A stretch of DNA of 57,403 nt from a virus. Location of the stretch: positions 1 through 57,403 of IMG/VR virus record IMGVR_UViG_3300046170_000265; one strand, 5' to 3'. The notes beneath the pieces are model-generated. The model searched no databases and was not told the origin of the DNA. It was given only the letters and a program-made list of their open reading frames with translations. How positions within the stretch are numbered: position 1 is the stretch's first letter; each line of letters begins with the position of its first letter. Position numbers and translations under genes: made by a program. Shown here in pieces: positions 1-57,403 of the stretch.

Positions 1-31
1 TTGAGATTTTGGTATTTTGTAATGAATGGAC

Positions 32-80
32 GTGAGGGGCGGCTCGTAAGGAGAGCAAACCGAGCCGTTGCTCCCCTCAC
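32..80 (-). promoter_or_regulatory. RNA hairpin downstream of the A capsid gene, conserved loop
   Basis: Outer arms GTGAGGGG/CCCCTCAC and inner arms CGGCTCG/CGAGCCG enclose a 14-base loop. On the transcribed strand the loop contains TTTGCTCTCCTT. The same 12-base loop sits on a stem of different sequence just downstream of the B capsid gene (42,313-42,361), so the structure and not the primary stem sequence is conserved. A second small hairpin (94-117, arms TTAACGCT/AGCGTTAA) lies between this one and the capsid stop. No uridine tract follows, so a simple intrinsic terminator is unlikely. The loop is complementary to a Shine-Dalgarno sequence (AGGAGAG), which suggests a role in translation or RNA processing; that part is inference. 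Confidence 0.6.
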
Positions 81-147
81 TCCAATTGGGTCGTTAACGC
101 TTAGGTAAGAGCGTTAATCATTCCACTGCCCTTCTGATTCATGTGCA

Positions 148-984
148 TCAATCCGTATTCCCCGACGACAAAATGTTTCTCGCAGTCGCCTGTTTTAGCA
201 AACAGTGAGAGAACGGACGCAGGACGGCAGAACGCCACATTGACGGATCAAGCAGGAACGCATGGTCAGTCATCTGGTGGCGGTTAAGGACAGTCTTGTA
301 AGTTCCAAATGGCCCAACGTAGACATCAACCGCTGCTGTAAGCGTTTTGTTGTCATCGTTGAACGTCCGGTTCCGACCGACGCTGGTGAAGTTTGACACA
401 ATGATTGCGTCTGCGGGCTTGATCATCAGATCGTTGGTCTGCACCTTCGTTGAAACACTTCTGCCCAAGTTGAGCAGCATTGTTTCTGTAAGTGCAGCTG
501 TACCACCGGCTTCGGTAGTTGCAGCATCGATCAGCTGATCACAGCTGTCCATCTCACGGGCTACAGGTGTAGCTGAGTTGTTACCAGCTACCTGTGCGTT
601 TGATGCGCCGATCATAGCGTGTTCTAAATCCCTTTTGATGGATTTTAGCGCACGACCAAGGGCGTATGCGGTGTCTTTTGCACGTCCGTATGTCGAAGTA
701 ACATCAGCCGTGGCGGCCACCTGGAAAGCCTCTGTCAGGATCTGAGTTGTCCCGCTGAGCATTGTTGTTGGGGTCAACGCATTGATTGTTGCGTCTGCAC
801 CTTCAACCTGTGCGTTGGACGCCGGGCTGCGAAGCGCATCAGATTGGTATTGATACACACGGTTGTGTACCTTCTGCGATTTCATCATCGAGAAGAATGG
901 TGTGTCAAAGGGTGTAATATCGGTAATGATGTCCGAGACATCTTCTTTCTGGCCGATACTTTCGTATGAGGTAAATGTACTCAT
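148..984 (-). CDS. Major capsid protein, prophage A (SU10-like)
   Basis: This 278-residue protein would form the icosahedral shell. The N-terminus (YESIGQKEDVSDIITDITPF, then DTPF) and the later stretches SIKRDLEHAMIG and MIKPADAIIVS are typical of the SU10/DUF5309-type HK97-fold capsid proteins. It aligns over its whole length with the B copy at 42,369-43,259, including RPF and LNRH near the C-terminus. It lies directly downstream of the scaffold gene (30 bases), the usual scaffold-capsid order. An AAGGA-type ribosome site precedes the ATG at 984. Family assignment is from recalled motifs; the capsid role is well supported by position and conservation. Confidence 0.9.
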   Translation of the reverse strand: MSTFTSYESIGQKEDVSDIITDITPFDTPFFSMMKSQKVHNRVYQYQSDALRSPASNAQVEGADATINALTPTTMLSGTTQILTEAFQVAATADVTSTYGRAKDTAYALGRALKSIKRDLEHAMIGASNAQVAGNNSATPVAREMDSCDQLIDAATTEAGGTAALTETMLLNLGRSVSTKVQTNDLMIKPADAIIVSNFTSVGRNRTFNDDNKTLTAAVDVYVGPFGTYKTVLNRHQMTDHAFLLDPSMWRSAVLRPFSHCLLKQATARNILSSGNTD

Positions 985-1014
985 GGTATTGTATTCCTTC
1001 TTTTTTCGTTGGGA

Positions 1015-2075
1015 TTATGCTTCCCAGCGTTTTAAGAAGACGTCAGCAATATCATCCATGTCACTCCCACCATTGGCGCGAAGTTTCGCCAGCTGCTTGT
1101 CCACGTCAGATCGTTTCTGATCTGCTTGGTTTGCCGGTGCCTTCTTAGATCGAAGAACCTTTTGCTTGGCTGCTGATTTCTTTTTCTTCACTGTGCTTAC
1201 CTTCTTTGCTTCGTCATATAGTCGTGCCTTGTGGATTAGTAACACCACTGCCGGATCGACATATTGGTTCACGTCATTTTCGGGTAAGCCTTGGGCAATT
1301 GCGTAATGACGGATGTCATTGTAAAGCGCATTGCTCCAATCGGGGATTTGCTCTTGTAGGACTTTCACACATTCTACTGCTGCAGTTTTCTGCATCTCAG
1401 CTTGTTGTGCCTTCAGTCCACCGTAGTAGCTATCAGCTTCTTCGGTTAGGAATTGCAGGTTCTGGTAGGCGTCCTGAGCTTCTTTGCGAAGCGCAGCAAA
1501 GTCTTCCGTAGACATTTCCTTGGCCGCCACAAGCATATCGATTTTCTGATACGGCTCGTAGCGTTCTTGAGCTTGTTGGACCAGTTTATCAAAGACAACC
1601 TGGCTTTTTGATATTGCGTCTTCAGCTTCTTTACGCTGCGTAGCAACTTCTTGAGACTTTCGAGTAAGGCTTTTGTCCATCCCATAAAGACGTTTGAGAT
1701 CACGAATTGATGTCTGATGTGCTTTACCATCGACCATGATTTCGACTTCAGTGTCGTCAGAGAGTTCAACAGCATCGCTGTCATCGTCTTCATCAGTCTC
1801 TTCATCGACTTCAGTGTCTTGGTCAGCATCCTCTTCAGAGTCGCTTTCATCATCGTCAGTATCTTCATCGGTGGTTTCTTCCTCATCATTCTCCAGATCA
1901 TCGTCTGTCGTCTCTTCTAATTCATCGATGGCTGGAGTTGCCTCTGGTGTGTCTTCAGATAGCTTTTCAGCGTCTGCCCAACGCGCCAGAGATGGCGTCT
2001 TCCCAGTTACCGTCGTTCGAGTTCCTGAGAGTGCCCTCTTTCTGCGTGAGGTGTTTCATCTTGGACGTCGTTCAT
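1015..2075 (-). CDS. Capsid scaffold protein, prophage A (frameshifted near N-terminus)
   Basis: The gene encodes an acidic, coiled-coil protein between portal and capsid, the expected place and character of a podovirus scaffold. Residues upstream of MVDGKAHQTSIRDLKRLYG form a long Asp/Glu-rich tract; the rest is helical with many Lys, Glu and Gln and ends VFLKRWEA. It aligns with B (LKRLYG, LTRKSQEVA, RKEAED, VLEQ/VLQEQ..PDW). The likely start is the ATG at 2075 (MNDVQDETPH), matching MDNVQ in B. That frame hits a stop at about 2009, and the correct frame (LARWADAEKLSED) is offset, so there is at least one indel around 1985-2015. It is either a sequencing error or a real lesion. Confidence 0.75.
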
Positions 2076-2083
2076 GATGGTCC

Positions 2084-2371
2084 TCACTCTTCTCCTCTCT
2101 GATTGTTGTCATCGTTTGCGGCTTCACTGGCTGATCGATCTCTGTCTTCGACTTGGACACGCTGTTGTCAGTGTCCCGAAACGATATCGACCAGTGCGCG
2201 ATAATGTTGATGTGCCTTTTCCCGGGCGTCGCTTTCCTCTGGTTTTGAGTTAGCGAACGCCTGGAAAGTGGCATCAACGAGTTGGTTTACGGTCGAGTTA
2301 AAGGCTTCTGCAGCGAGTAGTTTTTCCGCTGCAATGCCCTGCTCGACCAACTTCATTTGTTGGTCTTCCAT
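2084..2371 (-). CDS. Small conserved virion-operon protein, A, with in-frame TGA
   Basis: The protein starts MEDQQMKLVEQGIAAEKLLAA and shares FNS.VN.LV, NSKPEE.D.RE and HYR.LV with the B protein at 44,326-44,599. No function is recognised. It lies between portal and scaffold in both phages. The frame meets TGA at 2168-2170 and then continues, in the same frame, as QQRVQVEDRD to a second stop at 2084-2086. B encodes the matching tail (KQRVAIRDE) after a Leu TTA codon at the aligned position. A single base change, a base-call error or stop read-through could explain this. The acidic helical composition suggests an assembly helper, which is speculative. Confidence 0.6.
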
Positions 2372-2392
2372 CTATTTTCTCCTTGGGGAAAG

Positions 2393-4423
2393 TTAACCCG
2401 TGGGACTTGCGATCCCACGGACTTCAGTTGAATTGCGCTTGAGGATCTCGAGTTCGCCCTCATCGATGCGCTTCTTGAACTCAAACTGAGCTTCTTTCAG
2501 ATCCATGTTGTCGGACTGAAGTGCGTGTGAAGCTGCTGACTTCTCACGGTCCAGCTCAATCTTTCGCTGCTGCCAGCTGTGCGTCTGTCTGAGCTTTCAT
2601 CTCAGCAACTGCAATCTGACGTTCCTGCAGCTCCATCTGCTTCTGAGCCATCTGTGCTTGCATCTCTGCAGCTGGGTCAGGCTGAGGCGGCTGGAGTTGT
2701 TCTGGTGGTGTCAGATATTCCTCGACATTCAGGATGCCCTGCTGCTCGAGGATGCTTTTGAGCATCGCATATCTGTTTTCCAGGCCGTACATCGGCTGGA
2801 TGGTCGGGTCCTGGCTGAACATACTGTGGAGCGACAGCATCTTTTGTGCTTCGCGGTCCTGTTCGCCATAGCCGAGTTTCAGCTCGACCATCACGTCGCG
2901 CTTGTCTGTCCAGGATCTTGGGTCGACCTGGACGTAAGCACCGGCCAGCTCCACGATACGCTCTTGGTCTTCGTTCTCGACGACCAGGCGGTAGATTTCG
3001 TGGAATAGCGGTTTCACAAACTGATTAGCAAAGTTACGAGCGATGATCTTCTGGCGCTGCTGGGACATTGTTGCCAGCTGCTCGACCATAGCTGCGCTGT
3101 TCTGCTTACTGATGGCGTCCTTGTTCAGACCCTGGGACAGTCGGCTGACGCCGGTATTATCCTCGAGGTCCTGGTCCAGCTGCGTCAGCGTCTGGAACAC
3201 GAATGGGTTCAACGGCGCTTGTGGCATTGGCGATATGGCGTCCGGACGTGAAACATTGACCAGGCCGCCTACCCGATTGTCGATTAGCTCGCGTGGGTTT
3301 GTAAGACCACCTTTGACCACCATGTATCTCGGGTTGTTTGTGATCATGGCGTGATCGAGGATTGAGCGAGTTAAGACAGTTCGAGCGTTCTGTGTAGCGC
3401 ACAGCTTCTCCGCAAAGTTGGAACCATAAAATGCGTGGGGTATCGGTAGCGGGCAGAATGTGATGAAAGGCCGCCTTTGGACTTCCTCAACATCAAGCAG
3501 CACGTTACCGGCCTTGATGACCTTGTGTAGGGTCGCCATGCCCGTGCCTTCGACATCGAGCATGATGTAGGCTTCGTAGCACATGATATACCGGACCTGG
3601 TCCTGGTATCCGTGGCTGCTGAAAGCCTCTATTCTCATTTCACACCGTCGTGACGAGCCAGGATCTCTGGATCTGTCTCGAACTCGATGTCTTCTGAGCT
3701 GCCGATATCCTCGAGGTTTGCATCTGGGAACATCTCCCGCAGCTCGGTCATGGTCTTGCGGGTTCTGTGTGCGCAGAAGTTGCTGTCAGGCAAACTCTTG
3801 CATTGCGCCTCTACGATGAACTCTTCTGGCGGGATAGTCTCAACCATCACCTGGGACGTGTCCCTGGCGATGCCGATCGTACCGGACACCATGCCGAGAT
3901 CATCTGTCTCACTGTCGATCAGCTCGACATCATCCTGTGCCAGGAGCATGTCCAGCTCGTCCTGGGTGATGTTCTCAAATTCCTCGAGGTCAGTGGCTTC
4001 GCTTTGCTGCCAGAAAACCTTGGCTACGCCCACCCTGGCCATCAGGCCGTCGTGGATTACCTGGCTGAATACGTCGAAGCCGTCATTCTGACGGAACAGG
4101 ACATAGTCGGTGTAGGAAGAACATACAGCTGCTGTCTGCACGTCCTCTGGACCTTGTGGTGCGAATTTGACGATGCGGTTACCCGCAGCAAAGGTTTCCA
4201 GGAGGGCAGCTTGCATAGACTGGACGGCGTTATACACGTCCTGGCTCACATACTTGCTGTTTCCATCGTGCGCCGGTCTCGGCAGCTTGGCCTGGTAGTA
4301 TTCCTGGACCTTTTTGCGTTCCCTGGACAGCTGACTGTCGTAATAGCCAACCGAGGTTTTGATATTATCCTCGACGAGCTTCACGATCTCGCTGTCGTCG
4401 AGCTTTCGATAATCTGTTTTCAT
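2393..4423 (-). CDS. Portal protein, prophage A (two frameshifts)
   Basis: The dodecameric head vertex channel through which DNA enters and leaves. The reading frame appears as two long parts (4,423-3,635 and 3,638-2,556) plus a C-terminal tail to the stop at 2393 (ending GIASPTG). B has the same C-terminal end (GIVSPTG). Comparison with B shows one A missing in an A-run near 3,637 and one extra A near 2,560. Conserved stretches include VGYYDSQLSRERKKV, SSYTDYVL, CAHRTRK.LTELR.M, RPFITF.PLP.PH and KQNSAAMVEQLATMSQQR. The C-terminus is Gln-rich and coiled. The start at 4423 (MKTDYRKLDD), four bases after the terL stop, is preferred to the upstream ATG at 4486 because it matches B. Confidence 0.85.
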
Positions 4424-4427
4424 TCGG

Positions 4428-6005
4428 TTATACCATTTCAATGTAGAGGTCAGCTGGGACATCGACCGGCTCCCAAGCCCCTTCATGGACGTGGTTTGCT
4501 AGTGCGAGTGACATGACGCAGTCGTCGAAGCAGCTGGCTTCGGCTTCCATCGCTCCACTTTCGGTAACGATGTAGGTCAACATCTCTCGGATGGTCGTGC
4601 GGTCATTGAGTTCGAGTTCGCCCTCGCGCATCGAGGCGCGTAACTGGTCTATTACCAGGGGCTTTGTTTTGGCTGTCGTTGTGAAGCCAAGTTTGACTGT
4701 TTCTCGATCAGTCAGCTTGTCGATTTGGACTTCGGTGTAGAAGTTTGGGTAAGCCATATCCTTACCGAGCCTGGTGCAGGTCAGTATTCCGTGGCTGTTG
4801 TTTTCCACGATGATGAAGGCTTCGTTGTAATATTCGCCGAGTGCATACAGGATTTCCGCGAAATAATCGGGGTGAACCTGTCCTCGCCAAGTGGCAACTT
4901 GCCTTTTCTTCGAGTCCAGAACCTGGGCAACTGACCAGTCTCCATTTCGCACACCCATAGCAACGTCTGCCCCAATGACATAGCGTTCTCCTGGGTCGTG
5001 ATTGATGTAGGTTGTCAGCTCCCCTCGCCGGTTATGCACAAACTCGTCGGCCTCGAGGGCCAGGCGTTCCTGTACATCCCTAGCTTCTGTCAGGCACTCC
5101 TGCAGCTGCTCGGGGTTGAATACGGGTCGACCGGTGGTCAGGAAGGCTTCTTCTGGCTCTGCAGGGTACTCTTGTCGCCATAGATCGACACCATTCTGGG
5201 CAATCTTTCGACGACGGAACATCAGCTGCTCATCATCCAGGTCGTATTTCTCGACCAGCTCATCTTCTTCTGGTGTTCGTTCGAAATTAGCCGGTACTGG
5301 CTCCCTGTAGTCGCTGTCGGTGAACCAGGGTATGAACACTGGCACATAGCCGTTACGGCCCTCCACTGCCCCTTTCCAGAGGTCGTAAAAGGCTCCTGTG
5401 ACACCGTTGGCGGTGCTTTCGACGAATACAGCTGTGCCTGGCGTGTTTGGCACTGCCTGGGTGAGGCCGTTCCATATCTCGAGTGCCGTGCTTTTCGGCC
5501 AGAACGCTAGCTCCGACGCATGGACGTGAGTGAGCGTTTCACCTCGGCCAACGCTGTCGCCACCCGCTGTCGCAACGACGAAACTTGAGTCAAGAACATC
5601 GAAAGACAACTCTCGTCGGCTGCTGTACTTGGTGTGCGGCCTAAGTATCTCGGGACAGTTTTCATGATACCTCTTTGTCATATCAAAAAGCGCACGGGTG
5701 CTATCGGCGTGGTGTGTAATGACCATCGCCTTCTTGGCTTTTTGTTGGGAAACGGAGTGGTAAAGATAGCCACCAGTGTAGGTGGACAATCCTTGCTGAC
5801 GAGCTTTGAGGATAATGACACGAACCTTGCCCTCGGCCTCAATTTGCTTCGTCACTGCATCATGCAGGATTTGCTGCGCTGCGTTGAGTTTCAGCGGCGC
5901 AATCTCACCTGCCTTGGTGCGGATCTTTAATGCGGATTTACTGTAGAAAGCGAAGTCATCGTACAGGCGTTTTCTAACCTGCTGTAGTTTCGGGTCCATC
6001 GTCAT
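4428..6005 (-). CDS. terL: Terminase large subunit (TerL), prophage A
   Basis: ATPase and nuclease that drives DNA packaging. The 525 residues show a Walker A-type segment LKARQQGLST, an acidic Walker B-like segment (HASELAFW), and an RNase H-fold nuclease with YVIGADVAMG, FIIVENNSHG and DDCVMSLALA carrying the expected acidic residues. The length is normal for the family. It overlaps the end of terS by 32 bases, and the portal start follows its stop by four bases. Translation could begin at the first ATG or at the second, two codons later. It is collinear with B (46,662-48,240) and contains an unusually conserved 77-base DNA block, listed separately. Confidence 0.95.
   Translation of the reverse strand: MTMDPKLQQVRKRLYDDFAFYSKSALKIRTKAGEIAPLKLNAAQQILHDAVTKQIEAEGKVRVIILKARQQGLSTYTGGYLYHSVSQQKAKKAMVITHHADSTRALFDMTKRYHENCPEILRPHTKYSSRRELSFDVLDSSFVVATAGGDSVGRGETLTHVHASELAFWPKSTALEIWNGLTQAVPNTPGTAVFVESTANGVTGAFYDLWKGAVEGRNGYVPVFIPWFTDSDYREPVPANFERTPEEDELVEKYDLDDEQLMFRRRKIAQNGVDLWRQEYPAEPEEAFLTTGRPVFNPEQLQECLTEARDVQERLALEADEFVHNRRGELTTYINHDPGERYVIGADVAMGVRNGDWSVAQVLDSKKRQVATWRGQVHPDYFAEILYALGEYYNEAFIIVENNSHGILTCTRLGKDMAYPNFYTEVQIDKLTDRETVKLGFTTTAKTKPLVIDQLRASMREGELELNDRTTIREMLTYIVTESGAMEAEASCFDDCVMSLALANHVHEGAWEPVDVPADLYIEMV
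5629..5705. other. 77-base near-identical DNA block inside terL (copy in A)
   Basis: This stretch matches 47,864-47,940 of prophage B at 75 of 77 positions, counted by eye; the two differences are C/T. Flanking terL DNA on both sides is visibly more diverged. It encodes the STRALFDMTKRYHENCPEIL region with the same codons in both phages. It may be a recent recombination tract, or a DNA or RNA signal overlapping the coding sequence. Confidence 0.7.
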
Positions 6006-6462
6006 TTACCAATAAGCTGCTTAGGAACTCTTCGGCCTTGCCGATAGTCACTTCCTGTTTTGCCGCTGGGCGGGATTTCGTAAAATCTAACACCAATCTA
6101 GCTGCTGCTAGGCGTTCCCTGGTCTCGCCTGGGACACGCATGACCTCGACCGCAGTGGTCAAAGCCTCTTTGGCGTAGTCGTCTTGGATGTCGTATTTTT
6201 CAGTCATGATTTTCACCAGTTGTTGTGCTTCCTTTTTTGCCTCAGCCCTAATGGGTTCGATCTGAGACTTTCTGTATCCGTCAGGTGTGCCTTTTGGGCG
6301 ACCTGGGTTCTTGCGTGGTTTGGTTGACCACTGTCGTCGTAATTCACGACCCTCCGGGGTTTCCATGAGGGTCGCGAAGTAATTTTTCTTTGGTGCTTTG
6401 TGTGGAGCCTTGCCTTGACCTTTGGTCGAAGGCGATTTGGCCCTCGCTTTACGCTGGGTCAC
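5974..6462 (-). CDS. terS: Terminase small subunit (TerS), prophage A
   Basis: Recognises phage DNA and loads TerL. The 162-residue basic N-terminus (MTQRKARAKSPSTKGQGK, and KPRKNPGRPKGTPDGYRKS) resembles an AT-hook/DNA-binding arm. The helical core is EAKKEAQQLVKIM, EVMRVPGETRERLAAARLVLDF, a pattern common in podovirus small terminases directly upstream of terL. The start is GTG at 6462, overlapping the stop of the polyvalent gene as GTGA. B has the same protein with an extra N-terminal segment. Assignment rests on position, size and composition. Confidence 0.8.
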   Translation of the reverse strand: MTQRKARAKSPSTKGQGKAPHKAPKKNYFATLMETPEGRELRRQWSTKPRKNPGRPKGTPDGYRKSQIEPIRAEAKKEAQQLVKIMTEKYDIQDDYAKEALTTAVEVMRVPGETRERLAAARLVLDFTKSRPAAKQEVTIGKAEEFLSSLLVNDDGPETTAG

Positions 6463-9400
6463 GCTGATAACGCTCCTTGTCCTAGAGTAAGTGCGCCTTG
6501 CTTTTCTTCTTCTTCGCCTTCAGCAACCAGCATATTTGCCATGATGGCAGCTAGTAAGGCTGCAAGAGGCATACTGTAGAGGGTGAAAACATCACCCCCA
6601 TTAAGCACCTCACGAAGCAGCTTTGCTGTCTTCGGCATCTGCTGTTTGGTCATTTTAGGGTCAAAGAAGTAAGCTGCGACTGGATCAGCCGACATTTCAT
6701 GAGGGGTTTGAAGGTAGTTTTCTTCAAAGTCGATCAAAGCCAGCTCATTCATTTGCGCCAGGTCATTACGCCCCGCTGCTTGCTGTCTGGTGATCGCTGC
6801 ACCCATTTCATCGTAGGACGGGCGTACTTTTTCACTTGTGCCATCTGGCATCGTGAGTGCGCCGGTTCTCTGGAAACGGATGATCTCATCGATGATGTCT
6901 TGGGCATCCTGTTGAGTATAGCCCTTGCGACCATCTTTACCGGTGACAGCAAAATCCATCATTGAAGCAAGTATGTCTCGGAAAGTGCCTCTGTAGACGT
7001 TCCCTACCGCAATTGGTTTCCCATCAACGGGGCGTCTGTAGGTCATTTTGCGTGATGTAGGAGCACCTTCTGGTGTGCCGGGTAAGAACCTACCCTCAAC
7101 GCCATGACCGATTTCGTGTAAACCAGCGAACAATGAACCTAATGGAGTAACTGTCTCATCCGGGTTTCGCTTGTTCTGATAAGGCTTTAAAACGCCAATC
7201 GTTTTGGCTACCACTTCACCGCTGATGCGGCTGCGGGTCATTTCTCTTGGGTCAGATGGACCTTGAGCTGCACCTACAGTGAAGCCCTTGCCCAAAGATT
7301 TTTTCCCGAAAACCTTGGCTAATTCACTTTTGTTTGTGACGAGATGAAACGCCAGATTTAAGGCTTTCGCCAGTTTTTGGGCTGTCTCAACATCTTTGAT
7401 GCCGTTTTCGTATTGAGAACCGGGTTTACCGATCTCAAACATAACTTGAGCAAGCTGCTGTGTTTCGCGTACCTCTTCAGGCTGCGCTGGCCTTGATCCT
7501 ACTGAAGGGCGGGTTTGATATTGTAATCCACTATCAGTTCTTCGCTGGCCGAAGTCGAGGGAGAGCTGTTTGCTTTGTTCAATTGACGCTGGTGCATCAT
7601 TCGTTCCGCTTCCAGCTTGCCCTGAAGCAATTCTTGCGTCTCTATCCGCATATGCCACGGCTTCTGTTGCTCTGAAGGCTTCTGCGCCTTCGGAGAATTT
7701 TTCGTAGATGAGGTTCGCGCCGAGGTCATTGTATAACTCCTGTTCGTATGCCCAAAGTATAGCCTGTGCAGACTGTGGTGTCACCCCAAGGTTTTCACCT
7801 ACTCTGGTAAACAAATCTTTCATTGTTGGGCGTTCTAATTCAGTTGGTGCATCGACCAATCCAGAGCCTTCCAGCTTTGGATCAGCTAACAAACCACCAG
7901 TGTGTCGTCTTACTGTTCTACTAGCCCACAAATCGACTGTGACTTCATGGATACCGTTAAGGTTCATGTAGAAAGGGCCAACTTTCGGTCCAAACAATTG
8001 GATGGCTGGAACAACAGCGTTTTTTCCGCCTTTGATCTTGCCTTGCGGCCCATAACCAGCCTCTTTACGCATTGCGTCAATTTCAGCTTTGGTTTTTGTG
8101 CTGTTAAGCCAGCTTATTGTCTCATTAAGGCCACGGGTGTTGAGCATATGGCGAAGAATGTAAAGTCCTGGCTCAATTGATCCAGCCTTCTGACCTAATA
8201 GTTTACCAGTGACTGGATTAACAAGGCGTTCTTCAAAGCGTTTCCGCTTGTCAGAGTAAATCTGCCCTATTTCACCTAACTCACCTGTTCTGTAGTAGTG
8301 CATGGCTAATGAGCCAGCATAACGCCAGTTAAGTTTTGGCTTTTGACCTACTGATGTGAGGGCAGCGAGTAGAAGAAACAGCTGCCTGTGATCAGGTGTC
8401 TTGTTGATTTCTGGTAACACTTCAGCAGTCGTTGCGATTGCCTCGCGAATGTCATTGTCATACCAATGCGCTGCATCAGGTGTTTTGTCTGACTGAAATT
8501 GCGCCTCTTTGGTCATTTCATCAGCGACGGTCTCAAAGTCACCAGCATCGTTGTAAGGGTCAAGGTCACGACCAAAACGCTGGTTCTGCTCATTCATCAA
8601 TTCTTCACCGATTTCACGGTGCTTTCGTCTTGGTGGAGCAGTCTCAGGTGAGCGGAGGTCAACAAAATAGTTGATGTCTTCATCTTGGCTAGTGTCGAGG
8701 ATGCCATCACGGTAAATGTTTGGACCGGATTTACGCCGTTTTGCCTGTGCTTGATCTTGCTGTTCCTGAACACGATCGACATATGGGCCGAGGTAAGCAG
8801 CTGCGCTAAGTTTGTCAGCGGCTTGATCTACTGCGTTATCAAGGATGTTATTTGCTGTCCGAACTGGGTCGCTGCCCAGATTGCCAGCCATGTTATCGAG
8901 AGCAGATGTGATGATGTCTTTGTCGTCCTGGTTTAAATCAGGATCGGTCTTAACATCCATCTTGATGCCATCGACAAACGTGCGGTTTGCTAGGATACCA
9001 CGCTGGTAGCCAGGTGACTCGTAACCGACTGTGCCTCGCGCAGGTGCTACACCTGGAACGTATGCACCGGGCCGGGTTGAGTACTTGCCTGGATTACGTT
9101 CAACCTCACCGGCTACTGCCCTTGCTAACTCTGGAAGTGCATCAGCGTAGGTTCCATCGGTCAGCATTTTACGGTAGCTGGCGATTTCTGGTGCAAGCTG
9201 TGGAACTGTTCGCTCCAACTCAGCAAGCACTTCTTTGACGCCTTCCCGTGTAAGACCAGTCGCCTTAAACATCACCGCTTCTGGCGATTGCTGTTGGGCA
9301 TCCGGGTCCATACCAGCTGGAGGGTTGTCTAGTTCGAGGTTTAGTTGGCGAAGTTCAGCTTCGCGCCGTTTCTGGGCTTCGTCCTGGTCGATATTCTGTT

Positions 9401-11006
9401 GACGTAAAGAAGGCAGATCAGGGTCAATAGAAACCCCACCACGGCCTTGGTTGTCGCGAACATATTTGGCAACACGGCTGCGCCGACCTGTTAAAGCATC
9501 GACTGCCCGGCCTGTTCCGACAGCTGCTATTTGTGCAGCTGGGATTGCTGGGTTCAATGTCGCACCAGCAGCTGTACCGATAAGCCTGGTTGGTAATTCG
9601 GCAGCTGAACGTGCAGTGTAGCCTACGTTCGAGCTAAATGGAGACAGCTGGTCAGTGATACGAGACAGGCCGCCAATGTAACCACTGTTGTGTAATCTGG
9701 TTAGTTCATTGCTTTCGCGAAATAGGCGAAGTAACTCTTGGCCTTCTTTTGTGTCGCCAACTAGACGCTCAGTGGCGTTATATTCTTGCTGACCAACAAT
9801 ACTCTTAGTTTTGCTTCTGGCTTCTCGCGTACCCGCTTCAGCTTCTACTTTGTCAGCTACGATTTCAGCTGGATCAAGACGGTCAACTTTCAATCGTTTC
9901 TTGAGATCAGCGATCTTTTGCTTCATCTCACTTGCGATCTGGACGTGAGCCAGGTCAACAGCTTGCCTTGCGCCTTCAGTAGATGTTTTGTCTAAATCCT
10001 TTGTATTAAGATTGTTTGCTTCAATGATGCCATTGAGTCGGTTTGAGAAGTCAGTTGCTGCATCAGGATCGGTTGGGGTGTCATTAGGGCCAATCGCATT
10101 TCCCACTGCTCCTGCAGTATCTAGCGTTGCCCTTGTGCCTCCACCCATTGATGTCCCAAGTACAAAGGAGTCAGTCAGACGGTCTTGAACCTCAGTACCG
10201 GTAAAGTCACCGCCCTGGGCCGCTGTACCTGTCATAACTACAGCGTCTTGTGCAGTTTCAGTAGCACCCTCAGCAAATCCAGCTTTGCTTACACGGCCAG
10301 TAAATGCTTTCGCTGCATCACCAAAACCCTTCTTGGTTAATTCTTCAGCAACTTCAGATGCTGACATTTTGGCAATTTTATCGACTGGGATAACCTTACC
10401 TGCACCAAACTTATCTAGGAAACCGACCAGTGCGCCAATCGATGTGGCGATCTTCGGGTCGTATGATCCAGTTTTCTCTTCTGTATCTAAAGCAGACTCA
10501 CCTGCCCCCATTAGCATAGAGCCACCAGTTACAGCTGCTCCACCGCCAAAGGTTAACCAGGCTGGTGCGCCTAGAAAAGCTGCGGCTGCGACAGCCCCAG
10601 AACCAGCAATTGCTGCTCCACCTGTGGGTGCAGTTTCGAGTAGCTTCTCACCCAATGCAGGGAGGAATGTACCTTTTTCGTAATTTTCGCGAAGGCTACC
10701 AGCGTACTGAGGCTGATAACCACCTTGTGCAATGTCTCTGTCCTGGTTTGCAACTTGGCGTGTACCAAAGTTTTCTATGGCTTCTGATCCAACTAATCGA
10801 CCACCGGCCTCGATGCCCTTACCAATCATCTTCTGCATATTATCGATGCCATATGCAAAAGCACCGTCGCGATCCTGGTTATTGTCTGCCACGCCTTGTG
10901 ATCTGAGTTGCTTGTAGCTGTTCGCCACAGTCTCAAACTCAGGTGTGCCTTGCTTGTTTTGGTTCGCAACGAGCCAATCAGCGTAGGCTGAAAGCCTATC
11001 TGCCAT
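6459..11006 (-). CDS. Giant polyvalent/internal virion protein with HExxH metallopeptidase motif, A
   Basis: A 1,515-residue protein, probably packaged and ejected with the DNA. The N-terminus is helical. A Gly/Ala-rich hydrophobic region (about 120-180, AAIAGSGAVAAAAFLG) could insert into membranes. Long polar, repeat-poor regions follow, then a conserved block around DKTPDAAHWYDNDIREAI and QLFGPKVGPFYMNLNGIHE. HEIGH at residues 1297-1301 is a zinc-metallopeptidase-type HExxH, and the C-terminus has another hydrophobic segment (MPLAALLAAIMANMLVAEG). Large multi-domain polyvalent proteins of this kind are known in phages and plasmids. B carries a diverged homologue with HELGH. Neighbours are terS downstream and probable ejection proteins upstream. 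Protease activity and ejection are inferred. Confidence 0.75.
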   Translation of the reverse strand: MADRLSAYADWLVANQNKQGTPEFETVANSYKQLRSQGVADNNQDRDGAFAYGIDNMQKMIGKGIEAGGRLVGSEAIENFGTRQVANQDRDIAQGGYQPQYAGSLRENYEKGTFLPALGEKLLETAPTGGAAIAGSGAVAAAAFLGAPAWLTFGGGAAVTGGSMLMGAGESALDTEEKTGSYDPKIATSIGALVGFLDKFGAGKVIPVDKIAKMSASEVAEELTKKGFGDAAKAFTGRVSKAGFAEGATETAQDAVVMTGTAAQGGDFTGTEVQDRLTDSFVLGTSMGGGTRATLDTAGAVGNAIGPNDTPTDPDAATDFSNRLNGIIEANNLNTKDLDKTSTEGARQAVDLAHVQIASEMKQKIADLKKRLKVDRLDPAEIVADKVEAEAGTREARSKTKSIVGQQEYNATERLVGDTKEGQELLRLFRESNELTRLHNSGYIGGLSRITDQLSPFSSNVGYTARSAAELPTRLIGTAAGATLNPAIPAAQIAAVGTGRAVDALTGRRSRVAKYVRDNQGRGGVSIDPDLPSLRQQNIDQDEAQKRREAELRQLNLELDNPPAGMDPDAQQQSPEAVMFKATGLTREGVKEVLAELERTVPQLAPEIASYRKMLTDGTYADALPELARAVAGEVERNPGKYSTRPGAYVPGVAPARGTVGYESPGYQRGILANRTFVDGIKMDVKTDPDLNQDDKDIITSALDNMAGNLGSDPVRTANNILDNAVDQAADKLSAAAYLGPYVDRVQEQQDQAQAKRRKSGPNIYRDGILDTSQDEDINYFVDLRSPETAPPRRKHREIGEELMNEQNQRFGRDLDPYNDAGDFETVADEMTKEAQFQSDKTPDAAHWYDNDIREAIATTAEVLPEINKTPDHRQLFLLLAALTSVGQKPKLNWRYAGSLAMHYYRTGELGEIGQIYSDKRKRFEERLVNPVTGKLLGQKAGSIEPGLYILRHMLNTRGLNETISWLNSTKTKAEIDAMRKEAGYGPQGKIKGGKNAVVPAIQLFGPKVGPFYMNLNGIHEVTVDLWASRTVRRHTGGLLADPKLEGSGLVDAPTELERPTMKDLFTRVGENLGVTPQSAQAILWAYEQELYNDLGANLIYEKFSEGAEAFRATEAVAYADRDARIASGQAGSGTNDAPASIEQSKQLSLDFGQRRTDSGLQYQTRPSVGSRPAQPEEVRETQQLAQVMFEIGKPGSQYENGIKDVETAQKLAKALNLAFHLVTNKSELAKVFGKKSLGKGFTVGAAQGPSDPREMTRSRISGEVVAKTIGVLKPYQNKRNPDETVTPLGSLFAGLHEIGHGVEGRFLPGTPEGAPTSRKMTYRRPVDGKPIAVGNVYRGTFRDILASMMDFAVTGKDGRKGYTQQDAQDIIDEIIRFQRTGALTMPDGTSEKVRPSYDEMGAAITRQQAAGRNDLAQMNELALIDFEENYLQTPHEMSADPVAAYFFDPKMTKQQMPKTAKLLREVLNGGDVFTLYSMPLAALLAAIMANMLVAEGEEEEKQGALTLGQGALSA

Positions 11007-11029
11007 GTTATGACCTCATGATTTTGGTG

Positions 11030-12184
11030 TTAGTTGATGCCTACAATCGCATCGGCTGCGGAAAGGTTTCCTGCTGCGGCTGGGGCGTTCAAGTTGCTCC
11101 CAGGCATTTGGTATGGGTGATTGCCCTCACCATGAATGACGTCGTTGTAGACTTTCTGGACCCTGCGGAGGTTGTATGACAATTCATTTGCATCTTGTGA
11201 TTGCTCAAGTGAGCCAAAGACTGCCATCAGGTTTTGTAATTCAAACGTACTGACTTGTCCTAGCGCACCGCCAGTTGGGCTTTCTTCACGCATCGCTTGT
11301 AACTTATCGAAGCTGATGTTTGCTTTGATAGTCATCAGGCGGTTCTTCAACAAGTTCGCATCAGAGCCTGGAAACGCGCTCAAAAGAGTTCCCCAGCCTG
11401 TAGCTGGTAGATCACCGCTGAACAAGTTAGAAAGGAACCCGTTTTTGTCTTCTTGGACTAACTCAAACGCACGATCGATGTCGTCATTGACTACAAGACC
11501 CTTTGCTGAATTGTTTTTACCAGTTCCTGTGCCTTTGGCTTTTGCTTGGGCTTTCTGCATTGCAAGGTTGTACTGATTAATCCCGGAACGATTTGTATCC
11601 TGAATTGCGCCATACATATCGCCCATCGCACCAAGCGATGCTGTTGCGCCTTTGTTATTTGCGCCAAGACCAGCAAGGCCCACACGCATTAGCATTTCAT
11701 TGTTATCGATGGTTTGCGGCTTGAATGACATCGGTGTTTGGTCGCGTCGGTTGCCTGTAACTGGTTTTGTATTGGCTAGGATGCCTGGGTCAGCTGCTTG
11801 TGGAGACGACATGTCAGACAAGGCTGGCTGAGTTTGGACAGCAAGATTGTTGTTTAACTGGTAATCACGGATCACGGAACCGTCAGACACAACTTCTGGA
11901 TCGTTTTGAGCAAAACGAAGGCTTGGATCATTACCATCTGTTGGCATCACCGAGGCAGGGCGTACTACATTTCCGGCGTTAAGCGTTTTGTAATTACCCT
12001 GGGACATCTGGACTGGATCGCCTGGTCGCGCCAGGCTTCCGTCGTTGTTCTGTTCGATGAAATCTAGGATGCCTGGGTTTGGTGTGTTCCTGTAGTACCG
12101 ACCAGCGTTCGTAGCCGTGTCTAAAATGCCACCCACAATACGGTCGTACATACTTTGATTGGCAGGGTTAATTGAGTTGTTCAT
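11030..12184 (-). CDS. Putative internal virion (ejection) protein, prophage A
   Basis: 384 residues, mainly helical and polar, rich in Asn, Gln and Ala. The N-terminal half is low complexity (MNNSINPANQSMYDRIVGG). The C-terminal half is well conserved with B (53,709-54,704): FDKLQAMREESPTGGALGQV, FELQNL.A.FG.L, VYNDVIHGEGNHPY. Position between the polyvalent protein and a Gly-hydrophobic ejection-type protein matches the internal core proteins of podoviruses. A GAGGGG ribosome site precedes the ATG. No enzymatic motif is visible. The ejection role is inferred from position. Confidence 0.65.
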   Translation of the reverse strand: MNNSINPANQSMYDRIVGGILDTATNAGRYYRNTPNPGILDFIEQNNDGSLARPGDPVQMSQGNYKTLNAGNVVRPASVMPTDGNDPSLRFAQNDPEVVSDGSVIRDYQLNNNLAVQTQPALSDMSSPQAADPGILANTKPVTGNRRDQTPMSFKPQTIDNNEMLMRVGLAGLGANNKGATASLGAMGDMYGAIQDTNRSGINQYNLAMQKAQAKAKGTGTGKNNSAKGLVVNDDIDRAFELVQEDKNGFLSNLFSGDLPATGWGTLLSAFPGSDANLLKNRLMTIKANISFDKLQAMREESPTGGALGQVSTFELQNLMAVFGSLEQSQDANELSYNLRRVQKVYNDVIHGEGNHPYQMPGSNLNAPAAAGNLSAADAIVGIN

Positions 12185-12198
12185 TTTTAACCCCTCCT

Positions 12199-13548
12199 CT
12201 AGAAAAGTGGATCGTACATGTCGTTATTACCACCAGGGAAATAACTTGCCCCTGCTCTTTGCGGCTGTGAACCAAAGCCACCAAAGAAGTTGCTTATCTG
12301 CTGACCGTATTTGTTACCAAATCCGGCCCCAGCCATTGCGCCAGTCAACCCACCCATAGTTGGGTTGTTGTAGTTAGGGTTTTGACCCGGTGGTGACATA
12401 GGCGCACGGCCTAAGATGCCAGACATAAAGTTTCCGTACTGATTTGACGCAAAGTCACGATCACCCTCAAACCTTTGCCGGTCGGCATCAAGGCGGTTCT
12501 GTGCGTCAATTTGATCTGCGGAACCTGAGCCTAACATCCCTGTGATACCAGAATTTGCAGTATCCATTCCAATGCCGTATGTCGCAGCTAATCCACGATT
12601 GGCGGCCATCATGTTGTTGAAGGTGTTGTTGTTCGCGGAGTTCATCGCACCGAAACCGGTGTACATATTGTTGAAACGCGATTGGTCACCCGATCGCAAA
12701 TCAGACAACCCACCTCGCATGGCGTTAAGCTGGTTCATTGAACCTGATTTCATACCGCCGAGAGCGTTCATTCTATTACTGAAGTCTTGATTACCTTGAG
12801 ATAGTGAGCGTCCCATTAAGCTGTCATTTATTTGAGCCGTTGTGGAGGCTTCAAGTTCAGAGTTCCTGTCTCGCAAAACAGCTTCAGTCACGCCAGCCCT
12901 TGAGTTATTAGTATTGCCGGTGCCTGATGCTGAGATGTTTAAACCAGGTAATTGGACCTCATTAAGGTTCCTATTTGCCCCTCGCATTGCGGCATCAATC
13001 AAAGGACGCGAATTATTTAGGGCATAATTCTGGGCATTGCCCATGCTGTCTTGACCAGCTGCATTATAAAGATCGCGGGCTTCCTGATCGTAAAACCCAC
13101 CAGTTGCCCTATTGTAGATGTCATTAGCCTGGCCTGAATACATGTCGTTACCAGCTGCATCGTTATATAGATCCCTGGCTGCATTATTTGTATTGGTCGC
13201 GTTTGCGCGATTGTACAGGTCAGCGTAGTTCCCTGAGAAGCCACTGGCCGTATTCATCATGTTGTTGCCAGCACCAAAATTGGACTTGCCAAAATTGTAT
13301 TGACTATCAAGACCGAAACGCTGTCGGTCGTTCAGTCCAGCATATGTGTTACCGCCGTAATAGCCTTTAGAAAGCGCATCGTTTAGGGCGTCTTCACCAC
13401 CTTTGTAACCACGTTTTATGTAGTCCCGGGCGTCGGTGTAGCCTCGAGCGTTAAGCTCATCTGAGTAGCGTTGTGCGTTGCGGTCAGCCTTAGCTGATTT
13501 CGCGCCGATTAATGCACCGCCGATCGCGCCTATTGCACCCCATACCAT
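12199..13548 (-). CDS. Putative ejection protein with Gly-rich membrane helix and DLYN repeats, A
   Basis: 449 residues. The N-terminus (MVWGAIGAIGGALIGAKSAK) is a glycine-zipper hydrophobic helix typical of podovirus ejection proteins such as T7 gp14-like ones. Around residues 100-180 a short unit recurs: ADLYNRA, RDLYNDAAG, NDIYNRATGG and RDLYNAAGQ. The B homologue (54,701-55,762) has only one such unit, so this is a lineage-specific expansion. The C-terminus is Met/Asn/Gly-rich with AGAGFGNKYG and FFGGFGSQPQ, matching B (FGFGGEYGPQLGNFFTGSG). It follows the 90-residue gene and precedes the other internal protein. Function inferred. Confidence 0.6.
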   Translation of the reverse strand: MVWGAIGAIGGALIGAKSAKADRNAQRYSDELNARGYTDARDYIKRGYKGGEDALNDALSKGYYGGNTYAGLNDRQRFGLDSQYNFGKSNFGAGNNMMNTASGFSGNYADLYNRANATNTNNAARDLYNDAAGNDMYSGQANDIYNRATGGFYDQEARDLYNAAGQDSMGNAQNYALNNSRPLIDAAMRGANRNLNEVQLPGLNISASGTGNTNNSRAGVTEAVLRDRNSELEASTTAQINDSLMGRSLSQGNQDFSNRMNALGGMKSGSMNQLNAMRGGLSDLRSGDQSRFNNMYTGFGAMNSANNNTFNNMMAANRGLAATYGIGMDTANSGITGMLGSGSADQIDAQNRLDADRQRFEGDRDFASNQYGNFMSGILGRAPMSPPGQNPNYNNPTMGGLTGAMAGAGFGNKYGQQISNFFGGFGSQPQRAGASYFPGGNNDMYDPLF

Positions 13549-13579
13549 ATCGTAAATTCCTTATTGTTATATTTGTCTT

Positions 13580-13852
13580 TTAGACGGCCACCCAAGTCGT
13601 GCCGTTGTAGACGTAAAGCCCATCACCGGAACCTGGGTTCCAGGGTGACACTGCGTATCTGACCATTCCTCTGATTGGGTTTTCGGGAGGGTCTTCAGCT
13701 ACTTGGATCGCTGATTGAACAAGTGTACCAATAGCAATTTCAATGCGTTGCAGCTCATCTTGAAAGTATCGTCTGATGCCTTCATCAAGGACTGGGTACT
13801 GTGTTCGCGTGTAGGGTTTGACTAGAATGTTAGTCTTATCACTGAGAGCCAT
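13580..13852 (-). CDS. Small conserved virion-operon protein, prophage A
   Basis: 90 residues ending YVYNGTTWVAV, starting MALSDKTNILVKPYTRTQYP. B has a clear homologue (55,778-56,056; shared LQDELQRLEAAI/FQDELQRIEIAI, PPENPI.GM/PPANPIKGM, SPW, FNGTTWV). The C-terminal pattern resembles the short beta motif seen in phage fibre and baseplate-associated proteins that carry a YNGTTW repeat. It starts two bases after the tail protein stop, so it is probably translationally coupled. The function is not known; a structural tail accessory is plausible. Confidence 0.7.
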   Translation of the reverse strand: MALSDKTNILVKPYTRTQYPVLDEGIRRYFQDELQRIEIAIGTLVQSAIQVAEDPPENPIRGMVRYAVSPWNPGSGDGLYVYNGTTWVAV

Positions 13853-13854
13853 TA

Positions 13855-15468
13855 CTAACGCCTCCCAGTTGCTGTGACCTCTAGGTCGAAATTAGATAAC
13901 TCGAAGTCTTTGTTATCTGTGAATGACACCTTGTAGCTCAAATACCGCCCGGCTGCCCGGCTATCAATCTTGTGGTCTGTTGATATGTCGAAGACTTGGC
14001 TGGAACTATAAGCCGGTGTCGATTTTGGTATGTCAGACGCTCCAAACTGAAAGGTCAGAGTAGTATCAGCCGTGTTCACGGTATCTGCTTGCGGGTAAAT
14101 CCGCGTACAGACGACATACTGATTTGCTCCTAATCCTGCTTCATCGAGGTCAATCCCAGTGCGTTCCAGGAGAACTGGCTTTGTGGCTTCGGTATCTAGC
14201 TGGAAAGCAATCTTACCTTCGTCCGACAAATCCAAGCCATATAGCTTGTCGCTACTAAGACCATCAGCTGTCAGGGTTTCACCGACCATCAGGGAGTGCT
14301 TATCGAAGCTATCAGACTGTTGATAATATGTTCCACCTGTTAAGGCATATGTGGTGGTACTGGTTGCGTAGGTGGCAACAGAATCGACATTCGCAACTGC
14401 CCCTGCGCTGACATTTGGTAAGTCCATGAAGGACCAAGTGTCATTTCTGTAGTTATAGACAGCTGCCCGATTACAACGGTCAGCGTTAGGAAATGCGACA
14501 TACTGATCGCCTGACTGATAGCAGAACATAACCTCGTTCAAAGTTGGGTTGTGGTGAACGAAACAGACATCTGCTGCTTGGTTATTAAGGCTTCCAAAGA
14601 TGAAATCTTTTACTCTCTCATCGCAGATGCTTTGCTTTGATGTGCCATCGTGAACGTAGATGTCGAATGGCCCGAAGCAGAAATGCTTGCCCTCGATTTG
14701 GACTACGCAGTTTTGGGACATAATTCCGGCGTCTACGAACAGCTGACGGAAATTGAAGATAAAAGTTCCACCGACAAATTCCATTAACCAAACTTGGTCA
14801 TTAGAGTAGATGATGAAGTTTGAGCCTAATGGCGCACCATCCAGAATCTCAGTCTTAATTTGGACTAAATCGTTGAAGCCAGCAGACTTGGTTGTGTCAA
14901 ATTCAGACCAGCTGTCTGGGACATTGTTCGCAGTCGTAATATTTGACCACCTCACTCGCACCGGGAAGCTGGTAGCACCTTCGCTCATATTAAGACCAAG
15001 CAGGAAGTCACCGAAGCTCCGAAGTGAATTACAACGCCATGTGGCATCCCAATTCGGCAAATCAGCGAAGTTCGTACCCGCTGGCCCACGATACACTGGA
15101 ACGTGATCTGGTCTGTTTATATAGGTAACATTAGCGAGTGATGTACCGGTATAAGGGCGTGGGTCTGTTGATCCAGTTATGGAACCAGAACGATTACTGA
15201 CAGTTCCGTTGCTGTATTCTCCTAAGTACCAATCGTCTGAGACAACAAGTGTAGAATCAAAGTTGTTAGACGGTACAATACCGTAAGCAAACCGTGGGCT
15301 GTAGCCTATGTTGTCCTTGATGTTTCTGAAGATTGGAGACCGGCTCACCTTGCCTTCATCGAAGCGTACATTGATACCAGTTGAATAGGCATTGAGGGGT
15401 AAGTTGTATGGTGCAACATCAGTTATGACACCTACGGAGCCTAAGTCCTTGATTGGGAGCATAGCCAT
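13855..15468 (-). CDS. Large tail protein, prophage A
   Basis: 537 residues, mostly beta-rich with regular aromatic and Gly positions (starts MAMLPIKDLGSVGVITDVAP). Conserved with B over its length: SAGFNDLVQ, GTNFIIYSND, LVEFVGGTFIF/LMEFVGGTFIF, FCFGPFDIYVHDGTSK, SFMDLPNVSAG, KLYGLDLSD and a terminal DSRAAGRYLSYK. This family occupies the place of the tail-tube/stabilisation proteins in podoviruses, and the repeated blade-like pattern would fit a propeller-type tail accessory protein. I cannot assign it to T7 gp12 or P22 gp10 with confidence. A GGAGT ribosome site precedes the ATG. Confidence 0.65.
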   Translation of the reverse strand: MAMLPIKDLGSVGVITDVAPYNLPLNAYSTGINVRFDEGKVSRSPIFRNIKDNIGYSPRFAYGIVPSNNFDSTLVVSDDWYLGEYSNGTVSNRSGSITGSTDPRPYTGTSLANVTYINRPDHVPVYRGPAGTNFADLPNWDATWRCNSLRSFGDFLLGLNMSEGATSFPVRVRWSNITTANNVPDSWSEFDTTKSAGFNDLVQIKTEILDGAPLGSNFIIYSNDQVWLMEFVGGTFIFNFRQLFVDAGIMSQNCVVQIEGKHFCFGPFDIYVHDGTSKQSICDERVKDFIFGSLNNQAADVCFVHHNPTLNEVMFCYQSGDQYVAFPNADRCNRAAVYNYRNDTWSFMDLPNVSAGAVANVDSVATYATSTTTYALTGGTYYQQSDSFDKHSLMVGETLTADGLSSDKLYGLDLSDEGKIAFQLDTEATKPVLLERTGIDLDEAGLGANQYVVCTRIYPQADTVNTADTTLTFQFGASDIPKSTPAYSSSQVFDISTDHKIDSRAAGRYLSYKVSFTDNKDFELSNFDLEVTATGRR

Positions 15469-15485
15469 TGTCTATTACTCCTGTA

Positions 15486-16712
15486 TTACCAAATCCATAG
15501 TTCAATATAACCTGAGCGACCAGCTTCCGGCTGGATGCCGCCACCACCTGTTGTTGCTGTGCCGCCAGCACCAAGAGAATAGGACAAAACTTGACCGCCA
15601 ACATTTGCGCCAGTTACATATTTTTGCACCAGCACACCATTGCCGCCGTCTTGGCTTTGCCCATCGAAGTTGTTTGTGGTTGTCCGACCACCAGATGCGC
15701 CAGTATTATAGAAAATATCACCACCGGCTGATGATGAACCAACATTTGTAAACCAGTTAGTTGTGTCGGCTCCACTTCCCATATTGGTTCCGTGTGGGCC
15801 GCCAGCCGCAGTGATGGAAATGCCCAGCGTACCGTTGCTAACCGTTGTTGTACCGCCATCACCGCCTACAGTAACACTGTTTGTCCCAAGACCGCCGGTA
15901 GCAGGGTTTGCGTGTACGGAACCACCGCCACCCCCGCCTGATGCTTTAATCAGGATTGCTTTGGCTCCCGCTGGTATGGTGTAGCTTGTACCGCTAGTTA
16001 GAAAACGAATATCGAGTGGGTAGCCGCTGACATTGTTAAACTGCGTCTGAATGTTGCTTGTTACGCCATCCAAGTAGCCTAGTTCCGTAGCCGTTACGGC
16101 ACTGGTAGACATCTTTCCGCTACCGTCTGTGATCATGGCGCGGTTGGCTGAGAAGTTGTTTGACACGCCTGTTGATGCTGCACCAGTTACTGTAGCTTGC
16201 TTGGCGTTCAATTGAGGCTGAATGTAGTTTGCGACACCATCTAGGTAACCAAGTTCTGTGCTTGTGATGGCACTAGCGTAAATCTTACCGTCTGAGGCTG
16301 AATAGAGTGCGCGGTTGGCTGTAAGATTAGACGACAGAATAGTTGTAGCTGCGCCAGTTACGTTAGGCTGCTTGCTGTTCAACTGGGTCTGTAGGTTACT
16401 TGTGACGCCATCGAGGTAGTCGTATTCAGTTGATGTAACGCCTGTGGCTCGTAAGTCCTTGGCATAGTTGAGGTCAGTAACTGTACCTGTAAAACCATCG
16501 ACCTTGTTCAGTTCTGCGGTTGTTGAAGTCAGACCATCTAACAAGTTCAATTCATTTTGCGTAGCTGTGATCGCGCCTGTGATATTAGGGAAAGTGTTCT
16601 GGATGGTGCTTTTGATAAGTCGAAAATGTTCATCGGCTTGATTAAGACCGTCAGTTGCGACTGGGTTAAGTGGGTTAAGCTGGTTTATCGTGGTGGCGGA
16701 TTCTAGGGCCAT
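15486..16712 (-). CDS. Tail fibre with LDG repeats and Gly-rich tip, prophage A
   Basis: 408 residues. An N-terminal anchor (TTINQLNPLNPVATDGLNQ) is followed by repeats built on TELNxVDG/ELGYLDGV..NIQ.QLN, at least five copies, as in trimeric phage fibres. The C-terminal third is very Gly-rich (IKASGGGGGG, GGDGGTTTV, LGAGGTATTGGGG) and ends YIELWIW, like the glycine-rich receptor-binding tips of some adhesins. It is the last gene of the A virion block before the 0.6 kb regulatory gap, so it would be the first gene of the late transcript. Receptor binding is inferred. The equivalent B gene would lie beyond the right edge. Confidence 0.75.
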   Translation of the reverse strand: MALESATTINQLNPLNPVATDGLNQADEHFRLIKSTIQNTFPNITGAITATQNELNLLDGLTSTTAELNKVDGFTGTVTDLNYAKDLRATGVTSTEYDYLDGVTSNLQTQLNSKQPNVTGAATTILSSNLTANRALYSASDGKIYASAITSTELGYLDGVANYIQPQLNAKQATVTGAASTGVSNNFSANRAMITDGSGKMSTSAVTATELGYLDGVTSNIQTQFNNVSGYPLDIRFLTSGTSYTIPAGAKAILIKASGGGGGGSVHANPATGGLGTNSVTVGGDGGTTTVSNGTLGISITAAGGPHGTNMGSGADTTNWFTNVGSSSAGGDIFYNTGASGGRTTTNNFDGQSQDGGNGVLVQKYVTGANVGGQVLSYSLGAGGTATTGGGGIQPEAGRSGYIELWIW

Positions 16713-17274
16713 ACTGTGTAATCCTTGGTTTTCTGGGGTGGACGCTGCTTTGAAAGGACGGACTACAAAAACAACAACGCCGGACCTTTATGTCTTTTTT
16801 TAAACTTGGTTGATCAATGGTGTGCCTGGGGGTCAAAATGACCGGGATGGAACCAAAAGCCTGACCGCTGCCGAGGTAATTCGACACGACACAAGCTAAG
16901 CGACTGTAATCGTTAGGTGTTGAGGTCAGGCGATCTTTAATCGCTTGCCCTTTTGGTCCCTGCTCTTCAGGACATTAGGCCATTAGAGAAAATTATTGGG
17001 ATGACCTATTCGATCTTCGATACAAATCGGAACCTAAGCCACTACAGTCCACCTAAGCCACTACAGTCCACCTGAGTTGACTGCTGTTGTCTTGTGTATC
17101 AGTGGTAGTTCGTAGGTGGTTTAAGATGGTACTCATCAGACAAACCTAGGTCACTATAGGTAACTATAGTCCTCTTAGGTGATACCACTTAATCGCTGTT
17201 CTTATTGCGTTTGGGAGACAAACAGCATATATCTTTAGTGTGCTTCGGCACCATCACCCTGAAGAAGGGCGATG
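16713..17274. promoter_or_regulatory. Regulatory gap between middle and late genes of A
   Basis: No convincing gene in about 560 bases. It contains a 19-base tandem repeat (17,033-17,070), a perfect palindrome ACTATAG-GTAA-CTATAGT (17,153-17,170), a 7-base inverted pair AGTGGTA/TACCACT (17,101-17,107 and 17,184-17,190), and two AAGCGA/TCGCTT elements (16,898-16,903 and 16,941-16,946) like those crowding the att region. It lies just upstream of the late virion operon and just after a terminator, so late promoters or a replication origin are likely here. None of the five polymerase-promoter cores occurs in it. Confidence 0.5.
17033..17070. repeat. Two tandem 19-base repeats, CCTAAGCCACTACAGTCCA
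   Basis: Two exact, directly adjacent copies of CCTAAGCCACTACAGTCCA, followed by CCTGAG. A degenerate third copy is CCTAGGTCACTATAGG at about 17,145-17,160. The related CCTARGYCACTAYAG core and the nearby palindrome suggest iterated binding sites, either promoter elements or origin iterons. Confidence 0.7.
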
Positions 17275-17328
17275 TATAAAAGAATGGGTCAGTTGGTTCT
17301 CGGTCAAAAGAGAAACTCTGGCCCATTC
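17275..17328 (-). terminator. Probable intrinsic terminator after the 325-residue gene
   Basis: On the transcribed strand, GAATGGGCCAG pairs with CTGACCCATTC (one wobble). A smaller TTCTC/GAGAA stem lies in the loop, and CTTTTAT follows. It lies seven bases past the stop of the 17,335-18,312 gene and closes the middle-gene transcript before the late regulatory gap. Confidence 0.7.
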
Positions 17329-17334
17329 GTTTAT

Positions 17335-18312
17335 CTAGGCTGCGTTGACCTTGTCCCAGATGATCTTGTGATGCTCCATCCAGAAGTCTAGTGGCTTAAC
17401 TAGGTCCTTCACACCTTGTGGGAAGACACGCAGCTCCTGTTCGAAGTACTCGCTGTTCAGTTCACCAGGCTCGATCGAAGCTATGACCCATTGACCTTTG
17501 GTATCTGCTTGTGTGCTTTTCTTTAGCGCAGCCTTAACAGGTTGGTCGTGATACTCAGGCAATGTACCTCGAACATAGTTCTTCTTAGCTCGGTTGGTGA
17601 TGTTTAACTGGATACGCTTACGTTGTGTCGTGTTTATACCAAGCCTCATGGCAAAGTACTTGTCGATGTGACCAAGCTTGCCGTCATGATAACCCGCACC
17701 AATGATACCGAACGCCCTGTTTGGGTTCTCGACAAAGTTAGGCCAATCTTTATCCAGCTCAGCTGCAGCTCCAAGCAGCTCAGCTCTTTCCCTCGGGGTC
17801 AGCTGCTCAAGCTCTTTGCGGTGGCGTTCTGCTTCTTCTTCCATCTGTTCATTTGTCTGGTTGAGCTGGTCTTCAAGCCACCTCTTGGTCTCATAAAAGG
17901 CAATCTTCGTCTTAATGATCTGCTCTTGTGCTTGCGGACCAGCGTCACTAGCGATGCTGCGGATGTTCACGTTAGCCAGAGGATATACAGAGCTGAACCA
18001 TTCTGTTGGGTTCCAGCCTGTTCCTGTTCTTGTGACAATAAGCTGGTCGATAAGCGTTTTCAGTCGCGCCTCTTTGGCTTTCCACGAGTAATAACGCTTA
18101 CTCATGCTGCATACGATGCCATTGTCGTTCTTGATCTGAAGGTAATTGCCTTCACTCGAGATTTCTTTCAGGCGACCAAACTCAGCGTAGGTATCGTTTT
18201 CAAACTTATATATCTTATTTGTCATGTCACGATCATAAGGGCTTTGAGTTAACTGATCCACATAATCTTGACCATATAATGCTGCCATGGTCTTCAGCCA
18301 GCTGTCTGTCAT
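17335..18312 (-). CDS. Protein of unknown function, 325 residues, last middle gene
   Basis: Not recognised. The protein begins MTDSWLKTMAALYGQDYVDQ. A polar N-terminal region is followed by a charged coiled coil (about 145-190, QLNQTNEQMEEEAERHRKELEQL) and a C-terminal domain with Trp- and aromatic-rich motifs (PLDFWMEHHKIIWDKV). The ATG at 18,312 is chosen because a GAGGGAAAG ribosome site precedes it. The longer frame back to 18,375 would have to cross a strong terminator. The gene is isolated between two terminators, so it likely has its own promoter or depends on read-through. Confidence 0.65.
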   Translation of the reverse strand: MTDSWLKTMAALYGQDYVDQLTQSPYDRDMTNKIYKFENDTYAEFGRLKEISSEGNYLQIKNDNGIVCSMSKRYYSWKAKEARLKTLIDQLIVTRTGTGWNPTEWFSSVYPLANVNIRSIASDAGPQAQEQIIKTKIAFYETKRWLEDQLNQTNEQMEEEAERHRKELEQLTPRERAELLGAAAELDKDWPNFVENPNRAFGIIGAGYHDGKLGHIDKYFAMRLGINTTQRKRIQLNITNRAKKNYVRGTLPEYHDQPVKAALKKSTQADTKGQWVIASIEPGELNSEYFEQELRVFPQGVKDLVKPLDFWMEHHKIIWDKVNAA

Positions 18313-18324
18313 CGCTTTCCCTCG

Positions 18325-18361
18325 AAAAAAAAGCCCTACCAGGGAGACATCTGGTAGGGCT
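18325..18361 (-). terminator. Strong intrinsic terminator after thyX
   Basis: Perfect 11-base stem AGCCCTACCAG/CTGGTAGGGCT with an 8-base loop, followed on the transcribed strand by eight T. It lies about ten bases past the thyX stop and ends the nucleotide-metabolism operon. Confidence 0.9.
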
Positions 18362-18371
18362 AAGGCACTCA

Positions 18372-18998
18372 TCATTTACACAAGGCTAACCAGCTGACCG
18401 GGAACTTGGTTATGGCTTGTTCCTGGATCATTCTGGCAATTTCTTGTGTTTCTTCTTGTGAATGGTGGTCGAGACGTTGGTTACAGACGCGAGCGAACGC
18501 CTGTAGTGAGCCTGACCAATACCATTCGGTCATCATTGTTTGAGGCAGGATCATCCGGGCTTGCTCCGGTGCTACACCCTGCTCGATCAACGAATTGTAG
18601 TTTTTGAAGGCAAGCAGGTTTGTCTGCTCGAGGATTAGCTTGGCTGTGTTCTGGTCTTCGACCTCACCACTTGATCCCTGTTTGCTGTTCTTTGGTCGTC
18701 CACGCCAAACTGTTGGGTTGTAGAACTCCGGCGGCTCGTCGACGTAACGCCGACTAACCTCGTTCCACGACAACCCAATCTGGTGCTTGACCAGTTGCCG
18801 GGCAACGAAGATTGGTGCTTTGATCCTGAACTGCAGAAACGCATGGGCAAAGGGTGACCAATGACCATGCTCTGCTAGGTAGTGGATCAGGCGTTCATCT
18901 TTGTCGTCGAGCTGTTCGCTGATCTTTGCAAATGAGACACGGGCAGCGTTCACAACCGTGAGGTCACTGCCCATGCTGTCTATCAGTTCAACTTGCAT
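18372..18998 (-). CDS. thyX: Flavin-dependent thymidylate synthase ThyX
   Basis: Makes dTMP from dUMP using FAD, NADPH and methylene-tetrahydrofolate. The 208-residue length is normal. Family motifs are NAARVSFAK near the N-terminus, HWSPFAHAFLQFRIKAP, the signature region QLVKHQIGLSWNEVSRRY, and EQARMILPQ, where Arg-x(3)-Leu-Pro is conserved. The canonical RHRxxSxNExSxR signature reads KHQIGLSWNEVSRR here, so two of the three leading residues differ. It sits at the end of the nucleotide block with ribonucleotide reductase and DUF3310, feeding phage DNA synthesis. Its start overlaps the end of the zinc-ribbon gene by 11 bases. Confidence 0.93.
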   Translation of the reverse strand: MQVELIDSMGSDLTVVNAARVSFAKISEQLDDKDERLIHYLAEHGHWSPFAHAFLQFRIKAPIFVARQLVKHQIGLSWNEVSRRYVDEPPEFYNPTVWRGRPKNSKQGSSGEVEDQNTAKLILEQTNLLAFKNYNSLIEQGVAPEQARMILPQTMMTEWYWSGSLQAFARVCNQRLDHHSQEETQEIARMIQEQAITKFPVSWLALCK

Positions 18999-19188
18999 CG
19001 AGAAAAAACTCCTTTGTTAGCCCTTCATCAGCTGGGTTAAAGGTTGTTTCTTCGCTTCTGACTTCGCCGCACCAGTCGCACTCCGTCCAATCAATCTGTT
19101 TGACTAAGTGGCTATCCTCGATTGGTTCAAAGAATTGATCAGCGCACCGCACGGATTTGTCCATGCCGCAATCATTACATTGCATCAT
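18988..19188 (-). CDS. Small zinc-ribbon protein
   Basis: 66 residues with CNDCG near the N-terminus and CDWCG near the middle, a two-CxxC zinc-ribbon arrangement; a lone Cys lies between. The C-terminus is acidic. It lies between the reductase gene (its start is four bases past that stop) and thyX. No specific function is recognised; a nucleic-acid or protein-binding accessory is possible. Confidence 0.75.
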   Translation of the reverse strand: MMQCNDCGMDKSVRCADQFFEPIEDSHLVKQIDWTECDWCGEVRSEETTFNPADEGLTKEFFLDAS

Positions 19189-19191
19189 GAT

Positions 19192-20832
19192 CTACACCCC
19201 GCAGCTGCCACCGTGACCTGTGATGTCACAGATGTCATGCGTCTCCAGTATCTCTTCGCCTTGGCGATTTGATGCTTCAGAGTAAGGCACTGATGTCAGT
19301 GGCTGACCACCTCGGCTGCCGTCAGCGTAACAAGTGAAGCCCCGCAGCCGGTGAGCATACTTTGCCAGCATATTGGCAAATGGCTCGACTGTGTCTTCGT
19401 TGTTCAGCTTTGATCCCCAGGCTGGCAGGTTGATTGTCGATGAAATAGACATATCGACATAATCCTGCACATCAGCTTGGAACTTGATCCGGCGTTCAGG
19501 GTCTGCCGCCAGGTCAATTGCGCTTTCAATGGTCTCAGGGTCTGCACCGTATCGATCGATAAGGTCCTGGGCTGCACTATCGACGACATATTGGTAATGC
19601 CAACGGGTGCCACCCTTGAGGTAGCGACGCTTATAGGCGACAGCAAAGATTGGTTCTACGCCGGTTGAGGTACCAGCAAGGATGCCTATGCTTCCAGTAG
19701 GAGCAATAGCCCGGTTAGCGACAGGACGGCTAACGCTGAGGTGATCCGCAAATTCCTTCGACGCCTTATCCGAGACAATCTTGTAGACGTGTAACCACTT
19801 ATGTAGTTCTGAGGTGACATTGTACTTTTCTCCTCTTTGGATCAGCCACTCATGCATCCCCATCAGTCCAAGACCAAGACGACGGTTCTTTTCCCGTGTC
19901 TTTTCGATACCTTCATAAGGTACCTCACCTCGAATGGTTCCGCATAGTAAGAATTGAGTTGCTAAGTTCACCACATCAGCAAATTCACTGATGTTTTCGA
20001 TCCGTGACAGATTGACTGAGCCAAGGTTGCAAACGTCATCTGGATCAGCTGATGTGACCTCAGTACAGGCGTTGCGGAGGGTTTCGTCATCTTTCATGTA
20101 GTTGAAACTGAAGCCAGGCTCAGATGATTTGAGAGCTTGCTTCATATTCTGCATGAAGACCTCACCGACCTCACCGGTTTCCCAGTATTGGTTCTGCCAC
20201 TCAGTATCGTAATTGACGCTGATGTTAGTCATGTCCATCGGTGCTTTGAAATTGAAGTCAGCTTCTTTCAGCTTTGCCATTGTCGTGTCACCGACAGGCA
20301 TTTCATCCCAGTTCTTCATGTTCAAGAAATCGTGGATGTCGCCATGCTTCCAATGAAGGCTGGCATACATGGCTGATCGACGTGATCCACCCTGCATGAC
20401 ATTACGGCCAATACCATTGACCAGTTCCATCATCGGTAATGGACCAGATGCTTGGCCGCCTGTTCGAGCTAGACGCTCCCCTGATGGCCTGTAGACACTG
20501 TAGTCAATTCCAATACCGCCACCGCTCATCAAGGCACTGGTGGCCTTATTTGCCAGCGTTGCCCAGTCTTCACGGTTATCGTTCTCTGCTTTCAGCAAGA
20601 AGCAATTATTGTAATATTTGACATCTCGACCTGCGTACCAAAGGTACCTGCCGCCAGGGATGAACTTCATCTCTGTCATATAGTAGACCAGCTGATCGAC
20701 GTCGGATGGTGACATGAGGCCGTCGCAAACCTCATGCACCAGGGTGGCAGCAAGTGATGCCCATGTTTCGCATCCCTCATGCCGATATTTTAGGTTGAAA
20801 ATGTCTTCAGCAAATTTGTTACGGAAGGTCAT
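19192..20832 (-). CDS. nrdJ: Ribonucleotide reductase, probably cobalamin-dependent class II
   Basis: Reduces ribonucleotides to deoxyribonucleotides for phage DNA. Motifs: YNNCFLL (first active-site Cys), SGGGIGIDYS, NVMQGGSRRSA, the catalytic triad region NACTEV (Asn, radical Cys, Glu), CNLGSVNL (second Cys), APTGSIGILAGTSTG, and a redox Cys pair near the end (CDITGHGGSCGV). There is no separate small-subunit gene in the window, and the single compact 546-residue chain fits class II, adenosylcobalamin-dependent enzymes known from marine roseophages. If correct, phage replication would depend on host B12. It starts within the end of the DUF3310 gene (ATGA overlap). Confidence 0.85.
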   Translation of the reverse strand: MTFRNKFAEDIFNLKYRHEGCETWASLAATLVHEVCDGLMSPSDVDQLVYYMTEMKFIPGGRYLWYAGRDVKYYNNCFLLKAENDNREDWATLANKATSALMSGGGIGIDYSVYRPSGERLARTGGQASGPLPMMELVNGIGRNVMQGGSRRSAMYASLHWKHGDIHDFLNMKNWDEMPVGDTTMAKLKEADFNFKAPMDMTNISVNYDTEWQNQYWETGEVGEVFMQNMKQALKSSEPGFSFNYMKDDETLRNACTEVTSADPDDVCNLGSVNLSRIENISEFADVVNLATQFLLCGTIRGEVPYEGIEKTREKNRRLGLGLMGMHEWLIQRGEKYNVTSELHKWLHVYKIVSDKASKEFADHLSVSRPVANRAIAPTGSIGILAGTSTGVEPIFAVAYKRRYLKGGTRWHYQYVVDSAAQDLIDRYGADPETIESAIDLAADPERRIKFQADVQDYVDMSISSTINLPAWGSKLNNEDTVEPFANMLAKYAHRLRGFTCYADGSRGGQPLTSVPYSEASNRQGEEILETHDICDITGHGGSCGV

Positions 20833-21140
20833 GTGTCGTTGTATTCCTCTTCGAATGGGTTGTTATGTTCTGCTTTTGTTCTCATCGTGTCAATGAGCTT
20901 GTCGAGATACCAAGCGGCCTTCTCTACATCCTGTAGTCCACCTTTGTGATCACACCTGAAGTTGTATTTGAGGACGTTGCCACGACAGAACGCAGCGAAA
21001 CCTTCAGGGCCAAGTGCGGCCCGAATCGCATCAATGCACTCAATGTCGCCGTGGGTGTAGTGTGGTGGTGAATTGACCATATCCACATCTGACTGCTTGT
21101 TGGCTTGCTTCATGTATTCTTCATGCCTCAGCTGCGCCAT
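20829..21140 (-). CDS. DUF3310 domain protein
   Basis: 103 residues with the DUF3310 signature VNSPPHYTHGDIECIDAI and GNVLKYNFRCDHKGG..DVEKAAWYLDKLI. The family is widespread in phages next to nucleotide-metabolism genes and is often annotated as a putative nucleotide kinase-like or SaV-like protein, without a firm role. It overlaps the reductase start by four bases and the preceding 62-residue gene by 13, so all are likely co-translated. Confidence 0.85.
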   Translation of the reverse strand: MAQLRHEEYMKQANKQSDVDMVNSPPHYTHGDIECIDAIRAALGPEGFAAFCRGNVLKYNFRCDHKGGLQDVEKAAWYLDKLIDTMRTKAEHNNPFEEEYNDT

Positions 21141-21316
21141 TGCTGCACCTCCGCCAGATCCCTGACAATCGCGCCGAGCTGGTAATAAGCGTCTGCGCTG
21201 CGGGTGTAATTGGTTGAAGACATTCTCTCTTGGTCACCACGACGATTGTTCATGGCCTCATCGAGGTCGTCCATTGCACGTTGAATTTCCTTAATTGCTC
21301 TCGTTAAGGGGTCCAT
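21128..21316 (-). CDS. Small hypothetical protein
   Basis: 62 residues, predicted helical (AIKEIQRAMDDLDEAM, then YYQLGAIVRDLAEVQQW). It overlaps the exonuclease end by 13 bases and the DUF3310 start by 13. No known function. Its place in an overlapping gene chain makes it credible despite the short length. Confidence 0.6.
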   Translation of the reverse strand: MDPLTRAIKEIQRAMDDLDEAMNNRRGDQERMSSTNYTRSADAYYQLGAIVRDLAEVQQWRS

Positions 21317-22032
21317 AGTATGATCTCCTGTATTTCGTCATGCCAATCGGTCCAGCGCAGTATCCTGGCTAGCCTGGCTTGTTGAATTGCGTCGTCACGG
21401 GTCATTCCGGCTTTGATGAAAGCTTGCTCGACTAATGACCAAGCTGGCCTCGAGCCGAGTATGGTCTCAGCCTTTTTTGGGCCGATCCCAGGCACACCTT
21501 TGTATCCATCAACTGGATCACCGGTCAGAACCTGGGTAAAAAACGCCCTATCAGCATCTTCTTCGCTGATCTCTAAGGTTTCATTGGTCATTGGTCGATA
21601 TAACCGGCCTGGTATTGTCCTGAGATCCTTATCGTCTGATACCATGATGCATTTGCCCTGGTTGACTGGCATGGTCGCCAGTATTCCAAGGCAATCATCT
21701 GCTTCCAGGCGTGGTTTGCGGAATGTCTTGAAGTTGTCTTCAACCCAGTCGCAAAGGGCCACATAACCAACAGGTTTGCGTGTGCCTTTACGATTGGATT
21801 TATATGACGGGTCAACAACCTTGCGAAAGTTAGCCTTGTGATCAGATAGACAGCAGACGTAATCCTTTACGCCCAGCGTGTCTGTGATCTTGGTAATTTG
21901 CGTTTCGAAGAGGTTCTTGGCTTCTTTGAGATCGGTCCATAAGGACCAGATATCATCGCCCATGTCATATTCCTGCTCAGCTGCTGTGGCAGCTCGAAAC
22001 ATCAGGATGTCAGTGTCGAGGGCTAAGAACAT
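21304..22032 (-). CDS. 5'-3' exonuclease (T7 gp6/FEN-like)
   Basis: Digests DNA from 5' ends; in T7-like phages it degrades host DNA and removes primers. FEN-type metal ligands: LALDTDI at the N-terminus, EADDCLG, VSDDKDL, and GDPVDGYKGVPGIGPKKA, which combines the last Asp pair with the helix-two-turn-helix DNA-binding motif. 242 residues from the ATG at 22,032, which has GGAGGGG upstream; a TTG two codons earlier is possible. It follows the small gene after the polymerase, as in T7-like replication clusters. Confidence 0.9.
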   Translation of the reverse strand: MFLALDTDILMFRAATAAEQEYDMGDDIWSLWTDLKEAKNLFETQITKITDTLGVKDYVCCLSDHKANFRKVVDPSYKSNRKGTRKPVGYVALCDWVEDNFKTFRKPRLEADDCLGILATMPVNQGKCIMVSDDKDLRTIPGRLYRPMTNETLEISEEDADRAFFTQVLTGDPVDGYKGVPGIGPKKAETILGSRPAWSLVEQAFIKAGMTRDDAIQQARLARILRWTDWHDEIQEIILWTP

Positions 22033-22360
22033 CTTCAATCCCCTCCATGGCCGCTAGGCCGTCCTGGGTAATCATCCAGACATTGCCGTAAGTGCTTTCA
22101 CCGATTTTGGTTGAGATCAGGCCATCACTGGCACAGATCCCAATTTCAGTGGCTGCCATCCTGGCAAAGTCACTTTTGGTGGTAAATGGGCTTTGCCTGG
22201 CTTTTGCCAGGGTCGACCAGATAGCCATTAGGCCCTCTAAATCTTCATCAGTGGGTGTCTGCCCAAGTGGCTCCGACTGAGTATTCGGCGTCGATTGGGA
22301 TTGAGAAGTTGAAGTATCTCCCCGCTTCTTGCGCCATTCGTCTAGCGAGATTACCGACAT
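22010..22360 (-). CDS. Small protein between DNA polymerase and exonuclease, start uncertain
   Basis: The best ribosome site (AAAGGAGA) precedes the ATG at 22,360 (MSVISLDEWRKKRG), giving 116 residues but overlapping the polymerase gene by 113 bases. An internal ATG at 22,228, with AGAGGG upstream and just past the polymerase stop, would give 72 residues. The C-terminal part (WSTLAKARQSPFTTKSDFARMAATEIGICASDGLIST) resembles a winged-helix DNA-binding domain. The N-terminal part is low complexity (Ser, Thr, Gln). It ends 22 bases inside the exonuclease start. Function unknown. Confidence 0.6.
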   Translation of the reverse strand: MSVISLDEWRKKRGDTSTSQSQSTPNTQSEPLGQTPTDEDLEGLMAIWSTLAKARQSPFTTKSDFARMAATEIGICASDGLISTKIGESTYGNVWMITQDGLAAMEGIEDVLSPRH

Positions 22361-24011
22361 GATGTGGGTCTCCTTTCGTTTGAATTTGAACCTCGTCGTG
22401 AACCCATGCGATGATGGTTGCGTCGAGTTGTTGGTGTTTGATTTCTTCGTCAATGAGCTTGATCCAGGCTTTAGAGATCAAAGCTGCGGCTGATTGCAGT
22501 AAGACATTCAGGTGTGCATGACCTCGAACCGGCAGTTTCCTGCCGTCCAGGCCAATAAGATGGCCCCTGCTCTCGACAACAGCCTTGAGTTGCCGTGTCA
22601 GCTCTTTGAAGGCTGGGTTGCTTCTGTAAAAGGCGTCACGCAGCTGCCGGCCTTCTTTGGCCGAGCCGCCGACAACCTCACCAAGCTTGCTATCGCCACC
22701 GCCGAAAATGAGGCAATAAATGGCGGTCTTAGCCTGATTTCTGTCAGTTAGACCCATGTCGTGCATATTCTGCGTGTGAATATCGCCCTGCATGATCGTG
22801 TCAGCGTATTTGCCACCATCCTGTAGGAAATGTGCCAAACAGCGCAGCTCGATGCCTGAAAGATCAGATCCGACTAAGGTGAAACCATTTGGAACTGTAA
22901 ACAGCTGGCGCACCTCAAGCCCGTATTCGGCTCGAGTTGAGACAACTTGCTGGAGATTTGGTGCAAAGCTCGATGCTCGACCAGTTACGGTACCCATTGG
23001 ATTGATGGTGTGGCGTAACTTACCATCACCGTCGACCAACGCCATATAGGCGTATTTGCCTTCTGCCAGTGCGCCTAACCGCTTTTGCAGCATAAACGAC
23101 CGGCTCAGCTTTTGAGCTTCTGGGTAGCGCAGCTGCGCCAATATTGTTTCATCGATCTTGGCGTCGCCCTGAACTGTGAAATTCTTGGGCTTCCAGCCGT
23201 ACTTTTTGCGTAGGCAGTATTCAATGTGCTTGCGTGAATTTGGATTGAAGACGACTTCACGCTGTTTGATAAAAGGTACACCTTTTTCGTAACCTAACTT
23301 GCTGTTGTTAACCTTTGGTATGAACTCTTCTTCTAGATACCAATTAGGAAACAATGTCTGCAGCTCATCTTCGATCGTCGACTGTTCCAATGACAACTGC
23401 GCGTATAGCGAAGCTGCCTTGTCTGTGTCGAAAGTCCAACCGGCATTACCAATGCGGCTGCATAACTCAGCGACTGTATGCTCAAATCTAATTGCTTTGA
23501 ATGACCACTTGTGTGGGGCTAACGCCTCCCACAAAACGTGGTTAACCTTGACGTCCTGAAGACAATAGTCAGACATGGATTGCGTCCATTCTGACCAATC
23601 TGTTTGCTCACCAAAATCACCTTTGTGTATGCCAAGACGTACACCCCACGCCTTTAGGCTGTGACTTCCGTACATTTTCTTTGGGAAATCGTCAGCATGA
23701 CGTGGGGTTGCGTAGTCTTCATTCCTAAGATCGGAATGGATCAACCTGGACAGGACAAGTGTGTCTGTCAGCAGGATGTCGGCATGATTGAAGGTGGGAT
23801 AGACTTTTTCCAGCGCAGGGATATCAAAGGCCAAGATATTATGGCCAATCAGCTCCTTGGCTGACTGCAGCAACTCAACGCCAGCCTCGATCTCCCCTGG
23901 GTTAAATACCCAGGTTTGATCGGGGTTATCGGCGTTAACAGCTGCTATGCAGTGGATTTTGGTAAGGTGGTTCAGGAAGCCGTCAGTTTCGACATCGAAA
24001 ACCAAGCGCAT
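22248..24011 (-). CDS. Family A DNA polymerase with 3'-5' exonuclease, T7-type
   Basis: Replicative polymerase. The N-terminus carries proofreading exonuclease motif I (VFDVETDG: Asp6, Glu8) and further exo motifs (NILAFDIPAL, YCLQDVKVN). The polymerase domain shows motif A (GSDLSGIELRC), motif B (RNQAKTAIYCLIFGGG) and motif C (AWVHDEVQI). At 587 residues it is shorter than T7 gp5 (704) but complete at both ends. Its start overlaps the mazG stop by one base, in a block of primase, mazG, polymerase and exonuclease. A thioredoxin-binding insertion is not obvious. Confidence 0.95.
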   Translation of the reverse strand: MRLVFDVETDGFLNHLTKIHCIAAVNADNPDQTWVFNPGEIEAGVELLQSAKELIGHNILAFDIPALEKVYPTFNHADILLTDTLVLSRLIHSDLRNEDYATPRHADDFPKKMYGSHSLKAWGVRLGIHKGDFGEQTDWSEWTQSMSDYCLQDVKVNHVLWEALAPHKWSFKAIRFEHTVAELCSRIGNAGWTFDTDKAASLYAQLSLEQSTIEDELQTLFPNWYLEEEFIPKVNNSKLGYEKGVPFIKQREVVFNPNSRKHIEYCLRKKYGWKPKNFTVQGDAKIDETILAQLRYPEAQKLSRSFMLQKRLGALAEGKYAYMALVDGDGKLRHTINPMGTVTGRASSFAPNLQQVVSTRAEYGLEVRQLFTVPNGFTLVGSDLSGIELRCLAHFLQDGGKYADTIMQGDIHTQNMHDMGLTDRNQAKTAIYCLIFGGGDSKLGEVVGGSAKEGRQLRDAFYRSNPAFKELTRQLKAVVESRGHLIGLDGRKLPVRGHAHLNVLLQSAAALISKAWIKLIDEEIKHQQLDATIIAWVHDEVQIQTKGDPHHVGNLARRMAQEAGRYFNFSIPIDAEYSVGATWADTH

Positions 24012-24433
24012 TAGCGGTTGTCGCCATTTCCACGCAATTGGTCTCGTCTGTCTCGATCCTGCAGCTTTTCTAGGTTCAGCTCAGCAATTTCTTCGAGCTG
24101 GTAACCAATGTCGTTTGCTACAGCTGTGACATACCAAAGCACGTCACCAAGCTCTTTTGCGATTTCGTGGCGCATCCTGGAACGCATCTCGATCATCGGT
24201 TCTTCCAGTGCAGTGTCATCGTGTTCACCGTCACGGAAGTATTTCTTCAGTTTTTCTGCGACTTCGCCGGCTTCGCCAACTAGACCAAGCACTGGATAAA
24301 CCAATGCACCTGGGTAGATGGCTGTTTGCATTGCCGATACGGCATAATCCTCGAAAGTCATGGGAAACGTATCCCAGTCTTCGAAATTATCGTTATCAGC
24401 ATCGAAATCATCGAATAGGTCACGCATGGTCAT
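24011..24433 (-). CDS. mazG: MazG-like nucleotide pyrophosphohydrolase
   Basis: 140 residues with the MazG/all-alpha NTP pyrophosphatase motifs GEAGEVAEKLKKYF and EIAKELGDVLWYVTAVA, which provide the ExxE and ExxD metal ligands. These enzymes hydrolyse NTPs or (p)ppGpp-like signals and are common in marine phages. The N-terminus is acidic. An AAGGAG ribosome site precedes the ATG, and a probable phage-polymerase promoter lies 20 to 45 bases upstream, inside the end of the primase gene. It overlaps the primase gene end by four bases. Confidence 0.9.
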   Translation of the reverse strand: MTMRDLFDDFDADNDNFEDWDTFPMTFEDYAVSAMQTAIYPGALVYPVLGLVGEAGEVAEKLKKYFRDGEHDDTALEEPMIEMRSRMRHEIAKELGDVLWYVTAVANDIGYQLEEIAELNLEKLQDRDRRDQLRGNGDNR

Positions 24434-26139
24434 GGTAATTCTCCTTGTGGTTTGTACTCAGGTGAAACCAATTGATCGGGTTCATCATCTGAGCCGAGTA
24501 GATGTGTAAGTTCTTCTTCAAGCAGTCGACCGCTATCCCTGTTGAAGACTAGAGTTCCGGCGTTGCTTGAGGTTTGTCCGGTAAAGCGATTTTTCAGGAC
24601 CGCTAGGTGTCGAATGTCGCTGTCTGGTTCGTCACGATCGACGTTGAGTGCAATGACAGCATCACTTAGCTGACCAAGGCTTGCCGATCCTCTGAGATGG
24701 TTCAACCTGACCGGCTGACCACCACTTTCATGGCCTGAGTTCCCTTCGGGGCGACGGACGTGCGACACCAGGATTAAACCAATGCCCAGCTCCTGGACTA
24801 ATGTCCGCAGCTTAGTCATGGCGTAATCAATCAGTTGCCGCTCGTTACCAAAGCCCCCTGCTCCCATTTGGGTGCAAAGGATTGAGATGTGATCCAATAC
24901 GATCCAACGGACACCCAAGGCTTTCACCATGTAGGTAATCCGTTGACAGATCAGATCGACGTCTGAGCTACCAAAATGGTCATAGAGGTAGACAGGATGC
25001 CGGCCATCACCGAACAAGTCGTCGAAGGCTGCAACGATCTCTTCATCAGTTGCCAGGCTTCGATCGATCGTAATGTTCTTGCTCATGTGTGTGCCAACCA
25101 GGCCAAGCAAGGTCCGCTTGTTGCTTTCTTCAAGCATAATCAAGCCAACCTGCTCACCGGATTGGTGCAGGTGATAGCAAATCTCTTTCACGAAAGTTGA
25201 TTTCCCGATCCCAGAGCCAGCAGCAATTGTGACCAGCTCATACGGTCTTAACCCGTGCAGAATGTCATTTAGCACCGAGTAAGGGTATGTGATGGATGAG
25301 GCTGCATCATCCACAGCAATTGCGCTTCTGAGATCGGTAGCAGCCACGATCCCGTCAGGCCGATAGTCACGGGCCTGAAAGATCGCCTGAATTACTTCTG
25401 CTGATTTACCTTGGACCAGGCACTCATTGGCGTCCTTGCAGGGTAAATATGCAATTTTGCATCTACCGACAGGTAGTGTTTCTGCGACAGCCAGGGCCGC
25501 ATTTTGGCCGCTACTGTCCATATCGAACATCAGGATCACTTCCTCGAAGCCGAGAACGTAATCCCAATTGTCTTTAATTGCTTTGACAGCCGATGGTGCG
25601 CCATTAGGCAGCGACACCACTGGCCATCTGTTGTTTTGGATCTGTGAGACGCTCAGGCAGTCAATTTCACCTTCTGTGATGACCAGCTTTTTTCCGCTGC
25701 GCCATAGGTGTGACCCAAACAACGTGCTTTCACGTTGGTTGCCAATGATTGAGAACCTTTTGTCTTTGGTCCTGAGCTTCTGGGCAACAGGTTTGCCATG
25801 CTTGTCTCGATAGACAGCAATCTGCGTCTCTTGCCCGTTGTGTTTACCAACCAGGTATCCAAACTTTTTGCAGGTCGCCTCAGTTAATCCTCGAGCTGGT
25901 ATCGCTTTTGGGATGCCCGAGAGTAAGACTTCTTGTTTCGTTTGACCTTGGTTCGGTACTGGTTGCGGTTTGTCGCCAACTGGCGAGCCACCGGATTTCT
26001 CACTGCCACTATAGGTGGTACAGGAGAAACAGAACGTATGTCCGTCATCAAATACTCCATTTGCGTCTGATGAGCCGCAAGCATCACAGCTGGTATGAGT
26101 TACGAACTGTGATTGGCTCTCCTTTGGTATTGCTTGCAT
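24430..26139 (-). CDS. Bifunctional primase-helicase, T7 gp4-like
   Basis: Unwinds DNA and makes primers at the fork. The N-terminal zinc finger is CDACGSSD..CFSC, then a Toprim domain (LVITEGEIDCLSV, LMFDMDSSGQNAA). The C-terminal RecA-type helicase has Walker A AAGSGIGKST, Walker B IVLDHISIL and a downstream RGSASLGQLSDAVIAL with the arginine-finger region. The ATG at 26,139 gives 569 residues, like T7 gp4A (566). The ORF extends upstream without a better start. It follows the small HTH gene after 26 bases and overlaps mazG by four. Confidence 0.95.
   Translation of the reverse strand: MQAIPKESQSQFVTHTSCDACGSSDANGVFDDGHTFCFSCTTYSGSEKSGGSPVGDKPQPVPNQGQTKQEVLLSGIPKAIPARGLTEATCKKFGYLVGKHNGQETQIAVYRDKHGKPVAQKLRTKDKRFSIIGNQRESTLFGSHLWRSGKKLVITEGEIDCLSVSQIQNNRWPVVSLPNGAPSAVKAIKDNWDYVLGFEEVILMFDMDSSGQNAALAVAETLPVGRCKIAYLPCKDANECLVQGKSAEVIQAIFQARDYRPDGIVAATDLRSAIAVDDAASSITYPYSVLNDILHGLRPYELVTIAAGSGIGKSTFVKEICYHLHQSGEQVGLIMLEESNKRTLLGLVGTHMSKNITIDRSLATDEEIVAAFDDLFGDGRHPVYLYDHFGSSDVDLICQRITYMVKALGVRWIVLDHISILCTQMGAGGFGNERQLIDYAMTKLRTLVQELGIGLILVSHVRRPEGNSGHESGGQPVRLNHLRGSASLGQLSDAVIALNVDRDEPDSDIRHLAVLKNRFTGQTSSNAGTLVFNRDSGRLLEEELTHLLGSDDEPDQLVSPEYKPQGELP
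24453..24476 (-). promoter_or_regulatory. Putative phage RNA polymerase promoter 5, before mazG
   Basis: Transcribed-strand core AATTGGTTTCACCT (24,460-24,473), preceded by ATC and followed by GAGTAC. It lies within the last codons of the primase gene and 27 bases upstream of the mazG start. It is the most diverged of five copies upstream of the core. Confidence 0.6.
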
Positions 26140-26165
26140 TGCTGTCTCTCCTGTAATTGCTTGAA

Positions 26166-26378
26166 CTAGGCCAGGCTGTAACGTGTGTAACGCTGGCCTA
26201 GGTTGTCTTTCTTCCATTCACTGATGATCTCAAATCCAGCTTCACGCAGGTCAGCGATCCGTCGCGTAAGCGATCTGATCCGGTAAAGATCATTTGCTTC
26301 GACAAACGTGATACTGCCCACGTCAATCAAGTGGTTCAGGACTAGTTGGTATTGGGATTGCCCCATGTATTTCTTCAT
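26166..26378 (-). CDS. Small winged-helix DNA-binding protein
   Basis: 70 residues from the ATG at 26,378, which overlaps the endonuclease stop as ATGA and has AGAAGGAG upstream. The sequence YQLVLNHLIDVGSITFVEAND followed by RSLTRRIADLREAGFEI is the helix-turn-helix plus recognition-helix pattern of the phage winged-HTH family often found beside T7-like endonucleases. A regulator or replication accessory is possible. It is one of the few candidate DNA-binding regulators in A. Confidence 0.7.
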   Translation of the reverse strand: MKKYMGQSQYQLVLNHLIDVGSITFVEANDLYRIRSLTRRIADLREAGFEIISEWKKDNLGQRYTRYSLA

Positions 26379-26806
26379 GCGTCTTCTCCTTCTGTTAGCC
26401 ATTCGGTTGGGATTGATTTGTTCGCGTACTCAAACCCATGCTTGTCGCACCACTGGGCATATGTAGTTGGGCTGCCTTTGTAGAGACGGGCATTTTGGTT
26501 TGAGAACACGAAACGAATGTCGATTTCAGGGTGCTGATCACGGATAAGCAGATGCTTTTGTCGGTCGTCGACTAGCCAGCGGCCCTTGGTTTCGACATAA
26601 AAAAAGCCGCCTGGCTTAGGCAGCTTAAAATCTGGGCGATAGGTGGATGATCGCTCCGGCCAGAGATAACTGATCTTATCCTGTTCGTATTGAACTATAA
26701 GACCAGCGTCCTCGATTTGGCGGGAAACACTGTCTTCTAAGCCAGAGCGGTAGCCATTCTTGATGGCCCGTTTTCGTAGCTTAGAAATTGTATGCTTGAC
26801 CTCCAT
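26375..26806 (-). CDS. Endonuclease I (Holliday-junction resolvase), T7 gp3-like
   Basis: Resolves branched DNA and helps break down host DNA. The 143 residues from ATG 26,806 carry the PD-(D/E)xK core: SGLEDSVSRQIEDAG, TYRPDF and FYVETKGRW, giving Glu, Asp, Glu-x-Lys. Length is close to T7 gp3 (149). An upstream ATG at 26,854 would overlap the SSB gene further. It sits between SSB and the small HTH gene, the same local order as in T7-like genomes. Confidence 0.9.
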   Translation of the reverse strand: MEVKHTISKLRKRAIKNGYRSGLEDSVSRQIEDAGLIVQYEQDKISYLWPERSSTYRPDFKLPKPGGFFYVETKGRWLVDDRQKHLLIRDQHPEIDIRFVFSNQNARLYKGSPTTYAQWCDKHGFEYANKSIPTEWLTEGEDA

Positions 26807-27350
26807 CACCTTCTGCAGCTGGTTGATTGTCGTTAGCTGCTGATAGGTTGTCATTGGCGGCTACAAAGCCACCCTCTTCAGCTGCGAATGAAACACTTGA
26901 GGTTTCACCTTGAGACAGCTCAACGATCTGGACGCCAGCAAGTTGCAGTGAAACACCTTTGTTTCCACCTGCGACATAGGGGTAAATCGTGCCAGCGAGT
27001 TTCAATGTAGAGCCGCCGAAGATTGGCGGAACATTGTTTTCGCTGATCAGGTTGCCCTGGCTGTCCATGATCTTTGGTCTGAATTTCGATTTGGTAACGA
27101 TAATCAGCTGGCCTGTATCCTCATCCGTTTTGAACGGGAGGCGTACATTTTGCGCTTCTTTGGTGCCAAATTCGTTGTTTGCTGCTTCCTGGACCGCTTT
27201 GATCAGGTCCGCAGCATCAGCTTTGTCCAGCTTCAAGTTGACCTTGAACTGGCCGTTGCTGTCGAATTGAAAGTCTGCCTTGTTTAACCAAGGGTACATT
27301 GCGATGCCTTTAGCGGTGCTAAAGGTCAGTTTCTTCTTCGTGTTTGCCAT
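26781..27350 (-). CDS. Single-stranded DNA-binding protein, T7 gp2.5-like/DUF2815
   Basis: Coats single-stranded DNA at the fork and coordinates polymerase and helicase. The 189 residues begin MANTKKKLTFSTAKGIAMYPWL; the OB-fold region includes FDSNGQFKVNLKL and PPIFGGSTLKLAGTIYPYVAG. The tail is Asn/Gly-rich and acidic, ending in an aromatic residue (QAYNF), the feature through which gp2.5-type proteins contact partners. The ATG at 27,350 is preferred to an earlier one because the homologous core starts there. It overlaps the endonuclease start by 26 bases. Confidence 0.85.
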   Translation of the reverse strand: MANTKKKLTFSTAKGIAMYPWLNKADFQFDSNGQFKVNLKLDKADAADLIKAVQEAANNEFGTKEAQNVRLPFKTDEDTGQLIIVTKSKFRPKIMDSQGNLISENNVPPIFGGSTLKLAGTIYPYVAGGNKGVSLQLAGVQIVELSQGETSSVSFAAEEGGFVAANDNLSAANDNQPAAEGDGGQAYNF

Positions 27351-27513
27351 TGTGTGAATAATCTCCTTTTTCAGTGGCTTTAAATGTTGGCTCACCTAAA
27401 TATTCCAGCGATAAGCCGAGCTGGTCTGCCTGTGCGAGCAGGTCTAGTGGTATTGGGTCGCCGCGCTGGCGATATATCTGTGCCAGCCCAAGCAACTCCT
27501 CGATGGGATGCAT
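27319..27513 (-). CDS. Small hypothetical protein
   Basis: 64 residues from ATG 27,513 with an AAAAAGGAAAC ribosome site. It contains PIEELLGLAQIYRQRGDPIPLDLLAQADQLG, a helical pattern, and has a polar tail. The gene starts about 35 bases downstream of promoter copy 3 and overlaps the SSB gene start by 32 bases, so it is the leader gene of the replication transcript. Function unknown. Confidence 0.6.
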   Translation of the reverse strand: MHPIEELLGLAQIYRQRGDPIPLDLLAQADQLGLSLEYLGEPTFKATEKGDYSHNGKHEEETDL

Positions 27514-27543
27514 TAAGTTTCCTTTTTCCTGTTGATAGGGTTG

Positions 27544-27566
27544 TCTGTAGGTGAAACCAATTAATG
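27544..27566 (-). promoter_or_regulatory. Putative phage RNA polymerase promoter 3, before the replication block
   Basis: Transcribed-strand sequence ATTAATTGGTTTCACCT then ACAGAC (core at 27,549-27,562). It lies just past the terminator at 27,578-27,606 and upstream of the leader gene and SSB, so it could start the whole replication transcript. Confidence 0.75.
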
Positions 27567-27577
27567 GCTCCAAACGC

Positions 27578-27606
27578 ACAAAAGGCGGCCCGAGAGCCGC
27601 CCTTGT
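27578..27606 (-). terminator. GC-rich hairpin with T-tract, terminator or 5' stem-loop
   Basis: Stem GGCGGC/GCCGCC with a six-base loop, extended by ACAAG/TTTTGT, then TTTTG on the transcribed strand. It lies 33 bases past the RNA polymerase stop but also immediately downstream of promoter copy 4. It may end the polymerase transcript, or act as a 5' stem-loop on RNA started at copy 4. Confidence 0.65.
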
Positions 27607-27627
27607 ACATAGGTGAAACCAATTAAA
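27605..27627 (-). promoter_or_regulatory. Putative phage RNA polymerase promoter 4, after the RNAP gene
   Basis: Transcribed-strand TTTAATTGGTTTCACCT then ATGTAC (core at 27,611-27,624). It is only 62 bases upstream of copy 3, with the strong GC hairpin between the two. Confidence 0.75.
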
Positions 27628-27638
27628 TCGGTGTCACG

Positions 27639-30518
27639 TCATGTCATGAAGTAGTCGCTTTCGCGAACCTTCGTAATGTCCAGATCGCCTTTGGCCGGTA
27701 CTTCTGGCCATTTCACTATCCGGAGTTTCAAGGCATCCAGTTCAGCATTAAGACCCTCGAGCAACCCTTCATCCTCTTCATGTTCAATTAGTTCTTGAAG
27801 GTTGTGAATTTGCTCCTTGATCTCGAGGCTGTCTGGATCTGGGTGTCTTGCTTTGCACTGCTCGAGAAGGTCGCTGTATAGACAATATCCGTCATACATC
27901 TCGACCATTGCGTCTCTGGCAGCATCCCGCATCACCTCAGCATTACCACAGGTAGTGGCATAGCTGTCGTGAACGACCATAAGATCAGTAACCCCATGAT
28001 CAGCGCAGCGTAAGGCAGTTAACATCAACAATGTGCTATCCATCGAATGGATTATGTTGGGACTTACTGCACTGACGCTTTTATTAGGATCAATGCCGGG
28101 CATTGTTTTGGTGTAGCTCATCAAGCCCCGAGATTTGATAGCCTCGATATCATGGCTGTAAAGAAACACCCGACGCCTTGCCGACTTATTGTTCCGATAG
28201 TATTGATGCACCGGAAAGTTGAGTTTTGGCGTTTTGAAAGTGAGATGTAGATCGGCGTCAACCATGATCTTGGCGCAAGCTTGGAAAAATTCCATGCCAT
28301 CTTTGGCTGACTTGATCACACTTTCGATTGCGTCTTGACTGATACCAGCTAAGTAATGAGATGCCTGGTAACCGCCATCTTCAGGGAATGGATGCTTCTC
28401 ACGTTCACCAGCGCGAACCTCAAGATCCATTTCGTCCATCCAGTCTTTTTTGAACTGCTGGGCGAAGCCATACTTGCGGCTCGAATAAGCCCAAACCATG
28501 GCCGGTCTCTTGATGACACTCCGGTTTAGGTACTTTTTGCCTTTTGGATTTTCATCAGTCGGCTCGACCTCATAGGACAACAGTACTCTTGCAATGTCGA
28601 TTTCTTGATCACGCTTCAATCTTCTGTGTGAAGCAGTCTTTTTATAATCACGCTTTGCCTTGCGTTTCCTTTTCTCGAGAGCGTCCATTTCATCTAGATC
28701 GTCAGCTTTTTCAGCCATGATCCTTTGATATGCTTTGTGCGCTTCCCGATCATTGTCATTCGCAGGGTCAAGCTCTTGATTTGCAAGTTTCTCAGCCTTG
28801 TCAGCTTCGATCATTTCTTCTGCAACCACGAGACAAGCCTTGTACAGGTCGTTAGGCTTATCTTCTGAGCCTTTGACCAGGTTAACTAGCAATCCGTCAT
28901 CTTCGTTCAAGCTAGCAGCAGCGTAATGCTGGATGCCGGATTGAGTTGCATCGACGGCAACAGGTAAACCAGACCAATGGTCCTTGCCTTCTTGCTGGGC
29001 AACCATGTATTCAGCCAAGTCACGGCAAGCAGCTAAGAACTGGAATGGATCGTCAGCCTTGCTCCAGAAATCAAATGACGCCTTGTAATCGATGCCGACG
29101 TTGACCACTTCTTCAAGGTTTTCTTCCACCCATTTGATCCGAGTGTCGTAGCTCTCTTTATCCAAGCCATAGGTGTTTGAAACCTGCAGAAGGATCCATG
29201 CTGAATTTTCCTCTGTTACCTTCGTCTTGTTGGCAAATAGAAACATTGCCCTCAAGAAATCTGTATTGTGGTGGCCAAAATCGCTGACGTGATAGACACG
29301 CCCTCGCCGGTCCCAATTGTGTGGCATCCAGAACTGATCATATTGAGCAAGCTTCCTAGCTTCATTCAATGTACGGCGGATCTTTGACCGGTTGGCCCGA
29401 GCTTGCCTGTTGACGGCTTTGCATCGAGTTAGATTTCGCATATGAGCGATTTGATCATCTTTATCGAGGTCATCGTAGTTCACGCCTTCGTCGAGCTTTG
29501 GAACCTCAACAGTTTTGGTGTTTGGAAACTTTTTGACCAAACGGCCCTTGCCCGTCTTGCGGACCCAATCGACAGCATCGACCACAAAGTCATTAACGGT
29601 GTAAGGCACCTGTTGCAGGAGGTTTAAAGCCTCAACAGCCTTGTCTAAGCTGCCATCTCGCAATCCTGCATCAAGATCCTTACGCTGCTCTGGGCCAGCG
29701 TGTTTGACCATTGGCGTCATGATTGCCAGGCGAGGTGTTATGTATGGACCGATTTGATCCAAACCCCATGGTCTTGGCATTACATTCATTGGTGCAAGGT
29801 ATGGCGACATACGGTCAAGATCAGCAAACTTTTCTTCGATCTCAGCTTCTACCTCGGGACGCAGGATCATGAATTTTTCTGGGAAGTCTTTCGTCTCATC
29901 CGCTAGATCTTTGTGCGTCATGAACACGTCTTTACAAGCAGCTTCGACCACTGACAGTAAAAATGAGCCGACAGTCTGTTCTAAACCGCCATCATCATCT
30001 TCCCACTTCTCGAAGGTAAAGCCTCTTTTGGCTGCCTGACGCAGGACGTAATCTTGACGTTTTTCAACCTTGTCACTTTGCAACGTGGCGTTTTGTGCCA
30101 GCCGCTTTGCTAGGCGGTCACCAGCACGATTTGCTTGAAGTCTGTGTTCAAAATCCAGACACTTGATCGCCTGGCCGACCCTGTTTGCCAGCGTATTGTA
30201 AGTCCATTCTTTCTCATGGCCATCAAGACACTGCATGAAAGCGACATAAGCGACATCAATCTGTGGTAGTTCCGCAAGTGGCTCAAGCCATTTGGCGTTT
30301 TGACCGCGGTTAGCACGGGTTTGCTCAGACTGGCTTACAATCTCATCCATGATGGGCTGAATGTATTGTTCGATTAGTTTGACAGATACAACACTGGCAG
30401 ACATATCAAGGCTCTGGCGGCGGTCTCTAGAGCGAGCTTCGCCCCGATCAACTATGTTGACCTGCTCATGCTCCAAAGCATCTTTTCTGGTCCTGGGTGT
30501 ATTGTCGTTTGCTACCAT
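27639..30518 (-). CDS. Single-subunit DNA-directed RNA polymerase, T7-type
   Basis: Transcribes middle and late phage genes from its own promoters. 959 residues against 883 in T7, with extra length in the N-terminal half and a Lys-rich central insert. Catalytic motifs: motif A PVAVDATQSGIQHYAA (Asp523), motif B KRPAMVWAYSSRKYGF (Lys and Tyr), and motif C VVHDSYAT (His850, Asp851). T7 has DGSCSGIQH in motif A, so the surrounding residues differ while the Asp is kept. A TAGGAG ribosome site precedes the ATG. It lies just after two small genes beside the integrase. Its likely promoters are the repeated element described at five sites. Confidence 0.97.
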   Translation of the reverse strand: MVANDNTPRTRKDALEHEQVNIVDRGEARSRDRRQSLDMSASVVSVKLIEQYIQPIMDEIVSQSEQTRANRGQNAKWLEPLAELPQIDVAYVAFMQCLDGHEKEWTYNTLANRVGQAIKCLDFEHRLQANRAGDRLAKRLAQNATLQSDKVEKRQDYVLRQAAKRGFTFEKWEDDDGGLEQTVGSFLLSVVEAACKDVFMTHKDLADETKDFPEKFMILRPEVEAEIEEKFADLDRMSPYLAPMNVMPRPWGLDQIGPYITPRLAIMTPMVKHAGPEQRKDLDAGLRDGSLDKAVEALNLLQQVPYTVNDFVVDAVDWVRKTGKGRLVKKFPNTKTVEVPKLDEGVNYDDLDKDDQIAHMRNLTRCKAVNRQARANRSKIRRTLNEARKLAQYDQFWMPHNWDRRGRVYHVSDFGHHNTDFLRAMFLFANKTKVTEENSAWILLQVSNTYGLDKESYDTRIKWVEENLEEVVNVGIDYKASFDFWSKADDPFQFLAACRDLAEYMVAQQEGKDHWSGLPVAVDATQSGIQHYAAASLNEDDGLLVNLVKGSEDKPNDLYKACLVVAEEMIEADKAEKLANQELDPANDNDREAHKAYQRIMAEKADDLDEMDALEKRKRKAKRDYKKTASHRRLKRDQEIDIARVLLSYEVEPTDENPKGKKYLNRSVIKRPAMVWAYSSRKYGFAQQFKKDWMDEMDLEVRAGEREKHPFPEDGGYQASHYLAGISQDAIESVIKSAKDGMEFFQACAKIMVDADLHLTFKTPKLNFPVHQYYRNNKSARRRVFLYSHDIEAIKSRGLMSYTKTMPGIDPNKSVSAVSPNIIHSMDSTLLMLTALRCADHGVTDLMVVHDSYATTCGNAEVMRDAARDAMVEMYDGYCLYSDLLEQCKARHPDPDSLEIKEQIHNLQELIEHEEDEGLLEGLNAELDALKLRIVKWPEVPAKGDLDITKVRESDYFMT

Positions 30519-30551
30519 TAAACTCTCCTATTGTGACTAAAGTACTAAAGA

Positions 30552-30576
30552 TATAGGGGGGTGAATACCCCCCATA
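30552..30576. other. GC hairpin in the leader before the RNAP gene
   Basis: TATAGGGGGGTGAATACCCC followed by CCATA forms a stem with six G-C pairs and a short loop, between the 60-residue gene and the RNA polymerase start. No clear T-tract follows, so attenuation or RNA processing is as likely as termination. Confidence 0.5.
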
Positions 30577-30585
30577 GACACAAGC

Positions 30586-30768
30586 CTAAGCAGCTTGGGT
30601 CTTGTTGTTGTCGTTAGCTGCATTAGCCAACAGGTCGCTAAGGTTTACCCGAGGTGTCTGGTGCTTCCATGGTGTTACTCCGGTTAGCACCTGATGCATC
30701 ATTTCTTCAGCATCTTGGTTGTAGTTTTGGACCTGGGTACCTTTGTTGTTGTCATTTAACATCATCAT
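30586..30768 (-). CDS. Small hypothetical protein before the RNAP gene
   Basis: 60 residues, Asn/Gln-rich, starting MMMLNDNNKGTQVQ with a TAGGAGA ribosome site. A conserved-looking stretch is MMHQVLTGVTPWKHQTPRVN. It is preceded by promoter copy 2. Early-gene position, small size and polar composition resemble T7 host-takeover proteins, but no family is recognised and that comparison is inference. Confidence 0.6.
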   Translation of the reverse strand: MMMLNDNNKGTQVQNYNQDAEEMMHQVLTGVTPWKHQTPRVNLSDLLANAANDNNKTQAA

Positions 30769-30805
30769 TCTCCTACCTTGGTTGAACTAAAGACCGGAAC
30801 TGGCC

Positions 30806-30830
30806 GTATAAAGGTGAAACCAATTAATTC
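30806..30830 (-). promoter_or_regulatory. Putative phage RNA polymerase promoter 2
   Basis: Transcribed-strand GAATTAATTGGTTTCACCT then TTATACGG (core at 30,812-30,825). It lies 38 bases upstream of the 60-residue gene and reads on into the polymerase gene, which would allow positive feedback on the polymerase. Confidence 0.75.
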
Positions 30831-30863
30831 ACTAAGGAAATCAATGGCTTCACCTTCTGGTCT

Positions 30864-31202
30864 TTAGGCTGCTTTTGACCAGCCTGTCAGGACCGTGTGG
30901 GGCAAGGTCGTCGTATGAGATGCTCGCCAATCGAAATTCAGATGATCCATCCGAGCGAATTGACGTCTGGCATGGATGTTTAACAATGGCTCGACGTCTG
31001 GGAACCGCTGAACCTGAAGAGCCATCCAGGCGCATAGCAACGCAACGCCGTCAAACTCCATGCGTTCGAATACGGCATCGCCTTCGCCAAAGCGGATGAA
31101 GACGGCATATTCGATTTCGTCCTGTGTGAACGAAAATTCATAGGGCCCATCGACACCAAGGTGATGAGTTACAAAATCGATAAATGTTTTTTCGGTTTTC
31201 AT
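30864..31202 (-). CDS. Hypothetical early protein, 112 residues
   Basis: Starts MKTEKTFIDFVTHHLGVDGP with an AAAAGGAG ribosome site. Middle contains a beta-rich FSFTQDEIEYAVFIRFGEGD, then the helical VALLCAWMALQVQRFPDVEP. No family is recognised. It is the first gene after the integrase and lies 38 bases downstream of promoter copy 1. Confidence 0.6.
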   Translation of the reverse strand: MKTEKTFIDFVTHHLGVDGPYEFSFTQDEIEYAVFIRFGEGDAVFERMEFDGVALLCAWMALQVQRFPDVEPLLNIHARRQFARMDHLNFDWRASHTTTLPHTVLTGWSKAA

Positions 31203-31240
31203 AGTAAATGCTCCTTTTCACCAGAACCCGGGATGGGTTC

Positions 31241-31264
31241 GTATATAGGTGAAACCAATTAATC
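31241..31264 (-). promoter_or_regulatory. Putative phage RNA polymerase promoter 1
   Basis: Transcribed-strand ATTAATTGGTTTCACCT then ATATACG (core at 31,247-31,260). Immediately downstream lies the small hairpin GAACCC-ATCCC-GGGTTC, like the 5' stem-loops of T7 mRNAs. Confidence 0.75.
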
Positions 31265-31420
31265 TGCTGATGTGGATGTCCTGTGCCGGACAGCAGCGCA
31301 CTAGTGTGTGCGACTTCTTTGGATCGACGCGGTCGTGCCTTGTCGATGGAGCGTTAAATGTTCAATGACGGAGCATCGAGCATTTGCCCAAACTAGAACA
31401 AAAGCAGAACGCCGTCTACC

Positions 31421-31452
31421 AAAAAAAGGGCCACCGAGGTCATCGGCAGCCC
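31421..31452 (-). terminator. Intrinsic terminator after the integrase gene
   Basis: Transcribed-strand GGGCTGCCGA/TCGGTGGCCC stem (two wobble pairs) with loop TGACC and a run of seven T. It is 22 bases past the integrase stop. It separates host-driven integrase transcription from the phage-promoter block. Confidence 0.85.
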
Positions 31453-31474
31453 ATCAGATTGGTTTGCTTGGATA

Positions 31475-32446
31475 TTATATTGACAGTGCGGACACAGCCC
31501 CTGCCCGTGCAGATGCGTCGCCATGATAGTACTTCTTTGTCGTAGCGACGCTGGAATGACCCAGCTGCTCAGCCACTGTCAATGAGTTGACCTTGGCCCG
31601 TGCCATATTGGTTGCAGCATAATGCCTTGTAGCGTGAAACTTGAACCAGGTGTCGTTGCCATGGCCCATAAAGTCCTTCACATCGTTCCAGCGGTCATAA
31701 AAGCGTCTGTGGGTGAACTCACGGCCAATGTTAGCCCGAAGCCACTGAGCGGCTTCCCATGCGCCATCAGCGACCAGGCTTACCCAGCGACCTTTGCTGG
31801 TCTTTGTAACTTGTGCCGGAAGCCAAACTTCCTTGGCATCATCGTTCCATTCAATAATGTCTAACGGTAACGCTACGATTTCGCCCTGCCTCATACCTGT
31901 AAGACAACCCAGCTTAATCATGTATGACACCCACTGGTCGCCATTGCGATCATGCAGCTCGATCATCTGACGTACCTGGTCTTTGGTGAAGGCACGGGTA
32001 TTTGGCTCAGCTTGCTTTAACAAGCCTACCCTTGGACGATCAGTCATGATCTGCAGTTCCTCGACTGCGAACCGGAAGCAAGCTGATACAGCAGACAGAT
32101 GCCGGTTGATTGTCGAATCAGTCATATCTGTATGTTGCTGGAGATAATTGCGATATGCGATACAGTCAGCAGCCGTGATCTGGTTCATCGGCTTCATGCC
32201 GTAGTCTTTGAAATCTGCGAATCGGGACACCTGCATCATACAGTCACGACGGTGCTTGAAGGCTCCCCACATATCACGCTGGTGCTTGTGAGCGAACATA
32301 AGGATATTAGAGCGGCTGCAGTCGAATTTGGTGTCGTCAATAGCAGCTGGAGCTGGCTCAGGGCGACTGTCGATTACATTGTTGGTACTGATGATTTCAT
32401 CTGAAGTGGGGTTAGAAAAGTCATCGAAAAGGTTAAATTGGTCCAT
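31475..32446 (-). CDS. int: Tyrosine recombinase integrase, prophage A
   Basis: Inserts and excises the prophage at the tRNA-Asn site. The N-terminal core-binding domain is about residues 50-135 (MNQITAADCIAYRNYLQQH, STINRHLSAV). The catalytic domain has Arg186 (LTGMRQGE), His271 and Arg274 (HATRHYAA), His297 (EQLGHSS) and the nucleophile Tyr306 or Tyr307 (TTKKYYHG). Length of 323 is typical. An AAGGAGACC ribosome site precedes the ATG. The gene points away from the att core, which lies 79 bases upstream of its start, with repeated AAGCGA sites between and beyond. Confidence 0.95.
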   Translation of the reverse strand: MDQFNLFDDFSNPTSDEIISTNNVIDSRPEPAPAAIDDTKFDCSRSNILMFAHKHQRDMWGAFKHRRDCMMQVSRFADFKDYGMKPMNQITAADCIAYRNYLQQHTDMTDSTINRHLSAVSACFRFAVEELQIMTDRPRVGLLKQAEPNTRAFTKDQVRQMIELHDRNGDQWVSYMIKLGCLTGMRQGEIVALPLDIIEWNDDAKEVWLPAQVTKTSKGRWVSLVADGAWEAAQWLRANIGREFTHRRFYDRWNDVKDFMGHGNDTWFKFHATRHYAATNMARAKVNSLTVAEQLGHSSVATTKKYYHGDASARAGAVSALSI

Positions 32447-32490
32447 CTTACGGTCTCCTTAGAGTTACATAAGATGAAACGGGGGGTGTG

Positions 32491-32949
32491 TCGCTTGACT
32501 ACCGCCGATTTCTAGCAGTCATTCAAGCGACTGTTAATCGCTTGGCCGGCGGTTCGAATCCGTCCCGGGGAGCCAACTCTCTAAGTTTATCAACAACTTA
32601 GATGACATATCCCAAAACTTTAAATTCTTGCCTTTGGTAAAGCGATTGTTGCCCTCAACCTTCGCTTGTCCCCTTATATATAAGCTTTTCCTAGCTTAAT
32701 TACAACTGCTGGGAAACCGGTTCTGCTGGGATACTGTTGGTACATCAGGGGTTCTGCAAAGCCGTGTATGTCGCTTGACTGAGGAAAGCGATTGCCAGTC
32801 GCTTGGCCTAAAAGGGTAAAGCGACATACAAAAAGGGCTATTTTTCACGTTTTCTTGTCTCGTAAAGATACTTTGGTTAGACTTTTGAATAACGCGATAA
32901 AGACACCAAAAGAGCTGCCATGAAAATCCCACAACAAATGACTAAGCGA
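32491..32949. repeat. Array of AAGCGA/TCGCTT sites around att
   Basis: TCGCTT at 32,491, 32,538, 32,662, 32,771, 32,799 and AAGCGA at 32,525, 32,640, 32,786, 32,819 and 32,944: ten hexamers on one or other strand in about 460 bases, versus roughly 0.2 expected. Many extend to TCGCTTGRC. Two form palindromes like the anticodon arm (32,525-32,547 and 32,786-32,808, 19 of 23 identical). A 12-base inverted pair TGTATGTCGCTT/AAGCGACATACA spans 32,765-32,830. Integrase arm sites or repressor operators are the best explanations. There is no gene in 32,576-32,919. Confidence 0.75.
32525..32575 (+). other. Attachment core: 3' half of tRNA-Asn(GTT), A-B junction
   Basis: Reads as a tRNA 3' half: anticodon stem AGCGA/TCGCT with loop CTGTTAA (anticodon GTT, Asn), T-arm GGCGG-TTCGAAT-CCGTC, acceptor strand CCGGGGA, discriminator G and encoded CCA. 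The sequence 5' of position 32,525 cannot form the D-arm or a matching acceptor strand (TCCCCGG is absent), so this is not a complete tRNA. It is what remains at the distal end of a phage that integrates into the 3' end of a tRNA gene. A's integrase is on the left and B's att-proximal gene on the right. Confidence 0.88.
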
Positions 32950-35244
32950 CAAAAAGACAGGCTTACGGTTCTGAATTCAAAAGGCATCACCGCTCTTCAA
33001 ATAGCCAAAATACTTGAGCTTCCTTTAGTGTTGGTTGAGGAAGAAATTGAAACGCGAAAGCAAAATCTTTTGAAGAAAAGATGGACGAAAGACCAGTCAA
33101 ATGAAGCGTTAGACTTATATGTCAAAAACGTGTCTCTAACTGAAATTGCAAACCTAACTGGTAAAACTAGAGTGCAGATAGCAAGGCACTTCAGAGATAT
33201 TAGGGATGACTGGGTTAACGAAGGCACAAAATACAACTATTTGAATGTTGATTTGAGAGTGAAATTAGCAGCTAAAATTGAACGAAGGGAAAACACTGAC
33301 AAGCGGCCAATAAGAATGGCTAGAGCGAGGCTCCCTGACAAAATACGGAGCAAGCAGCTAGCTGGTCTCGCAGAAACACTCGCTTATAAAGAAAATGTGC
33401 TGCTTGATGAATGGTGGCAGTTTGGCGTCCTAAACAGCGTTGAGGATGACCGCCTTAGCCTGACTGCAATCTCGAAGGACAACAACAGGGTTACATTAAT
33501 CAAGAAGTACACGCCGAACTGGAAAGAAGTTCTGCTGAAACTGAAAGGCTTGATGGGTGAATTTGTTTCTGTCCGTGTAATTCAAAATTACTTACCAGTT
33601 GTTAATGCCGGAGCAGGAACTAAGAAAGATGTTGTCTACGAACCACGGATGGTTGACGTAACGGCATCTGAAGGCATCATGAGCCTCGCAAAGTCCTTCC
33701 CAAGTGACACCCGAAACCAGTCTTTCATTGGAAGGTATAAGTGGTTGCGCTTTGGCGAGTTTGAAGCCAAGTCAACCAGCGAACACATTCTCATTGGAAA
33801 TGTTGATGGTCGGGTCATGGCTTTCCGAAAGGGCAGCATCAACAGCGTTCTAGAGCAACGTCTCACGGACACTTTAGATATGGCTGAAGGTCAATCTATC
33901 TTGGTTTGTGTAGACCAAAAAAATCCAAAGCCTGACGGTGTTTTAAGCGTGTTTGTTGACGCACACATCGAAGAGGAAGGCATTGAGACTTACAACGAAG
34001 ACTACAATACAATTGTAGAAACGATTGCTCGCACAAAGGATGAAGCTGCTGAGGCTAACTTGACAGTGCAAAAAAAGCACAAAGAGATACAACAGCAGCT
34101 ACTAGAGAAAGAAGTGCAACATACAAAACAGATTACAGAACTGAAGTTTGAGTTCGAGCGTGAAACACAAGAAGTACAAGCACAGATAAAGGAACAAACA
34201 GGTGCTTTTAGACGCTTAGAAGCAGAATTACAAAGAGAGCTGCTAGATTACAATGAACAAGAGAGGTTTCTGCGCGACACAAAAGAAGGGCTTCAACAGT
34301 ACAAGGTAGGTGTTCTAGCAGCGGCTGCAGACCAAACAGGGTCGGGCAGCACTTTTCAAATGAAAGGGCTGAAGGTAATACAAGGCGAAGAGGCTCAGTG
34401 GCATGATTTCAATGAGGCAATCAAGGCATTTGAGGGGAGTGGAGGTGAAGAAGCACAAGAGCTTTACAAAGAAATCCAAGACCTAAAAAGGGAAGTGTTA
34501 AAAGCACATAAGAATGCAGCTGCTACTTCAAATACCTCTGAAGAAGAGGAAGGGTTTGAGCCACCAGAACCAGATTACATCCTCAACCCTGAAGCAGACC
34601 TCTCGCTTTTTGATGAAAAGCAACCAGACCCGGACAGCCCAATGATGGCAATGATGCGAGAGATGATGGCAGAAGTGCAGAGTTTAAAAAGCTCGCAACA
34701 AAGTTTTATTGAAGCATCAGCAATGACAGAGTTTGAAGTTCAAGAGTTACGTGACTATTCCCGTGCAGAAGACGAAGAGTTGAGTACAGACAACGCAAAA
34801 ACAGAAGCTGAACACAAAGACATACTGGAGAATGTGAGAGAGTTTGTCGGAAAGCCACCAAGGCAACTAAAAGTGTACGTTGGTCACGCTCGGAATACAC
34901 TATGTCTTCGCGCCGGTATCGACCTTACAAGGGAAAAACCTGACAACAGGATTGATGTTCAGTTTACCAAACACATTGGTAAATCAACGTTTCTGGTTCA
35001 CTTCCCCAAATACAATCATGACGCAATGCTATCCATTGTTCGAGACTCGAAAGACAAAAACGATTTTGCAGTAAAATCATGCCTTCATCTTGATGGTGAA
35101 AGGTGGAAAGAAATTGAACAGGAAGTCACAGGACAAGGTGGTAAGCGTCTGACAGGCAAAAAGCCCAAACAGTGGTTAGCATATCGCAAACAGATAATTG
35201 CAAAGCTAGAAGCACCTAAAGCGAAAAAAAAGGCCAGAGGATAA
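32920..35244 (+). CDS. 774-residue HTH/coiled-coil protein of unknown function, att-proximal
   Basis: Not recognised. Residues 7-45 (RQKDRLTVLNSKGITALQIA, then KILELPL) and 52-95 (RWTKDQSNEALDLYVKNVSL, then TEIANLTGKTRVQIARHF) each look like a helix-turn-helix, resembling GcrA/sigma-type tandem DNA-binding regions. A mixed domain follows to about 360. A long charged coiled coil runs from about 370 to 470, then an acidic low-complexity linker (EEEEGFEPPEPD), a Met-rich helix (MMAMMREMMAEV), and a C-terminal beta/alpha domain with a basic tail (KAKKKARG). It is the only real plus-strand gene, is more AT-rich than its neighbours, has a weak ribosome site, and sits between att and the lysis genes. 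A lysogenic-conversion, immunity or defence role is inferred only from that. Confidence 0.75.
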   Translation: MKIPQQMTKRQKDRLTVLNSKGITALQIAKILELPLVLVEEEIETRKQNLLKKRWTKDQSNEALDLYVKNVSLTEIANLTGKTRVQIARHFRDIRDDWVNEGTKYNYLNVDLRVKLAAKIERRENTDKRPIRMARARLPDKIRSKQLAGLAETLAYKENVLLDEWWQFGVLNSVEDDRLSLTAISKDNNRVTLIKKYTPNWKEVLLKLKGLMGEFVSVRVIQNYLPVVNAGAGTKKDVVYEPRMVDVTASEGIMSLAKSFPSDTRNQSFIGRYKWLRFGEFEAKSTSEHILIGNVDGRVMAFRKGSINSVLEQRLTDTLDMAEGQSILVCVDQKNPKPDGVLSVFVDAHIEEEGIETYNEDYNTIVETIARTKDEAAEANLTVQKKHKEIQQQLLEKEVQHTKQITELKFEFERETQEVQAQIKEQTGAFRRLEAELQRELLDYNEQERFLRDTKEGLQQYKVGVLAAAADQTGSGSTFQMKGLKVIQGEEAQWHDFNEAIKAFEGSGGEEAQELYKEIQDLKREVLKAHKNAAATSNTSEEEEGFEPPEPDYILNPEADLSLFDEKQPDPDSPMMAMMREMMAEVQSLKSSQQSFIEASAMTEFEVQELRDYSRAEDEELSTDNAKTEAEHKDILENVREFVGKPPRQLKVYVGHARNTLCLRAGIDLTREKPDNRIDVQFTKHIGKSTFLVHFPKYNHDAMLSIVRDSKDKNDFAVKSCLHLDGERWKEIEQEVTGQGGKRLTGKKPKQWLAYRKQIIAKLEAPKAKKKARG

Positions 35245-35254
35245 ACCTCTAGCC
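35223..35254 (-). terminator. Terminator of B late operon, nested in the convergent gene
   Basis: On the minus strand GGCTAGAGG-TTTAT-CCTCTGGCC (one wobble) is followed by TTTTTTTT. It covers the endolysin stop and the last codons of the plus-strand gene, whose lysine-rich end is encoded by the A-run. Confidence 0.85.
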
Positions 35255-35758
35255 CATAGCTAACGCTTGTTTTCTTGTCTCGTCATTTCTTCTTAACCAC
35301 CCTCGCCCAAACACATCAAAGTTAGACAGTGAGCGATAGAACTCTTCCCGATACACCGCAATTCTGTTGATGATATTTGCCACTTCATGCTTCTTAACGA
35401 GCATAAGGGTCAGTGGCCCGACAGAACCGTCTTCTTCGGCCTCTACAGCCTTCTGGAGCGTCCTTGCGGCTCTTCCAGTACCAGCGTTAACAGCGAAGTC
35501 AAAGACCGCCCAGTCAAGCCCTGAAGCTAGGTCTTGGCAGCGGCATCTGTTCCAGTAATTACGCCGATAGATTGGCTCAACGTCACCCTTCGTAAGAGCC
35601 TTCATGACCTCTTCAGTAGCATCGCCACCATAGAACTCATCATAGACCCGTTTTGTTACCCCGAGGTTGGTTTTGCCTCCGCTGTCGCGACTATCGTCCG
35701 AATACCCACCTTCGTGGGCTAGCAGCATCGTCATGCACACATCAAAGTTCTGGTTCAT
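35249..35758 (-). CDS. Endolysin, GH108-type muramidase, prophage B
   Basis: Cleaves peptidoglycan for lysis. 169 residues with the family signature LAHEGGYSDDSRDSGGKTNLGVT near the N-terminus, in which Glu16 of HEGGY is the expected catalytic acid. Also NYWNRCRCQDL, LDWAVFDFAVNAG and a C-terminal GWLRRNDETRK, all typical of GH108 and its peptidoglycan-binding part. There is no signal peptide, so it needs the holin. Its stop is four bases from the convergent 774-residue gene; its start overlaps the next lysis gene by four bases. Confidence 0.92.
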   Translation of the reverse strand: MNQNFDVCMTMLLAHEGGYSDDSRDSGGKTNLGVTKRVYDEFYGGDATEEVMKALTKGDVEPIYRRNYWNRCRCQDLASGLDWAVFDFAVNAGTGRAARTLQKAVEAEEDGSVGPLTLMLVKKHEVANIINRIAVYREEFYRSLSNFDVFGRGWLRRNDETRKQALAMG

Positions 35759-35946
35759 GCCTCTGCTCCGTTAATAATTGAGCATTTGTATTCGACCGAC
35801 TGCCAATTACCATCCTGTGGAAAATCTTCGTGGAGAGCCTTCATCTGGATGCATTCAGGTTTGTCTTCAAACCACGCGATAGTCTGAGATGCACACTTAT
35901 CGTTTAGGCAAACAGTGAGTAATAAAGTCCATATAATCTGGGTCAT
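35755..35946 (-). CDS. Small exported protein in the lysis cassette
   Basis: 63 residues. The N-terminus MTQIIWTLLLTVCLNDKCAS looks like a short signal sequence or lipoprotein-type leader, followed by a polar domain with three further cysteines or near-cysteine positions (PECIQ, YKCSI). It lies between holin and endolysin with a four-base overlap to the endolysin. A spanin-like or host-envelope role is possible but not shown. Confidence 0.6.
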   Translation of the reverse strand: MTQIIWTLLLTVCLNDKCASQTIAWFEDKPECIQMKALHEDFPQDGNWQSVEYKCSIINGAEA

Positions 35947-35948
35947 TT

Positions 35949-36341
35949 CTATTTACCCTTCCGCAACATTTTGGCTGCTTGGCCTACGCCCTTGATGCCG
36001 AAGCTGCTGCTGATGGCAATAAACAATAGGTACTGATACCAGTCTGGTAAGGTCGCCAAGATAGCGAAGCCTTCTTGGACTTTGTCTGGAACGAAGTAGA
36101 CGGCTACTGCTGGGGCCATTAGGGCCACAAGAGCAAACTCGTCTTTCCAAGATGACGCTGTGTTTTCTATAGCGGCCTGTTCCCAGTCGATGTCACCTGT
36201 CGCTACTTTCTCAGCAACCACCGCCCTGCTCTTTGCTTCAGCTACGTTTGCCTCTGCTTTGGCTTTGGTGGATGCCACCTTTCCTTCCATCCATGCACCA
36301 GCGATGCTGGCGATAGGGGAAATTAGTGCAGACCAAATCAT
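35949..36341 (-). CDS. Holin, three transmembrane segments, prophage B
   Basis: Forms the membrane lesion that releases endolysin. 130 residues with hydrophobic stretches at about 2-18 (IWSALISPIASIAGAW), 70-88 (FALVALMAPAVAVYF) and 100-118 (YQYLLFIAISSSFGIKG), and a basic tail (KMLRKGK). This resembles the 3TM phage holin family. It overlaps the next upstream gene by four bases and lies in a lysis cassette with a GH108 endolysin. Confidence 0.8.
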   Translation of the reverse strand: MIWSALISPIASIAGAWMEGKVASTKAKAEANVAEAKSRAVVAEKVATGDIDWEQAAIENTASSWKDEFALVALMAPAVAVYFVPDKVQEGFAILATLPDWYQYLLFIAISSSFGIKGVGQAAKMLRKGK

Positions 36342-36790
36342 TGGCTTGCCTCCTTTAAAATTAATGCAAAAATGCCCAGCACGGTTAGGGCCAGTCCGAT
36401 AGAGACAGCCCAGTAGATGCAGAGCATGATGTTGTCTTGAAGTTTGAGTGATTTGAGCCGCGCTTCTTTGGCTGCTTCGGCTCTTTGGCGTCTGGCTTCA
36501 GCACAGAATTTGACATAATCGTTGTACATGTTGGCTCTGCCGTACAACTGCATCATTGACCGAAGTTCAGCCTCTTTACGCCTCAGTTCATCTAAGGCAA
36601 GAAACTCTTCTAAGTCAGACTTTGAGCCATCAAGATTTGTGCCTCTGTCGTGGGCTTTCTTCTGGATGACATCTTTGTTGAGGGTGAAGTCGGATATGGC
36701 CTTGCCAGCTTTGGCAATGTCTGAGCCATTCTCGACACATTTCTTAATTATTGCGAAAGCAGCATTTGCTGCTGCAATCTCTGCCAGCAT
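36338..36790 (-). CDS. Membrane-anchored lysis-cassette protein
   Basis: 150 residues, mostly helical and charged, with one C-terminal hydrophobic segment at about 122-146 (IMLCIYWAVSIGLALTVLGI) and a short tail. The N-terminal part (FAIIKKCVENGSDIAKAGKAI) resembles proteins found beside holins in podoviruses of marine bacteria. A spanin or holin-modulating role is plausible; no firm family. ATGA overlap with the holin. Confidence 0.6.
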   Translation of the reverse strand: MLAEIAAANAAFAIIKKCVENGSDIAKAGKAISDFTLNKDVIQKKAHDRGTNLDGSKSDLEEFLALDELRRKEAELRSMMQLYGRANMYNDYVKFCAEARRQRAEAAKEARLKSLKLQDNIMLCIYWAVSIGLALTVLGIFALILKEASQ

Positions 36791-36823
36791 AGAGCGTCTC
36801 CACTAGGGGTTACGCTCTCCTTA

Positions 36824-37027
36824 TTAAAGTTTCATCAAAAGGCTTCCTGCTAGGCCAACGATGACCACCGTTGACCCCATTATCATGGCTTCCAAACGCC
36901 ACAAGCGTTTATCAAGACCTGATAGTTTATCTTCTACAGACGCATAACGTACTGCACATTCCTTTTCGTGAGCCTCAAGTTCCAAGGCGACACGCAATTC
37001 TGGGGTGATGGCTTGCTCTAGCTTCAT
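36824..37027 (-). CDS. Small single-pass membrane protein
   Basis: 67 residues: charged helical region (ALELEAHEKECAVRYASVED, then KLSGLDKRLWRLEAMI) and a C-terminal membrane segment (GSTVVIVGLAGSLLMKL). This shape matches hemolysin XhlA-like small proteins found in lysis cassettes. It overlaps the end of the tail-fibre assembly gene by four bases. Confidence 0.65.
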   Translation of the reverse strand: MKLEQAITPELRVALELEAHEKECAVRYASVEDKLSGLDKRLWRLEAMIMGSTVVIVGLAGSLLMKL

Positions 37028-37386
37028 GCTGGCTTCTCAGGCCAAGTAACATCATCTAGTGATGTAGCACTGGTTGTAATGTCACGAAGTGCCTGACGAT
37101 AATCAAGCTGTGCTTGAGTTGCCGTAGCAGTGTCAGACAATGCCCAATGGTCTGTTTGTTTCAGCATACCATCACGAACCATTCGTAACATTTTTAACGG
37201 TTCTGCATTTTCAAGTGCTGTAACTCCAGCCTCAAACTCTTCTTCTGTGGGCTTAGTGTGTTCTGTGGTCATCCACTCAAGGTTTGCATAGACAGGCTCA
37301 CCATAGAAAACAAAAGCTCCAGTAACCGTTTCGTCTCCAATATGCTGGACAATAGAACCAGCCGCAAACTTTTGATATCTATCCAC
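37024..37386 (-). CDS. Putative tail fibre assembly/chaperone protein
   Basis: 120 residues from a GTG at 37,386, chosen because GGGAG lies eight bases upstream; the ORF extends to 37,431 in frame. The C-terminal part (LRMVRDGMLKQTDHWALSD, YRQALRDI, and WPEKP) is the pattern of phage tail-fibre assembly chaperones: RD..L..TDW, YRQ.LRDI, WP..P. It overlaps the end of the short fibre gene by eight bases. Confidence 0.75.
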   Translation of the reverse strand: MDRYQKFAAGSIVQHIGDETVTGAFVFYGEPVYANLEWMTTEHTKPTEEEFEAGVTALENAEPLKMLRMVRDGMLKQTDHWALSDTATATQAQLDYRQALRDITTSATSLDDVTWPEKPA

Positions 37387-38227
37387 GGTCAATTCTCCCT
37401 CTGAAAATAAAACTATAAGTGTTAGAGGCACTACTGAAGTGGGTGCTGGTTGTATAAGTATCTAAATATTGATTAGACGCACCTCCGTTCCACGGAACAA
37501 TCAGTTGCACTTCATAAACATTGTAATACCAGTCATAGTGAGAAGCCCCAAAGCTTGTTGCATAGGTACTGCTTGGTTGGCTTTCTTGTATCCAATAACC
37601 GTTACAGTAGCCATGTGAGGTGTTTCCACCGTTGAATTGAAAGTAAAAACCACATATGAGAGCGATAGTGTTGCTGTTGGTGTAACTTGACATATCAGTA
37701 TGGGCTATTCGAGTAGCAGACGGGCTAGTGTTGAAGCCACTCAGCAAAGTCACGCCTGCTCTACTAATCGAGATGGGGCTTGTTGATAGCTTTGCGCTAG
37801 GTAGTGATGCGTCAGCAATACGAGCTGCGGCTAGTGTGCCTGTGCTAAGTGCAGAGGCGTCTAGGCCAGTGGACGGAAGCCTAGCAGCGGCTAGTGTGCC
37901 TGTGGTTAGAGTAGAAGCATCAGTCGATGCTGGAAGGTTCGTTAGGCTAGAGCCATCTCCGGCAAAGCTAGTGGCACTTACCGCACCGCCTGATGCCACG
38001 GTCACTTGGTTGTGGTTATCAATGCCCAGACTGGTTAAGGTTGGTGTCGGAATACCAGTTAGGTTTGCACCGGATACCGCTGGCAGTGTCGTAGGAAATC
38101 TACCGTCTGGCAGAGTGCCTGTGCTAAGTGCAGATGCGTCATTAGACGCTGGTACGTTGTCGAGTGCTGTAGACACAACATCCCCATTCGCGTCCAGTAA
38201 GGAGGCGAGGTCGTTAGCTTTTGTCAT
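37379..38227 (-). CDS. Short tail fibre with repeats, prophage B
   Basis: 282 residues. Repeats built on DASALSTGTLxxxRxP and LTTGTLAAARLP, interspersed with FAGDGSSLTNLPA, are typical of phage fibre shafts. The C-terminus is aromatic and Asn/Ser-rich (YSFIFRGRIDRG). It follows the long fibre gene by two bases and shares its FAGDGSxLTNLP units, so the two may form one fibre apparatus. Confidence 0.75.
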   Translation of the reverse strand: MTKANDLASLLDANGDVVSTALDNVPASNDASALSTGTLPDGRFPTTLPAVSGANLTGIPTPTLTSLGIDNHNQVTVASGGAVSATSFAGDGSSLTNLPASTDASTLTTGTLAAARLPSTGLDASALSTGTLAAARIADASLPSAKLSTSPISISRAGVTLLSGFNTSPSATRIAHTDMSSYTNSNTIALICGFYFQFNGGNTSHGYCNGYWIQESQPSSTYATSFGASHYDWYYNVYEVQLIVPWNGGASNQYLDTYTTSTHFSSASNTYSFIFRGRIDRG

Positions 38228-38228
38228 G

Positions 38229-41084
38229 TTAATTTGCCTCTAATGCCGCTAGGCGTGTTTCAATATTAGCCAGACGCTGTTCAGTTGCAGCACCTACAAA
38301 GGAAAGCAACTCAGGATAGCGGATGCCCATCCGTGTGCGTTTAGTTGCACCCTCTGGGGCTTCTTCTGCTGTGTCGTAGATGTCTGTGCTTGTATAAGCT
38401 GCAACGGCTTCTATGCCGTTTTCTTCGTCTGCTTCAACAGCCGGAACCTCTGTCTGTGTTTCCCACCAAGTATTGCTAATAAAAAACGCATAGTCACCAG
38501 CATCTAAACCAGCGGCAGTCATAGCTGCTTGAACATCTTGTGCAATTACGCCAGCATGTGTTCTAGCTGCATCACCTTTGGCTTCGACTGCGCTGTTCCA
38601 CTTAAACGTCTTAAACAGTGTGCTAATAGATTTAGCGGCTGTCATTTCAGCGTTAGTTAGTGTTGCAATTTGCTGCTTTTCATTCTGGTCAGATGTTTGA
38701 ATAGTGCCGTTGGTGGCACGAATATCGTCCCATCTGTAGCTAGGGTGTCCACAATCATAAGTGTTATCTACTGCTGTCCCATTGATATTTGTGGGAAGTA
38801 AACAAGCTTGATAAAAAGAAATTCCTGTATTTTGAGCTTGGTCTGCAAGAAATATTCTACCACCAGCGTCGCCAATTTTACCCACATTACTACCAGAGTT
38901 ACCAAAATGTATTAGGCTAGTACCACTCGCATTAGCTGTGCGTGTAACATACAAAGGAGCATTTGAACCATTTGATTGAATAACAGTGTAACCATTTGCA
39001 GTATTATTACTATGCATAATGCCGGTTACATTCTCGCCACCATTACCATTTAAAACAGTGCCTACCGCTTCACCAACCCAAAAACCACCACTGCTATTGA
39101 GCCGCATTTTCTCAATGTTGTTTGTGTAAAATTCAATATTAGCATTTTCAGATTGTTGGATTCGCATATGTTTGCTGCTACTTCTGCCAACAAGTGAACC
39201 TGCTACACTATCTCCAGCTTGCGAAAACTGTATGAAGTTATTTCCATTTTCTAAAATAGATAGTTTGTAAGCAGGACTTGCAGTGCCAATGCCCACGCGG
39301 CCACTGCTGTCGATGCGCATTGCTTCTGAGTTATTAGAGTAGAAAGTAGGAAAATAAGTGCCGCTGGAGTTGATTGCACCCATACGCACTTCACCGCCAA
39401 CAGGGTTAAGCAATATGCCACCCTTTGCATCACCGGAATATTCTAATACATAACCGTCAGTATCGCTTAGACCAATGCTTGCTGAAACTTTCTTGGTTGG
39501 TGAAGCAGTGCCAATGCCCACTTTGTCGCCATCTAAAATGATATCAAAGTTAGTATCGATTGTGACATCAGTGCTTGAAGATGCATTTGTTATTGTATCA
39601 ACCGCTAAACTGCCTGTTACTTGTGCGCCAAAAGAGGTGGTGGCTATTTTGGCTGCGTTGTCGTGGTAAAGAGTTGCCGCACCATCATCTGTAAAGCCAG
39701 CAAGGTTTTCACCACCATCCGCAGAGCGAATAAACACGCCGCTAGTTCCTTGAATATACAGTGACCCAGTACCAGAATCTGTTATGAATGAGTTACTACC
39801 ATCGTGATTGATGGTTAAGTCATTGCCAGCACCGAAAATAGCACTGTTATTATCACCAAAGTTTACATTGTTGCCGTTGGTGTCTAGGTTGCCCCCAAGC
39901 TGCGGGGTTGTGTCTTGGACGACATCTGAAATCCCTGCGGCTGGCAAGTTAGTCAAAGCAGAACCATCGCCACTGAAGGCAGTCGCAGTCATTGTGCCAT
40001 TCACAGTCACATTAGACTGGAATGTACCACCATTGGTTTTACTAACCATGTCAGCCGTAGTGAATGACTTGAACGCTACGATATTGATTTCGTCACCAAC
40101 TGCTGCTGCTACCGCCAGAACAATGCTTGTTCCGCTAGTGGCTGTATAGTCAGTGCCATCCTCAAGGACGATGCCGTTTCTGGTGACAATGAGGTTGTTC
40201 ACTGTGTAGCTGAGTGTATTGCTGTTCTCGTCTGAGCCACTGAATGTGGTCTGAGATGCAGTCGCAGTGTAGTGGTAGTTGTTTAAGCTGGCTGAACCAG
40301 CCGAAGAAGCTGCAATCCACCCTGCTCCATCAAATATCCGCATTTCGTTTGCATCGGCTGAGAAAAACAAACTTCCGCTGACCAATGCGTTACCGTCATT
40401 GTCGAGTGCTGGGCCAGTCTGAGCCGTGGCATAACCTGTTTTTGAACCAAGATACCTATCATCAAATTGGTCATAGCTGTTCTCTGCCGCTGCTGCCGAA
40501 GCTGCTGCTGACACCTGAGATGCTGAAGCTGCTAAAACTGATGCTGCTGACGCAGCTACATCTAGTCCAGTTTGAACACGGTCTGCTGCGGTAGCCACGG
40601 CATCTGCTGCTGCGTCTGTGGCTTCGCTAGCTGCGACTTGTGAGTAGTGTTTAGCTGAGTATTCTGAGCCATCTACGGTTGAACCTAAAGTGGTTGCCCA
40701 TTCTTTAGATGCACCGCCACTGCCGGTAACCCCTGTCCCACCGACTGCCCATGCTTTTGAGGCGTAGTCGGTGCTGTCAACAATACCATTAGTCTTTACA
40801 GCCCAGTCTTGAGCGTTATCGGATGATGACTGAGATGCAACGGCTGAAGCTGCGGCTGACGAAGCTTCTGAAGTTGCGGAAGTCGCGCTTGTTGCGGCGG
40901 CGTTCTGGCTAACCAGAGCTGCTGCGGCACTTGCGGCTGCATTGGTCTCTGAGGTTTGCGCTGCGTTCTCGCTGGCAAGCGCAGCTTGTTCTGACGCAAG
41001 GGCTGCGGCGGCTGAAGCAGCTGCGCTACCTTGCAATTGAGTGCTTGTGCCTGTGTTCTTAAAAAAACTGGATGAAGCTGCCAT
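38229..41084 (-). CDS. Long tail fibre with C-terminal S74 chaperone, prophage B
   Basis: 951 residues. An Ala/Ser-rich coiled-coil N-terminus (AASAAAALASEQAALASENA) is followed by fibre modules (YDQFDDRYLG, LDNDGNALVSGSLFF, TVNNLIVTRNGIVL) and GIGTASP repeats. The C-terminal intramolecular chaperone of endosialidase (peptidase S74) has QTSDQNEKQQI, in which Ser798-Asp799 mark the expected self-cleavage site, and HAGVIAQDVQ. It ends with a coiled LANIETRLAALEAN. This protein likely recognises the host surface. It follows the adaptor gene. Confidence 0.9.
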   Translation of the reverse strand: MAASSSFFKNTGTSTQLQGSAAASAAAALASEQAALASENAAQTSETNAAASAAAALVSQNAAATSATSATSEASSAAASAVASQSSSDNAQDWAVKTNGIVDSTDYASKAWAVGGTGVTGSGGASKEWATTLGSTVDGSEYSAKHYSQVAASEATDAAADAVATAADRVQTGLDVAASAASVLAASASQVSAAASAAAAENSYDQFDDRYLGSKTGYATAQTGPALDNDGNALVSGSLFFSADANEMRIFDGAGWIAASSAGSASLNNYHYTATASQTTFSGSDENSNTLSYTVNNLIVTRNGIVLEDGTDYTATSGTSIVLAVAAAVGDEINIVAFKSFTTADMVSKTNGGTFQSNVTVNGTMTATAFSGDGSALTNLPAAGISDVVQDTTPQLGGNLDTNGNNVNFGDNNSAIFGAGNDLTINHDGSNSFITDSGTGSLYIQGTSGVFIRSADGGENLAGFTDDGAATLYHDNAAKIATTSFGAQVTGSLAVDTITNASSSTDVTIDTNFDIILDGDKVGIGTASPTKKVSASIGLSDTDGYVLEYSGDAKGGILLNPVGGEVRMGAINSSGTYFPTFYSNNSEAMRIDSSGRVGIGTASPAYKLSILENGNNFIQFSQAGDSVAGSLVGRSSSKHMRIQQSENANIEFYTNNIEKMRLNSSGGFWVGEAVGTVLNGNGGENVTGIMHSNNTANGYTVIQSNGSNAPLYVTRTANASGTSLIHFGNSGSNVGKIGDAGGRIFLADQAQNTGISFYQACLLPTNINGTAVDNTYDCGHPSYRWDDIRATNGTIQTSDQNEKQQIATLTNAEMTAAKSISTLFKTFKWNSAVEAKGDAARTHAGVIAQDVQAAMTAAGLDAGDYAFFISNTWWETQTEVPAVEADEENGIEAVAAYTSTDIYDTAEEAPEGATKRTRMGIRYPELLSFVGAATEQRLANIETRLAALEAN

Positions 41085-41102
41085 GTCTTTATTCCTCTTT
41101 AA

Positions 41103-41708
41103 TCAGCATATGTGTAAGCCGGTTGCATAACTTGCATCCCGCCAGTTCAGCTCTTGGTCATTGCTCTGTTCTTGTAATTCGGTGAGGAACTGATTGAACT
41201 TGGCTTCGAAAACTGATGAGCGTTCATCAAGGTAGAAATCTGCACTGTAGGCCAACGCTCCGTAGATGATGAGGTCGGGTGCAACAGCTGCCAGTGTGTT
41301 TTCATCTGTATTTGCGACCATTGGGGCAAATTCACTGTAGTAATACAGAACCAAATCCCCAGAAGTTGGTTGCGGGTGCAGAATGAGGTTCTGCTGTTGG
41401 CGTGTGAAATGCTTGGGGCTGCCTTGAATTGGGTTCGCTACATATGGCCTCATTTTTCCCATCGGTATGCGTTGCAGCTCTTTATCATCAAAATAGATGC
41501 TGATGATTTCCAAGAAATCTGTCGGCAAGGTTATCTGAGGCGTGGTGGTTGTGAGCGTGTAAGTTAGGACGCTTTCGTTGAGCGGGGTGCGCAGCTGCCG
41601 TTGAATACGTGCGATAGATTGGTCAATGAATGTTGTGGTAAGGGCCGCTGTAATATCTGAGCGGTTCAGTAGTGCTTCAAAGTGACTTTTGATATCGCCG
41701 TAATTCAT
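41103..41708 (-). CDS. Head-tail adaptor protein (SU10-like)
   Basis: 201 residues. It connects portal and tail. Starts MNYGDIKSHFEALLNRSDIT, then IDQSIARIQRQLR, LPTDFLEIISIYFDD, LVLYYYSEF, YGALAYSADFYLDE. This is the pattern of the SU10-type phage adaptor family. It lies between the capsid-proximal small genes and the tail fibre, as expected. No A counterpart is in the window; it would lie left of position 1. Confidence 0.8.
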   Translation of the reverse strand: MNYGDIKSHFEALLNRSDITAALTTTFIDQSIARIQRQLRTPLNESVLTYTLTTTTPQITLPTDFLEIISIYFDDKELQRIPMGKMRPYVANPIQGSPKHFTRQQQNLILHPQPTSGDLVLYYYSEFAPMVANTDENTLAAVAPDLIIYGALAYSADFYLDERSSVFEAKFNQFLTELQEQSNDQELNWRDASYATGLHIC

Positions 41709-41711
41709 AAT

Positions 41712-41864
41712 TTAAGCCCTGCCCGTTTTCTTTTTCTTTGGTTTCGCTGTCGCTGCTGCCTTGCGAAAAGCAGCATCGCTCGGCGCACCTTTGTCGCCAG
41801 CCGACCGCATCTTTTTACCGCTAGCACGGCGTTCGTGGATGTTTGCATAAAGCCCGGGCTTCAT
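41712..41864 (-). CDS. Small basic conserved phage protein, MKPGLYANIH type
   Basis: 50 residues, strongly basic at the C-terminus (TAKPKKKKTGRA). Begins MKPGLYANIHERRASGKKMR, then GDKGAPSD, a short protein I recall recurring in podovirus capsid operons with unknown role. Its ATG overlaps the stop of the preceding cysteine-rich gene (TAATG), so it is probably translationally coupled. A longer in-frame start at 41,939 is rejected for that reason. Confidence 0.75.
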   Translation of the reverse strand: MKPGLYANIHERRASGKKMRSAGDKGAPSDAAFRKAAATAKPKKKKTGRA

Positions 41865-41947
41865 TAGTAAGCCCCCTTTGTTCGCTTGGCACATTTGCCA
41901 GCTTTGCGGCACTTCGCCTTCGTTTTGCATGATTTGCAAAGGGTCAT
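41864..41947 (-). CDS. 27-residue Cys-rich basic microprotein
   Basis: A short ORF with a good ribosome site (GGAGAACGAT before ATG 41,947), encoding MTLCKSCKTKAKCRKAGKCA followed by KRTKGAY. Cys at 4, 7, 13 and 19 plus 10 Lys/Arg suggest a zinc-knuckle or disulfide-stapled peptide. Its TAA overlaps the next ATG. It lies in another frame of the previously extended 75-residue reading, so it is easily missed. Role unknown; DNA or RNA binding is a guess. Confidence 0.75.
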   Translation of the reverse strand: MTLCKSCKTKAKCRKAGKCAKRTKGAY

Positions 41948-41956
41948 ATCGTTCTC

Positions 41957-42274
41957 CTAGATACTTTTGTCTGTGGTTAAAAAGCCGTCCAAGTTTTCAG
42001 CTTTCAATCTGGATACAATCTCTGCACCCGTGATGTTTCTATCGGACATGATGTCGAAGCCTTCACGCCGCCACTTCTCGACCACAACAGTGGGAATTGA
42101 AGCTACACGCATGAAGTTACCTTCTCGCTGTCCACGGCTGGCGTCTCGCTCTCGCTTCAGGCCATCCATAAATGATTGAGGTATGTGCTGTGTATGTTTG
42201 CGGGTAAGCGTTTCGTCATCTTCTTCAACAAAGTTGGTATCGATGCCGATAAGGTTCGTGTCACGTTTTGACAT
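41957..42274 (-). CDS. Conserved phage protein downstream of capsid gene, 105 residues
   Basis: Starts MSKRDTNLIGIDTNFVEEDD with an AGGAGA ribosome site. The C-terminal part VVVEKWRREGFDIMSDRNITGAEIVSRLKAENLDGF looks like a small helical domain. Conserved-looking and in a capsid operon, but no function recognised. Its start lies about 40 bases downstream of the conserved-loop hairpin, whose loop could pair with its Shine-Dalgarno sequence. Confidence 0.65.
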   Translation of the reverse strand: MSKRDTNLIGIDTNFVEEDDETLTRKHTQHIPQSFMDGLKRERDASRGQREGNFMRVASIPTVVVEKWRREGFDIMSDRNITGAEIVSRLKAENLDGFLTTDKSI

Positions 42275-42312
42275 GAGTTCTCCTATTGGTGTCTTTTTTA
42301 GGGATAAATTAA

Positions 42313-42361
42313 GAGAGACGAGAGGCGCGACAAGGAGAGCAAATTCGCACCCCTCGCCCTC
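42313..42361 (-). promoter_or_regulatory. RNA hairpin downstream of the B capsid gene, conserved loop
   Basis: A stem of about 17 pairs with one bulge and several G-T wobbles encloses the same TTTGCTCTCCTT loop found after the A capsid gene. Stem sequences differ between A and B while pairing is kept. It starts seven bases past the capsid stop. Confidence 0.65.
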
Positions 42362-42368
42362 TAACTGT

Positions 42369-43259
42369 TTAGCTTAGGCCGGTAATCATACCTGAGTCTG
42401 AATACGACATATGCTTGAGCGAGTATTCGCCGACAATCGCATGGCGGTCGCCGTCTTGCTGTTTCGCAAGCAGTGTCCGTGTAAACGGACGCAGTACGCA
42501 TGAGCGGAACATGGTTGGGTCGATAAGCAGAGCGTGAGTGCTTAACAAGTGGCGGTTCAAAATGACGCGATATTCACCATAGGGGCTAACGTACAAATCA
42601 ATAGCGTTAACCAAGGTTTTATTGCCATCATTGATTTCACGGCTACGCCCAGAGGCTGCAGTGAAGCCAGCAACGATTTGTGCGTCAGCTGGTTTAATCA
42701 TGAAGGTAGTTGGGTCTGAACCATTGCCGTAACAATCTTCGCCTAGCTCCAGAAGTTTTGCTTCTGTTAGTGGGTCGGTAGCGTTTGAACCAGCATCTAC
42801 AGTTGTAGAAATCTGCGGGATAACACTATCCATCTCACGGGCGGTTGAAGCGTTACCAGTTACCTTGGCGTTGTCTTGGCCCACATAAGCAAATTCTAAA
42901 TCACGCTTTATGGATTTTAGGGCTTTCGACAGCTGATGAGCCGTTTCTTTTGCCCTGCCGTGTAGCCGAATTGAGTCAGCTGTGGCGGTCACCTCAAACA
43001 CATCAGAAAGTATCTGCGTATTATTAGTGCGTAAGGTTGTTGCTGAACGAGCTACGTTCACAAATTCAGCTCCCTCGACAGCCTTATTATCGGCTGCGTT
43101 TGGAAGCGCATCTTCCATCCATTCAAATACGCGAGCATTCACTTTTTCGGATTTGATAAGGGAAGTAAAAGGGGTGTCCGTAGGGGTAATCGAAGTGATA
43201 ATCGAACTGACATCCTCCGCTTTACCTACTTGGTCGTAGGTGGAAAATTCGTTTGCCAT
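42369..43259 (-). CDS. Major capsid protein, prophage B (SU10-like)
   Basis: 296 residues, intact, collinear with A. Begins MANEFSTYDQVGKAEDVSSI and shares ITPTDTPF, KSIKRDLEFAYVG, MIKPADAQIV and the ending RPFTRTLLAKQ. The C-terminus is extended (DRHAIVGEYSLKHMSYSDSG) relative to A. Ribosome site AAGGAAT precedes the start. Assignment as for A. Confidence 0.92.
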   Translation of the reverse strand: MANEFSTYDQVGKAEDVSSIITSITPTDTPFTSLIKSEKVNARVFEWMEDALPNAADNKAVEGAEFVNVARSATTLRTNNTQILSDVFEVTATADSIRLHGRAKETAHQLSKALKSIKRDLEFAYVGQDNAKVTGNASTAREMDSVIPQISTTVDAGSNATDPLTEAKLLELGEDCYGNGSDPTTFMIKPADAQIVAGFTAASGRSREINDGNKTLVNAIDLYVSPYGEYRVILNRHLLSTHALLIDPTMFRSCVLRPFTRTLLAKQQDGDRHAIVGEYSLKHMSYSDSGMITGLS

Positions 43260-43288
43260 GTTGTAAGTATTCCTTTTTGGCTATTGGG

Positions 43289-44321
43289 TTATGTTTCCCA
43301 ACGCTTCAAAAGAACTTCAGCAATATCGTCGATGTCACTTCCTGCAGACTGTGCCAGCTTTGCCTCTGCATCTTGGATGCGCTTGGCTTTAAGCTGGGCG
43401 TTATTCGCCGGTGACTTATTAGATTTAAGCACCTTCTTGGCGACACGCTTTTTCTTTGTGGTGGTGACTTGCTTGGCTTGGTCGTAAAGACGAGCCTTGT
43501 TCAGCACCTTGATAACCACAGGGTCTACGTAGTTGTTGACTTGTTCTTCGGGCAATCCAAGCCCGATAGCATATGACCTGATATCGTCATAAAGCTGATT
43601 GTTCCAATCCGGCACATCTTGCTCCAGCACCTTTACAGCCTCTTTGGCTGCATCTTGCATTGCTGCTTGTTGCTGTTGCTTTAGTCCGTCATAGAAGCTG
43701 GCTTGCTTCTTCTTTGATAAATTTCAAATCATTGTGTGCGTCCTGAGCTTCTTTGCGCAGTTGCGTGAAGTCAGCGTCATCCAAGTTCTTTGAAGCTAAA
43801 ATCATGTCAACTTCTGAATATGGTTGGTAGCGTTCTTCAGCCTTCTGCACCATGCGCTGCAGGATAGCATCGGTTTTGCCGATATTGTCTTCAGCCTCTT
43901 TGCGTTGAGCTGCTACTTCTTGAGACTTTCTGGTAAGGCTTGCTTCTTGTCCGTAAAGACGCTTCAAATCTTTGATGGATGCCTGTTTGGTTTCGCCTTC
44001 GACTGAGATTTCAATGAGAGTGTCATCGTCAACTTCGACAGTTTCCTCTTCATCATCTTCTTCTTGGTCTTCGGCTTCTTCCTCTTCTTCGTCAGGGTCT
44101 ATCTCTTCATCTTCGTCATCTAGTTCGACTTCTTCAATCGCCTCATCTTCCTGCTCTTGGACATCTTTAGTCTCGTCATTGTCCTGAGCAGTAGCCTCTT
44201 CCGTAGCTTGTTCTGATGGCTGGTCACCAGCGTCTTCCCATCGCTTCAAAAGGGCGTCAGCCGCTTCGTTAACATCTAACGCTTGCGGCCTCTGTTCTTG
44301 AGATGTTTGCACGTTATCCAT
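43289..44321 (-). CDS. Capsid scaffold protein, prophage B (frameshifted)
   Basis: Acidic, helical. Starts at ATG 44,321 (MDNVQTSQEQRPQALD), with an Asp/Glu-rich tract, then ASIKDLKRLYGQEASLTRKS and a C-terminal KRWET. A one-base insertion near 43,690 (AAGCCAGC in place of the AAGCAGC needed for EASSFYDGL) splits the frame. It overlaps nothing but follows the small conserved gene by five bases, in the order portal-small gene-scaffold-capsid. Confidence 0.75.
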
Positions 44322-44325
44322 GGTG

Positions 44326-44599
44326 CTATTCTCCACTGTTATCGTTGGCCTCAGCTTCACGCTTGGTCAGTATTTCGTCACGAATTGCCACACGCTGCTT
44401 TAAGCGTATGGACAACTCCGACAAGACCTCTGTAGTGAAAATAAGACTGTTCTCTTTGGTCGGCTTCTTCAGGTTTCGAGTTAACAAATCCCTGAAATGC
44501 CTCTTCTACTAGACTGTTCACAATGCTATTGAACGTATTGTTTTTCAATAACTCTTCAGCCTGATTGCCTTGGTCATACAAGGCATCTTCGTCTTGCAT
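44326..44599 (-). CDS. Small conserved virion-operon protein, prophage B (frameshifted)
   Basis: About 91 residues. MQDEDALYDQGNQAEELL, then FNSIVNSLVEEAFQGFVNSK and, after a frameshift near 44,410, ELSIRLKQRVAIRDEILTKR to the stop at 44,326. The A counterpart has an in-frame TGA where B has the Leu TTA codon. No function recognised. The stop lies just before the scaffold ribosome site. Confidence 0.65.
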
Positions 44600-44624
44600 A
44601 GAATTCTCTCCTTAAAGTGTTAGC

Positions 44625-46662
44625 TTAACCAGTTGGGCTGACGATGCCTCGTCTGTCCTCTGTGGTTTTCAGCAATTCTAGTTCGCCTTCATCGACAAAT
44701 TTCTTATGCTCGAACTCAGCTTCTCTGAGGTCTTGCTGGTCTGACTGCATGGCGAATTGTGATTGCGCTTTGGCTGCATCAAGCTCCATCTTGCTGGCTG
44801 CTTGTTGCGCCTGAGTTGCCACCTTCTGTTCAGCAACAACTGTCTGACGCTCCTGCAGTTCCATTTGCTTCTGCGCCATCTGCGCTTGCATCTGAGCTGC
44901 TTGGTCAGGTTGTGGTGGTGGCAGCTGTTCTGGGCTTGTCAGGTACTCATTCACGTTGAGTATTCCTTGCTGCTCCAAAATCTGCTTCATCATGTTGTAT
45001 TTGTTTTCCATGCCGTATAGCGGCTGGAGCGATGGGTCTTGTGACATGAGGGTGTGAAGGGCCAGATACTTCTGTGCTTCACGCTCCTGTTCGCCATAGC
45101 CAAGCTTCATCTCGACCATAACGTCACGCTTCTCTTTCCAAGAGCGTGGGTCAATTTCGACAAAGCCCCCTGCTATATCCACGACCTTTTCGTACTGCTC
45201 GTTTTCAACTACTAGTCCTGTATGCTTCGTGATAAAGCGGCTTCAGGAACTGCATAGCAAAATTACGAGATATAATTTTGGCTCGTTGCTGGCTCATGGT
45301 GGCGAGTTGCTCGACCATGGCAGCACTATTTTGTTTGCTAATAGCGTCCTTGTTCATCCCAGTGCTGAGTGAGCTAACTGAGGATGTCTCTTCTTTTTCG
45401 TCATCAAGCAAATTGATGGTTTGGAAAATGAAGGGGTTTAGGGGTGCTTGCGGCATAGGCTGCACGGCATCTGGGCGGGTTACATTCACGATACCGCCAA
45501 CTTTGTTCGAAATTAGCTCTCTGGCGTTGCTCAAGCCACCTTTCACAATCATGTATTTTGGATTGTTAGCTACCACCGCATGGTCAAGAATTGAGCGTGT
45601 CAGTACAGTTTTAGCGTTTTGAGTGGCAATAAGCTTGCTTGCGAAGTTCGCACCGTAAAAGCTATGGGGCGTAGGTAATGGCGTAAAAGTGATGAACGGG
45701 CGTCTATCGACCTTTTCCATCTCAAGTATCTGGTTGCCAGCTTTGACTACTTTATGAAGCGTAGCCTCACCCGTGGCGTCTGGGTCAATTTTGATATACG
45801 CCTCGTACACCATGATTTCACGTACTTGGTCGATATAGCCATGAGCGTGGTTTCTACGACCGCCGCCGATTTGCTCAAACCTAGCCAGTATCTCAGGGTC
45901 AGTCTCAAGCTCTACGTCTTCATGGTCTGTGCCAATCAGTGAGATTTTGTCTTCGTCATCTGGGTACATCTGGCGCAATTCGGTCAGGCTTTTGCGTGTC
46001 CGGTGCGCACAGAAATCAACATCAATTGATGCAGCTTGTGCTTGGATTAGAAACTCTTCTGGGGCGATTGGCTCAATGCGTACTTGTGATACGTCTATTT
46101 TGCGTTCAATCGTGCCTGAGATAAGTCCAATCTCGTTGGTTTCGCTGTCTACTAGCTCGATGTCGTCATCAGCTAGAAGCAAGTCTAGCTCGTCTTCAGT
46201 TAGGTTCTGAAACTCTTCTTCTTGCGGCTCTGACGCCTGTTCCCAGTAGATTTTACAGACACCTATACGTGCCATCAGGCCATCTAAAATAACTTGTTGG
46301 GCCGCACCGAAAAAATCATTCTGGCGATGGATTACGTAGTCCGTATACGAGGAGCAGATTTCACTTGTTTGCACATCATCCGGCCCTGTTGGCGCAAATC
46401 TAACGATGCGGTTACCAGCTGCAAATGTCTCCAGAAGCAATGCTGACATTGACTGAACGCCAGCCCAAACATCTTGGCTAATATATTTGCTGTTAGCATC
46501 GTGCGCTGGTGTAGGCTTTTCGGCGTTGTAATATTCAGTGACCTTCTTGCGTTCTTGGCTCAACTCACTGTCGTAATAACCTACGGCTGATTTGATGTTC
46601 AGCTCCAAAGCCTTCAGGATATCGCCGTCATCCATGGGCTGGTAGTCATCTATTTTTGCCAT
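44625..46662 (-). CDS. Portal protein, prophage B (one frameshift)
   Basis: Starts MAKIDDYQPMDDGDILKALE; the ATG overlaps the terL stop. It aligns along its length with A, including ERKKV.EYY, SSYTDYVIHRQND, CAHRTRKSLTELR, KQNSAAMVEQLATMSQQR and MELKLGYGEQEREAQK. A one-base insertion near 45,215 (AGGACTAG where AGGCTAG is needed for YRLVVENE) breaks the frame. The C-terminus is Gln-rich and ends GIVSPTG as in A. At the position of A's 3,637 lesion the B frame is intact. Confidence 0.88.
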
Positions 46663-48240
46663 TAAATCATTTCCGTATAAAGTTCGTCAGGTGTTTCGAC
46701 CGCTTCCCACGCGCCTTCGTGGACATAGTTAGCCAAAGCCAAGCTCATCACGCAGTCGTCATGACAGCCGTGTTCTGCTTGCATCGCCCCAGACTGGGTT
46801 ACGATGTAAGTAAGCATTTCCCTGATTGTGGTTTTGTCGTTTAGCTCCAGCTCGTTTTCACGCATAGCTGCTCTGAGCTGGTCAATGACAAGAGGTTTAG
46901 ATTTTGCAGTGGTTGTGAAACCAAGCTTTACCGTCTCTTTATCAGTCGTCTTATCGTGCTGAATTTCAGTGTACATACAAGGATAAGCCATGTCCTTACC
47001 CAGACGAGTAACCGTGAGAATGCCGTGGCTATTGTTTTCACAACAGATAAGAGCTTCGTTGTAATACGTTCCAAGATGGTAAAGAACTTCCGCAAAATAG
47101 TCTGGATGAACGTGACCACGCCACGTAGCCACTTGACGCTTTTTGCTGTCCAAGACTTGCGCGACAGACCAGTCTCCATCTTTGATGCCCATTGCAGTAT
47201 CTGCACCCACAACATAAGTTTCTCCTGCTGTCATGTTTTCTGTAAATTTGTAGTTCACCACGCGAGTGGTTGACCCATTCGTCTGTCTCCAAAGCCAGCT
47301 TTTCTTCAAGGTCTCTGGTTTCTTTCAGACATTCCTGCAGCTGCTCTGGGTTAAAAACAGGGCGTCCGGTCGTCAGGAAGCTTTCTTCTGGGGTCGCTGG
47401 GTATTCTTGTTTGAATAAATCGATGCCGTTTTGCGCTATTTTGCGCCGCCGGAACATCAGCTGCTCATCGTCGAGCTTGTAGGTTTCGACCAAGTCTTCT
47501 TCGTCTGGCGTTAACTCAAACTTGTCTGGAACAGGTTCTCGATAAGTTGGGTCGGTAAACCAAGGTATAAAGACCGGCACGTAGCCATTTTTGCCCTCGA
47601 CTGCCCCTTCCCATAGCTTGTGGAAGGTATTGCCAATACCGTTGGCAGTGCTTTCAATAAATATGCTTGTGCCTTTGGTATTCGGCACGGCTTGCGCCAA
47701 TCCATTGAATATTTCTTCTGCAGTAGATTTGGGCCAGAACGAAAGCTCACTCAGATGCGCTGCACTTAGCGTTTCGCCCCGTGCAATTGCTTCACCACCA
47801 GCTGTCGCAACAACGTAAGAGCTGTCGAGAATGTCAAAAGACAGCTCGCGTCTGCTTGAGTATTTGGTGTGCGGCCTAAGTATTTCGGGACAGTTTTCAT
47901 GATATCTCTTTGTCATATCAAAAAGCGCACGGGTGCTATCACTGTGGTGAGTGACAACCATCGCTTTTTTAGCTGGGTTCTGGGATACGGAAAAATAAAG
48001 GTAGCCACCGACCATAGTCGATAGACCCTGCTGTCGGGCTTTCAGGATAATAATCCTTACTTTGCCTTCTTCAGCTATCTGCTTGTCGATGGCTGCTTGA
48101 AGTATCTGCTGAGCTGGGTTCAACTTTAGAGGTGCGACTTTGCCTTCTTTGGTTCTGATTTTGAGAGCGGATTTTGCGTAAAATGGAAAGTCAGTGTGCA
48201 GTTTCTTGCGAACTGCTTTGAGCCTCTTGTCCATTTTCAT
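46662..48240 (-). CDS. terL: Terminase large subunit, prophage B (frameshifted)
   Basis: Walker A-type LKARQQGLST, HLSELSFW, YVVGADTAMG, LICCENNSHG and DDCVMSLALA match A. A frameshift near 47,255 (AGAAAAC where AGAAAC restores the aligned frame YRNMTAGETY) splits it. The start is MKMDKRLKAV; the end ELYTEMI is followed at once by the portal start. It contains the 77-base block nearly identical to A. Confidence 0.9.
47864..47940. other. 77-base near-identical DNA block inside terL (copy in B)
   Basis: Counterpart of 5,629-5,705; identical at 75 of 77 positions by eye, with diverged sequence on both flanks. See the A copy. Confidence 0.7.
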
Positions 48241-48895
48241 CCTCTAACAAACCAGACAAGAAATCCTCAGCCTTGCTGAGTGCGACTTCAGATTTTGAAG
48301 CTGGCTTTTGACGGGTGAAGTCCAAAACAAGTCTGGCAGCTGCGACACGCTCTCGATTGTCACCTACCGTGCGCATTACTTCGACTGCTGTTTCCAGAGC
48401 GACTTTTGCGTACTCGTCCTCGATATCAAATTCTTTTGCCATGATTTCTACTGCCTTTTTGGCCTCAGCTTTCACTTTGGCTCTTATTGGTTCGATTGTT
48501 TCTTTGCTATATCCATCGGGAACACCGCGTGGTCGCCCTGCATTTTTACGGGGCTTTGTTGACCACTGTCGCCGTAATGCACGGCCTTCTTCGGTCTGCA
48601 TCTAGCGAAGCAAAATAGTTATTTTTTGGTGCTTTTTGCGGGTGTTTTCCTTGGCCTTTTTTGCTGGGGCTTTTCGCCCGTGGCTTTGACGGCTTTGAAC
48701 CCATTGATAGCTTCCTCGATTTTGGTTAGCACGATTGCTCTTGTGTCCTTGCAGTGAACGCAAAATTGAACTGGTGGGATACATCTTGCCATGTCATCCA
48801 GCACCAGAACCTTTTCGCTATCTGTCAATGCAGACGTAGATAATCGCTCAACGCTTGTGAGTATCCCCACAAGGTCGCTTAGCTGATGTTTGCAT
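48191..48895 (-). CDS. terS: Terminase small subunit, prophage B, N-terminally extended and frameshifted
   Basis: The C-terminal part (RALRRQWSTKPRKNAGRPRG, then EVMRTVGDNRERVAAARLVL and SKAEDFLSGLLEDENG) matches A. Ahead of it, in frame after restoring one base at a run of six A near 48,617, lie NYFASL and a basic stretch like A's N-terminus. Further upstream is about 65 residues with no A counterpart (VGILTSVERLSTSAL, CIPPVQFCVHCKD). The best start is ATG 48,895 with AAGGAGAG upstream, again needing one A fewer in a run. It may be a separate small gene fused by frameshift repair, or a true extended TerS. Confidence 0.6.
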
Positions 48896-48980
48896 CAGTT
48901 CTCTCCTTGATGTGTGTGTTTATGCTGCGCTGCTCAGTGAGCCAGAGCCTAAAGACAGAAAGCCTTTGGTTTCTTCGTCA

Positions 48981-51900
48981 TCACCCATACCAGGCAAGAA
49001 GTGAAGTCATAACTCCAGCTCCTAACAATCCTGCGATTGAATGGAAGGTAATGAATTTGCCAACATCGCTGTTGTTGACCAGCTGCCGCATCAAAGCCGC
49101 AACCTCTGGGTTAAACCTTTTCATATGCCTTGGGGCAATCATATACTGCGCCAATGCATCTGCTGATAGTTCAGCTGGTTTGTAGAGGTAGTCGACTTGT
49201 TCTTTTCATTCGAGACAAGCCCTTCCATTAGTGGTGCGGGGTCTCCACCAGCCATTGAAATTAATCGGGCGTGTGTGCCAGTTATTCCTGCAAAATCGAA
49301 ATTAGACATATAAGCGATTTGCTTTATTGAAGGCACGGGAGCTATCGATGCAACTGCCTGAGATGCGTTTTCCCAATCACTTACATTCTTATCGACAACT
49401 GCCCAAGACTGAGGGCGTCTGTCCCTGCTTATCTCTTCCATTTGGTCAAGTATGTCTTCAGCGTTAGCTTTTTGTTGGTCACTAAAATCATCTTTAAACA
49501 ATGGGTTTAAAGCTCTTTTTAATGAGGTAACAGCTTCTCTTACACCGCTTTGACTCTCGATAGAATGTCCAAGCTCATGTAGAAAAGTTTCAAGCCATGA
49601 ATGCCCATCGTTGCGTCCATTTGCAAACTGCTCATCCAACTCCCTCATGCTTATTCTTCGGTCAGTTTTTGCTGTTGTCATGCTGTACTGACCACGAGAA
49701 TTACTACGTGTACCAAGCAGTGTGTCGAAAGCATCAACCAAATAAGGAAAAATCGTTTCGATTTCTTCGTTGGTGATTTGCGGTTTTCCACCAGCCAAAC
49801 CCACTTGAACAAGCGAAGCCACTTCCCGACCTTCAGAGTCGAGGCGCTTTAACTGCTTTTGGAAGGAATTTTTCTAACCTCATCGATGTAGCCATATTCA
49901 GGCTCAGTCATCTTTGTCAGGCGAGATATCAAGTCTGAAGCACGTGTTTGCTGCACCCGTGGCTCGGTAAAGTCTACTTGGCTCAGCAGCCTTTCGAGGT
50001 CACGGTCTTCATTTACGCCTTCGGTAGGTCGAAGAAGTGGTCTGGAAGGTTGGCTTCCAGTTCCCCGTCCATCTCCTGCTCTGGATACGCCAGAGCCAGA
50101 TAGGTTTCCTGCGTTGGCGACAATCCCAGCTTGTTCAGCTGTTGCAGAATTGGGTCGTTGTCCTTCCCATGCTGCTCTGTTAATGCCCCCTGCTGCATCG
50201 AATACCTCCTGTCTAGCTTGGTCTATAGTTATATCATTTGCGTCATATCTTTTCCAGATATTCGCAATGGTTTCTTGGTTTTTCTTCTGACCCTTGTAAG
50301 CGGGTGTAAACAAGCCCCTGACAGCTTCCCAAGTGATTGACTGCATCTCTCTAGGTAGAATACCAGCTTCTGCCGCTGCAGCGCGATATGCGTCTGCGTA
50401 GAGGCCATAAGCTCCAACAGCACCAGTAATTCCAGATTTGCCGCCAGCTTTGAAGTTTTCTGCGACTTCTTGGTGATTTCCTGAGAATGGGCGTAAATGA
50501 CCAGCTGCTACTGCATGAGTATCGATGGTGACATCGCCTTGGTCGGACATAGGGCTGAGAATGTTGTTATAGAAACTACGAACCTTATGCATCATGCCTA
50601 ATTGGACATCCACGTTTTCACGTGCGCCATTTTCGATGATTTCGACAGCTTTTTGTATGTCACCAAAGCCATTCCAAGCCGTGCCTGACTTTTCGCCTTT
50701 GACTGTGCGCTGAAAATCAATCAGCTCGCCTTCAGGTGTAATGACACGATGCCCACGTTCTGGGTTGTTTATCTCATCATAGAACCGGATGAACACTGCC
50801 TTTTCGTAGGCGTTCAAATCCTGAAACTGTGCGCCATTGATGATTTTCAATGTAGAATTGAGAACCTTTCTTGGCGCAGGGTTTTGCTTCTTAATCATAC
50901 GCCGGAAAGCAGTAGCCATTTCTTTCGGTAAACGTGTCTGTCGGCGCAATATTGGTATAAGCATCGATGGTTCTGATGCCCAAAGTCATAGTTCATATAC
51001 CAGTCTTTTTGAGGTGATAATGACGCCATGACACCAGCCACTTGATGAAGGGCCAGTCCATATTTGTCAGCTGCCTGTTGGCTTAGACGGTTTGCACCAA
51101 CATACCACTGCTTCGCTCTTGCACGGTATTCTGGGCTAACGCTGTTATAGAGGTGCAGTAAGTTGTCTTTGATGTGGTCAATAAAGACTTGTTCATCTGC
51201 TCTGTTATCACCTTTGTTACGACCACCTTGGATGCCCAAATAGTTCATGACTTTAGGCATGAGCTTTCTCGCCGAGTGACGAGTTCAGAATAGCATCTGT
51301 GCCAATTTGTAAGCTTTGCTCAAGTGGGTTTTCAGTCGCCCCAACTGCTGTTGGACGGCGTGGTGAAATCCGCATTGGGTCATTGTTGAACAGGCTTTCC
51401 ATAGGCTGGTCAGCGTTGGTTTCCGTGTTTCCTGCTTTGCTGCGCACGAACTCTATCCAGATATGGATTGAGATATCGAGTGACGTTGCCTTTGCTCTCA
51501 GCTAACGCCGCTGCGCCATGAACGATACGCTCAGCTGCCTGAACTGGATTGCGGCCCAAATCACGCTTCAAATCTAGAAGTGCGTCTTCAACCAAATCCT
51601 TATCTTGTTGGCTAAGTGTTTCATCAGCTGCCGCCTGTTGGCGAAGAGTATCGACACGCTGCTGATTATCCTTGAATACCCTGCTGTCTACGCGCCATAT
51701 CCAGTGGTGAAACCTGGTGGAACGCCGCCTGGTATTTGCTGAGAATTATTGTTTGTATTCTGTAGGTTAGGCGTTGCGCCGCCCTGTTTTCTTATCTCTT
51801 CGAGTATTCTGGCACTTACGTTCGAGATATTATCGACACGCTGATTGAAGCCCTGAACACTGCGAATAAGCTGCTCAAGCTGCGCCTTTATATCCTGATG

Positions 51901-53699
51901 CTCAGGCATTTGAGCCATACGCTCTGCAACGGCAACTTGTTGTTGTCTGTCTAATCCCGTGTCGTCAAAAATCATCCCAGCTGGAGATGTTTTGTTGGTA
52001 ATCGGGACGATTGGCGTCAAAGTCTTGCCGGTTCAGGGTTTCCTGCAGAACGCTGCGTTCTTGACGAGCTTGGTTCTGTTCGTCCATAGCCGTGCGAACT
52101 GATGGTGACGCTGCTTCACGAACACCAGTATTATCTCTGTTCTGCCTGATGAAAGTTGGCAACATTGCTGCGTTTGCCTGTGACTGCATCGATGGCTCTA
52201 CCACCAATAGCTGCCGCACCTAGTGCGATTGGGCCAGCTGGCCCTGCGCCAGCAAACGCACCGCCATATAGGGCAGTTTTACCAGCACCCTCTATAAGCC
52301 TCTTGGTTGCGTAACCTTCGCCAAAAGAAAGCGGGTTAATCTTGTCAGTAAAGCGAGAAACGCCGCCTTTTAGACCTTGGTTGTGCAAGGTTGTCAGCTC
52401 GTTGCTTTCACGCATCAAAGACAGCATTCTTTGGCCTTCGGCAGAGCCGCCAACCAGCTGTTCTACAGCATTGAACTCTTCTTTGGTAACGATGCCCTTT
52501 GTCTTGTTTCTAGCGTTGCGCAGTGCGCTTTTCGCTAGGTTTTTGACTTGTTTTAATACATCGCTATCGTTTTTGGTGTCGTGGGTAAGCTCTTTTTTAA
52601 GGGCTTTCTGTTCAGTCGAGATTTCATCGGAAATGTTGACATGAGCTTGGTCTACAAGCGCACGTGCGCCTTTGACATCCATCGCCTGTGATACATTGCC
52701 AGTGTTAAATTTATTGTTTTTGGCTGTACCTTCCAGCCGTCTTGCGAGATTGCCAGCTGCCTCTGTATCTTCAGGGGCTGTCATACCGCCAGCTGTAATA
52801 ACTTCTGTGCCTGTTCGAAGACCAGTACCAGCTCCTAAACCACCAACTGCGCCAGCCAATGCTTGGTCGCCAGCTTGCGCTGCATCAAAGCCAGTTTCAG
52901 TGCCAACTGTTTCACCAGCGTATTGAAGCGGGTTTTGGATGGCTTCAGTTCCAGACTCCTTGACGCCAGCTCCAACGATACGTTGAGCCACGTTTCCAGC
53001 ATTTTGTCCAAAAACACCTTTTGCACCAAAGCGTTCTGCACCCGCAATTCCTGCTGCGGTAACTGCTGCATATGCCAAATCTTCTGGTGTTACTTGAGTG
53101 CGACCATCGTTTGCAGCTCGTTTTTCTGCAATCGGGGACACATAACTTGCAAAGTAAGCTGGTGCGCTTATCAAAGCCGCTGCCATGTCCGGTAGACTGG
53201 TAACCGCCGCCTCACCCATAAATGCCAATACATTAGCGGTCGATGGGTTCGATTTGACTTCATTCCACGGTGTCAGTGGCTGATAGTTCAGGGCTTTTCT
53301 GTTTTTTGCGAGGTAATCGGCTGCATCTTCAAATTCAGTGCCGGTAAAGCCTAATGGGTTTGTTGCTTCTGCCGGTACGTCTTTTGCGTCCCGCATTTCA
53401 GTGTTTTTTAGGTCACTAAACTGAAACCCATCATCACCGGTTGGGACGTAGATACGTGGGTTTTCATAGCCAGTAACCGCTTTGGTAACGGTAGGCATGA
53501 AATCAGCTAAACCCTCACCAATAGCGTAAACCCTGTCCATCATTCCTGTGCCAAGGTTTTCGGCTACATTTCTCTGTGGAGCTGGAGCAGCTGCTTGCTG
53601 CTGTTGGCTCTGTATCATCTGAGCGATACGGGACGCAGCTTGAGTATCTCCTGCAGCATCTGCATTACGCAGTGCTTGCATTAGCTGGTTCATGTCCAT
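48981..53699 (-). pseudogene. Giant polyvalent/internal virion protein, B, broken by many frameshifts
   Basis: Homologue of the A 1,515-residue protein, spread over at least eight reading-frame segments. Starts MDMNQLMQALRNADAAGDTQ with the helical repeat typical of such proteins, has Gly/Ala-rich hydrophobic regions (AMVGGLGAG-like, AGIAGAERFG), a conserved QAHVNISDE block, HELGH (codons at about 49,563-49,577) and a C-terminal membrane helix (FITFHSIAGLLGAGVMTSLL) ending at 48,981. All expected segments are present in order, so the gene is recoverable by single-base corrections. Either raw-read errors or a decaying prophage gene. Confidence 0.7.
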
Positions 53700-53708
53700 G
53701 CCATGCTC

Positions 53709-54704
53709 CTATGATTGGGGATTTAGATATTTCCGCACTAAAGCTTCATCGTCAGCGTTTGGCTGCTGTGCGCCGCTGCCGCCAGAAAAATCTAGCTGGT
53801 CAGCAGATGGGTAAGGATGGTTGCCCTCACCGTGAATAATATTGTTATAGACATGAATAAGGTTAACGAGGTTGAGCCGAAGCTCTTCCGGGTCATTGGT
53901 CTGGTCTAGATTACCAAACGCAGCGTTCAGCTGCTGTAGTTCGAAGTTGGATACCTGACCAAGTGCGCCGCCTGTTGGTGATGCTTCACGCATAGCCTGA
54001 AGCTTGTCAAAACCAGCGTTACCTTTGATTGTGGTCAAAAGGTTGCCAAGCGTTTTTGCCTTGCTGTTAGGCATACCGCTCATTAACCCAGCCCACCCAG
54101 TTGCGCCGGAAAAGTAATTATTTAAAGCACCGTCATCGGTAATATCGTTCTGGATAATTTCCAAAGCTCTAGCACCAGCATCATTAACGATGTCTGAAGA
54201 TGCTTGTTTGGTTGCATTACCGCTTGAGCCTTTGCCTTTGCCAGCGTTCATTGCTTTCTGGGCTTGGGCTTCTCGTAGCTTCGCTAGAACAGCTGAATTG
54301 TAATCTTGGGTCTCATAGCCACGATTTGCATCTTGGATTGCACCAAACTCGTCTGTTGCTGCTTGTAAGGCATTCAAACCGCCTTGGGCTGAACCACCTA
54401 TCATTTTACCACCAATACGCATGAGTGCTTCATTTGTGCCGATTTGACGGCTGGGTGGCGGCGGTACATTCATTGGAGCTGCTGAGCGTCTATTTTGGCT
54501 GCTATTTGGGATTGCCATATAGGGAGCTGAGCCGCTTAGTGCGCCTTGGCCTTGCTTTGGTGAATTAGGCTCACTCAAGACGCCATTTACGCTGCTCGTT
54601 GTGCCTCCAAAAACGTTTTCGGGTATGTACCCGTAATTTTTCATGTAGTATTCGATAAGGTCAGAGCCGAAATTTTCAGTGCCGCCGTATTGTTGCTTCA
54701 TCAT
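53709..54704 (-). CDS. Putative internal virion (ejection) protein, prophage B
   Basis: 331 residues, intact. Matches the A protein in GFDKLQAMREASPTGGALGQ, FELQQLNAAFGNLDQ and HVYNNIIHGEGNHPYPSADQ. N-terminal half is low complexity with Pro and Gln. It overlaps the upstream ejection-type gene by four bases. No enzymatic motif. Confidence 0.65.
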   Translation of the reverse strand: MMKQQYGGTENFGSDLIEYYMKNYGYIPENVFGGTTSSVNGVLSEPNSPKQGQGALSGSAPYMAIPNSSQNRRSAAPMNVPPPPSRQIGTNEALMRIGGKMIGGSAQGGLNALQAATDEFGAIQDANRGYETQDYNSAVLAKLREAQAQKAMNAGKGKGSSGNATKQASSDIVNDAGARALEIIQNDITDDGALNNYFSGATGWAGLMSGMPNSKAKTLGNLLTTIKGNAGFDKLQAMREASPTGGALGQVSNFELQQLNAAFGNLDQTNDPEELRLNLVNLIHVYNNIIHGEGNHPYPSADQLDFSGGSGAQQPNADDEALVRKYLNPQS

Positions 54705-55762
54705 CCAAACCCCCTATAAACACCCGGCTCATATTGGTTATAAGGGCCGGTGTAAGCTGTTTGAGCCGGTGGTTGGACAGCGGGTTGTGCGCCACTACCA
54801 GTGAAAAAATTACCTAACTGTGGCCCATATTCGCCGCCAAAGCCGAAACCAGCTTTCATACCACCAAGAGTGGCTGAGAGTGGGTCAACTGTGTTTGCTT
54901 TGACTTGCCCGACTGACTGAGGTGCGTTGTTCAGAATACCGGCGTTGTACCGCATATACTGGTCAAGAGCGAAATCACGATTACCGTCAAAATTGGCTCT
55001 GGCGTCATTCATAAATCCTTGGTCGTTGGCCCGTCTGAGTTCGCCAGCTTGCAGCATTTGCGCCGCGCCAGCGTTAGTTTGGCCCATGCCGTAAAGGTTG
55101 GCGAGATTGGCGTTAGCACCGGTCATATTGTCTAGCTGGTTCTGTTGGGCTGTCATTGAGCGATTAATCAAGCTGTCTTGAATATTTGCTGATGTATCTG
55201 CTTTTCTGTCTAGGAAACCACGCTCAAGAATTGCTTCTCGAACACCCCGTCTGCTGGAGTTGGTGTTTCCAGTTGCTGATGAGCTTAGGCCAGTGTTTGG
55301 CAGCTGGTTTTCCATCAGGTTGCGATAATCATCTCGCATCGCATTTTTTAGCAATGGGTCTGAATTATTTGAAGCATAGTTGATTGCGTTACCCAGCATA
55401 TCGCCAGACGCTTGGTTATATAGGTTTGCGTAATTGTTAGCGAAGCCACGGCCTGTGTTCATAAAATTAGTGGCGTCATTTGCACCGGCCTGACCAGTGC
55501 CTTCCATGCTATTAAGAGCGTCCAGTCTGTGTATTGTTCAGCCCTGCGAAGGTTGGCCATTGTAATACCCTGCACCCAGAGATGCATTCAGAGCATCAGT
55601 GCCGCCACTATACATATCTCCAATGTATGGTTTGGCTAGGTTGAAGCCAGCCATTGGGCATCGATAGCCGCTTTGGTTAGCACGTTGCTGGTTTTTGGCT
55701 GACTTATTCGCCATGACGCCGCCAATAACGGCCCCTGCAATTTGTCCCCACAATAGGTTCAA
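54701..55762 (-). CDS. Putative ejection protein, prophage B (frameshifted)
   Basis: N-terminus MNLLWGQIAGAVIGGVMANK is a Gly-rich hydrophobic helix as in A. Frame breaks near 55,550 and 55,525: repairing two single-base indels gives FAGLNNTQTG then ALNSMEGTG. Only one LYNQA unit, against four or five in A. C-terminus FGFGGEYGPQLGNFFTGSGA and NQYEPGVYRGFG. Confidence 0.6.
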
Positions 55763-55777
55763 TTCCTCTTTAATTTT

Positions 55778-56056
55778 TTATACATCGACCCAAGTCGTTC
55801 CATTGAACAAGACAAGACCCTCTGAGCTGTCGCCCAAGGCATCCCACGGGGAAATGTTGTATTTTAGCATCCCTTTAATTGGGTTTGCTGGCGGTTGGTC
55901 TAGAACCTCTACTCCTGCAACTGCAAGTGAGCGGATTGCTGCTTCTAAACGTTGTAATTCATCTTGAAGATATCGCTGGAAACCATCTTCCAAAACTGGA
56001 GGCGTTCCCCTGCTATAGCCGTTGATGACCACATTATTCTTATCGTTTACTGCCAT
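55778..56056 (-). CDS. Small conserved virion-operon protein, prophage B
   Basis: 92 residues, MAVNDKNNVVINGYSRGTPP to FNGTTWVDV, from ATG 56,056. Clear homologue of 13,580-13,852. Ends 15 bases before the next gene start. Function unknown. Confidence 0.7.
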   Translation of the reverse strand: MAVNDKNNVVINGYSRGTPPVLEDGFQRYLQDELQRLEAAIRSLAVAGVEVLDQPPANPIKGMLKYNISPWDALGDSSEGLVLFNGTTWVDV

Positions 56057-57403
56057 TACACCGCCCTGTCGTAGTAACATCCAAGTCGAAGCCCGACAGT
56101 TCAAAGTCGGCATAATCGTCAATGCCTTTGCTGAACTTGTAACTGAGGTATCGACCAGCTGCCCTGCTATCGACCTTATAATCTGAGGTAATATCGAAGG
56201 TGGTTGTGGTGCTGTAGGTTGGCGTGTTGTTTGGTAGGTCAGATGCGCCAAATTCTATTGTTAGCGATGTGTTGGAACTGTTTGTGGTTGCTACCTGTGG
56301 CAGCATACGAGTGACGACTTTGTAGCCATCTAATGGTTCACGGATTTCATCTAAATCTATGCCTATGCGTTCAACAAATGGTGGCTTTGTAGCTTGTGCG
56401 TCCACGTTAAACGCCATGCTGCCTTGGTCAGACAAATCCAAGCCATAAAGCTTTGAACTGCTGATACCGTTACCACTATCCGTGTTTCCAACCATAATTG
56501 TATGACGGTTTTTGCTGTCTTCTTGGTCGTAATAAGAACCACCAATATTGTCGTATGTTCCGGTGGATGCAGCATAGGTGCTTACCGTGTCCACATTGGC
56601 TGTTGTTCCGGCTGATACGTTGGGAAGGTCATAAAAGCTCCAGCTGCTGTTTCTTATATTGAAAACAGCTGCTCTGTTGCATCTTGCAGTGTCTGGAAAA
56701 CCTACGAGGCTATCCCCGGATTTATAACAAAACATGATTTCATCCAGCACCTTGTTATGCTGCACAAAGCATCTGTCTGCATTTGCGAAGTTAAGGCCGG
56801 TGAAAATGAAATTTCGTGTTTTCTCATCGCAGATGCTCATTTTGGTTGTGCCATCTGTCACGTAAATATCGTGCGTTCCAAAGACAAAATGCTTCCCGTT
56901 AGCCTCTGCGATACAATTTTGGCTAATAACGCCCTCATCACCAAACAATTTTCTAAATCCAAATATAAAAGTACCGCCAACAAATTCGACCAGCATTGCT
57001 TCTGTTGAACTGTAGATAATGAAATTTGTACCCAGCTCTGCACCATCTACAATTGAGGTTTGCATTTGGACTAGGTCATTAAAGCCCGCTGACTTCTGGG
57101 TATCATTTTCATCCCAACTATCTGGGATTGAGTTACCTGAAACCAATTTGAGAACCGGACACGGTTTGGAAAATTAGTTGAACCTTGGGTGACATTCAGG
57201 GCCAACATAAAATCACCGAAAGGGCGTAACGCTTTTGTGCGCCAAGTGCTATCCCAGTTGGTAGGTCAGCAAAGTTTGTCGCCGATCCGACTCTAAACAG
57301 CAGGAACACGGTCTGGCCTGTTGATGTAAGCAACGTCTGCAAGTGAAGACATGGTGAAAGCACGGGGGTCGGTAGCCCCTGAGATTGAACCACTTCTGTC
57401 CGT
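56040..57403 (-). CDS. Large tail protein, prophage B, partial and frameshifted
   Basis: Runs off the right edge. Matches A 13,855-15,468: SAGFNDLVQ, ELGTNFIIYSS, LVEFVGGTFIFGF, FVFGTHDIYVTDGTTK, SFYDLPNVSAGTTANVD, KLYGLDLSDQGS, DSRAAGRYLSYKFS. At least three single-base lesions lie near 57,147, 57,264 and 57,298, and a fourth near the stop (56,045-56,060). The N-terminal part in repaired frame reads TNWDSTWRTKALRPFGDFML. Confidence 0.7.

What the first reader, a model, noticed from the sequence alone, without database searches (positions are those of the whole stretch)
24453..31264. Five copies of a probable new T7-type RNA polymerase promoter
The core AATTGGTTTCACCT occurs five times, all on the transcribed strand and all just upstream of a gene start in the middle region (31,247; 30,812; 27,611; 27,549; 24,460). 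Four share TTAATTGGTTTCACCT, and the sequence after it often contains TAC. The CACCTATA part resembles T7 CACTATAG. A T7-type polymerase is encoded beside them. The specificity appears distinct from T7, T3, K1-5 and SP6 as I recall them.
Basis: partly seen in the sequence, partly recalled or inferred. Interest (0 to 1): 0.75.

Follow-up and report, generated by a model that had tools for sequence, protein, structure and literature searches.

The report
New T7-like phage polymerase promoters
A short DNA sequence repeated five times in this uncultured, integrase-bearing virus is almost certainly the start signal read by the virus's own T7-like RNA polymerase, and related viruses carry different signals at the same places, so the family is a natural set of matched polymerase-promoter pairs.

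Summary
AATTGGTTTCACCT occurs exactly five times at the stated coordinates, all on the minus strand; no 14-mer in 200 shuffles occurred more than twice. In T7 register the element is TAATT-GGTTTCAC-CTAT|R: TAAT (-17..-14) and CAC (-7..-5) sit exactly where T7 has them, while -13..-9 differ mostly. The adjacent 959-aa gene is a T7-type RNA polymerase (RNAP) with intact active-site residues, only ~25% identical to any isolated phage's. The strongest new evidence is comparative. A relative (75-80% identical RNAP) keeps the element at two syntenic sites. More distant relatives (RNAP about 30-40% identical) carry eight different repeated elements at the same places: upstream of the RNAP gene and just after it, before a terminator hairpin. 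A purine stands at inferred +1 in 52 of 52 sites. A sixth, weaker site (17177) precedes the structural genes. The 24460 site lies inside a gene end and is weaker in the relative. This is a new member of a known kind (T7-family RNAP-promoter pairs; closest precedent: LUZ100), of moderate interest. Transcription start sites remain untested.

The parts
31239..31261 (-). promoter copy 1 (-17..+6: TAATTGGTTTCACCTAT|ATACGA), upstream of the first leader ORF
   Evidence: exact 14-mer; T7-register table
30804..30826 (-). promoter copy 2 (TAATTGGTTTCACCTTT|ATACGG), upstream of the second leader ORF and RNAP
27603..27625 (-). promoter copy 3 (TAATTGGTTTCACCTAT|GTACAA), directly after the RNAP gene, before the terminator-like hairpin
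   Evidence: exact and syntenic in L005
27541..27563 (-). promoter copy 4 (TAATTGGTTTCACCTAC|AGACAA), after the hairpin, before the small ORF/SSB/endonuclease/primase operon
   Evidence: syntenic in L005 and L013
24452..24474 (-). promoter copy 5, least secure (CAATTGGTTTCACCTGA|GTACAA), overlapping the end of the primase-helicase gene
   Evidence: in L005/L013 two of the 14 core bases differ; L055 has a promoter copy (11703) downstream of its RNAP/endonuclease genes, just before thymidylate synthase
17169..17191 (-). candidate late promoter (TAAGTGGTATCACCTAA|GAGGAC), upstream of the structural genes
   Evidence: 2 mismatches; matching late sites in L017 10428 and L058 18001 share the start GAGGRAC
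22877..22890 (-). 1-mismatch match inside the DNA polymerase gene; probably chance
   Evidence: no match in relative L013
27639..30518 (-). T7-type single-subunit RNA polymerase, 959 aa; D523, K670, Y678 and D851 invariant
   Evidence: PHROG 414 E=1.6e-148, Pfam PF00940 E=7e-82; model matches T7 RNAP, TM 0.69-0.71
28092..28196 (-). RNAP residues 775-809: modelled beta hairpin at the place of the T7 specificity loop
   Evidence: tip at low confidence; alignments
27581..27604 (-). terminator-like hairpin at the 5' end of the copy-3 transcript
   Evidence: the same promoter-hairpin pairing in most relatives
31428..31452 (-). intrinsic terminator after the integrase gene
30552..30576 (-). strong G/C hairpin between copy 2 and the RNAP gene (possible attenuator)
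31475..32446 (-). tyrosine integrase
30864..31202 (-). leader ORF of 112 aa downstream of copy 1, no family match
30586..30768 (-). leader ORF of ~60 aa downstream of copy 2; similar small proteins occur at the same place in relatives
26781..27395 (-). gp2.5-like single-stranded DNA-binding protein (first middle operon)
24430..26217 (-). T7-like primase-helicase
22248..24011 (-). family A DNA polymerase

Best explanation
The repeated element is the promoter of this phage's own T7-type RNA polymerase. Inferred mechanism: the polymerase reads the AT-rich part TAATT at -17..-13 and, with its specificity loop, GGTTTCAC at -12..-5; it melts CTAT at -4..-1 and starts at a purine (A or G) at +1. Copies 1 and 2 lie upstream of the polymerase gene, so the enzyme can amplify its own synthesis once a little has been made by host transcription. 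Copies 3 and 4 drive the DNA-replication operon, possibly helped by copy 5, and a weaker copy at 17177 drives the structural genes. The hairpin after copy 3 probably stops host transcription coming through the polymerase gene and becomes the 5' hairpin of the phage transcript. Shown here: the sequence, its positions, its conservation in a close relative, its positional replacement in distant relatives, and the polymerase's identity. Inferred: binding, start sites, feedback and the hairpin's role.
For: Five exact one-strand copies against a maximum of 2 for any 14-mer in shuffles. T7-type RNAP beside them: PHROG 414, Pfam RNA_pol, Foldseek best hits all T7 RNAP (E to 1e-38), D523/K670/Y678/D851 invariant among 20 relatives. 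T7 register: TAAT and CAC at identical positions, purine at +1 in 6 of 6 window sites and 52 of 52 clade sites. L005 (RNAP ~75-80% identical) keeps copies 3 and 4 exactly, with the hairpin between them. L016/L017, L037, L038, L052, L054, L055, L058 and L061/L104 have other repeated elements upstream of and directly after the RNAP gene. In 8 of 10 phages the exact match between the 140 nt after RNAP and the upstream region (14-26 nt) was reached by 0-3 of 300 random windows, opposite-strand matches being 8-11 nt. Isolated phages CRP-125 and RHEph21 also carry such repeats there. LUZ100, an integrase-bearing T7-like phage, has mapped phage promoters before RNAP and in tandem before SSB (PMC10134795).
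Against: No transcript, footprint or in vitro data. +1 is inferred from the alignment, not mapped. Copy 5 lies in coding sequence and differs at 2 of 14 core bases in L005/L013. Only one plausible copy (2 mismatches) serves the ~17 kb of structural genes. L016 and L104 pass the repeat test only with a mismatch allowed. Promoter distance tracks specificity-loop distance (r=0.54) no better than whole-RNAP distance (r=0.57); the partial correlation is 0.17, p=0.08.
Confidence: 0.92

Rival explanations
1. The sites are operators for a phage repressor or lysogeny regulator (for example MarR-like) controlling the early operons.
For: The phage encodes an integrase, and LUZ100's MarR-like regulator is proposed to act at the phage promoter before RNAP (PMC10134795).
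Against: The element is not palindromic, all copies point the same way, and they sit at fixed positions relative to gene starts. The purine register at +1 and the T7 match are unexplained. No regulator gene was recognised beside the integrase among the ORFs searched.
Confidence: 0.04
2. Host sigma-70-type promoters or other host transcription signals.
For: They lie in front of genes on the coding strand.
Against: None of the 10 sigma-70-like matches in 16600-32900 falls on the sites, and the region has fewer such matches than shuffles. The element changes between relatives together with the RNAP, which a host signal would not predict.
Confidence: 0.02
3. Replication-origin repeats, packaging sites or RNA-level processing/leader signals.
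For: Copies cluster near the replication genes, and hairpins follow copies 1 and 3.
Against: Copies are dispersed over 7-14 kb in front of separate operons. Hairpins differ between sites and copies 4 and 5 lack one. No Rfam match. The conserved part ends at the predicted start.
Confidence: 0.02

Closest known systems
Bacteriophage T7 RNAP promoters (consensus TAATACGACTCACTATAG)
   Same: TAAT at -17..-14, G at -11, T at -8, CAC at -7..-5, purine at +1; copies in front of the replication and structural operons, one right after the RNAP gene.
   Different: GGTTT instead of CGACT at -12..-8 and CTAT instead of TATA at -4..-1; start A or G followed mostly by TAC rather than GGGAGA; copies also upstream of the RNAP gene; RNAP only ~23% identical to T7's.
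LUZ100, integrase-bearing T7-like Pseudomonas phage (PMC10134795)
   Same: Integrase followed by a terminator, a phage promoter before RNAP, tandem phage promoters before SSB, eight mapped sites with their own motif.
   Different: Its motif was not compared base by base here; it has a MarR-like regulator, which was not recognised in this window.
Syn5 RNAP promoter (ATTGGGCACCCGTAA; PMC3950665)
   Same: ATTGG...CACC resembles AATTGGTTTCACC.
   Different: Spacing differs: six bases between CAC and the start in Syn5, four here, and three T rather than one G between GG and CAC here. Probably convergent.
Autographiviridae roseophages such as CRP-125, and Rhizobium phage RHEph21
   Same: Int-RNAP-SSB-endonuclease gene order; repeated elements in the same places (TTAGGTTGCACCATAGCATC; GATTACCCCTCACTTAAGCAA).
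   Different: RNAP ~25% identical; different promoter sequences; the word promoter does not occur in the roseophage paper.

Membership tests
T7-family single-subunit RNA polymerase | Sequence-family match over the catalytic domain | tested here: met
   Pfam PF00940 276 bits (cut-off 22), PHROG 414 1.6e-148
T7-family single-subunit RNA polymerase | Catalytic residues equivalent to T7 D537, K631, Y639, D812 | tested here: met
   D523, K670, Y678, D851 align and are invariant in 20 sequences
T7-family single-subunit RNA polymerase | T7 RNAP fold with a specificity-loop hairpin | tested here: met
   AlphaFold2 mean pLDDT 85.3, hairpin 775-809 with a low-confidence tip; top PDB hits T7 RNAP, TM 0.69-0.71, 21% identity
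T7-type phage promoter | Multiple near-identical copies on the transcribed strand at gene starts | tested here: met
T7-type phage promoter | Recognition region -17..-5 with AT-rich part and specificity part, melting region -4..-1, purine +1 | tested here: met
   sequence register only; regions as defined in PMC13029058
T7-type phage promoter | Sequence changes together with the cognate RNAP | tested here: met
   Identical promoters in near relatives, different ones in distant relatives; a loop-specific effect beyond overall RNAP divergence was not shown
T7-type phage promoter | Initiation by the cognate RNAP at +1 | not testable with these tools
   needs in vitro transcription or 5'-end mapping
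Autographiviridae (T7-like genome) | Phage RNAP plus T7-like replication genes | tested here: met
Autographiviridae (T7-like genome) | T7-type capsid and portal | tested here: inconclusive
   The structural genes match SU10-type capsid and portal families; classification was not tested

The most novel reading that the evidence does not exclude
An uncultured clade of integrase-bearing T7-like phages has kept promoter positions and the start core fixed while the recognition part (-17..-8) diversified with the RNAP into at least nine different repeated elements. If each pair is orthogonal, the clade is a ready-made set from which the RNAP-promoter recognition code could be read. Promoters upstream of the RNAP gene in clade members with upstream sequence would make RNAP self-amplification a general lysis switch of temperate T7-like phages.
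Probability: 0.45. Interest if true: 0.55.

Novelty: new member of a known kind. Interest (0 to 1): 0.42.

Why it matters
Every well-separated T7-like RNAP with its own promoter is a potential orthogonal transcription tool, and few have been characterised. Here not one but about nine distinct repeated promoter candidates could be paired with full or partial RNAP sequences from a clade with no isolate in the phage collection searched. The set makes the recognition code between specificity loop and promoter testable across natural variants. Because these phages carry integrases and have promoters in front of the RNAP gene, it also makes the self-amplifying-RNAP idea proposed for LUZ100 testable in a second lineage.

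Tried and rejected
RNAP-alignment scans of viral and genome contigs with only two sequences found no more than L005. A wider genome scan found only RNAPs of about 23-33% identity. The 16-mer TTAATTGGTTTCACCT elsewhere in IMG/VR gave only three single-copy contigs besides L005, taken as chance, and the two-copy pattern found only L005. The 1-mismatch match at 22877 was rejected as a promoter (coding, not conserved). The B half of the window has no A-type promoter; 57135 has 2 mismatches and lies in a gene. Host sigma-70 promoters and Rfam RNAs were rejected. A claim that the specificity loop alone explains promoter change was dropped: partial Mantel p=0.08. A general role for 5' hairpins was dropped: strong at copies 1 and 3, weak or absent at 2, 4 and 5. 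The string AATTGGTTTCACCT in papers appears only in three unrelated PRRSV papers.
Full report
What is there. The window is an IMG/VR virus record of 57,403 bases. Its minus strand carries, from about 32.4 kb leftwards, an integrase, two small ORFs, a T7-type RNA polymerase (RNAP), a gp2.5-like SSB, endonuclease I, primase-helicase, family A DNA polymerase, ribonucleotide reductase, thymidylate synthase and structural genes. The core AATTGGTTTCACCT occurs exactly five times, all on that strand, at the coordinates given. It is the most frequent 14-mer in the window; in 200 shuffles no 14-mer occurred more than twice. Four copies are intergenic, 37-99 nt before a gene start. The fifth (24460) overlaps the end of the primase gene, 26 nt before the next start.

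The polymerase. The 959-aa protein matches PHROG 414 (E=1.6e-148) and Pfam RNA_pol (276 bits). Isolated phages have at best about 25% identity over the full length; T7 has about 23%. Residues equivalent to T7 D537, K631, Y639 and D812 are present (D523, K670, Y678, D851) and invariant in 20 relatives. An AlphaFold2 model (pLDDT 85.3) has T7 RNAP structures as its best PDB matches (TM 0.69-0.71) and a long beta hairpin at 775-809 where T7 has its specificity loop, although the tip is of low confidence.

T7 register. Placing the element's CAC at T7 positions -7..-5 puts TAAT at -17..-14, exactly where T7 has TAAT, and leaves a purine at +1 in all six window sites (A, A, G, A, G, and G at 17177). 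The T7 consensus is quoted in PMC10134795; the division into AT-rich part, specificity part and melting region is from PMC13029058. The element differs from T7 at -13, -12, -10, -9 and in the melting tetramer (CTAT for TATA).

Conservation and replacement. L005 (RNAP ~75-80% identical) has the element exactly at the two places after its RNAP gene, with the GGGCGGC...GCCGCC hairpin between them. Its version of the 24460 site differs at two core bases, and the peptide there, QLVSPEY, is conserved. L013 shows the same for the part it covers. More distant clade members lack the window's element but carry another one, repeated at the same places. L016/L017: AGTTATGTATGGCCTATG. L037: AAACCCTATTCCACCTATG. 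L038: AGTTTCGTGCCACTATAG. L052: CGACGCGTTCCACCTATG. L054: TTTGTTCCTCTTATG. L055: AGTTGTGTTCCACCTATG. L058: AGTTGCGGGTATCGTATG. L061 and L104 share CCGACASTTATG. As a control, the longest exact match between the 140 nt after RNAP and the 3.5 kb before it was 14-26 nt in eight of ten phages (the window included); 0-3 of 300 random windows reached it, and opposite-strand matches were 8-11 nt. L016 and L104 pass only when a mismatch is allowed. Across 52 sites, inferred +1 is G in 46 and A in 6, and -5 is C in 50. These sites were found through shared motifs, so they are not independent trials. Promoter divergence follows RNAP divergence (Mantel r=0.57) and specificity-loop divergence (r=0.54); a loop effect beyond overall divergence was not shown (partial r=0.17, p=0.08).

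How it probably works. The integrase gene ends in a strong terminator (31428-31452). Copies 1 and 2 then precede two small ORFs and the RNAP gene, so RNAP can amplify its own expression. Copy 3 follows the RNAP gene and is itself followed by a hairpin with a T-run, an arrangement repeated in most relatives. The simplest reading is a terminator for host transcription that phage RNAP passes through, possibly also protecting the 5' end of its transcript; this is inference. Copy 4 drives the SSB operon. LUZ100 has a closely similar mapped layout: integrase, terminator, phage promoter before RNAP, and tandem phage promoters before SSB (PMC10134795). A candidate late promoter at 17177 (two mismatches) precedes the structural genes. 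The corresponding sites in L017 (10428) and L058 (18001), near the end of the nucleotide-metabolism genes, share its predicted start GAGGRAC.

Rivals. Operators are unlikely: the element is not palindromic, has one orientation, and the register would be unexplained. Host sigma-70 promoters do not coincide with the sites. RNA families are not found. Replication or packaging repeats do not explain dispersal in front of separate operons.

Novelty. The sequence has not been described as a promoter in the papers searched, and no isolate in the phage collection has an RNAP close to this one. The kind, a T7-type RNAP with its own promoter, is well known, and integrase-bearing T7-like phages with phage promoters are known from LUZ100. 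I therefore class it as a new member of a known kind. Its added value is the clade-wide set of different promoters at fixed positions.

Limits. There are no transcript data. Some relatives are short contigs, so single-site candidates (L036, L053, L057, L060, L062) rest on position and core alone. The RNAP starts used for some relatives were stop-to-stop frames.

Noticed in passing
window 148-16712 and 35249-57403: Two related but distinct structural-gene sets (portal, terminase, capsid; roughly 50-79% aa identity for most core genes), both SU10-type capsid/portal, lie head to tail: two related phages in tandem or a tandem lysogen; the second phage's early region is beyond the right end.
   Followed up: partly
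window 32520-32580: A stretch that reads like the 3' half of tRNA-Asn(GTT) (my reading; ARAGORN called none) upstream of the integrase, with similar AAGCGAYTG..TCGCTTG repeats at 32525 and 32786 and another at 16928: probable attachment site or integrase arm sites.
   Followed up: partly
window 30586-30768: A small protein (about 55-60 aa, pattern YN..AE...LSDL...NDN) follows the upstream promoters and precedes RNAP in the window and many relatives (L061 2602, L037 2184, L052 1631, L055 5674, L058 5270); no family match.
   Followed up: partly
window 27710-27824 (RNAP residues 899-936): A 37-residue, probably helical insertion near the RNAP C terminus, absent in the otherwise ~80% identical L005 enzyme.
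   Followed up: no
window 32920-35244, + strand: A 774-aa ORF on the opposite strand between the two phages, with no Pfam, PHROG or NCBIfam match and no homologue among the related loci.
   Followed up: no
L104 2510, L017 10183: Single promoter-like copies on the opposite strand near the RNAP leader and near the end of the replication genes: possible antisense or divergent phage promoters.
   Followed up: no
L009 (CRP-125) and L011 (RHEph21), after the RNAP genes: Isolated phages carry their own repeated promoter-like elements (TTAGGTTGCACCATAGCATC; GATTACCCCTCACTTAAGCAA) in the same places; the roseophage paper does not mention promoters.
   Followed up: partly
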